Shown here piece by piece: positions 1 to 64,000 of a stretch of 64,000 nt of DNA; position 1 is the first letter of the stretch, and each line of letters opens with the position of its first letter. The stretch is from assembly GCA_036874045.1 (NCBI GenBank), contig CM072335.1, positions 17,677,501 through 17,741,500 on the forward strand. Direction: 5' to 3'. The DNA comes from Cymodocea nodosa. Its lineage: Eukaryota; Streptophyta; Magnoliopsida; Alismatales; Cymodoceaceae. The position numbers were made by a program, and so were the translations under genes. The notes beneath the pieces are model-generated. The model searched no databases and had not been told where the DNA came from. It saw only the letters and a program-made list of their open reading frames with translations.

Positions 1-812
1 CATAGGAGTTCCTTGAATCTTTGTATCATTAAAATTAAATTTCTTAAGCATTTCATCTGCATATTTTTCCTGATTTAAAAATATACCTTTATCCATTTGC
101 TTAATTTGAAGTCCTAGAAAATATGAAAGTTCTTCTATCATACTCATTTCAAACTGATTAGTCATCTCTTCCGAGAATATTTTTATCAACTTATTAGAGG
201 TTGCTCCAAAGATTATATCATCCACATATATTTGAACAACAATCTGATCTTTACCATCTCTCTTAATAAATAGAGTATGATCCACTTTTCTCATGATATA
301 GCCTTTTTCTATTAAAAAAGTAGATAATCTTTCATACCATGATCTAGGTGCTTGCTTCAAACCATATATGGCTTTCTTCAATTTATACACAAAGTCAGGA
401 TTTTTAATATCTTCAAATCCAAGTGGTTGTTTTACATAGACTTCTTTATTAATTAAACCATTTAGAAATGCACTCTTTACATCCATTTGATATAATTTAA
501 AATCCATATAACAAGCATATGCCAATAATATTCTAATACTTTCTAACCTAGCCATAGGAGCAAATGTTTCATCATAATCTAATCCTTCTTCCTATGTATA
601 CTCTTATGCAACTAATCTAGCTTTATTCCTTATAATTTGACTAGTTTCGTTAGTTTTGTTTCTAAAGATCCACTTTGTACCTATTATGGACTGATTTTCT
701 AGTGGAGAGACTAATTCCCATACATCATTTCTGATGAATTGATTTAGTTCTTCTTGCATTGCCACTATCCAATTTTCATCAGATAATGCTTCTTGTATAT
801 TCCTTGGTTCCA
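1..812 (-). pseudogene. Reverse transcriptase of copia element A (partial)
   Basis: This is the N-terminal two thirds of a copia reverse transcriptase, running off the left edge of the window. It begins near the conserved copia RT start (EALSDENWIVAMQEEL) and contains the catalytic YVDD box at 217-228 on the minus strand. The thumb-side motif YGLKQAPRSWYERL is readable around 330-365. Stops near 588 and 601-606 break the frame shortly after the start. Element B at 26216-27755 is the matching copy and supplies the expected C-terminal part and RNase H. Confidence 0.85.
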
Positions 813-2390
813 CCATAGAAACAAACATACACATACTATTTAAATTTACTGAAGCTCTAGTTTTAACTCCCTCATTAATATTATCAATGACTTGAGTAAT
901 GGGATGTGATGAAGAATAATGCCAATTTCTCTGATTTTCCTCAATATTCTCATCAACATCTGAAGGTACATCACTTTCATCATTAGTTTGATCATTTAAG
1001 TTCATATTTTTGATTTTCTCAAATAAATCATCAATCTCTCTATTGATCTCTAACTCTTTTGGAAGATTGATCAAATCATTATTATCAGCTTTAGATTGAG
1101 ATTCTCTAAAAGAATTTTCATTGAAGCTTACATGGAGGGTTTCTTCAATAGTCCTAGAAGTCTTGTTATATACTCTATAGGCTTTACTTCTAGTAGAGTA
1201 ACCTACAAAAATTCCTTCATCCGATTTGGCTTGAAATTTATCCTTTTTATCCTTAGTATTAAGAATAAAACACTTGTAGCCAAATGGTTTCATATAGGAA
1301 ATTTTTGGAACGCTATTAAACATAATTTCAAAAGGAGTTTTATTAACATGAGGTCTTAAATGACTTCTGTTAATAACATAACAAGCTGTATTTACTGCTT
1401 CATCCCAAAGATTTTGAGGTAACTTATGTTCATTCAACATAGTTCTGGCCATTTCTTGAAGTGATCTATTCTTTCTCTCAACAACACCATTTTGACACAG
1501 TGCTCTTGGAAAAGAAAATCTGTGATCAATGCCATGCTCATTACAATAATTATCCATTTGATCATTATCAAATTCAATTCCATGATCACTCCTATGTTTT
1601 TGAATAGAGACACTCTGTTCATTTTGAACAAAATTGCAAAACATTTTAAACTTTTAAAAAACTTCTATCTTAGATGCTAGAAAATATATTCAAGTGTATC
1701 TAGAGAAGTCATCTACTAAAACAAATACATATCGTTTACCACCAAGACTCATGATTCTTGTTGGTCTAAATAGATCTATATGTATAAGTTCTAAGACTCT
1801 CTTGCTTGAAATATCAGTTTTGGATTTAAAAGAGTTTTTATGAAGTTTACCTAACTCACATGCATCACACATAAAGTCCTTTGAGTATTTAATCTTTGGT
1901 AAACCTCTCACTAAATATTTTTTAGCCTGTTTATGTAACAGTTTCATATTTATATGCCCAATCCTTTTATGCCACAGATATGCATCACTAGTTTCAGCTA
2001 GCAAACATGAATTTAAATCAACTACACTAGAAGGTAAAGATAAAATACATATAGAACATTTTCTTTTAGCAATAAACTTAATTTCATCTGTATTTTTATC
2101 AATTATTTTGCATACATTATCTTCAAACACTATATAATATCCATTTTCAGTTAGTTTTATGACACTCAGCAAATTAAATCCCAGGTTTTCTACATATAGT
2201 ACATTCGAAATAACACAAGTAGGAGTTATTTGAACATTGCCCATACCTATGATTTTATCTTTGCTTTTGTTTCCAAATGTTACACTTCCTTTCATGGTAT
2301 TTGTAAATTTTTGTAGTAGACTTTTCTGTCCGGTCATGTGACTTGACACTCCATTGTCCAATATCCATTGTGATGTTGTTTCCTCCTACA
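813..2390 (-). pseudogene. Protease and integrase of copia element A
   Basis: The minus strand encodes the copia aspartic protease followed by integrase. The protease active site should read D-S-G but here reads D-N-G (WILDNGVSSHMT), which would inactivate it. The integrase HHCC zinc module is intact (WHKRIGHIN, later CDAC). The catalytic core shows the first Asp in HIDLFRPTRIMSLGGK, the second in SDHGIEFDND and the Glu in GVVERKNRSLQEMART. The frame breaks between 1644 and 1690. In B the first zinc His has become Tyr, so the two copies decayed independently. Confidence 0.88.
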
Positions 2391-2397
2391 ACACAAA

Positions 2398-4445
2398 TTA
2401 AGAAAAACTTTTTCTTGGTACCCAATGTTGTTGAGGACCAAGTTCATTAAACGCATATTTCTTCTTTTTGTTTAAAAATAGTTTAACATTATCATTTAAA
2501 TTCTTATTAGTTGTAAGTACTATTGATTTATCATTAGCTTCATACTCACATATAGCATTATTGCTTTTATAATCATTCTTTTTGTTTTTAGATGTAGTAT
2601 AATCAAGACCAAACCGATTTTTATCAGATGTTAATTTATTTTGGTCATGCTCATACATTTCAGTAAGTTCATACCAAGATTTTGTACTTGTATTTGAATT
2701 TTAAGTGCATACAAAATCTTTTTCCACACAAAAATTTTCAGATTTATCATATGTAGAATGAGTAATTGGTCTAATACCAGCGTATTGAATTACATGCTCA
2801 AGTTTCTGAATTTTCAGTTTACTACAATTGTTTGAAATTTTAGGAACATTAGAAACTGAATTTCCAGAACAAGAAACAAGATTTTTAGAAACATTAATAG
2901 TCATGTTAGAAGTACAATTTGACAAATCACATTGATTTATATTATTACTACATGATTCATCCCTTGAAGTTCCTACTTCTACATATTTATTACCTTGTTT
3001 CATAATAAAAGGAATTTTAGTCTTAGATTTACTTGAACTACAACTAATAAATCCTTTATTAGCTTGAGATTTAGGATATTCAGGATAATCAAATCCTAAG
3101 CCAAATTTATAAGACATCGCAAGGGTACTAGTTTGTTTGTTTAACTTAGTTTAACTTAAATTCCATTTCTCAATGGTAGAATTTAAATCTAGCTCTCTTA
3201 GTTTTAATTTATCTATCTCTAATTCAAGTTCACTTATATTGTTTCTCAACATTTCATTTTCAGATTCTATCTTTAATTTTTCAGCATTTATATTATGTAT
3301 TTGTTCATGCAAGATACATTCATTAAATCTAGATTTTTGCAAATCTCTAGAATGATTGTCATTATCACATTTAAACTTTTCTAAAGTAGTAGACATGAAA
3401 CAATTTTCTTCTTCCATAATGGATGAAGATTTTCTAATATTCTTATTTTCCAGTTTACATACTTTAAGTTTTTGTAATAATGCATGATAAGCACATAATA
3501 ATTCAACAAAGTTGAAATTTGAATGACTATTAGGATAAGATATTACCTCAGACTCTTCTGCTATGAAGCACACATGAGCAACGTCTTCTAACTCTTGTTC
3601 TCCTTTTGAATGTGACGATTTTGATGATGATTCCTCAAATGTGTCATCCCAAGTGACCTTCAAAGTTTTTTTCTTGTAAAACTTTTTCTAAGTTTTCTGA
3701 GCTGTCTTCTTTTGATTTGTCCTACTTTTCTTTTCATTTTTCCTCATAGAACAGTTTAGAGAAAGATGTCCAGGTTTCTTACAGTTGTAGCATACATACT
3801 TTCTGGATGAAAAATTCTTGTCATTTAGTGATTTTGACGTTGAGGGTTTATCATTTTTGTTCCTTTGCTGTTTCCTAACTTTCCATGCTTTCTTGAATTT
3901 CCTAGTCAGCAAAATCAAATCCTCGTCAGAATCAGTAGATATATCAGAATCAGAATTAATTTCGAAGGTTATTTCTTTCTTCATTTTTAGTTTGTTGTGA
4001 CTCAGTGATTCATTTAATTGAACTTTATAAGCTGTTAAATTTCCTATAAGTTCATTCATAGTATAAACATTTAAATCTTGTGATTTCTCAATTGATGTTA
4101 CTATTTGAGACCATTTAAAACTTAGGGATCTGAGAATTTTCCTCACCAAATCCTTCTGTTCAAAATTCTTTCCTAAGCATTTTAAAGAGTTTATGATATC
4201 AAGAAATCTGAAAAGCCCTTAGCATTCAGAGTTTCATTTTCTTTTTCAATAATTGTCCAAGTATTATAAGGAGTAGTTAATAGAGTATATGGTTTAGAAA
4301 TCATGAACCACAACTTATGATCTATACTTTGAAGAAAAACATTCATCCTATATTTCCAATATTCAAAATGTATTCCATCAAATAAAGGAGGACGATTAAG
4401 ATTTTGGCCTTCATATAAAGAAAAATTACCATTTCCAATAGCCAT
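2398..4445 (-). pseudogene. Gag of copia element A, internally deleted
   Basis: Gag starts at ATG 4445 with MAIGNGNFSLYEGQNLNRPP, the start shared by A, B, H and, with small changes, J. About 200 bases present in H (roughly 9048-9247) are missing near 4216, which removes the middle of the capsid-like UBN2 domain and shifts the frame. Further on, a CCHC zinc knuckle (CYNCKKPGHLSLNC) is followed by an acidic Ser-rich stretch and a long coiled coil with heptad Leu/Ile spacing. A linker ending in a GLGFDYPEYPKSQ motif leads to protease. Stops interrupt the frame near 3150, 3664 and 2700. This extended gag fits the Sirevirus lineage. Confidence 0.88.
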
Positions 4446-4632
4446 CTTACATTAGATTTTTCAACCTATTTGATTTTAAACAGTCTAAAAACTTTAAAAC
4501 AACTTGAGCCTTAAATCAAGAAAGTTAAACGTATGCTCAGATATTAATTTCTGTTTAAAAACAAGGAAGGTAGAATAAGCAATGATATTAAATAAGTTGG
4601 TATCGATTTTATATCAAAGATTATTAACAAAG

Positions 4633-4644
4633 CTTTGATACCAC
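4633..4644 (-). other. Primer-binding site, element A (initiator tRNA-Met)
   Basis: The minus strand reads TGGTATCAAAGC two bases inside the LTR edge. It matches the complement of the plant initiator tRNA-Met 3' end except for one G to A change. Confidence 0.88.
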
Positions 4645-4646
4645 TT

Positions 4647-6323
4647 GTAGGATCGTATGGCTATACAAGAGGGGGGTGAATTGTCTATTTTTAATATTTT
4701 CTGAAATATAATTGAAACTTTAAAACTCAAAAACAAGTCGAGACATTGTTTTCATAAAATCATTTTTATTCAAGGTTTCAATTACAATATACAATTCAAT
4801 TCTCCTTAGAAATTGTAGATGCAATTATAACTCGATGCCATGCATCATCTAAATAATTTCATAACTACAAATAGAGAAAACTAATTTGCAGAATTTAAAA
4901 CATTTCTCCCTATTTGAGATCTTTCTTCTTCTTCTTTTTCTTCTTCAGCAATTCTTCAGTGACGAATATCTTGTCTTTCTCTGCTTCACCGAATTTGCTT
5001 TCTTCTGATACTTTAAATCTTCAGTGACATAAATAATACCTTGTTCTACTTCACTGAATTTTCTTCCACCTGAGAGGTTTTCCCCGAAGAGGTGTTTTTG
5101 ATCCCTGAAAAAGATTTTTCTTTTGGTATGTAGGGATGGTTTGATCAACGAGAATTCTATGCCTTTTATATTGTATCTTCATTTCATGCATATCCTTCAC
5201 ATTTAACCACTACTAGTTTTCCACTTCTCCACGTCTTTTCTTTTTCCTTCATCGAAACACACACATTCTAACCCACGTTTATATTTCGAATTTTCTTTAA
5301 TCATCAGTCCTGGATCTCTAAAAAATTTCCTGCAAAATAAAATTTCTTGTTCAAAGAATTTTCCATCAAGTGTAATAGGAAGTCGTTACTTTAATGTTAA
5401 CTAAACGAGTAACACAAGTATATATATAACTTAACATTTCTAACTTAACGAGTTTCTCATGTGCCATTTCACGTGACAAGTACTATAGTTAACTCAACGA
5501 ACCAGCTTAACCTTTCTTTCAGAAGGTTAAATGATAACTCACCGAAAACAGTTTAAGTTTCAGATAGTTACGATTGTAAGTCACCGAAAAACTCTTTATA
5601 CCATAAAACTAGTGAGACACGTGTCAAGACCTGAGAACATGACTTAAGTTACCTTTTAGATAGTTATGACTGTAAGTCTCCGAAAAAACTTTAACTCACT
5701 CATTCAGTAATAAATAAATGTTTTTATAATTAGAATTTTACCACGTGCAAAAATAATAACTTAAGTTTATAACGCTAACCTTACGCGTTGCCTTAGTGTT
5801 CAATATAGCAACTCAACGCATTTAGTTGTGTTAACTTAATGAGTTAAACATGTGCACCTCACGTGATACAATACAACATTCGTAACTTATAATTTCACCA
5901 CGTGTATAACACTAACTTAACGAGTTTGTCTCTTCTTTTACTCACTAACTTAACGAGTTATCACGTGACTTATTTTAACCTTTAAGCCTCTAACTTAACG
6001 AGTTCTCACGTGACCTCTATACAAACAAAACTTTAACTTAACAAGTTCTCTAAACGTGCACTGTTCATGATACAGAAGATATAACTTTAAAACATATCAT
6101 GTTTTTCAATAAAAACACACGTTAACTTAACATTTAGTTAAATGAGAAATTAATGCAACGAAATGACTAGTTATTAACTTCAGATCCAATACAGACAAGT
6201 ATTTATGCTAGTAAGCTTTTTCTGTATTAATTGATGATTTTAATTTCTTTTCACAAGCAATAGTAATTGAGCAAATATGATTATTTTCATTCAGCACACA
6301 TCATCAAAACAAAATACTCAACA
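4647..6323 (-). repeat. 5' LTR of copia element A
   Basis: This LTR starts TGTTGAGTATTTTG at 6323 and ends in GATCCTACA at 4647 on the minus strand, about 1677 bases. It is homologous to the LTRs of B, H, J and the solo LTR. It is packed with near-palindromic words (AACTCGTTAAGTT and its complement), CACGTG cores, and CCGAAA/TTTCGG pairs between about 5520 and 5720. The CCGAAA cassette replaces the ACACCATG tandem repeats found at the same place in B, J and the solo LTR. Confidence 0.9.
5162..5170 (-). promoter_or_regulatory. TATA box in LTR of element A
   Basis: TATAAAAGG on the minus strand lies in the second half of the LTR. The same box recurs at the same place in H, both LTRs of B and the solo LTR, with a slightly changed version in J. 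It is the likely core promoter of the genomic transcript. Confidence 0.65.
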
Positions 6324-7272
6324 AGAACTATCAGCAACAAATTTATTATTCTTTAATGTAGAATTTTCAGTTTTTATTGCAGTAATTTCCTTTTTTAGCT
6401 TAGCAGTAGTTTTATTACTATTAGATAACTCCCTTTTTAACATAGAATTGTCTAGACTAACATTTTTCAGTTCTTCCAATAGTTCATTATAATCATCTTG
6501 ATTTATATCAGACACATCAGAATCATTATCAGAAATTATTTCATCAACTATATTAGAATCAAAATGTACCTCATTGGTGTTAGCCATAAAATAGACATTG
6601 GCTAGTTCTTCAGACTCAGACTCAATCTGTGTACCATCAGTACTGGTACCTTCAGATACTTCAGATTCTGTAGAGTCATCCCAAGTAACTTGGAATGCTT
6701 TCTTCTTTCCTTGATTAAATCTTCTCTAATGAAACTTGTATTTTCCATGAGATTTTTTCTTGTCAAAGTTCTTTCTTTCATCCTTCTTTTGATATGTGCA
6801 TTGGCTCTGAAAATTCCCATATCTGTTGCAGTTGAAGCATTTTGTAGCAGATTGCTTCCCTTTATCATGACTTTTTCCTTTCTTCCAGAACTTTCTATAT
6901 TTTCTGATAATACAGGCCAATTCTTCTAGAAATTCATTAATAGGCTCCTTAGATGGTTGTTGAGCCTTTAGTGCTAGTTCCTTCTTCTTTTCAACCTTCC
7001 TTGAGGTTTCTCCTTCTTCTTCTTTCCAGTCTTTTAGTTGAGTCTCATAGGCTAACAGATTGTTAGTGAGATCTTCCAGAGTAAAGGTCCTCATATCCTT
7101 TGAATCTTGGAGTGATGTTGCCTTAGCTTTCTAATCCTTACTCAGGCTTCTCAAGACTTTGATAACCTATTCTTTCATGGGAAATTCTTTCCCAAGATTC
7201 TTCAGTCCATTTATGATCTCAATGAAACGAGATATGAGATCAGTGATACTCTCATTCTCTTTCATTCTTCTT
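6324..7272 (-). pseudogene. Gag remnant of an older copia element (G)
   Basis: The minus strand encodes a copia gag fragment of a different subfamily from A. It shows a UBN2-like end (ESITDLISRFIEIINGLKNL), a zinc knuckle with a His to Asn change (CFNCNRYGNFQSQC), an acidic linker and a coiled coil (NELLEELKNVSLDNSMLKRE). The frame is broken by stops and shifts. Its left edge is cut by insertion of element A at 6323/6324. Its right edge is cut at about 7272, where truncated element H begins. Confidence 0.8.
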
Positions 7273-8616
7273 AAAGGTTAAAATACGTCACATGAGAACT
7301 CGTTAAGTTAGTGAGTAAAAGAAGAGACGAACTCGTTAAGTTAGTGATATATACGTGGTGAAATTATAAGTTACGAATGTTGTATTGTATCATGTGAGGT
7401 GCACATGTTTAACTCGTTAAGTTAGCATAACTAAATGCGTTGAGTTGCTATATTGAACACTAAGGCAACGCATTAGGTTAGCGTTATAAACTTAAGTTAT
7501 TATTTTTGCATGTGGTAAAATTCTTATTATAAAAACATTTGTTCATTACTGAATCGATGAGTTAAAGTTTTTTTCGAAGACTTACAACTGTAACTATCCG
7601 AAACTTAAACTGTTTTCGGTGAATTATCGTTTAACCTTCCGAAAGAAAGGATAAGTTGTTTCGGTGAGTTAGCTACAGTACTTGTCACGTGAAATGGCAC
7701 ATAAGGAACTCATTAAGTTAGAAATGTTAAGTTATATATACTTGTGTTACTCGTTTAGTTAACATTAAAGTAAGGACTTCTTATTACACTTGATGGAAAA
7801 TTCTTTGGACGAGAAAGTTTATTTTGCAGGAAATTTTTCAGAGATCTAGGACTGATGATTAAAGAAAATTTGAAATATAAACGTGGGTCAGAATGTGTGT
7901 TTCGATTAAAGAAAAAGAAAAGACGTGGAGAAGTGGAAAACTGGTAGTGGTTAAACGTGAAGGATATGCATGAAATGAAGATACAGTATAAAAGGCATAG
8001 AATTCTCGTTGATCAAACAATCCTTGCACACAAAAAGAAAAATTTTTTCAAGGATCAAACTATCCCTGCACACCAAAAGAAAAATCTTTTTCAAGGATCA
8101 AAAACACCTCTTCAGGGAAAATCTCTCAGGTGGAAGAAAATTCAGTGAAGCAGAAAAGGTTAAATTTATGTCACTAAAGATTTGAAGTCTCAAGTGAAAG
8201 AAAATTTAGTGAAGCAGAAAAAGGTACTATTTATGTCACTAAAGATTTAAAGTATCAGAAAAAAGCAAATTTGGTGAAGCAGAGAAAGACAAGATATTTG
8301 TCACTAAAGAATTGCTGAAGAAGAAAAAAAGAAGAAGAAATATCTCAAACAGGGAGAAAAGTTTTAAATTCCGCAAATTAGTTTTCTCTATTTGTAGTTA
8401 TGAAATTGTTTAGATGATACATGGTATCGAGTTATAATTGCATCTATAATTTCTAAGGAGAATTGAATTGTATATTGTAATTGAAACCTTGAATAAAAAT
8501 GATTTTATGAAAACAGTGTCTCGACTTGTTTTTGAGTTTTAATGTTTCAATTATATTTCAGAAAATATTAAAGATACACAATTTAGCCCCCTCTTGTGTA
8601 GCCATACGATCCTACA
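7273..8616 (+). repeat. 5'-truncated LTR of copia element H
   Basis: The sequence aligns with the B LTR from about base 350 to the CGATCCTACA end. Like A, it carries the CCGAAA/TTTCGG cassette at about 7555-7670. A purine-rich stretch of AAG repeats lies near 8320-8340. A small ORF at 7957-8148 lies inside and is LTR leader, not a gene. Confidence 0.88.
7987..7995 (+). promoter_or_regulatory. TATA box in LTR of element H
   Basis: TATAAAAGG, followed by CATAGAATTCTCG, is the conserved core promoter candidate shared by this copia family. Confidence 0.65.
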
Positions 8617-8618
8617 AG

Positions 8619-8630
8619 TGGTATAAGAGC
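8619..8630 (+). other. Primer-binding site, element H (initiator tRNA-Met)
   Basis: TGGTATAAGAGC follows the LTR end after a two-base AG spacer. It differs by one base from the perfect initiator tRNA-Met complement seen in B. Confidence 0.88.
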
Positions 8631-8817
8631 TTTGGTTAATAATTTTTGATATAAAATCGATACCAACTTATTTAATATCATTGCTTATTCTACCTTCCTT
8701 GTTTTTAAACAGAAATTAATATCTGAGCATACGTTTAACTTTCTTGATTTAAGGCTCAAGTTGTTTTAAAGTTTTTAGACTGTTTAAAATCAAATAGGTT
8801 GAAAAATCTAATGTAAG

Positions 8818-9969
8818 ATGGCTATTGGAAATGGTAATTTTTCTTTATATGAAGGCCAAAATCTTAATCGTCCTCCTTTATTTGATGGAATACATTTTGA
8901 ATATTGGAAATATAGGATGAATGTTTTTCTTCAAAGTATAGATCATAAGTTGTGGTTCATGATTTCTAAACCATATACTCTATTAACTACTCCTTATAAT
9001 ACTTGGACAATTATTGAAAAAGAAAATGAAACTCTGAATGCTAAGGGCTTAAATATTTTATTTTGTGCATTGAGTTATGAACAGTTCAGTAAAGTATCGG
9101 CATATAAATCTGCTTATGAGGTGTGGCATGCATTAGAAGTTTCACATGAAGGTACTTCTCAAGTTAAAGAGACTAAAATAAACATGTTGATTCATAAGTA
9201 TGAACTCTTTAAGATGCATGAAGATGAAAATATTTCTGAGATGTTTTCCAGATTTCTTGATATCATAAACTCTTTAAAATGCTTAGGAAAGAATTTTGAA
9301 CAGAAGGATTTGGTGAGGAAAATTCTCAGATCCCTAAGTTCTTAATGGTCTCAGAAAGTAACATCAATTAAGGAATCACAAGATTTAAATGTTTATACTA
9401 TGAATGAACTTATAGGAAATTTAACAGCTTATGAAGTTCAATTAAGTGAATCACTGAGTCATAACAAACTAAAAATGAAGAAAGAAATAGCCTTCGAAAT
9501 TAATTCAGATTCTAATATATCTATTGATTTTGACGAGGACTTGATTTTGCTGACTAGGAAATTCAAGAAAGCATGGAAAGCTAGGAAACAGTAAAGGAAC
9601 AAAAATGATAAACCCTCAACGTCAAAATCACTGAATGACAAGAATTCTTCATCCAGAAAGTATGTATGTTACAACTGTAAGAAACCTGGACATCTTTCTC
9701 CAGATTGTCTTATGAGGAAAAATGAAAAGCAAAGTAGGACAAATCAGAAGAAGACGACTCAGAAAACTCAGAAAAAGTTTTACAAAAAAAGGCTTTGAAG
9801 GTCACTTGGGATGACACGTCTGAAGAGTCTGAATGTCAGGAATCATCATCAAAATCTTCACATTCAGAAGGAGAACAAGAGTTAGAAGACGTTGCTCATG
9901 TGTGCTTGATAGCAGATGAGTCTGAGGTAATATCTGATCTTGAAAGTCATTCAGATTTCAACTTTGATG
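8818..9969 (+). pseudogene. Gag of copia element H (3'-truncated)
   Basis: The ATG at 8818 opens a frame identical at its start to A and B. The UBN2-like region is intact here over about 175 codons (including SYEQFSKVSAYKSAYEVWHA), so H shows what A has lost. A stop follows at 9343-9345. A second stop (Gln to TAG, near 9592) precedes the zinc knuckle CYNCKKPGHLSPDC at about 9666-9707. A frameshift falls in the Lys-rich stretch near 9785. The frame ends at the junction with the Athila LTR fragment at 9969, leaving no protease. Confidence 0.88.
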
Positions 9970-10912
9970 GTTGGTGATTTTGGTGGTGGTGTGGAGTTTC
10001 AGGGAACTTCCGACGCTTTCTATAGTTAGCACGGTTCTCCACTTCTGCACACACACTTTTTCTTTGTCTTTCTCCTCTTCTTTTATATTTCTTTCTGTAG
10101 TAACTACTTCTACTTAGATGATCGGTTGGATTTCCTTCATTCATATCAACGATGGTGATTTCTTCTTCATTCCACGAGTGAATTCCTGCGTGATATGTGC
10201 AATTGTGGTTTTCCTTTGAATTTCCTATTTCTGCAACTACTACAATGGCATATTAGAAAATAAATGGTCTGTGGAGTTACAGATAACTCAACAGACTTAT
10301 TTCGTTGATTTAACTATAAAACACGTGTAATAAAGAAATAACTTATAAGCTTACTAACACAACGTGTTACCTTAGAGTATATTCAATTAACTCAATGCAT
10401 ATAGTTATGTTAACTTAACGAGTTATACATGTGTAGCTCACGTGACATAATAAAGCATTTAAATTCGACACATGCATAATTCTAACTTAACGAGTTCAGA
10501 TATTTCAGATACTTACAAACCTAACAATCCAATGCTCAGATGCATTTCAGATAGTTAACAAATAACTTACCGAACATTCACTTAAGTCATGCATTATGGT
10601 TACAACACATGTACTCTAGGAAATAATAAAATATTATTTAAGCATTTAAAACATAACTGTCTAGTACATGCAATATAACTCTCCAAAATAACAGAAAATT
10701 TGGATACTTGAGAATTTCAAAGCTTGTAACTTACTGATAGTCCAGAAATGTACTTAATTAACGCTAATTCCTTATAATTATGTAGATTCTTTCATTAAAG
10801 CATATAATAGAGCAATTATAACATAATAACTTAATTCTCATATGATAAGCTAAATATTCTGTAATTAACTATCATTTAACCGTTAATATTATGCACTTTT
10901 TCATTCTAAACA
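9966..10912 (-). repeat. Athila-type LTR fragment I
   Basis: On the minus strand this starts with the family LTR start TGTTTAGAATGAAAAAGTGC at 10912 and runs about 950 bases, matching the first part of the LTRs of C, E and F. It contains TTTCGG/CCGAAA-type words and CACGTG cores. The rest of the LTR is missing. On the right it abuts the post-pol sequence of copia element J, so it entered J. On the left it is fused to H gag. Confidence 0.82.
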
Positions 10913-11183
10913 ACTCTTATTGATCTAAAGAAAACATTTAATCAAAATTTCAGGATTTCAGAGGAATTTATTGTTTTTCATTAACATTTCCACTTAAATT
11001 TTTAAAAACATTAAACTTGGAAAGATAAGTAAAATCAATAAGATACTACAATAATTTTATCGTAAACACATAGTATCTTATGTAGTAGTTTAGATATTAC
11101 TCAAATATATATGATAAGTATATAATATCTATGAGGTAAACAACATCATCAACTATGTTTATCTTTTGTGGAGTTTAAGCATT

Positions 11184-11738
11184 TTACACATCACATAGTC
11201 TACAAATACCTAAATTTAACCTTATGTTGCAGAATGTATTTTCATCTAGAGGTTTTGTAAATATATCAGCTAATTGATTTTTACTAGATACAAATCCTAA
11301 TTTAATTTTTCCTTTAATTACGTTATCTCTTAGAAAATGATGTCTAACCTCTATATGTTTTGCTCTAGAATGTAATATAGGATTTTTGGAAAGATTTATT
11401 GCAGAACTACTATCACAATAAATCTCAGTTGTATCATAAGATAATCCAAAATCTTCTAAAGTTTGCCTTATCCATAGAATCTGAGTGCAAGACAATGTAG
11501 TAGCAACATATTCAGCTTTAATGGTTGAAAGTGCTACACAATTTTGCTTTTTACTAAACCATGACACCAAATTATTTCCCAATAATTGACATGTGCCACT
11601 GGTACTTTTTCTATCAAATTTAGATCCTACGTAATCAACATTAGTATATCCTATAAGATCTATTGAACTATCCTTAGAATAATACAGACCAAAATTTTTA
11701 GTTCCTTGTATATATCTAAATATTCTTTTTACAGCCAT
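11184..11738 (-). pseudogene. RNase H of copia element J
   Basis: This is a 184-residue frame encoding the copia RNase H domain and the end of pol. It begins with the AVKRIFRYIQGTKNFGLYYS motif that links RT to RNase H. It contains the acidic ALSTIKAEYVA segment and EIYCDSSSAINLSKNP, and ends in LADIFTKPLDENTFCNIR. The first Glu of the usual ALSTTEAEY motif is changed (TIKAEY). No RT precedes it, because the frame joins protease sequence at 11739. Confidence 0.88.
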
Positions 11739-14064
11739 TAAGTCTGTCTGGTCATGTGACTTGATGCTCCACTATCTAAAATCCATTTTGATGTTGTTAT
11801 CTCCTGCAAAACAAATTAAGAACTATTTCTTGGTACCCAATGTCTTTGAGGACCAAGTTCATTAAAAGCATATTTCTTCTTTTTGGTTAAAAATAGCTTA
11901 ACATTATTATTTATATTTTTATTAGTTGTAAGTACTACTGATTTATCATTAGCTTCATACTTATAGAATTATTGCTCTTATTGATGTTCTGTTTATTTTT
12001 AGATGTAGTATAACCAAGACCAAATCGATTTTTATCAGAAGTTAATTTATTTTGGTCATGCTCATATATTTTAGTAAGTTCGTACCAAGATTTTGTACTT
12101 GTATTTAAATTTTCAGTACATACAAAATCTTTTTCTACACATGAATTTTCAAATAAAGAACATGCAGATCCAGTAATTGGTCTAATACTAGAGTTTTGAA
12201 TTTCATGCTTAGGTTCCTGAATTTCCAGTTTACTACAATTGTCTACAATTTTAGAAGCATTAGTGATTGAATTTCCAGAACAAGAAACAAGATTTTTAGA
12301 AACATTGATAGTCATGTTAGAAGTACATTTAGATAAATCACATTGGTTTATATTATTAGTGCATGATTCATCCCTTGAAGTACCTTCTACATATTTATTA
12401 CCGTATTTCATGATAAAAGAAATTTTAGTCTTAGATTTACTTGAACTGCAACTAATAAATCCTTTGTTGGCTTGAGATTTAGGGTATTCAGGTTAATCAA
12501 ATCCAAAGCCAAATTTATATGACACCGCAGGGGTACTAGTTAGTTTGTCTAACTTAGTTTGACCCAAATTCCATTTCTCAATGGTGGAATTCAAATCTAG
12601 CTCTCTCATTTTTAATCTTTCAATCTCTAACTCAAGATCATTTATGTTGTTTTTCAATTTTTCATTTTCAGATTCTATCTTTAATTTTTCAGCATTTATA
12701 TTCTGTAACTGTTCATGCAAGACACATTCATTAAATCTAAATTTATGCAAATCTCTAGCATGATTTTCATTATCACATTTAAACTTTTTTAAAGTAGTAG
12801 ACATGAAACAATTTTCACCTTCCATAATGGACAAAGAGTTTTTAATATTCTTATTTTCTAATTTACGCACTTTAAGTTTTTGTAATAATGCATGATAAGC
12901 ACATAATAATTCATCAAAGTTAAAATCTGAATGACTTTTAGGATCAGATATTACCTTAGTCTCATCTGCCATGAATCACACATGAGCAACGTCTTCTAAT
13001 TCTTGTTCTTCTTTTGAATGTGAAGATTTTGATGATAATTCCTCAGATTAGGACTTTTCTGACGTGTCATCCCAAGTGACCTTCAAAGCCTTTTTCTTGT
13101 AAAACTTTTTCTGAGATTTCTGAGCCTTCTTCTTCTGATTTGTCCTACTTTGCTTTTCATTTTCCCTTATAGGACAATTTGGAGAAAGATGTCCAAGTTT
13201 CTTGTAGTTGTAACATACATACTTTCTAGATGAAGAATTCTTTTCATTCAGTGACTTTGACATTAAGGGTTTGCCATTTCTGTTCCTTTGCTGTTTCCTA
13301 GCTTTCCATGCTTTTTTGAATTTCCTAGTGAGCAAAATCAAATCCTCATCAGAATCAGTTGATATTTCAGAATCTAAATTAATTTCGAAGGCTATTTCTT
13401 TCTTCATTTTTAATTTGTTGTGACTTAGTGAATCATTTAATTGAACTTCATAAGTAGTTAAATTTCCTATAGGCTCATTTATAGTATAAACATTTAAGTC
13501 TCGTGATTCCTAAATTGATGTCACTTTCTAAGACCACTTGGAACTTAGGGATCTGAGAATTTTTCTCACCAAATCCCTTTGTTCAAAGTTCTTTCCTAAG
13601 CATTTTAAAAAATTTATGATATCTAGGAATCTAGAAAACATCTTAGAAATACTTTCGTCTTCATGCATCTTAAAGAGTTCATACTTATGAATTAACATAT
13701 TAATCTTAGTCTCTTTAACTTGAGAAATAACTTCATATGAAACTTCTAATGCATGCCACACCTCATAAATAGATTTATGTGCCAACACTTTACTGAACTG
13801 TTCATAACTCAATGCACAAAATAAGATATTTAAGTTTTTTGCATTTAGAGTTTCATTTTCTTTTTTAGTAATTGTCCAAGTATTATAAGGAGTAGTTAAC
13901 AGAGTATATGGTTTTGAAATCATGAACCACAACTTGTGATCTATACTTTGAAGAAAGACTGTCATCTTGCATTTCCAATATTCAAAATGTATTCCATCAA
14001 ATAGAGGAGGACGGTTAAGATTTTGTCTTTCATACAATGAAAAATTACCATTTCCAGTAGCCAT
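11739..14064 (-). pseudogene. Gag and protease start of copia element J
   Basis: Gag starts at ATG 14064 (MATGNGNFSLYERQNLNRPP) and reads through a complete UBN2-like domain to 13528. The zinc knuckle at about 13170-13220 has lost its second Cys (CYNYKKLGHLSPNC). The coiled-coil region (12493-12972) and the linker (11935-12411) follow, with stops and shifts between them. The last recognisable piece is the protease SSHMT segment at about 11745-11775, where the pol deletion begins. Confidence 0.85.
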
Positions 14065-14249
14065 CTTACCTTAGATTTTTCAACCTATTTGATTTAAAAC
14101 AGTTTAAAATTTTAAAAACAACTTGAGCCTAAAATTAACAAAGTTAAACGAATGCTCAGATATAAATTTTTGTTTAAAAATAAGGAATGTAGAATAAGCA
14201 ATGATATTAATTAAGTTGGTATTGATTTTATATCAAAGATTATCAACCA

Positions 14250-14261
14250 GCTCTAATACCA
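14250..14261 (-). other. Primer-binding site, element J (initiator tRNA-Met)
   Basis: The minus strand reads TGGTATTAGAGC two bases inside the LTR, one mismatch from the initiator tRNA-Met complement. Confidence 0.86.
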
Positions 14262-14263
14262 CT

Positions 14264-15834
14264 TGTAGGATCAAATGACTATACAAGAGGGGGGTGAATT
14301 GTGTTTTTCAATATTTTCAACAAATAATTGAAACTTCAAAATTAAAAACAAGTTGAGACACTATTTTAATCAAACCATTTTATCCAAGGTTTCAATTACA
14401 ATATACAATTCAATTCTCCTTAGAAATTGTAGATGCAATTATATAACGATACCATATTTCATCTAACCAATTTCATAACTACAAATAGAGAAAACTAATT
14501 TAAGGAATTTAGAACATTTCTCCCTATTTGAGATTTTCCTTCTTCTTCTTCTGCAATTCTTCAGTGACAAATATCTTACTTTCTTTGCTTCACCGAATTT
14601 GCTTTCTTCTTCTTCAAATCTTCAGTGACATATATCTGACTTTCTCTGCTTCACTGAATTTTCTTCTATCTAATAGCTTTTCCCCAAAGAGGTGTTTTGA
14701 TCCCTAAAAATATATTTCGTTTGGTGTGTAGGGATAATTGATCAACGAGAATTCTATGTCTTTTATACTATATATTCACTTCATGCATATCCTCCACGTT
14801 TAATCACTATTAGTTTTCCTCTCTTCATGTCTTTTATTTTTCCTTCATCGAAATACACACATTCTGACCCACATTTTCCTTTTGAATTTTCTTAAATCAT
14901 CAATCCTGGATCTCTAAAAAATTTTCGGCAAAATAAACTTTATCGTCCAAAATTTTTCATCAAGTGTAATAACAAGTCATTGTGTTAATGTTAACTAAAT
15001 GAGTAAAACAAGTATATTTATAACTTAACGTATCTAACTCAACGAGTTCATCATGTGCCAAATCACGTAACAAATACTATAGCTAACTCAACAAACTAAG
15101 TCTGTGGTGTTAGGCTAACTCAACGAACCAACTTCATGGTGTTACGCTAACTCAACGAACCAACTCCATTGTGTTACAAATAACTCAACGAAACAGAAAT
15201 AAATAAATGTTTTTATAATAAGAATTTTACCATGTGCAATAATACTAACTTTAAGTTTATAACACTAACCTAATGTGTTGCCTTAGTGTTCAATATGGCA
15301 ACTCAACGTATGCAGTTATGTTAACTTAATGAGTTAAACATGTGCAACTCACATGATACAATATAACATTCGTAAACTTTAATTTCACCACGTGTACAAT
15401 ACTAACTTAACGAGTTCATCTTTTCCTATTGCTCTTTTACTCACTAACTTAATGAGTTCTCACGTGACCTATTTTAAACTTTAAGCCTATAACTCAACGA
15501 GTTCTCACATGACCTTTATACAAATAACTCACTAACTTAACGAGTTGTCTTTAACGTGTACTACACATGATATAGAAAATATAACTTTAAAATATAACAT
15601 GCTTTACAATAAAAACACACGTTAACTTAACGTTTAGTTAAATGAAAAATTAGTATAACTTAACAACTAGTTATTCAACTTAGCATAATCTTAGATTCAT
15701 TACAGACAAGTATTTATATCAGTAAACTTTTTCTGTATTAATTGATGTTCTTAATTTACTCTCACAAATAACAGTAATTGAGTAAATATGATTATATCCG
15801 TTTATCACATATCATCAAAACAAAATACTCAACA
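14264..15834 (-). repeat. 5' LTR of copia element J
   Basis: This LTR of about 1571 bases runs from TGTTGAGTATTTTG (15834) to GATCCTACA (14264) on the minus strand. It carries three to four copies of the GTTCGTTGAGTTA/ACACCATG type repeat at about 15080-15190, like B. A TATAAAAG-like box lies near 14761-14767. Its right edge interrupts Athila LTR piece K. Confidence 0.88.
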
Positions 15835-16684
15835 GAGATGAGTCAATGCTTGGTGAAAATGGCTTCCCTTCTTGTGACGCGATTACTCCTCACAATGGTT
15901 GTCAATCACCGTGTTTAGCTCAGAATCGACCGACATCTGGAAAGTATCCTCATAAACCTTCAATGGATGGTGGATGATGATATTAGTGGGAGCTCAAGGA
16001 ACAACCGACGCTTTCTATAGTTAGCATGGTTCTCCCCCCTTCTCTTTGTTCTTTCTCTTTTCCTTTTATATTTCTTTCAATAATAATTGCTTCTACCTAA
16101 ATAACTGGTTGGATTTCCTTCCTTCACATCAAAGATGGTGATTACTTCTTCATTCCACGATTTAGATTATGGCTTAATCTGTGCAACATGGTTTCCTTCG
16201 AATTTCCTACAACTGCTCACAATTGAATATTAGAAAATAACTAGTCTGTGAAGTTAGTGTAACTCAATGAAGTTACTCCATTGACTTAACTATTAACTCA
16301 ACGAACCAAGCTCGTTGAGTTAAGCTTAACTCAACAGACTCGTTCAGTTTTGCAATTTAGTAAAACAAATACATATTCATATAATATTTAACACTTTCCA
16401 TGTAAAAAAAGTAATTTCTAATCATTCATAATTGGACGTGTGAATAATTCCTAACATTACGAGGTTCCATATTTTATACTATAAAGTCACACGTAAGTTA
16501 GGTTTTCAATCTTTCATAACTAATACTTAATTACGTTTAATTTCTTAAAATTATACATATTCTATAATTAAGGCATGCAATCGTATACATATGACATATG
16601 GCTTAATTCTTATATGAAAAGCTAAATATCATGCAATTAACCATTCATTAACCACTAATATTATGCACTTTTTCATTCCAAACA
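15835..16684 (-). repeat. Athila-type LTR fragment K
   Basis: The sequence matches the first half of the E and F LTRs, from the segment with ATGAGTCAATGCTTGGTG (compare 45605 and 62310) to the LTR start at 16684 (TTTGGAATGAAAAAGTGC on the minus strand). It lacks the other half because copia J inserted at 15834/15835 and later lost its far end. The short repeat words are degenerate. Confidence 0.78.
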
Positions 16685-17009
16685 ACCTCGAATGCCATCG
16701 AACTACCCTACATCTTTATCTGTGGAGAGGCTGGGCTTTCTCAAGCTAGCTAGGGGTGCCTAACACCTTCCCCTCCAATACCACAAAACCCTTACCCATT
16801 TTTTGGTTTCCTTATTCATCCTCAAAATAAGGTGGCGACTTCGTATCTGTATTATTTTCTTGCATCTCTTTCTAAGGGATGGATTAATGTTGATCTCCTC
16901 TTTTCCTACCTCGCCAATTCCTTCCTGTGTCGCCTTGGGGAGAGGAATGCAACGATAGTTCCTCCCTTGCCTCTCCTAAGTAGGAAAGTGTGAACAACAC
17001 GCAAACACC
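16685..17009. repeat. Tat/Ogre-like gypsy LTR scrap
   Basis: There is no open frame. The stretch at 16745-16790 (AGGGGTGCCTAACACCTTCC) and TGGCGACTTC at about 16832 resemble the 3' end of Tat/Ogre-type gypsy LTRs and the start of a TGGCGACTC-type primer-binding site. This is recognition from memory of that family, not an alignment. The remainder up to 17009 is GC-richer than the surroundings and not assigned. Confidence 0.4.
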
Positions 17010-17588
17010 CCTCTCTTGATTTCTTTCAATCCTTTTATATTTCTTTTTCACTAACAATTGCTAATGTTGAAATGACTAGTTGAATTCTTCTTTCATGCAC
17101 ATCAATGGTTGTAATTGCTTTTTTGTTCCATAATAGAGATCATGGGCATGAATCATGTAACATGATTTTCCTATGTATTTCCTATAACTGCTCAACATCA
17201 CACATTAGATAATAATTGGTCTGTGGAGTTAATGTAACTCAATAGACTAACTCCATTAACTTAACTACTAACTCAACAGATTAACTCCATTGAGTTATCG
17301 TGTAACTCAACGAACATCATTTAGTCTTGTAGTTCAATAATGTAATAGGGCAACTTATCTATGAATACTACACAAGTGTAAATAATATTTAATAATATAT
17401 ATAAAGAGGATTTTTTCAACCATTCAAAAATGATACTTAATTAATGTTAATTTCTTCAAATTATGCATATTCTTCAATTAAGACTCAAAGTTTATGTAAA
17501 TGTAACATAATGGCCTAATTTTCATCTAATAAGCTAAATAACATGCCATTAACTACTAATATTATGCATGTTTTCATTCTAAAGAGTG
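17010..17588 (-). repeat. Diverged Athila-type LTR fragment L
   Basis: This is a weaker copy of the K-type LTR half: CTTTTATATTTCTTT, a pyrimidine-rich part, paired CTCAACAGA/TCCATTGAGTTA words, then ATAAGCTAAATAACATG and GCATGTTTTCATTCTAAAGA. On the minus strand the LTR start is degraded (CTTTAGAATG instead of TGTTTAGAATG). It touches the Asn/Gln-rich end of env-like ORF M. Confidence 0.65.
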
Positions 17589-19999
17589 TTGTTGGTGTTG
17601 CGACTATTTTTGTTGTTCTTGCTGCTATTGTTTTATTTATTGCTGTTCTTGGTACTATTGTTCCTACCATTGTTGTACTTCAGGTAAACTTGTAGTCTAA
17701 TATTCTGAAGCACCTTTATAGAGAAAGATCTGGATTTTATCTTTTTCTATGGTTAAGGTGTTATATCTATCTAACTTACCACAATTCTCAATATAACATC
17801 ACCATAAAATAATTTACTCTACAAATTTAGAATATGATAAATAACATCATATGAGTTGACCTAAATGTGATTTATTACAGCATATGTTGCATACAGACAG
17901 CATCTGCTAACTTCAACTCTATGATCAAACTTTTGAAAAATAAGAGCATGTAGTATTTTCACAATAAGCATTGCTTGACCATGTAAATCATTTAAGAATC
18001 TGAGTTCACTATTGATATCAGGATTTTTAGCTAATTGTTTTATATCTCAGACCAATTAATAAAATTGTTGTCTTTCTAATAATTTAACTCTTTCATTTTT
18101 CAATTCTAATACTTCATATAATAGTTCAGGAGTCAATTGAATATTTGAATCTTGTATACTTGAGACAAGAATATCATCGATAATTATTAAGTTAGCATAG
18201 AAACAACTAATAATTTCTTGAATGTGTAAATAGTCTAGTTATTGTGATAGTAATGTCAACAACCCTTGGAATTACAATATTTCTCTAATATTAGTCATTC
18301 ATTCAAACTTAACAAGTCGTGCAAACAAAATAGTAAATGTTTTATAATTTAAAAATCTATCATAACAAGAATTATCCCTAAACCAAAGTAATGTATCATC
18401 TTCTAAATTCTGACCAAGGTTTGGAATTCTTCTATTATGATGTTCTTCAGGTCTAGGACTTTTAGCATTTCTAAAAAATAAGTTATCTTCATCAGTAGCT
18501 ATATTTTCAGAATTCTCAAAATCATCAGCAATATCATCAAATTCCATGTGAAATTTTGAAGGATCAGTAATAGTCATGTCGATAATCTCATCAACAACAT
18601 CTATTTGATTTTCTTTAATATGTTTAGTAGCTGTAGTATCTTCTATCTGTTCTTCAACATGAATAATAATTCCCAACAACTATCTTTAGATAGGAAAATG
18701 CTTAAAACCAAAAACTAGCAGATGAATATCTTGTAGTTCAAGAGCATTATCTCTAACAAAAACTTCAACAATAGTATATTCTAATTGCAACAAATCTATT
18801 TAGTGCTAACTATATACATTCATTAACCAATAGCAAATAATTTGTAACAGTCATAACTAAATCTATACAAAATAATATAAGCAACCAAAAAATAAAGTGT
18901 TTTCTTATAACACTCTATGAGGAATAATATCTCTACATTCCTTATCAAATAGTATGTCATCAAAATTTATAGACTTTATGTGTATATCATTAAAAATATC
19001 ATCTAGATCAATATCATGTACATACTATTCATTATGATCAAATTTCCTATATTTTCTTGTACTATAGGTTGACGTGAAGGTAAATTCATAGATGTAGTAG
19101 AATACCTAAAAAAACATATTAAAAGATACAACATAAACTACCATTACACAATACCTCAATGTATAAACTAGTAGTCTAAGGTGAGTCAAGTCTATTGGGA
19201 TGTCAACAACGACTTGTTCTCTAGCAATGGCAATTGAACAAAATTTTTCATTTTAAAGTGATTCTTCTCATTGCTGCAAAATTTTTCTTTCTCCTACAAT
19301 CAACCCTAAATTTTCAATTTTCCTTCTTTTCTAGTTGTAACTCTGTAGAGTTTCCTCTAGTAGTGATGGTGCTTGGGTTTCTCTTATTTCTCAAGTAAGT
19401 GGTGCCTGTGGTTCTAAGGGTCCTTGTTCAGCATGTTTAGGTTGCAATAATGATGCATATTGTTGTAATGCAACAACCTTTGCCATTTTTAACTGATAAA
19501 CCATTTGACCTTCACTTCAAAGGCCCATTTTCCATATTGCATTTTTCTATTCATTTATATGTTTCTTAATCTCATCTAAAACAACTAATGGAAAATAGTG
19601 TTGTGAATATAAATCTTGTAATTCATTGTTTGCTCTAGCAATCATTGGTTCCCATTTCTTTCTATAAAATTTAACGGACCGTAGTGGTGCTCTCTTTGAT
19701 ACTTGTCCACTACTAGTAATAACCTCAAGATTAAGTTATAATGTTCTTTACCATAATTCTAACTTGGAAAACTCTATTTGTTTCATTCTAAAATTTGTTT
19801 CAACAAGATTTCGAATAAACTTCCAACAAAAATTCTTTTCCTCTTGGACAAATTTATGTACTTCTTTTAAGATATCAGGTGGAAAAGTGTATCAGGAATA
19901 TATTTCTTAAATTTTGCTTTCAATTTTCTTTAACTCTATCTCTTTCTTCTATGATTTTGTGAGCCTACTACATCTACGTCTGTGTCTTGACATGATCAT
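17589..19999 (-). pseudogene. Env-like accessory ORF, decayed copy M
   Basis: Read on the minus strand from ATG 19999 (MIMSRHRRRCSR), this region encodes a decayed protein homologous to the ORFs after pol in B (29341-31345) and E (53850-56092). Matching landmarks are an N-terminal EIYS-x-YTF segment, a later LQDLYSQHYFPLVVLDEI that repeats it, an acidic stretch (18299-18679), FQGLLTLLSQ preceded by a stop, SCFYANL, LTPELLYEVLELKNE, and EVSRCCLYATC near 17880. The end is Asn/Gln-rich. Many stops are present and the 18680-19130 part cannot be read through. The central domain resembles the 'putative plant transposon protein' family. No function is known to me. Confidence 0.65.
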
Positions 20000-20562
20000 A
20001 AACTTTGCAATGCACTAAGCTCAAGAATTTAGTGGAAACAATATTAACAATCTAGGGTCATGATGGTAGAAACACAAAAGGTTCATAGTAAAATTTATAA
20101 CTCTTCGAGTTTTAAATAGGTATTCAGATTTAACTGTAAACTCATAAGTAAAAAAAATCTGAATGCAACAAATAAAATGCACAAAAACTTAAAAGGTTAT
20201 GGTAACTATACGAGTTTTCAACCTATTAAACACAAAAACATAGCATAACCTTACAACTTTTCACAAAAAAAGCTATGCTAAGAGATAAACTAAAAAAGTT
20301 AAAGATTTATGATAACTATGAGTTTGCTAAGCACTAAAGCTTGTAACTATACGATAAACTAGAATAGTTATCAACAACTTAACACCTATGAGTAAAAGTA
20401 TTGAAATAAAATGTAATGAAAAATAAACTTCGCCCAATAACTATTCAAGTTTTTTGAACAGATAAGCTAAAAGGTCGAGCACTTAAGCATAATTATTCAA
20501 GTTTTCTATAAGTGTAATCAATCAATTAAAATAAAAAAAACTTGAATATAAAGATAACTATA
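20000..20562. other. AT-rich spacer upstream of env-like copy M
   Basis: No coding frame is visible. It contains repeated TAACTATACGAGTTTT-like words in both orientations. It ends with the CTATA (20558-20562) that is duplicated after element B at 39277, so this spacer continues at 39277. Confidence 0.6.
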
Positions 20563-22176
20563 TGTTGAGTATTTTGTTTTGATGATGTGTGCTGAATGAA
20601 AGTAATCATATTTGCTTAATTACTATTGCTTGCAAAAAGAAATTAAGAACATAAATTAATATAGAAAAAACTTACTTATATAAATACTTATCTGTATTGG
20701 ATTTGAAATTATACTGTTAAATAACTAGTCATTTCATTGCATTAATTTCTCATTTAACTAAACGTTAAGTTAACGTGTGTTTTTATTGAAAAGCATGATA
20801 TATTTTAAAGTTATATCTTCAGTATCATGAACAGTGCATGTTTACACAACTCGTTAAGTTAGAGTGTTATTTGTATAGAGGTCACGTGATAACTTGTTGA
20901 GTTAGAGGCTTAAAGGTTAAAATAGGTCATGTGAGAACTCGTTAAGTTAGTGAGTAAAAGAAGACATGAACTCGTTAAGTTAGTGTTGTACACGTAGTGA
21001 AATTATAAGTTACGAATGTTATATTGTATCACGTGAGTTACACATGTCTAACTCATTAAGTTAACATAACTAAACGCGTTGAGTTGCTATATTGAACACT
21101 AAGGCAATGCGGTAGGTTAGCGTTATAAAACTTAAGTTGTTATTTTTGCACATGGTAAAATTCTTATTATAAAAACATTTATTTTTTACTGGTTTGTTGA
21201 GTTATCTGTAACACAACGGAGATGGTTCATTGAGTTATCGTAACACCATGAAACTGGTTCTTTGAGTTATCGTAACACCATAGAGATGGTTCGTTGAGTT
21301 AGCGTAACACCATAGACTTTGTTCGTTGAGTTAGCTATAGTACTTGTCACGTGAGTTGGCACATGAGGAACTCGTTAAGTTAGAAACGTTAAGTTAATAT
21401 TTACTTGTGTTACTCATTTGGTTAACATTAAAGTAACAACTTTTTATTACACTTGATGAAAAGTTTTTTCGACAAGAAAATTTATTTTGCAGGAAATTTT
21501 TCAGAGATCCAAGATTGATGGTTAAAGAAAATTTAAAATGTAAGCATGGGTCAGAACGCATGTATTTCAATGAAGGAAAAAGAAAAGACGTGAAGTAGTG
21601 GAAAACTGATAGTGATTAAACGTGGAGGATATGCATAAAATGAAGATACAGTATAAAAGGCATAGAATTCTCGTCGATCAACCATCCCTACACATCAAAC
21701 GAAAAATCTTTTTAGGGATCAAAAACACTCTTCAGGGAAAAGCTCTTAGATGGAAGAAAATTTAGTGAAGCAGAAAAGGTCAGATTTATGTTACTGAAGA
21801 TCTAAAGTATCAACAGAAAGAAAATTCGGTGAAGCAGAGAACGATAAGATATTCGTCACTAAAGAATTGCTGAAAAAGAAAAAGAAGAAGAAGAAGAAGA
21901 AAGATCTCAAATAGGGAGAAGTGTTTTAAATTCCGCAAATTAGTTTTCTCTATTTGTAGTTATGAAATTGTATAGATGAAACATTGTATCGATATATAAT
22001 TGCATCTACAATTTCAAAGGAGAATTGAATTGTATATTGTAATTGAAACCTTGAATAAAAATGATTTTATGAAAACAGTGTCTCAACTTGTTTTTAAGTT
22101 TTGAAGTTTCAATTATAATCTGAAAAAGTTGAAAAACACAATTCACCCCCCTCTTGTGTAGCCATACGATCCTACA
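20563..22176 (+). repeat. 5' LTR of copia element B
   Basis: This 1614-base LTR has many near-palindromic AACTCGTTAAGTT words with CACGTG-like cores between. At 21190-21330 there are tandem units of about 36 bases built from GTTCGTTGAGTTA and GTAACACCATG. AAG repeats near 21870-21905 precede the U5 part. The preceding CTATA is the target-site duplication. Confidence 0.95.
21652..21660 (+). promoter_or_regulatory. TATA box in 5' LTR of element B
   Basis: TATAAAAGG, conserved with H, A and the solo LTR, is the probable core promoter for the genomic RNA, about 520 bases before the LTR end. Confidence 0.68.
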
Positions 22177-22178
22177 AG

Positions 22179-22190
22179 TGGTATCAGAGC
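22179..22190 (+). other. Primer-binding site, element B (initiator tRNA-Met)
   Basis: TGGTATCAGAGC perfectly complements the 3' end of plant initiator tRNA-Met. It starts two bases after the LTR. Confidence 0.95.
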
Positions 22191-22376
22191 TTTGTTAATA
22201 ATCTTTGATATAAAATTGATACCAACTTATTTAATATCATTGCTTATTCTACCTTCCTTGTTTTTAAATAGAAATTAATATTTGGGCATACGTTTAACTT
22301 TCTTGATTTAAGACTCAAATTGTTTTTATCGTACTAGACTATTTAAAATCAAATAGGTTGAAAAATCTAAGGTAAG

Positions 22377-24611
22377 ATGGCTATTGGAAATGGTAATTTT
22401 TCTTTGTATGAAGGTCAAAATCTTAATCGTCCTCCTTTATTTGATGGAATACATTTTGAATATTGGAAATATAGGATGACAGTCTTTCTTCAAAGTATAG
22501 ATCATATGTTGTGGTTCATGATTTCTAAACCATATACTCTGTTAACTACCCCTTATAATACTAGGACAATTACTAAAAAAGAAAATGAAACTCTAAATGC
22601 TAAAGGCTTAAATATTTTATTTTGTGCATTGAGTTATGAATAGTTTAGTAAAGTGTCGACATATAAATCTACTTATGAGGTGTGGCATGCATTAGAAGTT
22701 TCACATGAAGGTACTTCTCAAGTTAAAGAGACTAAGATAAACATGTTAATTCATAAGTATGAACTGTTTAAGATGCATGAAGACGAAAGTATTTCTAAGA
22801 TGTTTTCCAGATTCCTTGATATCATAAACTCTTTAAAATGCTTAGGAAAGAATTTTGAACAAAAGAAATTGGTGAGGAAAATTCTTAGATCCCTAAGTTC
22901 TAAATGGTCTTAGAAAGTGACATCAATTGAAGAATCACGAGATTTAAATGTTTTTACTATAAATGAACTTATTGGAAACTTAATTGCTTATGAAGTTCAA
23001 TTAAATGATTCACTAAGTCACAACAAATTAAAAATGAAGAAAGAAATAGCCTTCGAAATTAATTCAGATTCTGATATATCTACTGATTCTAATGAGGATT
23101 TGATTTTGTTGACTAGGAAATTCAAGAAAGCATGGAAAGCTAGGAAACAACAAAGGAATAGGAATGAAAAACCCTCAACGTCAAAATCACTAAATGACAA
23201 AAATTCTTCATCCAAAAGGTATGTATGTTATAACTGCAAAAAACTTGGACATCTTTCTCCAGATTGTCCTATAAGGAAAAATGAAAAGCATAGTAGGACA
23301 AATCAGAAGAAGACGGCTAAGAAAACTCAGAAAAAGTTTTACAAGAAAAAGGCTTTGAAGGATAATTGGGATGACACGTCAGAAGAGTTTGAATCTGAGG
23401 AATTATCATCAAAATCTTCACATTCAGAAGAAGAACAAGAGTTAAAAGATGTTACTCATGTGTGCTTCATGGCAGATGAGTTTGAAGTAATATCTGATCC
23501 TGAAAGTCACTTAGATTTTAACTTTGATGAATTATTATGTGCTTGTCATGCATTATTACAAAAACTTAAAGTTTGTAAACTGGAAAATAAGAATATTAGA
23601 AATTCTTTGTCTATTTTGGAAGAAGAAAATTGTTTCTTGTCTACTACTTTAGAAAAGTTTAAATGTGATAATGAAAATCATGCTAGAGATTTGCATAAAT
23701 TTAGATTTAATGAAAGTGTTTTGCATGAACAAATACAGAATTCAAATGCTGAAAAATTAAAGATAGAGTTTGAAAATGAAATGTTGAGAAACAACATAAA
23801 TGATCTTGAATTAGAGATTGATAGATTAAAAATTAGTGAGCTAGATTTAAATTCTACCATTGAGAAATGGAATTTAAGTCAAACTAAGTTAGATAAACTA
23901 ATTAGTACCCCTGTAGTGTCATATAAATATGGCTTAGGATTTGATTATCCTAAATATTCTGAATCTCAAGCCAATAAAGGATTTATTAGTTGCAGTTCAA
24001 GTAAATCTAAGACTAAAATTTCTTTTATCATGAAACAAGGTAATAAATATATAGAAGTAGGTATTTCAACGGATGAATCATGCAGTAATAATATAAACCA
24101 ATGTGATTTATCTAAATATACTTCTAACATGACTATAAATGTTTCTAAAAATCTTGTTTCTTGTTCTAGAAATTCAGTCACTAATGTTTCAAAAATGTCA
24201 AACAACTGTAGTAAACTGAAAATTCAGAAATCTGAGCATGAAATTCAAAACTCAAGTGTTAGACCAATTAATCATTCTACATGTTCTTTATCTGAAAATT
24301 CTTGTGTAGAAAAAAAATTTGTATGTACTACAAATTCAAATACAAGTACAAAATCATGGTTTGAACTTACTAAAATGTATGAGCATGACCAAAATAAATT
24401 AACAACTGATAAAAATCAGCTTGGTCTTGGTTATACTACATCTGAAAACAAAAAGAATGATTATAAGAGCAATAATGCTATATGTAAGTATGATACAAAT
24501 GATAAATCAGTAGTACTTACAACTAATAAGAATGTAAATAATAATGTTAAACTGTTTTTAAACAAAAAGAAGAAATATGCGTTTAATGAACTTTGTCCTC
24601 AACAACATTAG
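22377..24611 (+). pseudogene. Gag of copia element B
   Basis: One reading frame runs from ATG 22377 to 24611 with only two stops (22641-22643, a Gln codon in H; and 22911-22913). Domains in order are a UBN2-like capsid part (about residues 20-180), the zinc knuckle CYNCKKLGHLSPDC at 23226-23267, a Lys-rich then acidic Ser/Glu stretch, a coiled coil of about 110 residues (23580-23870), the TKLDKLISTPVVSYKYGLGF linker (about 23880-23945), and a Ser/Asn-rich tail. About 745 codons is long for copia gag and fits Sireviruses. It would form the particle and bind RNA. Confidence 0.92.
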
Positions 24612-24641
24612 GTACCAAGAAAAAGTTTTTCTTAATTTGTT

Positions 24642-26215
24642 TTGCAGGAGGAAACAACATCAAATTGGATCTTGGATAGTGGAGCATCAAGTCACATGAC
24701 CGAACAGAAAAGTCTATTGAAAAATTTTACAAATACCAAGAAAGGAAATGTTACATTTGGAAACAAAAGCAAGGATAAAATCATAGGTATGAGAAATGTT
24801 CAGATAACTCCAACTTGTGTTATTTCGAATGTACTATATGTAGAAAACCTAGGATTTAATCTGTTGAGTGTTATAAAACTAACTGATAATGGATATTATG
24901 TATTATTTAAAGAAAATATATGCAAAATTATTGATAAAAGTACAAATGAACTTAAGTTTATTGTTAAAAGTAAAGGTTTTGTATGTATTTTATCTTTACC
25001 TTCTGGTGCAGTTGATTTAAATTCATGTTTGCTAGCTGAAACTAGCGATATATATCTATGGTATAGAAGGATTGAGCATATAAATATGAAATTGTTGCAT
25101 AAATTATCTAGAAAACATTTAGTGAGAGGTTTACCAAAAATTAAATACTCAAAGGATTTTATGTGTGATGCATGTGAGTTAGGTAAACTTCATAAAAACT
25201 CTTTTAAATCCAAAACTGATATATCAAGCAAGAGAGTCTTAGAACTTATACTTATGGATCTATTTGGACCAACAAGAATCATGAGTCTTGGTGGTAAACG
25301 GTGTGTATTTGTTTTAGTAGATGATTTCTCTAGACACACTTAGGTATATTTTCTAACATCTAAGACAGAAGTTTTTGAAAAATTTAAAATGTTTTGCAAT
25401 TTTGTTCAAAATGAACAAAGTGTCTTTGTTCAAAAACTCAGGAGTGATCATGATACTGAATTTGATAATGATCAAATGAATAATTACTGTATAGATCATG
25501 GCATTGATCACAGATTTTCTTTTCCAAGAACATCGTCTCAAAATGGTGTTGCTGAGAGAAAGAATAGATCACTTTAGGAAATGGCTAGAACTATGTTGAA
25601 TGAACATAATTTACCTTAAAATCTTTGGGCTGAAGTAGTGAATACAACTTGTTATGTTATTAATAGAAGTCATTTAAGACCCCTTGTTAATAAAACTCCT
25701 TTTGAAATTATGTTTGATAGTGTTCCAAAAATTTCCTATACGAAACCATTTGGCTACAAGTGTTTTATTCTTAATACTAAGGATAAAAAGGATAAATTTC
25801 AAGCCAAAGCAAATGAAGAAATTTTTGTAGGTTACTGTACTAGAAGTAAAGCCTATAGAGTATATAATAAGACTTCTAGAACTATTGAAGAAACCCTCCA
25901 TGTAAGCTTCAATGAAAATTCTTTTAGAAAATCTCAATCTAAAGTTGATAATGATGATATGATCAATTTTCCAAAAGAACTAGAGATCAATAGAGAGATT
26001 GAAGATTTATTTGAGAAAATCAAAAATATGAACATAAATGATCAAACGAATGATGAAAGTGGTGTACCTTCAGATATTGATGAGAATATTGAGAAAATCA
26101 GAGAAATTGGCGTTATTGTTCATCACATCCCATCACTCAAGTCATTGGTAATATTAATGAGGGAGTTAAAACTAGAGCTTCAGTAAATTTAAATAGTATG
26201 TGTATGTTTATTTCT
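24642..26215 (+). pseudogene. Protease and integrase of copia element B
   Basis: The protease active site D-S-G lies at 24675-24683 in WILDSGASSHMT. Integrase follows: the zinc module reads YLWYRRIEHIN then CDAC, so the first His is Tyr. The core has LILMDLFGPTRIM, SDHDTEFDND and GVAERKNRSL. Stops occur at 25341-25343 and at about 25575 and 25617. A one-base loss near 26098, relative to A, moves the rest of pol to another frame. With a changed zinc residue and broken frames this enzyme would not work. Confidence 0.9.
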
Positions 26216-27755
26216 ATGGTGGAACCAAAGAATATAGAAGAAGCATTGTCAAATGAAAATTTGATAGTGGCAATGCAAGAAGAACTAAATCAATTCATTA
26301 GAAATGATGTTTGGGAATTAGTCTCTCCACCAGAACATCAACCCATAATAGGTACAAAATAGATCTTTAGAAACAAAACTAATGAAACTGGTCAAATTAT
26401 AAGGAACAAAGCTAGATTAGTTGCACAAGGGTATACACAAGAAGAAGGACTAGATTATGATGAAACATTTGCTCCTGTGTCTAGGTTAGAAAGTAATATA
26501 GTATTATTGGCCTATGATTGTTATATGGATTTTAAATTATATCAAATGGATATCAAGAGTGCATTTCTAAATGGTTTAATTAATGAAGAAGTCTATGTAA
26601 AACAACCACCTGGATTTGAAGATATTAAAAATCCTGACTATGTGTATAAATTGAAGAAAGTCTTATATGGTTTGAAGCAAGCACCTAAATCGTGGTATGA
26701 AAGGTTATCTACTTTTCTAATAGAACAAGGTTATATCATGGGAAAAGTAGACCATACTCTATTTATCAAGAGAGATGATAAAGATTAGATTCTTGTTCAA
26801 ATGTATGTGGATGATATAATCTTTGGAGCAACTTCTGATATACTGATAAAAATATTTTCTGAAGAAATGGCTAGTTAGTTTGAAATGAGTATGATAGGAG
26901 AACTTTCATATTTTCTAAGACTTCAAATTAAGCAAATGGATAAATGTATATTTTTAAATCAGGAAAAATATATAGATGAAATGCTTAAGAAATTTAATTT
27001 TAATGATACAAGGATTCGAGGAACTCCTATGAGTACTTCTTTAAAGTTAGATATTGATGACATAGGAAAATCTATAGAACAAAGAAAATACAGAAGTATG
27101 ATTGGTTCTTTACTTTATTTAACAGCTAGTAGACCTGATATTATGTTTGCTATGTGCGCTTGTGCTAGATTTCAATCTAATCCTAAAGAATCACACTCAA
27201 TTGCTGTTAAAAGAATATTTAGATATATACAAGGACTAAAAACTTTAGTCTATATTATTCTAAGGATATTCAATAGATCTTATAGGATATACTGATGTTG
27301 ATTATGTAGGATCTAAATCTGATAGGAAAAGTACTAGTACTACATGTCAATTATTGGGAAATAATTTGGTGTCATGGTTTAGTAAAAAGCAAAACTATGT
27401 AGCACTTTCAACTACTGAAGCTGAATATATTGCTGCTGCACTGTGTTGCACTCAGATTCTATGGATAAGGCAAACTTTAGAAGATTTTGGATTATCTTAT
27501 GATACAACGGAGATTTATTGTGACAGTAGTTCAGCAATAAATCTTTCCAAAAATCTTGTATTACATTCTAGAGCAAAACATATAGAGGTTAAACATCATT
27601 TTCTAAGAGATAACGTAATTAAAAGAAAAATTAAATTAGAATTCGTGTCTAGTAAAAATCAATTAGCTGATATATTTACAAAACCTCTAGATGAAAATAC
27701 ATTCTGCAACATAAGGTTAAATTTGGGTATTTGTAGGCTATGTGATGTGTAAAAT
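26216..27755 (+). pseudogene. Reverse transcriptase and RNase H of copia element B
   Basis: RT begins around VEPKNIEEALSNENLIVAMQ. It includes YQMDIKSAFLNGLINEEVYV, YGLKQAPKSWYERL and the catalytic YVDD at 26804-26815. Stops lie at about 26359, 26786 and 26876. A one-base loss near 27235, relative to J, shifts the frame before RNase H. RNase H (27354-27752) has ALSTTEAEYIAAAL and EIYCDSSSAINLSKN, and ends with LADIFTKPLDEN. Domain order (protease, integrase, RT, RNase H) is that of Ty1/copia. Confidence 0.93.
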
Positions 27756-27839
27756 GCTTAGACTCCACAAAAGATAAATTTTGTTGATGATGTTGTTCAC
27801 CTCATAGATGTTATATACTTATCATAAATATCTAAGTAA

Positions 27840-28860
27840 TATCTAAACTGCTACTTAAGATACTATGTATTTATGTAAAATTATAGTAGTATCTTGTTGA
27901 TTTTACGTATTTTGTCAAATTTAATGGTTTTCAAAATTTTAAGTGGAAGTGTAAATGAAAAACATTAAATACTTCTGAAATTTTGATTAAGTGATTTTCT
28001 TTGGATCAATGAAAATACATATGATCATGCATGAAATTGACTTGATTGATTAAACTTGTAGAATAATTTATATGTAAATCATCTTAAACTACTAATCAAA
28101 AGTATGAGCTTATCGAAACTGATTCATATTTTCAGTAAAATCATAGACGTAAAAATTGTATGAGATTTGTGTTTTATTGCATCTGTATTAATGGAATACA
28201 TATATACTATGCTTAAAATGAAAAAGTGCTTACAAAGTAAAAATCTTTGAGAGTTTATTGATCAGTTTGATCATGAGCCTTTAGTACTTGAGCAGATAGG
28301 TATGTAAGGATTGTTGTCCTAAAAAAGGATTCTTTAAATTTGGCAACCTAAATTCCTGATCAGATCTGGGATTGTTGATTGAATGCTCATTACACGGGTA
28401 CATTAGAAAGCTAACAAGCATCAGTATGATTCAAACTTTTCAAACTAACTTTTAAAGAAAATTGTCAATATTTACTATTTTGAAAAGAAAAAAGTTGTTT
28501 CATTGATTACAGATATCTTTGAATCAAATATAGTTTCTACCAATATGACTACTGATTAGTTGAATCAAAATTAGTACTTTTGAAATGTTTAGTTGAGATA
28601 CATTTTTTTATTCTCCTTTAGTTAATCATATTAAGTTTAAAGGTATGTTTTGATTCATATACGATTGGAATTGATTCTTGAAATCATTTTTTGATGAATT
28701 AAGGACGACAGAAATTTTTTGAAAAGAGAATTTAAAGTGTAGCTATAATTAACATCTATTTTGTAGAAATATATTTTGTATGTTATTGAATATATTTGAA
28801 GTATATTTGTAGGGGGAGGATTAACAATGTCCAAAACAGATTAATATAATTTAGAATACA
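27840..28860 (+). repeat. Non-coding block shared by copia B and Athila E/F
   Basis: No coding frame is present. By eye this stretch is collinear with the reverse complement of 42230-43230 (F) and 48590-49620 (E), which lie just inside the Athila 3' LTRs. Landmarks in order are the TAGAATGATTTACATGTAAATC-like part, TGAGATTTGTGTTTTATTGC, AGTTTATTGAT..TTTGATCA, AGGTATGTAAGGATTGTTG, and GGAGGATT..ACAATGT. The first part (to 28010) also survives in J at 10913-11165. A PPT-like AGGGGGAGGA occurs at 28811. Confidence 0.75.
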
Positions 28861-29340
28861 AATCTTGGTTAATCTGAGTTTAGTCTTCTTAAAATCTTGC
28901 TGAAATAATTAAATAGACAAACAAACTATTTTAGAGTCATAAAAAGAATATTAGAATTGTTTACAATGTTCTCAAGATGATGTTATAAATGTTAAGTTAT
29001 AGCTTATGTGATGTGTTCAAAACATTTAAGTTGAAAGCATCCGAAACTTATTTTTGGTAAAGTGTACTAACTAAACGTTATGTTATGTAAGGTAATGTGC
29101 AAAACTACATCTAGACAGTGTTTTACTCGCTAGGTTAGTTAACTCAACGAGTTATGATTAAATATTTCGGATCCTTGATTGAATAAACTATATTCAATAT
29201 TCATTTAAAATCCAAACCCGACTTATACACGTTGAATTAGTCGCCTAAAAACCCTATTTAAGCACTTATTTCACTAGCACTTAGGTTACTCGTAAACTTT
29301 GTCTGAAAATCTTTCTTGCTTGTTCCTGTTACAACCTACG
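28861..29340 (+). other. Spacer before env-like ORF of element B
   Basis: No gene is visible. It contains the LTR-type words CTCAACGAGTTATG and TTTCGGATCC at about 29140-29175 and TTATTTCACTAGCACTT shortly before the env-like ATG. Confidence 0.6.
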
Positions 29341-31345
29341 ATGATGGTCTCCAAATTCTACAAGGGTCGTGGCAGAGGAAAAGGCAAAAGTAGAGGAGAT
29401 AAAGGAAAAGCTATAGAGCATGATGAAGTCAGACGTGCTTGGTTTAAGAAAATTTTGTAAGTTGACAAAAGGTTAGCAGAAATTTATAGTGATTACTTCT
29501 TTTTTGAAGAAATACTAGATGAAGTTAGACAAGAACTTCAAAATATAGATGCCAGTATTAAGTACATGGGGATTCAAAGTAAATATGATAGGGAATACAA
29601 AATGAAATGTGCTGAAATTGCATTTTTAGAACAATATGCTAAATATTTGGAAAAAGGTGTAGGTACATCAACTAGAATTCCTTAAATACCTATAAAGAGT
29701 ACAAGATTACATGCATTTGAGGAAGAGCATGAATTAGCTTTCCCTACTCTTTTGTATTCAAAAGAAGTAGAATCAAATATTGCTGTTGATAAAGAAAAAG
29801 TTGAAAGTTTTCAAAAGGCTATAGCAATAGAAAGTGCCTTTGAAGAACTAAAGTAGAAAACTTTTATGGAGTAATTTGAAAAGAAAAAAAAATACTTGAA
29901 GAGGAGAAACAGAAATGTTATAGAAGAAGGAAAATTAGAAAAATTATGTCTAAGGAAACAAAGTCTACTATAAAAGGAAAATCAGATGAGCATTTATTTC
30001 CTAAAGGCAATGTATGTCTAGACATTGTACCTTTTAATGCATCTAAAAAACTCATCAGTTCCGAGCATACAGAGACTGATAAAGATAATGAGACTTTATT
30101 TTCTCTTGGTAGAAAACTTGAGAAGAAATCCAAGTCAAATATGAGCTCAAGTTTTTCTATTAGTTTAAGTCCTGATGATGTAGAAATTGAAAAATCAGAG
30201 CATCAGGCAACTGACATTGAACAAGTTATTGTAGATATAATTAACAATGTTGAGGCAGTAACTAGTTCACAAGCTGAATTGTCTAGAGTAGTAGAAAAAT
30301 TGAAAAAGTTAAGACTCTAGAAGAGCTAAACGTCAACCAGCCTTCTTTAGAATCTATAGAAGCAGAGTTTGAGAATTCATAGCATGTATTAATGAAAATA
30401 TCTGTTGAACAAAATGAGCAATTTCAGACAAATACACTAGCTGTAGAATTTCTAAAATCTTCAGAGTTTATTTCATCTTAGTAAACTCTGAATCATGGCT
30501 TCAGGTATCACCTTCTATGTGTACAGTATTAAAAATTCAAGGTAATTCAATTCATTTTAGATCAGAAGAAGCATTGCAGAAATACAATAATCTAATTACA
30601 TGTCAGATTCTGCATGCTCGTCCAATAAAATTTAGAAATTTAATGGAAATAAAAGATCAATTTGAGTTTCAAGGCCTCATTCAATTCTTGCCAGTTAAAA
30701 CGAAATGGAAGCAATACAAAGAGCTTATTGTAGCTTTCTATAGCAATCTGGTCAAGAATGAACATATACTGAAAACTCAAATAAATCAACAAGAGTTGAT
30801 ATTGTCTCCTGAGTTAATTTTGAAATTTTGGGATAAAAGAATGAAGGTGTTGTTGTATCTAATAGATTTGACATGATTCTACAATTGGAATGGAACATTC
30901 AATCTTTATCAAAAATTCCAGATGTATATACTAAGCTAAGATAAATGGAAAATCTGAATGCAGAGGCAAAGTTTATTGCAAATATATTGCGTGCCAATTT
31001 ATTTCAGAGAGTCAAACACAATATGGAAGTCAGTAGAAGTTGTTTATATGCAACTTGTGGCCTGCTGAATAGAATTCAAATCAATTGGTTTGATGTTTTC
31101 ACTTCTCAACTATAGCATATGAGTTAAAAGTTATTTTATGGTGATGTTGTATGTAGACTCATTGCAAGCCAATTGAATTTATCTGACTAGCCCTCTGAAA
31201 CTAAAGGCATGAGAGCTTTTAGTATAAAAGATTTGCAAAAATTCCAAAACATGCATCAACCTCAACGACAACAACAACAACCTAATTGTATAGAACATAT
31301 ACAACCACAATAGCCAAGTTATTCAGTTCAAGCAGAACAACAACC
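29341..31345 (+). pseudogene. Env-like accessory ORF of element B, N-terminal part
   Basis: ATG 29341 starts MMVSKFYKGRGRGKGKSRG, a basic Gly/Arg/Lys N-terminus. Then come EIYSDYFFFEEILDEVRQEL, an acidic Ser-rich region, and a central domain from about 30540 (RPIKFRNLMEIKDQFEFQGL, AFYSNLVKNEH, ILSPELILKF). Further on are EVSRSCLYATC, INWFDVF, KLFYGDVVC, and a Gln-rich end near 31270-31345. Stops and shifts are frequent, many at former Gln codons. Sireviruses often carry a post-pol env-like ORF. This one is collinear with the ORF in Athila-type E, and its central part resembles the 'putative plant transposon protein' family. Element C interrupts it at 31346. No clear signal peptide or membrane segment is visible. 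Confidence 0.75.
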
Positions 31346-32033
31346 TGTTTAGAATGAAAAAGTGCATATTATTAACGGTTAAATGATGCTTAATTGCATA
31401 ATATTTAGCTTATCATATGAGAATTAAGCCATTATGTTATAATTACACTGTTATATGCTTTAATTGAAGAATCTGCTTAATTTTGGGGAATTAATGTCAA
31501 TTTAGTACATTTCTGAGCTGTCAGTAAGTTGTAGGCTGTGAAATTCTTAAGTATCCGAATTTTCTGATATTTTGGACAGTTATGTTTAACATACCGAACA
31601 TATTTCAGACAGTTATGTTTAACAGACCGAACATGTCGGATAATTATGTTTATATTACCGAACAGCTATGTTTTGAAAGAATATTTTATTATTTCCAGAA
31701 GTACACGTGTCGAATCCATAATGCATGACTTAAGTGAACTTTCGGTGAGTTATCTATAACTATCCGAAATTGCAGTTGGGCATCAGACAGTTATATGTGT
31801 AACCCTTCGAAATCTCTTTTTATTTATAAAATAGCTGTGGACACATGTCATGTTCTGGTAAAGTGACTTAAGTGGACTTTCGGTGAGTTAGCTATAACTA
31901 TCTAAAATGCATCTGAGCATCAGATAGTTAGACCTGTAACTCTCCGAAATGGGTATTTTATTATTAAACTACTGCTGACATGTGTCGAGATCTGGTAGAT
32001 TTACTTAAGTTATATATCGGTGAGTTAGTTGTA

Positions 32034-32160
32034 ACTATCCGAAATGCATTTGAGCATCGGATAGTTAAGTTTATAACTATCCGAAATGCATCTGAGCATC
32101 GGATAGTTAAGTTTATAAGTATCCGAAATACACCTGAGCATCGGATAGTTAAATTTATGC
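32034..32160 (+). repeat. Tandem 42-base hairpin repeats in Athila LTR
   Basis: Three tandem units carry the inverted pair AACTATCCGA ... TCGGATAGTT around a 14-base loop (AATGCATCTGAGCA in the middle unit). Because 42 is divisible by three, the antisense reads as a 14-residue protein repeat, which is an artefact. A related array is in the E 5' LTR at about 62829-62958. Confidence 0.82.
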
Positions 32161-32382
32161 ACGTGTTTTATAGTTAAATCAACAAAAAAAGTCCGTTGAG
32201 TTATCTGTAACTCCACAGACTATTTATTTTCTAATATGCCATTATAGTGGTTGTAGAAACAGGACAGTTGGAAGAAAAACTACGATTGCATGTATTGCGC
32301 AGGGAGAAGAAATCATCGCCGTTGATATGAATGAAGGAAATCCAACCGATCATTCAAGTAGAAGTAGTTACTACTGAAAAAA

Positions 32383-32390
32383 TATAAAAG
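32383..32390 (+). promoter_or_regulatory. TATA box in LTR of element C
   Basis: TATAAAAG, conserved at the same place in the LTRs of E (62593-62600 and 45890-45897, minus strand) and F (41107-41114, minus strand), is the likely promoter core. Confidence 0.55.
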
Positions 32391-33588
32391 AAAAGAAGAA
32401 AAAGAAGTGCGTGTGTGATCGATGGACGACTACTGTATACAGAGGAGGAGCACCGAGCTTTCTACAGACAGTATCGGCGATTCTCCGAAGTATCACACCA
32501 ACCATCGTTACCACCACCATATCCACCATAATCACCAACCATCGGAGGTTTGTGAGAATACTTTCTTGATGTCGGGTCGATTCCGAGCCAAACACAGTGC
32601 CTGACAACCACTGTAAGGAGTGATTGCGTCGCGGGAAGAGAAGCCATTTTCACCAAGCGCCGACTCATATTTCAGGAGATCATAAAGCTTTTAGCCTTGG
32701 CTTCAGGTTGATGCCTGTATGCTGAAGAGAAGATTATCTTGCAATTCTGGACTCACGATTCTATAGGGAGAGGAGACAGAATTGTAAGTGGTTTAATTTT
32801 CAGTGGTGTAATCGCATTGCAAGTAGTGTCAGAAGTATTTACTGTCGAGTGAGATTACTTTACTTTTCACCTTTCGCCCATTTCCATGTTCATATTAAAA
32901 CAAAAATACCAAAAATAATTTATCTATGTTTGTATGTTGTATTTGAGTGTTGTATTGTGATTAATGTTATCTTTGTTAGTGTTGTAATTGTTTTATGTTT
33001 GTTTTAGTTTTACAGTTTACTGAAATTGGTTCGTTCAAAAGACTTAAGGATTTTAATGGTTACTGTTTAAATTATCTGAATGTTAGTATTGCTTAATGAT
33101 AAATCTAGTGTTTACTAACATTAAAGAGCTTAATTGATGTTATTTACAATCTATGGAATTGCCCAATAGTTCACCAAATTCCTCTGTAAATAGCAGTATT
33201 AAAAGGAAAAGACAGGCTCATGGAGTTAACTTAAGTCCACGAGGTTAGTCCGTTGAGTTAGCCATAACTCAACGAACTTTATCCGTTGAGTTAACTATAA
33301 TTCAACAGAGAGCTTATTGAATGTATAAATTTGATTGTTAACAAACAGACAATTCTAAACTTTTCAGCAATTCCTTGTGGGATCAACCTGTACTTGCACA
33401 CTGATATAGTAGACACTGTGCATTTGCAGTTAAAGTACAAATTGAAATTAATATTTAAATTGTATTAAAGGTTGTTTGTTTACTTCTAAAAGAAAGAATA
33501 GGCATAAAGATAAATTAACTAAGTAAAAACAGAAGTAACAAATCTAAATTTTTCTGGTGTAGTGTTGGGAAAACACAAACAAGTTTTA

Positions 33589-33606
33589 TGGCGCCGTTGT
33601 CGGGGA
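33589..33606 (+). other. Primer-binding site, element C (tRNA-Asp)
   Basis: TGGCGCCGTTGTCGGGGA follows the LTR after a seven-base spacer. It matches the complement of plant tRNA-Asp with one mismatch, as is usual for Athila elements. Confidence 0.88.
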
Positions 33607-33745
33607 ATTGAATTGAATTAAATTAAATTGACTAGAATTGAATTGAATTAAATTGACTAGAATTGAATTGAATTAATATAAGCAACTGTTAGAGCTGTTT
33701 TGTTTTAATAGCCAGAGTTGTGTGTTTTCTTCTGTAATTGAGAAT

Positions 33746-34240
33746 ATGGCATATGCTTATGCTCAAAGATTTCTAAAACCTGTAATTAGCATATGTGAAT
33801 TCTACAATTCTGAAGGACATGACATATCTGAATGTTTGAAACTAAGATGTTTACAAATGGTTAGATCCCATGAACAACAAATGAATTATCCTCAATACAA
33901 TAGAGCCGAGTATGAAAATCCTATAGTTTACCCAACTGATGGTCAGTATAGAATGTGTAATATATTGAGAGACACGAAAGTTTGGGATAGGTATGACAGA
34001 CTAGAGCGTAGTATAGAGCAAAACCTTGACAAACTAGAATACTTTATGTGTCAGCAACAAGAAGTCAACCAATTAAATTATAAGGAAGCATATTCAGAAC
34101 CTAAAATGGATATAATTTACGAAATTGAAAAAACCATAATGAAAATTGATCAAAAATTGAGTGCAATGAAATTAGATGATCTAGAAAGAAAACTAAAAGC
34201 ATTAGACAAATATACAATGAAAATACAAGTTATGCAATAG
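33746..34240 (+). pseudogene. Gag C-terminal (zinc-knuckle) ORF of element C
   Basis: The first ATG after the primer-binding site (33746, MAYAYAQRFLKP) opens a 165-codon frame. It has no gag capsid-like domain; it starts almost at a degenerate zinc knuckle, CEFYNSEGHDISEC, where the second Cys of CX2CX4HX4C is Tyr. A coiled-coil-prone part rich in Lys/Asp/Leu follows (YDRLERSIEQNLDKLEYF). Element E has the same arrangement at 61249. In usual Athila elements the main gag domain would lie between the primer site and the knuckle; here only about 140 bases separate them. Confidence 0.75.
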
Positions 34241-34276
34241 GACAATGAAAATTATAATGTTATAAACCTGCATAAA

Positions 34277-35548
34277 TTGCAAAATACACAACCAAAAGAA
34301 AATATTAATGCAAGAAAATTTAAAGAATGCACTTTAAAACTAAAAATAATTGAAGATCATAAACACGAAAATGATATACAAAAACATCATAAGAGTAATG
34401 AAAATCTGGAAGATGTTTGTGTAACATTAAGATTTGGAACTGATATACCATCAAGAACTCAAAATGAAAATGATATGAAGGTGGATAAGAGTAAAAATCA
34501 AAATGATAATGAAAATGTGATAGCTGAAAATCTAGAAATCACTGAAGAACAATCTGAATTTGCTAATGAAGCTAAAAATGATCAAACAAATCAAATGAAA
34601 GAAAAAGAATCTTTGAAATCAAAATCTTTAGCACCCTATCCTGAAAGATTACAACAAACAATACCTGAAAAACAAGAAAAAATCAGAGAAATTTTTGAAA
34701 AAGTACAAGTTAACATTCCTTTGTTAGATCTATTGCAGAAAATGCCACCTTGTGCTAAATTTTTGAAGGATTGGTGTACTAAGAAAAGAGAGCGAAAAGT
34801 TCTTAGAAAGGTCTTTTTAGCTGAGCAAAGTAGTTCCCTATTTTTGACACAAATTCCTAAAAAATTATCTGATCTTGGCATCCCTGTTATATCATGCACC
34901 ATAGGAAATACCATTTTAGAAAGAACCTTAATAGACTTAGGTGCAGGTATAAATGTTATGCCAAGTGATATATTCGCATCCTTAGGATTAGAAGGCTTAA
35001 CTCCTACTAGTACGGTTATTCAATTAGCTGATAGAAGTATAAGATACCCTAGAGGAAAAATAGAGGATGTCTTAATTAAAATCAAAAATTTTATATATCC
35101 TATTGATATTGTAATTTTGGATTCCCAACAAATTAAGTATAAAAATAGTGATACATCTTTAATTTTGGGAATGCCATTTTTAGCAACATCAGGAGTTGTT
35201 ATAAATTGTAAAACTGGAGTAATAAAGTTGGCATATGGTAATGAGGATACTCAATTAAATATTTTCAAACCAGAAAGGTTTGAGGAATTAGAAATGTCCT
35301 TACATACCATAGACTTTTTAGAGGATGAAGGAGATATGTTAGATGATGTGATTCAAGAAGAATTGAATAGGCAAATCAATTCTGAAACTTTAGAGGAAAG
35401 TGAAAGCATAAATATAGAAGGAGATCTGGAAGAAATTAATTTAGAAAATGATGATGTTCAATTAGGAGCGCTAGCTTCTGATGGGCAGCATTTAGAATTA
35501 AAACCTTTACCTCCTGAATTAACCTATACATTTCTGGAAGATAAATGA
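34277..35548 (+). CDS. Protease region of Athila-like element C
   Basis: An open frame of 423 codons, in one frame apart from its separation from the preceding ORF by a stop. It contains the Athila-type VTLRFGTDIP motif (usually VTLRSG), a PR precursor part (LLDLLQKMPPCAKFLKDWCT) and the protease active site DLGA at 34934-34945 (ERTLIDLGAGINVMPSDIF). The flap-side ILGMPFLATSGVVINCKTG follows. The tail is acidic and leads to the conserved LELKPLPPELTY that links to RT. It probably encodes a retropepsin-type protease that would cleave the polyprotein. The frame is open but there is no integrase and no 3' LTR downstream. Confidence 0.85.
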   Translation: MQNTQPKENINARKFKECTLKLKIIEDHKHENDIQKHHKSNENLEDVCVTLRFGTDIPSRTQNENDMKVDKSKNQNDNENVIAENLEITEEQSEFANEAKNDQTNQMKEKESLKSKSLAPYPERLQQTIPEKQEKIREIFEKVQVNIPLLDLLQKMPPCAKFLKDWCTKKRERKVLRKVFLAEQSSSLFLTQIPKKLSDLGIPVISCTIGNTILERTLIDLGAGINVMPSDIFASLGLEGLTPTSTVIQLADRSIRYPRGKIEDVLIKIKNFIYPIDIVILDSQQIKYKNSDTSLILGMPFLATSGVVINCKTGVIKLAYGNEDTQLNIFKPERFEELEMSLHTIDFLEDEGDMLDDVIQEELNRQINSETLEESESINIEGDLEEINLENDDVQLGALASDGQHLELKPLPPELTYTFLEDK

Positions 35549-35590
35549 ACCTATCCAATCATTATTGCTTCAGATTTAAAAGAAGATCAA

Positions 35591-36997
35591 ATGGCTAAAT
35601 TAAAAGATGTAGTAAAGAGTTATAAAGAAGTAATAGGATGGACTATGACTGATATAAAAGGGTTAAGTTCAACTTTATGCTGTCACCACATATATTTAGA
35701 AAAAAATGTTAAACCTGTTAGAATTCCTGAGAGGAGATTAAATCCAAACCTTAAAGAAGTAGTCAAGAGGGAAATAGTGAAATGGTTAGATAATGACATA
35801 ATTTATCCGATTTCTGATAGCTCGTGGGTTAGCCCAATCCATGTAGTTCCCAAGAAATCAAGATTAACAGTTATTAGGAATGAAAGTCAAGACTTGATAC
35901 CTACTAGAATTCAATCAGGCTGGAGAGTATGTATAGACTATAGAAAGCTGAATGCTGTGACTAGGAAAGATCATTTTTCCTTACCTTTTATAGATCAAAT
36001 GCTAGAAAGATTAGCAGGGCAAGAATATTTTTGTTTCCTAGACGGGTATTCAAGTTATAATCAAATTCCAGTAGCATTAGAGGATCAAGAGAAAACAACG
36101 TTCACATGTCCTAATGGAACTTATGCTTTTAAGAGAATGCCATTCGAATTATGCAATGTGCCAGCTACCTTTCAAAGGTGTATGCAAGGCATATTTACTG
36201 GAATGACTGAAGATTTCTTAGAAATATTTATGGATGATTTTACTGTATATGGCAACACATATGAAGTTTGTTTAAGCAATTTAGACCAAATATTAAAATG
36301 CTGTGTGGAAAAAAATTTGGTTTTAAATTGGGAAAAATGTCACTTCATGGTTAAACAAAGAATAGTCTTAGGGCATGTTGTTTCTAAGAAAGGATTGGAA
36401 GTAGATAAAGCTAAAATAGAAGTAATTTCTAATCTACCAGAACCTAAATCAGTAAAAGATATTAGATCATTTTTAGGACATGCTGGTTTTTATCGAAGAT
36501 TTATTAAAGACTTTAGCAAAATAGCTAGACCTTTAACTAATCTATTAAAAGATGTCCCATTTAACTTTGATAAAAATAGCAAGGAAGCATTTTTCAGACT
36601 TAAGACTAGCTTAATTTCAACTCCTATAATTCAAGCACCTGATTGGAACCATCCATTTGAATTAATGTGCGATGCTTCTGATTTTGCTGTAGGAGCAGTG
36701 TTAGGACAAAAAATAGAAAAATCTCCTAGAGTGATTCATTATGCAAGCAAAACCTTAAATGATGCTCAAGTTAATTACACAACTACTGAAAAAGAACTAT
36801 TAGCTGTTGTGTTTGCCTTAGAAAAGTTTAGATCATATTTGATTGGAGCTAAAGTGATAGTATACACAGATCATTCAGCTCTAAAACATCTAATAAAGAA
36901 AAAAGAGACTAAACATTGATTAATCCAATGGATTTTATTATTACAAGAATTTGATCTAGAAATTAAAGATAAAAAAGGTTGTGAGAATGTAGTAGCA
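35591..36997 (+). pseudogene. RT and RNase H of Athila-like element C
   Basis: The 442-codon frame (35591-36919) carries a Ty3/gypsy RT: VPKKSRLTVI, GWRVCIDYRKLNAVTRKDHF, and the catalytic FMDD at 36227-36238 (EIFMDDFTVYG). The RT end reads [20 protein letters not shown]. RNase H follows with [36 protein letters not shown] and VIVYTDHSALKHL. A stop at 36917-36919 is followed by about 25 readable codons to the end of the element at 36997. RT before integrase is the gypsy order, but integrase is lost here. Confidence 0.9.
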
Positions 36998-37114
36998 CAA
37001 CCCTAGATACATCTTGACTTAGATGCAGTGCTTAACGACATAAGAAATGATATTAGGCATCTAGGAGATAAAATATGTAATGCTGTAAGTGATATACTTA
37101 GGAGGGATAGATAA
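36998..37114 (+). pseudogene. Env-like ORF of element B, C-terminal part
   Basis: After the second CAACC the env-like frame of B resumes in phase. A stop is followed by about 35 residues with spaced hydrophobic positions (LDAVLNDIRNDIRHLGDKI) and a final stop at 37112-37114. It looks like the end of a coiled coil. The phase agreement with the N-terminal part supports precise insertion of C. Confidence 0.75.
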
Positions 37115-37652
37115 CTGTCTGTTTGCTTGTTTCTGAATACAAAATGTAATGTTTGTATTTATTGTTTGATTCACTGAACAATACATTTTTCTGTAAATGT
37201 TTACAATTCTTATTATTGTTTATAGAAAGGATTGTTGTAAATATGTCTCTTGCTATATATACTGTGTAATCATCTTTTTGATTAATGACAAAAAGGGGGA
37301 GAAATGTTAAATATTAAAAATTCAAATGAAGAAGATGATTATGATTTTAATTGCATATATTATAAAGGAAGATATTTATATGGTTACTGTAATCTGACAG
37401 ATGATAATGTAATCTAAAAGAAAATTATATGATTAATAAATTATATAATGAAAGGGGGAGAAATGATACTTATGTAATTATTGACATTTGAAAGTTTTCT
37501 ATCTGAGAGTGGATTTTTACACAAATAATAGAAATAAGCGTAAGTAAACTTAAGTCAACAAACTTGTGTATTGAATTAAAGTTAACCCAATGAAGGTGCT
37601 TTGTTGAGTTAAATATATTTCATAATTGATTTAATATGATTTTGTCATTATC
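37115..37652 (+). other. 3' untranslated spacer of element B with extra PPTs
   Basis: No gene is visible. Two additional polypurine tracts occur, at 37290-37304 and 37451-37463, each AAAGGGGGAGAAA, before the functional one. CTCAACA-like words occur at 37550-37610. Confidence 0.7.
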
Positions 37653-37665
37653 AAAAAGGGGGAGA
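37653..37665 (+). other. Polypurine tract of element B
   Basis: AAAAAGGGGGAGA lies one base before the 3' LTR. It is the expected plus-strand priming site. Confidence 0.92.
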
Positions 37666-37666
37666 T

Positions 37667-39276
37667 TGTTGAGTATTTTGTTTTGATGATGTGTGCTGAA
37701 TGAAAGTAATCATATTTACTCAATTACTATTGCTTGTGAAAAGAAATTAAGAACATAAATTAATACAAAAAAAGCTTACTTATATAAATACGTATCTGTA
37801 TTGGATCTGAAATTATACTGTTAAATGACTAGTCGTTTCATTGCATTAATTTCTCATTTAACTAAACGTTAAGTTAACGTGTGTTTTTATTGAAAAGCAT
37901 GATATGTTTTAAAGTTATATCTTCTATATCATGAATAGTGCACGTTTACACAACTCGCTAAGTTAGAGTATTATTTGTATAGAGGTCATGTGAGAACTCG
38001 TTAAGTTAGAGGCTTAAAGGTTAAAATAGGTCACGTGAGAACTTGTTAAGTTAGTGAGTAAAAGAAGAGATGAACTCGTTAAGTTAGTATTGTACACATG
38101 GTGAAATTATAAGTTACGAATGTTATATTGTATCATGGAGTCGCACATGTTTAACTCGTTAAGTTAACATAACTAAACGCATTGAGTTGCTATATTGAAC
38201 ACTAAGGCAACACGTTAGGTTAGCATTATAAAACTTAAGTTGTTATTTTTGCACGTGGTAAAATTCTTATTATAAAAACATTTATTTTTTACTGGTTCGT
38301 TGAGTTATCTGTAACACAACAGAGATGGTTCGTTGAGTTATCGTAACACCATGAAGTTGGTTTTTTGAGTTATCGTAACATCACAGAAATGGTTCGTTGA
38401 GTTAGCGTAACACCATGGACTTTGTTCGTTGAGTTAGCTATAGTACTTGTCACGTGAGTTGGCACATAAGGAACTCGTTAAGTTAGAAACATTAAGTTAA
38501 TATCTACTTGTGTTACTCATTTAGTTAATATTAAAGAAACGACTTCTTATTACACTTGATGAAAAGTTTTTTTGACAAGAAAGTTTATTTTGCAAGAAAT
38601 TTTTCAGAGATCCAAGGTTGATGGTTAAAGAAAATTCGAAATGTAAACGTAGGACAGAACGTGTGTATTTCGATGAAGGAAAAAGAAAAGACATGAAGTA
38701 GTGGAAAACTGATAGTGATTAAACATGAAGGATATGCATAAAATGAAGATACAATATAAAAGGCATAGAATTCTCGTTGATCAACCATCCCTGCACATCA
38801 AACAAAAAATCTTTTCAAGGATCAAAAACACTCTTCAGGGAAAAGCTCTCAAATGAAAGAAAATTCAGTGAAGCAGAAAAGGTTAAATTTATGTCACTGA
38901 AGATCTAAAGTATCAACAGAAAGTAAATTCGGTGAAGTAGAGAACGACAAGATATTCGTTACTAAAGAATTGCTAAAAAAGAAAAAAAAGAAGAAGAAGA
39001 AAGATCTCAAATAGGGAGAAATGTTTTAAATTCCGCAAATTAGTTTTCTCTATTTGTAGTTATGAAATTGTATAGATGAAGCATGGTATTGATATATAAT
39101 TGCATCTACAATTTTAGAGGAGAATTGAATTGTATATTGTAATTGAAACCTTGTATAAAAATGATTTTATGAAAACAGTGTCTCAACTTGTTTTTAAGTT
39201 TTGAAGTTTCAATTATAATCTGAAAAGGTTGAAAAACATAATTCACCCCCCTCTTGTGTAGCCATACGATCCTACA
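37667..39276 (+). repeat. 3' LTR of copia element B
   Basis: This LTR of 1610 bases matches 20563-22176, from TGTTGAGTATTTTG to CGATCCTACA. It has the same GTTCGTTGAGTTA/ACACCATG tandem block (about 38290-38430) and TATAAAAGG at 38755-38763. CTATA follows directly, completing the target-site duplication. Confidence 0.95.
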
Positions 39277-39783
39277 CTATATGAGTTTGTAGTAGAGTTA
39301 AAAGTATAATAGATCGACAAACTCAAATGGTTGTCTATAACTTAACTAAATTACCAAATGTAAAAGATGATAGATAGTATAAACATACCTAACTAATATT
39401 GAATCACTCTCCTCCTACAGTAATGCATCATTAAAATCATGGCTTACTTTAAATGGGTTGTCAAGCCCCATTAAAAACTTAGGCATTTTAGCATATGACT
39501 AACTTCAAATTGGTTGTCAAGCCTAAAAATAATAATTTAGTTACACTCCCCCTTTTTTTTTCAACTAGTAAAAATGAATTTCTAAAATCAAAATCAAATC
39601 AGAATATCTATTTGAAAACAACCATTTATAGTGTTATTTATCCAAAACACAACATTCTAAGAAAAGAATAACAAGTAAAGTACATATATTACTATTAATA
39701 TCAAAACAAATAGTGTAGGAATTCCTATTTCACCTTCATATTATTCAAAGATTTTAAAGTCTTTTTTAAGAACTATTTTGTTA
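39277..39783. other. Continuation of the sequence holding env-like copy M
   Basis: This is the right side of the site into which B inserted. No coding frame is visible. Two similar 30-base pieces with TTGTCAAGCC occur near 39460 and 39510. The reverse complement shows AAAAAAAAAGGGGGAGTGTAAC at about 39545-39565, which resembles a polypurine tract followed by an LTR start (TGTAAC). Confidence 0.45.
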
Positions 39784-40015
39784 GGATCAAATGACTTACC
39801 AAAGGAGGGGGGTGAATAGTAATTTCTGAATTCTTTTAATCTATTTTATCTTATACCAATATGATTATTAACTATGTTAAAACTTAAATTAGTACTTTAA
39901 TAAATCAATAATCTTATGCACAATAAAGCAAAAAGAAATGAATCACACAAAATTTTTAGGTGATTCACCACTAACGGCTAGTCCACCTTGTTTAGGAAGA
40001 AGTAAATCTTCTTTT
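39784..40015 (-). repeat. LTR 3'-end fragment of another copia family (N)
   Basis: The start (GTTAGGATCAAATGACTTAC then AGGAGGGGGGTGAATAGT) resembles the reverse complement of the 3' end of the A/J LTR, but the rest differs from those LTRs. No primer-binding site is seen beside it. The right boundary with the F LTR is approximate. Confidence 0.45.
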
Positions 40016-42078
40016 GTTTAATTACTTTTAAATGTATATTTATAAGTTCTGCTAAAAGTAAACAAATAATTTTCACAAATTAGATATTAAATCTAATTCG
40101 TTCTTAACTACAAGTGCACAGTATATATTGTATTTGTGTGCAAGTATAGGTCGATCCCATAGAGATTGAGTAAGAATTGTATACTATTTTAATTTTTATA
40201 TTGGAGTTTACATGTGTTTAGTTAAGCACTTCGTTAAGTTATGGTTAACTCAATGGACTAACCTAGTGGACTTAAGTTATCTCCACGAGCCTACCTTTCT
40301 AATTAAATACTACTATTCAAAAAAGAATTCGACCATCCATTAGGTAGTTCCACAAAATGTAAATAACATCAATTAAGCTTTTTAATGTTCGTTAATCTGA
40401 GTTTTATCATTAATCACTACTAACATTCAAATATTTTGAATAGTAACCATTAAGAATATTTTAGTTTTCTGTATGAATCAAGTTCAGTAAACAGTAAAAC
40501 TATTTTCTATTTTCTGAATCAAACAAACATAAAACATTCATAATACTTATAATGATAACATTAATCACGATATAGACAAACAATACAACACATTAATACT
40601 AACTATAAACACAGATGATTAGTTTTTTTTGGTATTTTTGTTTTGATATGTTCCTGAAGATAAGTAAAAGGTGAAATGTAAAAAATCTCTATTGACAATA
40701 AAAACTTTCGTCACTACATGCGACGCGAATACACCACTAAAAATTTAATCACTTACAATCTTGCCTCCTCTCCCTATAGAATCGTGAACCAAAACTTGTA
40801 AGTTGATCTCCTCTTTAGTATACTAGCATCAACCTGAAACTAAGGCTAGAAGCTTTACGATCTCTTGAGATATGAGTCGGTGCTTGGTGAAAATGACTTC
40901 CCTTCCTACGACGCGATCACTCCTCACAATGGTTGTTAGTCATCGTGTTTGGCTCGGAATCAACCTGACATCTGGAAAGTATCCTCACAGGCCTTCGATG
41001 GTTGATGATTTTGGTGGTATTGTGGAGCTTCAAAGAACTTTCGCCGCTTCCTACAGTTAGCGCGGTCCTCCACCTTCACACCCACCACACAGTTTTTTCT
41101 CCTCTTCTTTTATATTTCTTTTAGTAGTAACTACTTCTGGTTAAATGATCGGTTGGATTTCCTTCATTCGTATCTAAGATGGTGATTTCATCTTCATTCT
41201 GCGAGTTAATTCCTGTGTGATACATGCAATCGTGGTTTTCCTGTAAATTTCTTGTTTCTACAACTGCTATAGTGGCATGTTAGAAAATAACTAGTTTGTG
41301 GAGTTAGTGTAACTCAATGAACTTACTTTGTTGACTTAACTATAAAACACGTGCAATAATACAACTTATAAGTTTATAACACTAACACAACATGTTACCT
41401 TAGTGTATATTCAAGTAACCCAACGTGTATAGTTATGCTAACTTAATGAGTTAAATATATGCAGCTCACGTGACATAATAAAGCATTTAATTTCAACATG
41501 TGCATAATTTTAACTTAACGAGTTTAGATACTTCGAATAGTTACAACTATAAGTATCTGAAACTTATATGCATTTCGGATAGTTAGCACCTAACCTTTTG
41601 AAAGATAACTTAAGTCAAGTTTCCAGATCGCGACACGTGTCCTCAGTTAGTTTTATAATAAAAAGATATTTTGGATACTTGCAAACCTAACTATCCAATG
41701 CTCAAATGCATTTCAGATAGTTAACATCTAACTTACCGAAAATCCACTTAAGTCACGAATTAAGGTTACAACATGTGTACTCTAGGAAATAATAAAGTAT
41801 TCTTTAAGTGTTTAAAGCATAACTATTCGGTACATAAAATGTAACTCTTCGAAATAACAGACAATTCGGATACTTAAAAATTTCAAAGCCTATAACTCAC
41901 CGATAGTTCAAAAATATACTTAATTAACATTAATTCCTTGAAATTATGTAGATTCTTTCATTAAAGCATATAATAGTGCAATTATAACATAATGGCTTAA
42001 TTCTCATATGATAAGCTAAATATTATGCAATTAACCATTATTTAACTATTAATATTATGCACTTTTTCATTCTAAACA
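40016..42078 (-). repeat. 3' LTR of Athila-like element F
   Basis: The LTR start TGTTTAGAATGAAAAAGTGC is at 42078 on the minus strand, preceded by the tract GTATGGGGGAAG. Homology with the E LTR runs to about 40020, where the last LTR bases are missing. A TATA-like CTTTTATA (minus TATAAAAG) is at 41107-41114. CCGAAA/TTTCGG words are dense at 41500-41900. Confidence 0.85.
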
Positions 42079-43599
42079 CTTCCCCCATACATAACTTTTG
42101 CTAGTCCCTTAGCAAACTACTAAGATCTACCTAGTTGGTCTTTCTAAAGTGCTAGAACTAATTCTTCATTTTGTATCTTCAGAATACATAGATTAGATTA
42201 ATGTAAAGATATTCTGTATTAATTTAATAATCTAATTCAACATTGTTTTCTCCTCTCCAACCTGAAAATATATTTAAAATGTATGTAATGTACATACAAA
42301 ATATACTAGCATCACATAGGTGGTAATTATATTATCATTTTTTTCTTTTCAAACATCTGTTATCCTGAATTTTCCAATCTAATTTCTAGAATAAATTTCA
42401 GCTACATACGAATCAAAACACAATTCAACTCAATGTGATTAAAACAAGAAGAATAATGAATTGCATCTCAAATAAACAACTTTAAAAGTCTAATTCTAGA
42501 TTTATACTTCAATAACCATAGATAACAGAAAATATACTTGATTCAAAAGATATCTGTATCTTCATAAAACACTTTTATCTTTTCAGAATAGTATATGCAT
42601 ATTTTTACCTTAAAAGTTAGTTTGAAAAGCTTAAATCATACAAGAGCTTTCTAGTGTACTTATGTATCGAACTTTTAGTCAACAATCCTAGATCCAATCA
42701 AGATCTTAGGTTGCTAGATTTAAAGAGTCCTTTTTCAGGTCAACAATCCTTACATACCTATTTGCTCAAGTAGAAAAGGCTCATGATCAAACAAATCAAT
42801 AAACTCTCAAAAAAATTTTCTCTTTTTTTTTCTTTTTTTTTCTTTTCAACATAGTATATATATGTATTTCATTAATACAAATGCAATAAAACACAAATCT
42901 CATATAATCTACTTCTATAATTTACTAAAAACTTGAATCCATATCAATAAGCTTCTATAACTTTTTTTGTAGTTTAATAAGATTTACATGTAAATCATTC
43001 TACAAGTTTAATCATTCAAATTAAATGTATCCTTGATCATATGCATCTCATTTAATTCAAAAATCAACATTTTAGCTCTTTCAAGATTCTAGATCATTTC
43101 TAGAGTTTCAGTTAAGCATTCTGATTTCTTTTTAAAATTGTGAAACTCATAAAATTTAGCAAAACATAAGATACTATATCCAAATTTGTATTAATAGTAA
43201 AATTTTGTAGCATCTTATGTAAGATTCTAAATATAACATTTAAGTAGTTATAGTTCTAAAAAAAAATTTCATAGTTTCAATTATCGAATAGTTATAGGAA
43301 ATTTCGGTTAGTTACAGCAAATTCATAAAGATTTTTAATTTCCATAGAAATTTGCAGCACAATCCTAATTCCTCTAATTAACAAAATTACTTGGATTTTA
43401 ATCTAATTACCTCCCCCCCATACCTACATTTTGCATTGTCCTCAATGTAAAAGATTTACAGTAAATACAGAAAATGTTAGCAGACATGAATATTGTTCCG
43501 TTGACTTAGTTCACCTAACTCAATGAACTATGCTTGAACGCAAATTCAAGATAAGTAATCAATTACATACCTTATTCTTTGTATCTCCTTCAATATCTT
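42079..43599 (-). other. 3' non-coding region of element F
   Basis: No long gene is visible. Inside are the block shared with copia B (42230-43230) and an Athila-type G-rich motif: on the minus strand GAGGACAATGC (43433-43443) followed by TATGGGGGGGAG (43411-43420). A perfect splice-donor-like AAGGTATGT occurs near 43572, conserved in E. Confidence 0.65.
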
Positions 43600-43884
43600 C
43601 TAACTTTTGATTCTGAAAAACTTTTCATTCACAAATAAAAGCAGAATATATAACAAAATAACAACTAACAACAAAACATAAATTGTTAAATCAGTGTCTT
43701 GTGTGGAATCTAAGCTCCTTTGCCTTTGGTGTCTCACAAGCAAGCCAATTGGTTTCCTAGAATAGATACCAACAAATTGGATTGATATTTTGTTTGTTTT
43801 TTCTTTTCTAAAAATAAATAAAACAGAAGCTAAAAGTTGGCTTTTTTTTTTCTTCCAAAAATAAATGCAAAATACACACAACAT
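43600..43884 (-). CDS. Small ORF with C-terminal hydrophobic segment, element F
   Basis: The frame has 94 codons. The first half is Lys/Ser-rich. The C-terminal part has about 20 consecutive hydrophobic residues (YVLLLVVILLYILLLFV) followed by NEKFFRIKS, like a single membrane anchor. It follows the F-box gene by a few tens of bases and may simply be 3' untranslated sequence. The counterpart in E (about 49960-50170) is broken and lacks a clean anchor, which argues against selection. It could be an env remnant or chance. I do not recognise a family. Confidence 0.3.
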   Translation of the reverse strand: MLCVFCIYFWKKKKSQLLASVLFIFRKEKTNKISIQFVGIYSRKPIGLLVRHQRQRSLDSTQDTDLTIYVLLLVVILLYILLLFVNEKFFRIKS

Positions 43885-43910
43885 AAAAAATATACAAAAT
43901 CACATTTTAA

Positions 43911-44651
43911 GAACATGATTGAAAAGTAGTGACAAATGGAATAAATGTATCAATCCAAGCAAAACCTTTAGGCATCATTCTTCTTACTATTAATTCTGTT
44001 TTAATGTAATTCGCTTCCTTTTTTAACTTGTAAACTTGCAATATGTTGTCAATGCTAAATACAAGTGTATTACCATTAATGAATTGAAATGTAAAAAGGG
44101 ATCCCCTTCTATTTCAAGATAATGTAGTTGTTTCTATTGTTACATATATTTCAATATATTCCTCTTCCCACTTCCATTCATTTAGGTCTTTCATAATCTA
44201 TCTTTGAAATTTCATCAATTCATCCCACCATCTTACTAAATATAGTGTAGAATCATCATATTCATTATACCACGCTCCTAATTGAATTTTATCATGTTCT
44301 GCAAATGGTGGTTCAGTTATATCATTAGATATAGGCAATATTTCTATAAAGTCATTATCATAACTATCTATACTTACTATGTATAAATTAGATCTAAATG
44401 CAACTGATGTATCCGTGACTAGATATATATATCCATCAAGTATGATATGTATGTTATTAACTAATGCTTTCTCTCCTAGATATATCATAGTATTTTCATT
44501 CTAAGATCTATTCAGAAAATTATACACACTTAAACATAGATCCTCAACTCAATTTTCAGTTGGTACTTCAAATCTATTAGGTCTTCCTATATTCCATTCT
44601 TCTCTAGTAATAGGATTTCTAATCAAAATATCGAGTAATAGAATAGCATAC
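43911..44651 (-). pseudogene. F-box gene of element F, C-terminal part
   Basis: This is the C-terminal two thirds of the F-box protein whose N-terminus is at 63472-63784. Element E split it at a CATAC. The readable minus frame includes RSNLYIVSIDSYDNDFIEIL, KIQLGAWYNEYDDSTLYLVR and MKDLNEWKWEEEYIEI, closely matching E 50308-51360. It ends at about 43911. Compared with E it lacks some 75 bases near 44555 and has further stops. The part after the F-box resembles the beta-rich associated domains of plant F-box proteins, but I cannot assign the subtype. Confidence 0.8.
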
Positions 44652-47600
44652 TGTTCCCTTGGCAAGCACGACATTAGAAAACTTGTTTGGATCTCTAGCA
44701 ATGCACCAGAAAAACTTGGATTTGTTAACTTCTGTTTTTACTTAGTTAATTTATCTTTATGCCTATTCTTCTTTTTTTATATATAGAAGTAAACAAACAA
44801 CCTTTAATACAAGTTAGATATTAATTCCAATTTGTATTTTAACTGCAAGTGCACAATGTATATTGTATTAGTGTGCAAGTACAGGTCGATCCTGTAGGGA
44901 ATTGCTTAAGAAATGAGAACTGTTCCATTTTTAACAATCAAATTTATATATTCAATAAGCTCTCTATTGAATTACAGTTAACTCAACAGACAAAGTTCGT
45001 TGAGTTATGGCTAGCTCAACGAACTAATCTTGTGGACTTAAGTTAACTCCACGAGCCTGCATTTCCTATTTAATACAACTATTTATAGAGGAATTCGACC
45101 AACCATTGGGCGGTTCCACAGATTGTAAATAACATCAATTAAGCTCTCTAATGTTAGTAAACATTGGATTTATCATTAGGCAATACTAACATTCAGATAA
45201 TTCAAACAGTAACCATTAAAATTTTTAAGTCTTTTGAACGAACCAATTTTAATAAACTGTAAAACTAAAACAAACATAAAACAATCACAATATTGACAAA
45301 CATAACATTAATCACGATACAACACAAACAATACAAAATACAAACACAGATAAATTGTTTTTGGTATTTTTGTTTTAATATGAACATGGAAATAGGCGAA
45401 AGGTGAAATGTAAAGTAATCTCAATCAACAGTAAATACTTCTGTCACTACATACGACGCGATTACACCACTGAAAATTAAACCACTTACAATCCTGTCTC
45501 CTCTCCCTATAGAATCGTGAGTCCAGAATTGCAAGATGATCTCCTCTTTAGCATACAGGCATCAACCCGAAGTCAAGGCTAGAAGCTTTACGATCTCTTG
45601 AAATATGAGTCGACGCTTGGTGAAAATTGCTTCCCTTCCCGCGACGCAATCACTCCTCACAATGGTTGTCAGGCACTATGTTTGGCTCGGAATCGACCCA
45701 ACATTAGGAAAGTATCCTAACAGACCTCCGATGGTTGGTGATTATGGTGGTGGTGATGACGGTTGGTGTAGTACTTCAAAGAATTGCCGAAGCTGTCTGC
45801 AGAAATCTTGGTGCCCCTCCTCTATACACACTAGCCATACCCATCGATCACACACACACACACACACCTCTTCTTTATCTCTTCTTTTTCTTTTATATTT
45901 CTTCAGTGGTAACTGCTTTTGCTTGAATGGTCGGTTGGATTTCCTTCATTCATATCAATGACGATGATTTCTTTTCTCTACGCAATACGTGCGATCGTGG
46001 TTTTTTCCTTCCAACTGTCCTATTTCTACAATTGCTACAGTAGCATATTAGAAAGTAATTAGTCTGTGGAGTTACAGATAAGTCAACGGACTTACCTCAT
46101 TGATTTAACTGTAAAACACATGCATAAATTTAAGTATCCAATGCTTAGGTGAATTTTGGATACTTACAAACTTAACTATTCGATGCCGAAATGCATTTTG
46201 GATACTTATAAACATAACTATCCGATGCCCAGATGCATTTCAGATAGTTATAGCTAACTCACCGAAAATCCACTTAAGTCACTATTGAGTATTTATGTTT
46301 TGATGATGTGTGCTGAATGAAAATAATCATATTTGCTCAATTATTATTGCTTGTGAAAAGAAATTAAAATCATCAATTAATACAGAAAAAGCTTACTGAT
46401 ATAAATACTTGTCTGTATTGGATCTGAAGTTAATAACTAGTCATTTCGTTGCATTAATTTCTCATTTAGCTAAACGTTAAGTTAACGTGTGTTTTTATTG
46501 AAAAGCATGATATGTTTTAATGTTATATCTTCTGTATCATGAACAGTGCACGTTTAGACAACTCGTTAAGTTAGAGTTTTGTTTGTATAGAGGTCACGTG
46601 AGAACTCATTAAGTTAGAGGCTTAAAGGTTAAAATAGGTCACGTGATAACTCGTTAAGTTAGTGAGTAAAAGAAGAGACGAACTCGTTAAGTTAGTGTTA
46701 TACACGTGGTGAAATTATAAGTTACGAATGTTGTATTGTATCACGTGAGGTGCACATGTTTAACTCGTTAAGTTAACATAACTAAACGCGTTGAGTTGCT
46801 ATATTGAACACTAAGGCAACGCGTTAGGTTAGCATTATAAACTTAAGTTGTTATTTTTGCACGTGGTAAAATTCTTATTATAAAAACATTTGTTTATTAC
46901 TGGTTCGTTGAGTTATCATAACACAACAGAAATGGTTCGTTGAGTTATCATAACACAACAGAGATGGTTCGTTGAGATAGCATAACACCATGGACTTAGT
47001 TCGTTGAGTTAGCTACAGTACTTGTCACGTGAAATGGCACATGAGGAACTCGTTAAGTTAGAAACGTTAAGTTATATATATACTTGTGTTACTCGTTTAG
47101 TTAACATTAAAGTAACGACTTCTTATTACACTGATGAAAAACTTTTGGACAAGAAAGTTTATTTTGCAGGAAATTTTTTAGAGATCCAAGACTGATGATT
47201 AAAGAAAATTCGAAATATAAACGTGGGTTAGAATGTGTGTGTTTCGATGAAGGAAAAAGAAAAGACATGGAGAAGTGGAAAACTGGTGGTGGTTAAACGT
47301 GAAGGATATGCATGAAATGAAGATACAGTATAAAAGGCATAGAATTCTCGTTGATCAATTTATCCTTGCACACAAAAAGAAAAATCTTTTCAAGGATCAA
47401 ATCATCCCCGCACACCAAAAGAAAAATCCTTTTCAGGGATCAAAAACACCTTCTCGGGGAAAATCTCTCAAGTGGAAGAAAGTTCAGTGAAGCATAAAAA
47501 GGTAAGATTTTCGTCACTGAAGATTTGAAGTATCAGAAGAAAGCAAATTCGGTGAAGCATGAAAAGACAAGATATTCGTCACTGAAGAATTGCTGAAGAA

Positions 47601-48419
47601 GAAAAAGAAGAAGAAGAAAGATCTCAAACAGGGAGAAAAGTTTTAAATTCCGCAAATTAGTTTTCTCTATTTGTAGTTATGAAATTGTTTAGATGATACA
47701 TGGTATCGAAATATAATTGCACCTACAATTTCTGAGGAGAATTGAATTGTATATTGTAATTGAAACCTTGAATAAAAATGATTTTATGAAAACAATGTCT
47801 CGACTTGTTTTTGAGTTTTAAAGTTTCAATTATATTTCAGAAAATATTAAAAATACACAATTCACCCCCCTCTTGTGTAGCCATACGATCCTATAGTCAT
47901 TTTCCTAGAACATGACACGTGTTCACAGCTATTTTATAAATAAAAGGAGATTTCAGAGAGTTACACATATAACTTACTGATGCTCAACTGCAATTTCAGA
48001 TAGTTATAGATAACTCACCGAAAGTTCATTTAAGTCATGCATTATGGTTTCGACATGTGTATTTCAGGAAATAATAAAATATTCTTTTAAAACATATTTG
48101 TTCGGCAGTTTAAAACATAACTATCCGATATATGTTCGATATGTTAAACATAACTATCCGATATATGTTCGGTATGTTAAACATAACTAACTGAAATATT
48201 AGAAATTTCGTATACTTAAGAATTTCACAGCCTGCAACTTACTAACAGTTTAGAAATGTACTAAATTACATTAATTCCCCAAAATTAAGCAAATTCTTTA
48301 ATTAAAGCATATAACAGTGGAATTATAACATAATGGCTTAATTCTCATATGATAAGCTAAATATTATGCAATTAACCATCATTTAACCGTTAATAATATG
48401 CACTTTTTCATTCTAAACA
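44652..48419 (-). repeat. 3' LTR of element E, split by a solo copia LTR
   Basis: The LTR runs from TGTTTAGAATGAAAAAGTGC (48419) to ...CCAAGGGAACA (44652) on the minus strand. Without the 1618-base insertion it is about 2150 bases, close to the 2111-base 5' LTR. A CA microsatellite lies at about 45850-45868. TATAAAAG is at 45890-45897. A tandem array of CCGATATATGTTCG-type units occurs at 48110-48190. Confidence 0.9.
46283..47895 (+). mobile_element. Solo LTR of the copia family in the E 3' LTR
   Basis: This 1613-base LTR of the A/B family lies in plus orientation with no internal region. The terminal bases have decayed: TATTGAG instead of TGTTGAG and CCTATA instead of CCTACA. The flanks GTCAC (46278-46282) and GTCAT (47896-47900) form a target-site duplication with one mismatch. 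The uninterrupted sequence is visible in the E 5' LTR near 62983. TATAAAAGG is at 47329-47337; a short ORF at 47275-47490 is LTR leader. Confidence 0.93.
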
Positions 48420-50300
48420 CTTCCCCCGTACCTAAATTTTGCTAGTCCCTTAGCAAACTAAGATCTAATTAATTGGTCTTTCTAAAAGTGCTAGAATTAA
48501 TTCTTCCGTTTTTTTTTTCTTTTGTTTAGCATAAGAACTTGTATTATTATATAGATATACTATATGTTTCAGTAATCTATTTTAACATTGTTTTCTCCTC
48601 TTCAACTTGCAAATATACCTAGAATATATGCAAATTACATACAAAGTATATCATCATCACATAAGTGTTAATTATATTATCGTTTGTTCTTGTTTCATTA
48701 TCTGTCATCCTGAATTTTCCAATAAGATTTCTAGAAGAGATTTCAAAAACATACGAATCAAAGTACAATCCAATTCAATATGATTAAGACAACTAGAATA
48801 AAGAATTGTATCTCCATTAAACAACTTCAAAAGTCTATTCTAGATTCATATTTCAGCAATTCTAGATAACAGAAAATATACTCGATTCATAAGATATCTG
48901 TATTTCACAAAACACTTGTATGTTTTCAGAACAATATATTTATATTATTTTTTTTTTCTTCTTCTTCTTCTTTTTTTTTCTTTAAAAGTTAATTTGACAA
49001 GCTTTAATCATACAAGAGCTTTCTAATGTACCCATGTAACGAGCTTTCAGTCAACAATCCCATATCTGATCAGGATCTCAGGTTGCCAGATTTCAAGAGT
49101 CCTTTTTCAGGTCAATAATCCTTACATACCTATCTGCTCAAGTACAAAAGGCTCGTGATCAAACAAGTCAATAAACTCTCAAAATATATTTTTTTTTCTT
49201 TCTCTTTTTTTTTTCTTTTCAAAATATAAAAACAAAACAAAACATTAATCACATACTGTATATGTACGTATTTCATTAATACAGATGCAATAAAACACCA
49301 ATCTCATATAGTCCTGCTTCTATTATTTACTGAAAATATGAATCCATAACAATAAGTTCATACCTTTTTTGTAGTTTAATAAGATCTACACATAAATCAT
49401 TCTACAAGTTTAATCACGAAAATTAAATGTATCTTTAATCATATGTGTTTCATTTAATCTAGAATTCACATCTCAGCTCTTTCAGGACTTCAGATAATTT
49501 ACTGATTTTTCATTAAACATTCTGATTTCATTTTAAAATCGTGAAGGTGTTAAACTCATGAAATTCAGAAAAAACATAAGATACTATATCTAGCCTTCTA
49601 AATATAACATTCAAGCAGTTATAGTTTATAAAAATTTTATAATCTCAATTATCAGATAGTTACAGCAAGTTCCTAAAATTTTCACTTTCCACAAAACTTT
49701 GCAGTACCATTTTAATTCCTTTAATTAACAAACTTACATGGTTGTTACTTTACTTACCTCCCCCCCCATACCTACATTTTGCATTGTCCTCAATGTAAAA
49801 GATTTGATAATAAATACAGTAATTGTAGCAGGCATGAATATAGTTTCGTTGGTTTAGCACCTAACTCAATCAATGAGTTTAAATCTAAATTCAGGATAAG
49901 TAATCAGTTACATACCTTGTTTCGTTTGTATCTCCTTCTACATATTCCGATTTTTGATTCTGAAAAACTTTTCATTCACAGATAAAAGCAAAATATATAA
50001 CAAAATAACATTTAACAGATATTGATAAATCATTGTCTTGTGTGGAACCCAGGCTCCTATGCCTTTGGTGGCTCACAAGCAAGCCAGTTGGTTTCCTATA
50101 ATAGATACCAACAAACTGGATTGATATTTTGTTTTTTTCTTTTATAAAATAAAATGAAAACTACACATTTTTTTCTAAAAGTAAATGCAGAATACACACA
50201 ACATTAAACACACAAAATCACAGCTTAAGAACATGATTGAAAAGTAGAAACAAATAGAATAAACATGTTAGTCCAAGCAAACTTTTTAAGCATAATTCTT
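48420..50300 (-). other. Polypurine tract and 3' non-coding region of element E
   Basis: On the minus strand, ACGGGGGAAG lies directly before the 3' LTR. The block shared with copia B lies at about 48590-49620. GAGGACAATGC followed by TATGGGGGGGG occurs at 49757-49795, a motif typical of Athila elements after their coding region. A splice-donor-like AAGGTATGT occurs near 49917. The small hydrophobic ORF of F is degraded here. Confidence 0.7.
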
Positions 50301-50307
50301 CTTGCTA

Positions 50308-51360
50308 TTAATTCTGTTTAATGCAGTTCTTATTTCTGCTTAATTTGTAAACGTGTAATATATTATAAATTCCAAATACAAGTGTATTACCATTAATGAT
50401 ATAAAATGCAGAAAGGGATCCTTTTCGGTTCCAAGGTAATGTAGCAATTTCTATTTCTACATCTATTTCAATATACTCCTCTTCCCACTTCCATTCATTT
50501 ATGTCTTTCATAATCCATATTTAAAATTTCATCAATTCATCCCACCATCTTATTAGACATAAAGTAGGATTATCATATTCATTATACCACATTCTTATTT
50601 GAATTTTATCAAATTCTGCAGATGGTGGTTTAGCTATTTCTCTCGGTATAGGTAATATTTCCATAAAATCATCATAATTGTCTATGCTCACTATGTATAA
50701 ATCATATCCAAATGCTATTGATATATCTGTGACTAGATATACATATCCATTAAGTATGACATGCATGTTGTTAATTAATGATTTCTGTCCTAGATATATC
50801 ATAATATTTTCAATCCAAGATCTATTCAGAAAATTATACACACTTAAGCATAAATCTTCACCCTAATCTCCTGTAGGTCTCCAATAATATAATTTTTTAG
50901 GAATTGTAGAATTTTTATCAAAAAATATTAAAGTTGACCCACAATTTACAGTTGGTACTTCATATCTATTAGGTCTTCCTATATACCATTCTTCTCTTGT
51001 TATAGGATTTCTTATCAAAATATTAGGTAATAGACTTGCATACCTTGGTCTTGTCCTGTATATGATTAATCCTTCATCTATCCCCAAAATATGATCTATT
51101 CCTTCTAATGTATTTGGTGGAATTCCAGTAGTTTCTGCCATAGTCAGATATTTATGGTTAATTGAACTACGATTAAATGACCTCCATATGAATCCATCTC
51201 TAATCTTAATCATTTTTGCAGCTTGTAGTCCTTGAAAATATTTTTCTTCAATATAGTCTTTAATTTCCTTTGATACACAACATAGCCTGCACAGATCTTT
51301 AGCTGACAAGTTACTTAGTACTTCCCTTAGTGCATCCAACGGTAATTGCATCAATTTCAT
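50308..51360 (-). pseudogene. Captured F-box gene of element E
   Basis: From ATG 51360, about 350 codons in a single frame are interrupted only by stops at 50863-50865 and 50521-50523. Residues 5-45 form a clear F-box (LPLDALREVLSNLSAKDLCR, then CCVSKEIKDYI), the part that binds SKP1 in SCF ubiquitin ligases. The rest has repeated W/Y-rich beta-strand-like segments (REEWYIGRPNRYEVP, TLCLIRWWDELMKF), as in plant F-box associated or kelch-type regions. A splice-acceptor-like TTTTTGTTATACAG lies 12 bases before the ATG, conserved in element F. An upstream in-frame ATG at 51453 is not conserved. I infer host origin. The target is unknown. Confidence 0.82.
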
Positions 51361-51560
51361 TTGTTGATTCTGTATAACAAAAACAAAAATTTTAGCAGAG
51401 ACAAAAATTAACATAACTACTGCACACCCTCGTGGAATTAAGGCATAACTCAACGGACTAAGTTCGTTGAGTTAAGGACTAACTCTACAATACTATTAAC
51501 TATAAATAAAAACATATATATATATATATATAGATATATAGCTACTTCAGTTATACTGCT

Positions 51561-52896
51561 TCATTCAGCTATCCTCCTAGAAGATGTATCAATTTCATTA
51601 ACAATTCTATTGACAGGGTTAGGTACTGCTTGCATTGGCAATCCTCCAGTAGGTCTAACTTCCATTGATTCCTTCTGTCTAAGGGGTATATTTCTATTCT
51701 GATTTTGAATTGTAGCATTTCCAAATACAAAATCCAAATGATTGTTTAATTGTTGGATTATCTTTTCTAATTTCTTTATTCTAGATCCTTGTTCCAATAA
51801 TGCTTCATAACTTATATTCTTCTCATTTATATTTTCTCCTCCTTGGAAATTTTTGTTTCTCCAAGATAAATTCGGGTGATTTCTCTAATTAGGATTATAA
51901 GAATTTCCAAAGTTATCTTTCTGATTTCTAGCATAAATAATATCTAGATCATTAATGTTTGCATTCTTTTCTGCTAGCTTTTGATTTAATGATAACTCTT
52001 CTATTTTCTTTCTTAATTCATTTAATTTCACCTCAAGCATAGTACTTGAATCTATTTCATGCATTCCTCTTGGCAATATTCTTTTATCTGCAATAGCTTC
52101 AGCCGAGTTTTCCCACTGTATAGTTCTTTTTGCAAAGTTTTCTAAATATGCCCATGCTTCTTCACTACATAATTTCAAAAATCCATTTTGACGAGTAGAT
52201 TCTAATAACGATTTTGTTGAAACATCTATGCCTTCATAAATTATACCTATTAATTGTACTTTACTCATTGCATGATGTGGACATTGAGTCAGTAAATCTT
52301 TCAAAATATTTTCAGAATGATTCACCCTATTTTTGGCTACACATTAATATTTCCTTTTTCTTTTTAATCGTTTGATGTGTTGGATAATATTTTTCCAAAA
52401 AAATAGAGCAAAATTTAGTCTATGCAGAAATTGAATCAGACGACAGAGTATATAACCATCTCTTAGCTGTTTCTTTTAAAGCAAAAGAGATATATCTAAG
52501 TTTAATAGCATCTATACTCATGTTCGACATTTTCATCATTTGACAAACTTCGTTAAATTCTCTAAGGAAATAATAGGCATCCTCTCTTTCTAATCCATGA
52601 AAATGTGGCAATTGACTAACATAATTAGATTTCAGTTCAAATCTATCTCCCTCAAAGTTTGGCAATCGAATACATGAAGGTTCATCCACTAATTCCGGAT
52701 ACAGAATTTCTCCTAATGGTTTTTCTACTGGAGCAGCCATCTCTACATTCTCTTTTAAAGAAAGGTTAGCTACAGCCCTAAGAATTTCATTAAAGTCTAG
52801 TTCAGAAAATGTTTCAATGTGCCTCTGTGTTGAATATTCCTGGGTAGGTGTTCTTACTAATCGATTAGTGCTCAAAGAATGAGTCCATGTGCTCAT
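51561..52896 (-). pseudogene. Athila gag main domain, displaced to 3' end of E
   Basis: ATG 52896 opens a frame with the Athila-type gag domain: CIRLPNFEGDRFELKSNYVS, FLREFNEVCQMMKMSNMSID, IKLRYISFALKETAKRWLYT. After a break, FLEKYYPTHQTI and LLTQCPHHAMSKVQLIGIIY follow, with EEAWAYLENFAKRTIQW. The tail has NHPNLSW and a coiled-coil part, then RPTGGLPMQAVPNPVNR. Breaks occur at 52420 and 51885. No zinc knuckle is present; it sits at the other end of the element (60365-61249). In usual Athila elements this domain directly follows the primer-binding site, so the position after integrase and the env-like ORF is odd. Confidence 0.85.
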
Positions 52897-53849
52897 AAAT
52901 AAATAGCAGAAGATTAATTACATACCAGTCTAAAGCTTTCTATTCAGTAAATATTTGTTGACGGATGAAGTAGAATCAGCTACTTCTCCTTCCAGCTCCT
53001 CCAACGCTTTTCTCCTTTCTTTTAAAAGTGTTGGTAACTCGTAAATAACATTTTGTTTTATATATATAATGCTCATCCATAAAGTGAATAAATCTCGTTG
53101 CAAGAATGTGTCTTGCAACATGCAGCGTGGTTCCTATTTTTATGGGTACATGTACCACTATTAATTTCAAATTTTGGTAACCGCTAAACTGACGAAGTTT
53201 CGTTCGTGGTTAAAAGAATAAGCATTCTACTTAATCCACGAACTAACCTCATTGAGTTACAGATAACTCAAAGGAACAATGTCGGTTACTGTTGCTAACT
53301 CCACGGACTAAGTTCATTGAGTTGCAGATAACTCAACGGAGTGACCTTATATTATATTATTGACCTCGTGGAGTTAAGCTTAACTCAACGGACTTACTTT
53401 GTTGAGTTAACACTTAGCAACTTCTAAGTTTACTCCTCGTAAGTACCTCTTTGTTTATAAAAATTTTTCTGCATTCTACTAACTGAAATAAAGTTAAATC
53501 TATGCCATTAATGCATCATTCTAATAAAAATTTGTTTAAATCTGAATATTATATATATATTTAACTTGCAAGTCATTTTATGTCATGCAGAATTTACATT
53601 TTACCTTGTAACATGTAGAAATTTTCAAGCATCTATCCTGTCATTCAACAAATTGTAAATCTATTAAACATTCATTCATAATTTTCCACAAATTATATAA
53701 CATTCAATAAATTCCATTCATTTCACATTCAAAACACATATGAAAAGTACATCTGAAAAATTTATATTCATTCATATAAATCAATTTACATTACACATCA
53801 TACAATTTTCATACAAATTTATACAATTAGACGAACAATACAATTTAGC
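52897..53849 (-). other. Spacer between env-like ORF and gag of element E
   Basis: There is no convincing gene; a short frame at 52930-53121 is not recognisable. CTGGTATGT near 52925 (minus) resembles a splice donor. Paired CTCAACGGA/TTCGTTGAGTTA words, as in the LTRs, occur at 53220-53410. The rest is AT-rich. Confidence 0.55.
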
Positions 53850-56092
53850 CTCTATTCCTAAGTTCATCTACTTCCTTCTAGAGTTTTTCTAATTATTGCT
53901 CTAATTGATTAATTCTCTCTACGGCTCTTGTAATGCTTCTAGAAGGTGCAACAATCTCTATAGGTACAAAATTTCTGTATTCTTTCACTGAAATGGTTCT
54001 TGACTTGATCCTTTTTGATGCCCACTTAGTGAAATCTATATAGTCCACCATCAGTAGTGGAATCAAATCTCCATAAAACAATTTTTTCTTTACTGTTCTC
54101 AGCTTGGAGATAAAAACTACAGACCAATTTATTGGAATTCTCTTTACAACTGCAAACGTGGCCCATTTGACAAATTGATTCAGTTCTATGTCATGGCTTG
54201 TCGTTGATAGACATTTTTAATTAAAATGTTGGCTACCATGTGTGTTTTACCATTTAAATGCTTCAGTCTATTTAATAAAGGCACACCAAGATTGATAGCC
54301 AAACTGTCCTTGATATTTGCTCTGTCCATTCAACGGCAGTTGTACTTTCCAATATTTCCTGCCCTTCATTCTTCAACCCAAAAATGTTGTGGAGAAGCTC
54401 TAGTGTTATCTGTACATCAGCTTCTTCCACGTTGGAAATTAATTTTCCTTCTTCTTCTCTTAAATTTGCATAAAAACAGGGCACTAGATTTTCATATACT
54501 ACATGCCCTCTTTCTTGAGAAATAAAATTCAGTAGACCTTGGAACTCAAACAATTCTTTGATTTCTAGCTTTCCATCCCAATTTACTGGTCTACTGTAAA
54601 TAATATCATAACCCCTAATTTCTTGGTATTTAGTATAAGCTTCCTAACTCCAAAAATGTACTTCATTCAGAACTGTTGTTTTAGTCGGGTCAGGAATTTG
54701 CATTTGTTGCTCTAGAGGGGTTTGTTCTTGATCTTCTTCCTCCATATGCTGCATTTAAACATGTTTTGCAGATTCCAGAATTTTTGCTTGTGCTTTTGTC
54801 TCAGGTGGTGAGCCAACAGAACTCTCCACTCTGTCTTGAATTCTTTCCATATATTGCTGAAGAGTTTCTTGCTCTTCAGTGGAATCTACAAAGTCATTTT
54901 TGTCCAAATGACTTCTTTCAGCTTCTTCATTTTCTGTTCTTTCTTCTTCCTCCTGACTACCAATCTGCATTGTAACTGTTCTTTCTGATTCTGTGACAGA
55001 TTGGGATGGAGTCATGGGCAATTCAGTTTCTACCCTAATTTCTATTTCTTCTTTTTGTATAGGCTGCAGACTAATTTCAGCTTGTTTTTCTTCTTTTCTT
55101 TACTCCTCCTGCTGCTGCTCCTGCTCATCCTCAGAATCGGATAGCAGGTCTATAAAAATTGGCTCCACAGGCCCTTTTGAAATTGGTATTTCAGATTTAG
55201 TCTCTTTTTGATACTCAGGCACTATCTCTTTTCCTTTCCTTCATGTGATTAATTGTGCCTGTTATTCCTCTTCTTCATCTGAGATTAAATTTAAAAATAA
55301 AGGCTCTGCACACCTTTGAGCCACAGGTACTGGCTCTTCCTGTTTAATTCTTTCAATATTTGCTAGTCTTGAGGGACTAGCTTCAGCTTCTTTTGCAGCA
55401 AATCTGACAGCAGTTCTAGCAATAGTCTCTTGATGTTGTTCCACCTTAATTTTGTACTAGGCCCTCAACTTTTCTTCGGCCCTTTTTCTCTTAATGGCAT
55501 CATATAAAATATGTGCCTTAGCTGTAGCTATTTCTTCATTATCACCTTGGTCTCTTACTATCTTGACCAAGCTAGGAAACTCTTTCTCTTCTTCATCAGT
55601 TCTCGGCCAAGCAAATGCTACTCGTGACAATGGCTCTATTGGCTGAACTAGAGGTCCTAACTGCTATTCCTCAGGAACAGGTCTTTCAACAGTTGGTTCC
55701 TCCCGTTCTTCAGTTGCCTCTTCTTCATTTTCTTTCCTTTCTTGCTCCCAGATCGCCCATCTAGCTCGTCTACAGATTCATCTTTTGAACCAGAGCCAAG
55801 ACTTACATTGGATTAATTCTAGGGCAACTTCATTACTTGGCCTTATTTTTCTTTCCTTGCTTACAACAATTTCTGTAGCAACCTTTATTCTTGTTTCCAT
55901 TATTTGAGGTATTTGTATACCTAAATCTACTAAATCTCTTCTAAAATTGAAAAGTTTCGATTCTACCTTCTGTAGCTCTTTCTCTCTTGTCGTATTTCTA
56001 ATCTTCTACCGCGTGTGCCATTCTTCTGATTCCTTCAGAAATTCTGATGTGTCAACAGCCTCTTCCTAGAACTCGGGTGTCATCTTCTTCAT
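53850..56092 (-). pseudogene. Env-like accessory ORF of element E
   Basis: ATG 56092 (MKKMTPEF) starts a long decayed frame on the minus strand. The first 350 codons are Glu-rich with several LLSDSEDE/LISDEEEE-like acidic clusters. The central domain has YSRPVNWDGKLEIKELFEF, FYANLREEEG and ITLELLHNIFGL. Then come NILIKNVYQRQ, INWSVVFISKL and KLFYGDLIPLLM, and a final coiled-coil-like RAVERINQLEQ. It is collinear with the env-like ORF of copia B and with M. Stops, many at Gln codons, and at least two frameshifts near 54270 break it. No signal peptide or clear membrane span is seen, so 'envelope' is positional only. Confidence 0.72.
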
Positions 56093-56609
56093 TATGGAGT
56101 TACACAACAACACAAAATCGCTTTGATCTTTCTGTTCTAAATTCCAAATGGTTTGCTGGATAATGCCCCCAAAATCCTAGGTTTTAGATAAATAAGCCCT
56201 AAGTTTAGGCAGGTAATCGGGTCATTTCCCGAACCAACTATTACTTTCTCATCCACAGTCTTAGCTATAGTACTCCGTTGAGTTACAGTTAACTCAACAG
56301 AATAAGCTTGTTGACTAACGCAAGACTCAACGGAGTAAGTTCATTGAGTTAAGCGTAACTCAACGGACTTCCCATACAAATAGATATAATAAAAAATAAT
56401 ATTAAAAATACTTAAGATAATAATTTTTTCTATTTTTACCGATTTAACTGATACTATGTTTAGGTCAGACCTAATTTTTTTTTGAAAATTAATATAGATA
56501 TTTTTATGTTCCGGTCATACCGATGGATCAAGATGATTGAACCAAAATGATTTTTATATTTTAATTTTTTTTTTTTATATCAACATAAAAACTGATTTCT
56601 TACTAAGTA
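56093..56609 (-). other. Spacer between integrase and env-like ORF of element E
   Basis: There is no gene. Paired CTCCGTTGAGTTA/AACTCAACGGA words occur at 56275-56370, and AT-rich sequence with repeated ACCGA words at 56440-56530. Confidence 0.6.
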
Positions 56610-57820
56610 AAGCTCGAGTAGTCCTCTACTTTGACTTCTTCTATAATTCCAAAGGAGCTTTTTGATGTTTTCAGAATAGGTCTAAGTCTTTGTCCATTTA
56701 CTTTAAATATATTCTGATTTTTAGGATTTTCAATTTCAATAGCTCCATAAGGATAAATATTTCAAACTATGTAAGGTCCTGCCCATCTAGATCTTAATTT
56801 TCCTAGATGGTTATGGAGTCTAGCCATATACATATATACCTCTTTTCCTATTTCAAAGCTTTTTGGAATAATTTTTCTATCATGTCAAAATTTCATTTTC
56901 TCTTTTTCTCTTACAATCTTCGAATAAGCTTCATTTCTAAATTCTTCTAATTCAATTAGTTGCATTTTTCTATTTTCAGAAGCTTGAATTAAATTAGTTT
57001 TCAGAGTTTTTAATGCCTAACAAGCTTTATGTTCTATTTCAGCAGGTAAATAACAACTTTTTCCATATACTAGCCTAAAAGGTGACATACCTAAGCTTGT
57101 CTTATAAGCAGTTCTATAAGCCTAAAGTGCATCTATCAATCTATTAGCCCAATCTATTCTAGTAGGATTTACTACTTTTTCTAAGATTAACTTAATTTGT
57201 TTGTTAACACTTTCTACTTGTCCACTTGTTTGCAGATGATATGATGTTGCAATTTTGTGGTTTATTCCATATTTCTTCATTAAGGCTTCAAAACTTCTAT
57301 TACAGAAATGAGTTCCTCTATCACTGATAATAGCTTTAGGTATTCCAAATCTGGCAAATATATTGGTTCTTATAAATTGTATTACCACTTTGTTGTCATT
57401 AGTTTTTGTAGGAATAGCTTCTATCCATTTAGATACATAATCCACCCCCAACAATATGTAATTAAATTGATTAGACATAGGAAATAGACCCATAAAATAT
57501 ATTCCCCACACATCAAAAATTTCAACCTCAACAATAGGATTAAGAGGCATCATATTCCTCTTTGATATTCTTCCTATTTATTGACATCTTAAACAACTTA
57601 AGCAATATTTATGAGCATCTTTGAATAGTGTTGGCTAATAAAATCCACATTGCAGAATTTTTGCAGTAGTTTTCCTTGAACCAAAATGCCCTCTGTAAGC
57701 TTGGTCATGACAGAAACACAATATGCTCTGATATTTAGTTTTTGGAACACACCTCCTTAAAACCAGATCAGGACATTTCTTAAATAAGTATGGGTCTTCC
57801 CAATAGTAATATTTTACTCT
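56610..57820 (-). pseudogene. Integrase of Athila-like element E
   Basis: On the minus strand the zinc module is visible around 57600-57720 (HDQAYRGHFG, then CLSCLRC). The catalytic core at 57122-57553 has the first Asp in EIFDVWGIYFMG, the second in SDRGTHFCNRSF and the Glu in SGQVESVNKQIK. The C-terminal part has [16 protein letters not shown], the GPY-type LRSRWAGPYIV and VNGQRLRPIL, ending near 56610. Stops at about 57120, 57019, 56885 and 56765 break it. GPY-type C-termini and the position after RNase H fit Ty3/gypsy. Confidence 0.88.
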
Positions 57821-59440
57821 TCAGAAAAACAATTTCTTATCCTGTCTATTCCAATCCTTAGGTGTTAAACCAGTAACTAAGTAATTAACTATGTCTATAT
57901 ACCAAGGCATTGTGTTGATGGTCATTAATTGTTCATAAGGAAAATTATCCCTAATTTCAATATTTGATTTTTCTATTTGTAATCTTGATAAATGATCTGC
58001 TACTACATTCTCACATCCTTTTTTATCTTTAATTTCTAGATCAAATTCTTGTAATAATAATATCCACCGGATCAATCTAGGCTTCATTTCTTTTTTCTTT
58101 ATTAAGTGTTTTAAGGCTGCATGATCCGTGTATACTATTACTTTAGCTTCAATCAGATAGGATCTAAACTTTTCTAAGGCAAACACAACAGTTAATAGTT
58201 CTTTTTTAGTAGTTGTGTAATTAACTTGAGCACCATTTAATGTTTTGCTTGCATAATGAATCACTCTAGGAGATTTTTCTATCTTCTGTCCCAACACTGC
58301 TCCTATAGCAAAATCAGATGCATCACACATTAATTCAAATGGATGGCTCCAATCAGGTGCTTGAATTATAAGAGTTGAAATTAAGCTAGTTTTAAGTTTG
58401 AAAAATGCTTCCTTGCAATTTTTATCAAAGTTAAATGGGACATCTTTTAATAGATTAGTTAAAAGTCTAGCTATTTTACTAAAGTCTTTAATAAATCTTC
58501 GATAAAAACCAGCATGTCCTAGAAATGATCTAATATCTTTTACTGATTTAGGTTCTGGTAGATTAGAAATTACTTCTATTTTAGCTTTATCTACTTCCAA
58601 CCCTTTCTTAGAAACAACATGCCCTAAGACTATTCCTTGTTTAACCATGAAGTGACATTTTTCCCAATTTAAAACCAGATTTTTTTTTCACACAGCGTTT
58701 TAATATTTGGTCTAAATTGCTTAAACAAACTTCAAATGAGTTGCCATATACAGTAAAATCATCCATAAATATTTCTAAAAAGTCTTCAGTCATTCCAGTA
58801 AATATGCCCTACATACACCTTTGAAAGGTAGCTGGTGCATTGCATAATCCGAATGGCATTCTCTTAAAAGCATAAGTTCCATTAAGACAGGTGAAAGTTG
58901 TTTTCTCTTGATCCTCTGATGCTACTGGAATTTGATTATAACCTGAATACCAGTCTAGGAAACAAAAATATTCTTGCCCTGCTAATCTTTCCAGCATTTG
59001 ATCTATAAAAGGTAAGGGGAAATGATCTTTCCTAGTCACTATATTCAGTTTTCTATAGTCTATACATACTCTCCAGCTTGATTGAATTCTAGTAGGTATC
59101 AAGTCTTGACTTTGATTCCTAATAAATGTTAATCCTAATTTCTTGGGAACTACATGGATTGGACTAACCCACGAGCTATCAGAAATCGGATAAATTATGT
59201 CATTATCTAACCATTTCACTATTTCCTTCTTGACTACTTCTTTAAGGTTTAGATTTAATCTCCTCTCAAGAATTCTAATAGGTTTAGCATTCTCTTCTAA
59301 ATATATGTGGTGACAGCATAAAGTTGAATTTAACCCTTTTATATCAGTCATAGTCCATCCTATGGCTTCTTTATAACTTTTTACTACATCTTTTAATTTA
59401 TCTATTTGATCCTCTTTTAAATCTGAAGCAATAATGATTG
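57821..59440 (-). pseudogene. RT and RNase H of Athila-like element E
   Basis: The RT part (58809-59351) contains WRVCIDYRKLNIVTRKDHFP and PFGLCNAPATFQRCM; a stop (Gln in C) at 58809-58811 precedes the catalytic FMDD near 58755-58770. A frameshift follows in a T-rich stretch at about 58680. RNase H (57960-58648 frame) has [31 protein letters not shown]-like and [13 protein letters not shown] segments, ending in [11 protein letters not shown]. Comparison with C, where this region is mostly open, shows which stops are recent. Confidence 0.9.
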
Positions 59441-59447
59441 GACAGGT

Positions 59448-60350
59448 TCATTTCTCTTCCAAAAATATATAAGTTAATTTAGGAGGTAAAGGTTTTAATT
59501 CTAAATGTTGCCCATCAGAAGCTAGAGCTCCTAATTGAACATCATCACTTTCTAAATTAATTTCTTCCACATCTCCTTCTATATTTATGCTTTCACTTTC
59601 CTCTAAAGTTTCAGAATTGATTTGTTTATTTAATTCTTCTTGAATCACATCATCTAACATATCTCCTTCATCTTCTAAAAAATCTATGGTATGTAAGGAC
59701 ATTTCTAATTCCTCAAACCTTTCTGGTTTGAAAATATTTAATTGAGTATCCTCATTACCATATGATAACTTCATTACTCCAGTTTTACAATTTATAACAG
59801 CTCCTGATGTTGCTAAAAATGGCCTTCCCAAAATTAAAGATGTATCACTATTTTTATACTTAATTTGTTAGGAATCCAAAATTACAATATCAATAGGATA
59901 TATAAAGTTTTTGATTTTAATTAAGACATCCTCTATTTTTCCTCTAGGGTATCTTATACTTCTATCAGCTAATTGAATAATCGTACTAGTAGGAATTAAG
60001 CCTTCTAATCCTAAGGATGTAAATATATCACTTGGCATAACATTTATACCTGCACCTAAGTCTATTAAGGTTCTTTCTAGAATGGTATTTCCTATGGTGC
60101 ATGATATAACAGGGATTCCAGGATCAGATAACTTTTTAGTAATTTGTGGAAGAAATAGGGAACTACTTTGCTCAGCTAAAAAGACCTTTCTAAGAATTTT
60201 TCGCTCTCTTTTCTTAGTACACCAATCCTTTAGAAATTTAGCACAATGTGGCATTTTCTGCAATAGATCTAATAAAGGAATGTTAACTTGTACTTTTTCA
60301 AAAATTTCTCTGATTTTTTCTTATTTTTCAGGTATTGTTTGTTGTAATCT
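59448..60350 (-). pseudogene. Protease region of Athila-like element E
   Basis: This matches C 34700-35548. The active site DLGA is at 60051-60062 on the minus strand (ERTLIDLGAGINVMPSDIF). One stop near 59868 separates this from the flap-side part (GRPFLATSGAVINCKTGVM), and another lies near 60322. The acidic tail and LELKPLPPKLTY lead towards RT. Confidence 0.86.
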
Positions 60351-60364
60351 TTCAAGATAGGGTG

Positions 60365-61249
60365 CTAAAGATTGTGATCTAAAAGATTTTTTTCTTTCAT
60401 TTGATTTGTTTGATCATTTTTAACTTCATTAGCAGATTCAAATTGTTCTTCAGTGATCTCTAGATTTTCAACTATTACATTTTCATTATCATTTTGATTT
60501 TTACTCTTATCCACCTTCATATTATTTTCATTTTGAGTTCTTAGTGGTATATCAGTTCCAGATCTTAATGTTACACATACATCTTCCAGATTTTCTTTAC
60601 TCTCATGATGTTTTTGTATATCATTTTCGTGATTATGATCTTCAATTGTTTTTAGTTTTAAAGTGCATTCTTTAAATTCTCTTGCATTAATAGTTTCTGT
60701 TTGCTGTATATTTTGCAAATTATGCAGATCTATAACATTATAATTTTCATTGTCCTATTGCATAACTTGTATTTTCATTGTATATTCGTCTAATGCTTTT
60801 AATCTTCTTTCTAGATCATCTAATCTCATTGCATTCAATTTTTGATCAATTTTCATTTTGGTTTTTTCAGTTTCATACATTATATCCATTTTAGGTTCTA
60901 AATATGCTTCCTTATAGTTTAATTGGTTGACTTCTTGTTGCTGACACATAAAGTATTCTAGTTTGTCTAGGTTTTGTTCTATACTACGCTCTAGTCTGTC
61001 ATACATATCCCAAACTTCAATGTCTCTCAACATATTACACATTCTATACTGACCATTAGTTGGGTAAACTATAGGGTTCTCATACTCGGCTCTATTATAT
61101 TAAGGATAATTCATTTGTTGTTCATGGGATCTAGCCATCTGCAAACGTCTCAGTTTCAAACAGTCAGAAAGGTCGTGACCTTCAGAATTGCAGAATTCAC
61201 ATATGCTAATTACAGGTTTTAGAAATCTTTGAGCATAAGCATATGCCAT
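60365..61249 (-). pseudogene. Gag C-terminal (zinc-knuckle) ORF of element E
   Basis: ATG 61249 starts MAYAYAQRFLKP, as in C. The degenerate knuckle CEFYNSEGHDLSDC-like segment (second Cys is Tyr) follows within 20 residues. Then come YDRLERSIEQNLDKLEYF and, after a stop at about 60752, an Asn/Glu/Lys-rich region with the Athila VTLRSGTDIP motif at about 60545-60575. A stop near 61098 is a Gln codon in C. Only about 86 bases separate the primer-binding site from this ATG, so the main gag domain is absent here. Confidence 0.78.
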
Positions 61250-61335
61250 ATTCTCAATTATAGAAGAAAACACACAACACTCTAGCTATTAAAACAAAAT
61301 AGCTCTAACAGTTGCTTACATTAATTCAATTCAAT

Positions 61336-61353
61336 TCCCCAGCAACGACGCCA
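61336..61353 (-). other. Primer-binding site, element E (tRNA-Asp)
   Basis: The minus strand reads TGGCGTCGTTGCTGGGGA, two mismatches from the tRNA-Asp complement, after a seven-base spacer (AGTTTTA) identical to that in C. Confidence 0.86.
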
Positions 61354-61360
61354 TAAAACT

Positions 61361-63471
61361 TGTTTGCTTGGCAAGCACGACACTAGAAAACTTGTTTGGA
61401 TCTCCAGCAACGCACCAAAAAATCTTGGATTTGTTAACTTTTGTTTTTACTTAATTTATCTTTATGCCTATTCTTCTTTTTTTATATATAGAAGTAAACA
61501 AACAACCTTTAATACAAGTTAGATATTATTTCCAATTTGTATTTTAACTGCAAGTGCATAGTGTATATTGTATTAGTGTGCAAGTATAGGTCGATCCCAT
61601 AGGGAATTACTTAAGAAATGAGAACTGTTCCATTTTTAACAATCAAATTTATATATTCAATAAGCTCTCCGTTGAATTACAGTTAACTCAACGGATAAAG
61701 TTCGTTGAGTTATGGCTAACTCAATGGACTAATCTCGTGGACTTAAGTTAACTCCACGAGCCTGCATTTCCTATTTAATACAGCTATTTACAGAGGAATT
61801 CGGCTAACCATTGGGCGGTTCCACAGATTGTAAATAACATCAATTAAGTTCTCTAATATTAGTAAAGATTGGATTTATCATTAGGCAATACTAACATTCA
61901 GATAATTCAAACAGTAACCATTAAAATCTTTAAGTCTTTTGAACGAACCAATTTTAGTAAACTGTAAAACTAAAACAAACATAAAACAATCACAACATTA
62001 ACAAACATAACATTAATCATGATACAACACAAACAATACAAAATACAAACACAGATAAATTATTTTTGGTATTTTTGTTTTAATATGAACATGGAAATGG
62101 GCGAAAGGTGAAATGTAAAGTAATCTCAATCAACAGTAAATACTTCCGTCACTACATACGACGTGATTACACCATTGAAAATTAAACCACTTACAATCCT
62201 GTCTCCTCTCCCTATAGAATCGTGAGTTCAGAATTGCAAGATGATCTCCTCTTCAGCATACAGGCATCAACCCGAAGTCAAGGCTAGAAGCTTTACGATC
62301 TCTTGAAATATGAGTCGACGCTTGGTGAAAATGGCTTCCCTTCCCGCAACACGATCACTCCTCACAGTGGTTGTCAGGCACTTTGTTTGACTCGGAATCG
62401 ACCCGACATCAGGAAAGTATCATCATAGACCTCTGATGGTTGGTGATTATGGTGGTGGTGATGACGGTTGGTGTGGTACTTCAGAGAATTGCCGAAGCTG
62501 TCTGTAGAAAGCTTGGTGCCCCTCCTCTGTACACACTAGCCATACCCATCGATCACACACACACACACACCTCTTCTTTTTCTCTTTTTTTTCTTTTATA
62601 TTTCTTTAGTGGTAACTGCTTCTGCTTGAATGGTCGGTTGGATTTCCTTCATTCATATCAACGACGATGATTTCTTTTCTCTGCGCAATACGTGCGATCG
62701 TGGTTTTTTCCTTCCAACTGTCCTGTTTCTGCAACTGCTATAGTAGCATATTGGAAAGTAACTAGTCTGTGGAGTTACAGATAACTCAACGAACTTACCT
62801 CGTTGATTTAACTATAAAACACATGTATAAATTTAACTATCCAATGCTCAGGTGCATTTCAGATACTTACAAACTTAACTATCTGATGTCTAGATGCATT
62901 TCGGATACTTATAAACTTAACTATCCGATGCCCAGATGCATTTCGGATAGTTACAGCTAACTCACCGAAAATCCACTTAAGTCAATTTCCTAGAACATGA
63001 CACGTGTTCACAGCTATTTTATAAATAAAAGGAGATTTCGGAGAGTTACACATATAACTTACCGATGCTCAATTGCAATTTCGGATAGTTATAGATAACT
63101 CACCGAAAGTTCACTTAAGTCATGCATTATGGTTTTGACACGTGTACTTCAGGAAATAATAAAATATTCTTTTAAAACATAACTGTTCGGCAGTTTAAGA
63201 CATAACTATCCAATATATGTTCGGTATGTTAAACATAACTATCTGAAATATCAGAAATTTCAGATACTTAAGAATTTCACAGCCTGCAACTTTCTGACAG
63301 TTCAAAAATGTACTAAATTACATTAATTCCCCAAAATTAAGTAGATTCTTTAATTAAAGCATATAACAGTGCAATTATAACATAATGGCTTAATTCTCAT
63401 ATGATAAGCTAAATATTATGCAATTAACCATCATTTAACCGTTAATAATATGCACTTTTTCATTCTAAACA
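61361..63471 (-). repeat. 5' LTR of Athila-like element E
   Basis: This LTR of 2111 bases runs from TGTTTAGAATGAAAAAGTGC (63471) to ...CCAAGCAAACA (61361) on the minus strand. TATAAAAG is at 62593-62600, and a CA microsatellite at about 62555-62572. The 42-base hairpin repeats lie at about 62829-62958. CGTTGAGTTA/CTCAACGGA words are at 61660-61760. Short ORFs inside (for example 62440-62670 and 62769-62960) are LTR sequence. Confidence 0.92.
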
Positions 63472-63784
63472 CATACCTTGGTTTGGTTCTATAAATAATC
63501 AATCATTCATCTATCCCCATAATATGATCTATTCCTTCTAATGTATTTGGTGGAATTCTAGCATTTTCTTCTATATTCAAATATTCATAGCTGATTGAAC
63601 TACGATTAAATGACTTCCATAAAAATCCATCTCTAATATTAGTCATCTTTGCTACTTGTAGTCCATGAAAATATTTTTCTCTGACACATTCTTTAATTTG
63701 TCATGACACACAACACAATCTGCATAGATCTTTAACTAATAAGTTACTCAGTACTTCCCTCAGTGCATTGAGTGGTAATTCCAT
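63472..63784 (-). pseudogene. F-box gene of element F, N-terminal part
   Basis: ATG 63784 starts MELPLNALREVLSNLLVKDL, followed by CRLCCVS, a stop (Lys in E), and QIKECVREKYFHGLQVAKM. It matches the F-box of E residue by residue with differences, so it is a second copy and not a duplicate of the same insertion. The frame runs to the CATAC at 63472-63476, where element E cut it; the C-terminal part is at 43911-44651. TTATGTTATAG before the ATG keeps the splice-acceptor-like pattern seen in E. Confidence 0.84.
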
Positions 63785-64000
63785 TTGTTGTGTTTCTATA
63801 ACATAAACAAAATTTAAATAGAGATAAAATTAACATAGCTACTTACATATCTTCGTAGAGTTAGGTCATAACTCAACGGACTAAGTTCATTGAGTTAAGT
63901 AATATCTCTATGGTATTACTAACTATAATTAAACTTTTATTTTCTTTGTTTTTATATTTTTTTACTTACTATATTATACATAGTTGCTAACAATTATACT
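63785..64000 (-). other. Element F sequence upstream of its F-box gene
   Basis: No gene is visible. The sequence follows E 51361-51545 (CTCAACGGACTAAGTTC at about 63870-63890, same words in E at 51450) and leaves the window before any gag could be seen. Confidence 0.6.

What the first reader, a model, noticed from the sequence alone, without database searches (positions are those of the whole stretch)
50308..51360. F-box gene carried as a resident module of an Athila-like retrotransposon family
An F-box protein gene lies between the gag domain and the 3' LTR of E. A second, diverged copy (63472-63784 plus 43911-44651) occupies the same relative place in outer element F, before the same 3' non-coding region and LTR. 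Two separate insertions, one nested in the other, carry it, so it was multiplied with the element and is not a chance neighbour. F-box proteins recruit targets to SCF ubiquitin ligases. Some plant viral proteins (polerovirus P0, nanovirus Clink) use F-boxes against silencing or cell-cycle control. A counter-silencing role for a retrotransposon F-box is my speculation.
Basis: partly seen in the sequence, partly recalled or inferred. Interest (0 to 1): 0.87.

Follow-up and report, generated by a model that had tools for sequence, protein, structure and literature searches.

The report
Retrotransposon carrying an F-box gene
A plant jumping gene of the retrovirus-like kind carries its own version of a host gene whose products normally mark proteins for destruction, and the gene bears the marks of having been kept useful while the element spread, although both copies seen here are now broken.

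Summary
On the minus strand, 50308-51360 is a plant-type F-box + F-box-associated gene, now with two in-frame stops. It lies between a gag-like ORF and the 3' non-coding region and 3' LTR of an Athila-like element, E. E has matching LTRs and a 5-bp target duplication, and it landed inside the same F-box gene of an older relative, F (pieces 63472-63784 and 43907-44651). E and F share leader, F-box, 3' region, polypurine tract and LTR in one order, so a host gene hit by transposons is excluded.

E-F divergence of the F-box shows purifying selection: dN/dS 0.38 (0.26-0.58), 42 synonymous-change codons against 25.4 expected (0 of 3000 shuffles), no shared stops, few indels. Pol pieces give 0.39. 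A splice-acceptor-like sequence precedes the start codon in both copies.

Best reading: a captured host SCF-receptor gene kept as an accessory gene of this lineage. Its target, including the proposed anti-silencing role, is untested. The genome could not be searched, so copy number and host parent are unknown. Captured accessory ORFs are known in such elements. My paper searches met one F-box "LTR-gene" (Thlaspi), but no F-box described as a resident, selected element gene.

The parts
50308..51360 (-). F-box + FBA gene of element E (whole span, two in-frame stops)
   Evidence: Pfam F-box E 2.5e-10; TIGR01640 E 1.6e-6, below its curated cut-off
63472..63784 (-). N-terminal piece of the F-box gene of element F, up to the insertion of E
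   Evidence: tblastn 72% over 105 aa; nucleotide alignment 82.7%
43907..44651 (-). C-terminal piece of the F-box gene of element F (26 codons lost relative to E)
   Evidence: tblastn; alignment 84.5%; 78-nt gap
63472..63476 (.). target-site duplication GTATG, 5' side of E, in F's F-box
44647..44651 (.). target-site duplication GTATG, 3' side of E
61361..63471 (-). 5' LTR of E
   Evidence: 94.4% (1624 nt) and 95.3% (487 nt) to the 3' LTR pieces
44652..48419 (-). 3' LTR of E, interrupted at about 46285-47893 by an LTR-like repeat shared with the window's Copia elements
61336..61353 (-). primer binding site, tRNA-Asp type (2 of 18 mismatches; 1 of 18 in element A)
   Evidence: tRNA letters recalled
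48420..48427 (-). polypurine tract GGGGGAAG of E (same in F at 42079-42086)
48421..50307 (-). 3' non-coding region of E, 84% to F 42080-43910 (1724 aligned nt)
40047..42078 (-). 3' LTR of F (far edge approximate)
51361..51511 (-). leader of the F-box in E: palindromic hairpin and a 3' splice-site-like sequence ending at 51370, 9 nt before the ATG
63785..63934 (-). the same leader in F (3' splice-site-like sequence ending at 63796, 11 nt before the ATG)
51885..52896 (-). gag-like ORF pieces just upstream of the F-box (label recalled, no Pfam match)
53896..55099 (-). Athila/env-like region (label partly recalled); weak Transposase_32 (PF20167) match
57122..61042 (-). end of gag (label recalled), protease (weak match), RT, RNase H, integrase of E
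31346..37051 (+). related element A: LTR and 5'-pol block only (pol yardstick for dN/dS); no F-box seen

Best explanation
An ancestor of E and F, an Athila-like Ty3/gypsy lineage, acquired a host F-box/FBA gene once, in sense, between its coding block and its 3' non-coding region, and then kept it as an accessory gene. Shown: the gene, its identical position and flanks in two insertions, and purifying selection on it between them. Inferred: it was translated from a spliced or otherwise subgenomic RNA (splice-site-like sequence just before the ATG in both copies) and made an SCF substrate receptor whose F-box binds the host SKP1 and whose FBA domain binds a target. Inferred and much weaker: the target is a host protein that limits the element (silencing or RNA-decay factor), or the element's own proteins.
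For: F-box and FBA profile matches. Same order leader - F-box - 3' region - PPT - LTR in E and F. NG86 dN/dS 0.38, bootstrap 0.26-0.58, 0 of 2000 at or above 1, on 314 aligned codons with stop codons then skipped. Replacement test: 42 codons with synonymous change against 25.4 expected, 0 of 3000 shuffles; 83 nonsynonymous against 95.8, p 0.008; the other two frames show no such excess. No shared in-frame stops in the coding frame, against 30 and 32 in the other two. Three internal gaps (78, 3 and 1 nt) in 961 aligned F-box bases against 28 in 1725 of the 3' non-coding region. Pol pieces E against A have the same dN/dS, 0.39 (0.27-0.56), 751 codons. The splice-site-like AG ranks 4 of 1008 AGs in E's interior with a recalled plant table.
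Against: Only two copies, both broken; genome-wide copy number unknown. dN/dS is a pairwise average and NG86 is biased by transition excess (the replacement test is the guard); NG86 dS (0.36) exceeds non-coding divergence. The stop-codon deficit alone is not significant (5 against 9.0 expected, p 0.07), and codon positions differ only mildly (54, 39, 61). F's splice-site-like sequence scores 6.2, below the top 15 of E's list (15th 7.05), and two of the three higher-scoring AGs in E (60050, 51287) lie in coding sequence, so the model is not specific. The host parent was not found: no relative scored E<=1e-3 among 24 and 643 candidates. The fold was of no use (mean pLDDT 35.5). A is cut before the place where an F-box would be. 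Expression is untested. The FBA match is below its curated cut-off.
Confidence: 0.68

Rival explanations
1. Passive passenger: a host F-box was transduced and copied along without benefit to the element; the low dN/dS reflects time spent as a host gene or method bias.
For: Captured genes in plant LTR elements are common; in rice many are thought to become pseudogenes, whereas in sorghum more were under purifying selection (PMC3726574, passages). An F-box 'LTR-gene' that was then tandemly duplicated is mentioned in Thlaspi (PMC8764390, passages). Both copies here are broken.
Against: E and F share both junctions, so their split came after capture and the selection between them acted inside the element. 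The excess of synonymous change survives a context-keeping replacement test and equals pol.
Confidence: 0.2
2. E is a mosaic: a pol-carrying relative (like A) recombined with a pol-less gag-F-box family (perhaps F), so the F-box belongs to non-autonomous partners mobilised in trans. (Compatible with the best explanation; its odds overlap with it.)
For: In E the gag-like ORF lies after pol and the Athila-type region, and A and E start with only the end of gag. In Arabidopsis only four of eleven gag-defined Athila families have pol; the rest carry gag or gag+env, and recombination with pol-carrying families is documented (PMC2410132, passages and one section).
Against: F's 5' part is outside the window. 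The gag labels are recalled. Matching LTRs and TSD show that E moved as one unit, so any recombination came before its insertion.
Confidence: 0.35
3. A host F-box gene family into which elements inserted.
For: The gene is host-like in domain make-up.
Against: Both copies are followed by the same non-coding region, PPT and LTR, and E's copy lies inside E's own LTR pair with TSD.
Confidence: 0.02

Closest known systems
Extra/additional ORFs (eORF-3'F, aORF-3S) of plant Ty3/gypsy elements, including env-like and Athila ORF-1 (PMC7264820, PMC6317226)
   Same: Sense ORF between pol and 3' LTR of an Athila-like element
   Different: A recognisable host protein family with F-box; no F-box is named in the parts of these papers that I read, and the word has 0 occurrences in PMC6317226
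AlkB/2-ODD (m6A demethylase) ORF of Phalaenopsis Gypsy elements (PMC9289625)
   Same: Host enzyme domain captured, kept through element diversification, proposed to counter host control
   Different: Different domain; many consensus copies and in vitro activity there, two broken copies and no assay here; the text of this 121-genome screen holds no 'F-box'
F-box 'LTR-gene' TaChr6G576 of Thlaspi arvense (PMC8764390)
   Same: An F-box gene assigned to duplication by an LTR retrotransposon
   Different: Described as a host gene then tandemly duplicated; the passages seen say nothing of its being a resident gene of an element family or of its element type
YgdH/LONELY GUY domain ORF in Citrus elements (PMC9289625 citing Steinbauerova 2011; LOG-like in Athila recalled)
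   Same: Host gene domain found in Gypsy-type elements
   Different: Cytokinin-related domain, not a ubiquitin-ligase receptor
Viral F-box proteins: polerovirus P0, nanovirus Clink (PMC3588083)
   Same: A parasite-coded F-box that engages host SKP1-type proteins
   Different: No sequence test of relationship was made. P0 is described as lacking typical C-terminal domains, whereas this one has a plant FBA-like region

Membership tests
Plant F-box/FBA proteins | N-terminal F-box | tested here: met
   PF00646, 40.3 bits against cut-off 20.5
Plant F-box/FBA proteins | C-terminal F-box-associated domain | tested here: inconclusive
   TIGR01640 E 1.6e-6 over residues 112-333, below the curated cut-off; no Pfam FBA family listed at E<=10
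Athila (Ty3/gypsy) retrotransposons | LTR pair, 5-bp TSD, PPT | tested here: met
Athila (Ty3/gypsy) retrotransposons | primer site for tRNA-Asp close to the 5' LTR | tested here: met
   2 of 18 (E) and 1 of 18 (A) mismatches, 7 nt after the LTR in E (tRNA letters recalled). In Calypso and Diaspora the tRNA-Asp site begins 5 bp after the LTR (PMC1142308, passage)
Athila (Ty3/gypsy) retrotransposons | RT, RNase H, integrase of gypsy type | tested here: met
   PF00078, PF17917, PF00665; lineage tree not built
Athila (Ty3/gypsy) retrotransposons | Athila ORF-1/env-like domain | tested here: inconclusive
   PF20167 E 0.0019 and 0.0038, below cut-off; PF03078 not listed. In PMC6317226 Athila ORF-1 was found in 16% of Athila elements (passage)
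Athila (Ty3/gypsy) retrotransposons | gag before pol | tested here: inconclusive
   only a gag end at the 5' side; the gag-like ORF after pol is labelled from recall
Conserved accessory ORF (not chance capture) | present in all or most copies of the family | not testable with these tools
   The genome search did not complete. Of six related LTR starts looked at, two (42078, 48419) are preceded by a PPT and an element interior, and both carry the F-box; A is cut before that place
Conserved accessory ORF (not chance capture) | purifying selection between copies | tested here: met
Viral F-box silencing suppressors (P0-like) | suppresses silencing / degrades AGO1 | not testable with these tools
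   needs assay

The most novel reading that the evidence does not exclude
A retrotransposon lineage that codes for its own SCF ubiquitin-ligase receptor, expressed from a spliced RNA as retroviral accessory genes are, and uses it to destroy a host factor that restrains the element.
Probability: 0.22. Interest if true: 0.87.

Novelty: new variant of a known kind. Interest (0 to 1): 0.6.

Why it matters
Plant LTR elements often carry accessory ORFs of unknown function. One with a recognisable biochemistry (SKP1 binding, target choice) and selection equal to pol would give a direct handle on how such elements act on their host. It would be a counterpart to retroviral accessory genes that hijack ubiquitin ligases (recalled: Vif, Vpr, Vpx) and to plant-virus F-box proteins.

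Tried and rejected
Host gene family hit by elements: rejected. Two independent captures: unlikely, because leader (80.5%), F-box (83-84.5%), 3' region (84%) and LTR (79%) diverge alike; but NG86 dS (0.36) exceeds non-coding divergence, which I ascribe to transition bias without a separate test. Relatives of the F-box: none at E<=1e-3 in the protein database (165-aa piece; 351-aa span with X). That database does hold plant proteins, but the search needs exact shared 5-residue words, so this excludes close relatives only. None in viral contigs or genome contigs (bacteria and archaea); gag-like piece none in viral contigs. No further F-box match in the window: at E<=10 only 11- to 27-residue chance matches. 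PDB by sequence: nothing relevant. Fold: mean pLDDT 35.5, only the F-box stretch at 56-69, so no fold search was made. F-box-flanking terminal inverted repeats of a DNA transposon: none convincing among the 25 of 34 pairs shown. The hairpin before the F-box folds well (z -4.9 and -3.8), but it is one of a dispersed palindrome family and not specific to the F-box. Literature: listings of searches (open-licence papers only). Of the listed papers with the word F-box beside Athila or LTR retrotransposon I looked for passages in three: PMC8764390 mentions one F-box 'LTR-gene' in Thlaspi; in PMC10673657 the F-box genes are auxin receptors with phasiRNAs; in PMC13310191 the word is in a reference only. 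The others were not opened. Steinbauerova 2011 and Wright and Voytas 2002 were not held.

Full report
What is there. The window is a nest of plant LTR elements, Gypsy type (RVT_1, RT_RNaseH, rve) and Copia type (RVT_2, gag_pre-integrs). On the minus strand E runs from 63471 to 44652. Its 5' LTR (61361-63471) and 3' LTR (44652-48419) match at 94.4% over 1624 bases and 95.3% over 487 bases; the 3' LTR is split by an LTR-like repeat shared with the window's Copia elements. The LTR starts TGTTTAG and ends AACA, preceded at its 3' copy by the polypurine tract GGGGGAAG. GTATG is repeated at both outer edges. The LTR divergence (K 0.058) corresponds to about 2 million years at 1.3-1.5e-8 per site and year (1.5e-8 is the rate quoted in PMC2410132, the other is recalled). 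A site with 2 of 18 mismatches to a tRNA-Asp complement follows the 5' LTR (letters recalled).

The F-box gene. 50308-51360 reads as one 351-codon frame with two stops before its end. The F-box is clear (E 2.5e-10). The rest aligns to TIGR01640, the F-box-associated domain, across residues 112-333 (E 1.6e-6, below that family's cut-off). This match runs past both stops, so the frame beyond them belongs to the same gene. No Pfam FBA family is listed at E<=10.

The second copy. F's F-box is in two pieces because E landed in it. The target duplication lies inside F's coding sequence. Downstream F has the same non-coding region (84%, 1724 aligned nt), the same polypurine tract and the same kind of LTR (79%). 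Upstream, the 149 aligned leader bases are 80.5% identical. The F-box therefore belonged to the element before E and F parted. F's 5' half is outside the window. No other F-box match occurs in the window. Of six related LTR starts looked at, only E's and F's 3' LTRs are preceded by a polypurine tract.

Selection. On 314 aligned codons (those with stops then skipped), dN 0.138, dS 0.362, ratio 0.38 (bootstrap 0.26-0.58; 0 of 2000 at or above 1). Because a transition-rich pair inflates dS in this method, I re-placed the 154 observed differences at random on sites with the same base and following base. Synonymous-change codons were 42 against 25.4 expected (0 of 3000), nonsynonymous 83 against 95.8 (p 0.008), new stops 5 against 9.0 (p 0.07, not significant). 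The two other frames show no such pattern. Differences by codon position are only mildly uneven (54, 39, 61). Internal gaps: three (78, 3, 1 nt) in 961 aligned F-box bases against 28 in 1725 of the 3' region; gaps at the cut ends were left out. As a yardstick, 751 codons of five gag-end/pol pieces of E and of relative A give 0.39 (0.27-0.56) (two stops in A's RNase H piece skipped). These are different pairs of different age, so the equality is only indicative. Since both copies have decayed freely after insertion, the constraint while active was probably stronger (inference).

Expression. In both copies a T-rich stretch ending in AG sits 9 and 11 nt before the start codon. With a recalled plant acceptor table E's site ranks 4 of 1008 AGs in E's interior. 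F's scores 6.2, below the top 15 of E's list, and two of the three better sites in E lie in coding sequence. This suggests, and does not show, a spliced mRNA such as has been reported for the env-like gene of barley Bagy2 (PMC7264820, text read in two of three parts).

Odd order. In E the gag-like ORF lies after pol and after an Athila/Transposase_32-type region, just before the F-box. At the 5' side only the end of gag is present, in E and in A. Pfam does not confirm either gag label. A mosaic of a pol-carrying and a pol-less gag-F-box element would explain it; such pol-less and recombinant Athila families are documented in Arabidopsis (PMC2410132, passages and section 5).

Comparison. Extra ORFs are found in most elements of the Ogre/Tat/Athila clade (PMC6317226, passages; PMC7264820). 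A screen of 121 angiosperm genomes named captured domains such as PMD, G-patch, AIR1, YgdH, B3 and AlkB; its text has no 'F-box' (PMC9289625, abstract, two sections and passages). Its five-consensus filter could hide a low-copy family. A rice/sorghum survey of captured genes has no 'F-box' in its main text (PMC3726574, passages). One F-box 'LTR-gene' is mentioned in Thlaspi (PMC8764390, passages), so carriage of an F-box by an LTR element is not by itself without precedent. Viral F-box proteins P0 and Clink (PMC3588083, passages) are an analogy only.

Limits. The source genome could not be searched in ten tries, so copy number, host parent and species are unknown. The protein search needs shared 5-residue words and therefore rules out close relatives only. 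No structure of use was obtained.

Verdict. The F-box gene is a genuine resident of an Athila-like lineage and was probably functional for it. Its use against host silencing remains a guess.

Noticed in passing
61668-61761, 44979-45056, 33249-33310, 32175-32220, 46904-47104, 38296-38486, 21193-21383, 15021-15193, 56274-56368, 53248-53410, 51446-51475, 63852-63898: A dispersed palindromic unit (TYCGTTGAGTTA on alternating strands 16/17 nt apart, period about 33) occurs 155 times at up to 2 mismatches, against 8-17 in ten mononucleotide shuffles; TCCGTTGAGTTA has 95 matches against 4.3 expected. It is shared by Athila-like and Copia LTRs and sits in each of the three gaps between E's coding blocks (integrase/Athila region, Athila region/gag-like, gag-like/F-box). 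Could be a regulatory or template-switch site; one paper search gave nothing to the point. Unexplained.
   Followed up: partly
51885-52896 and 60755-61042: E seems to have gag in two places: the end of gag before protease and the gag-like main part after pol (labels recalled).
   Followed up: partly
10912-10919 and 28008-28015: Two Copia-like stretches end at about the same internal point and abut Athila-like sequence: an LTR start without polypurine tract in one case, a piece of the 3' non-coding region in the other.
   Followed up: partly
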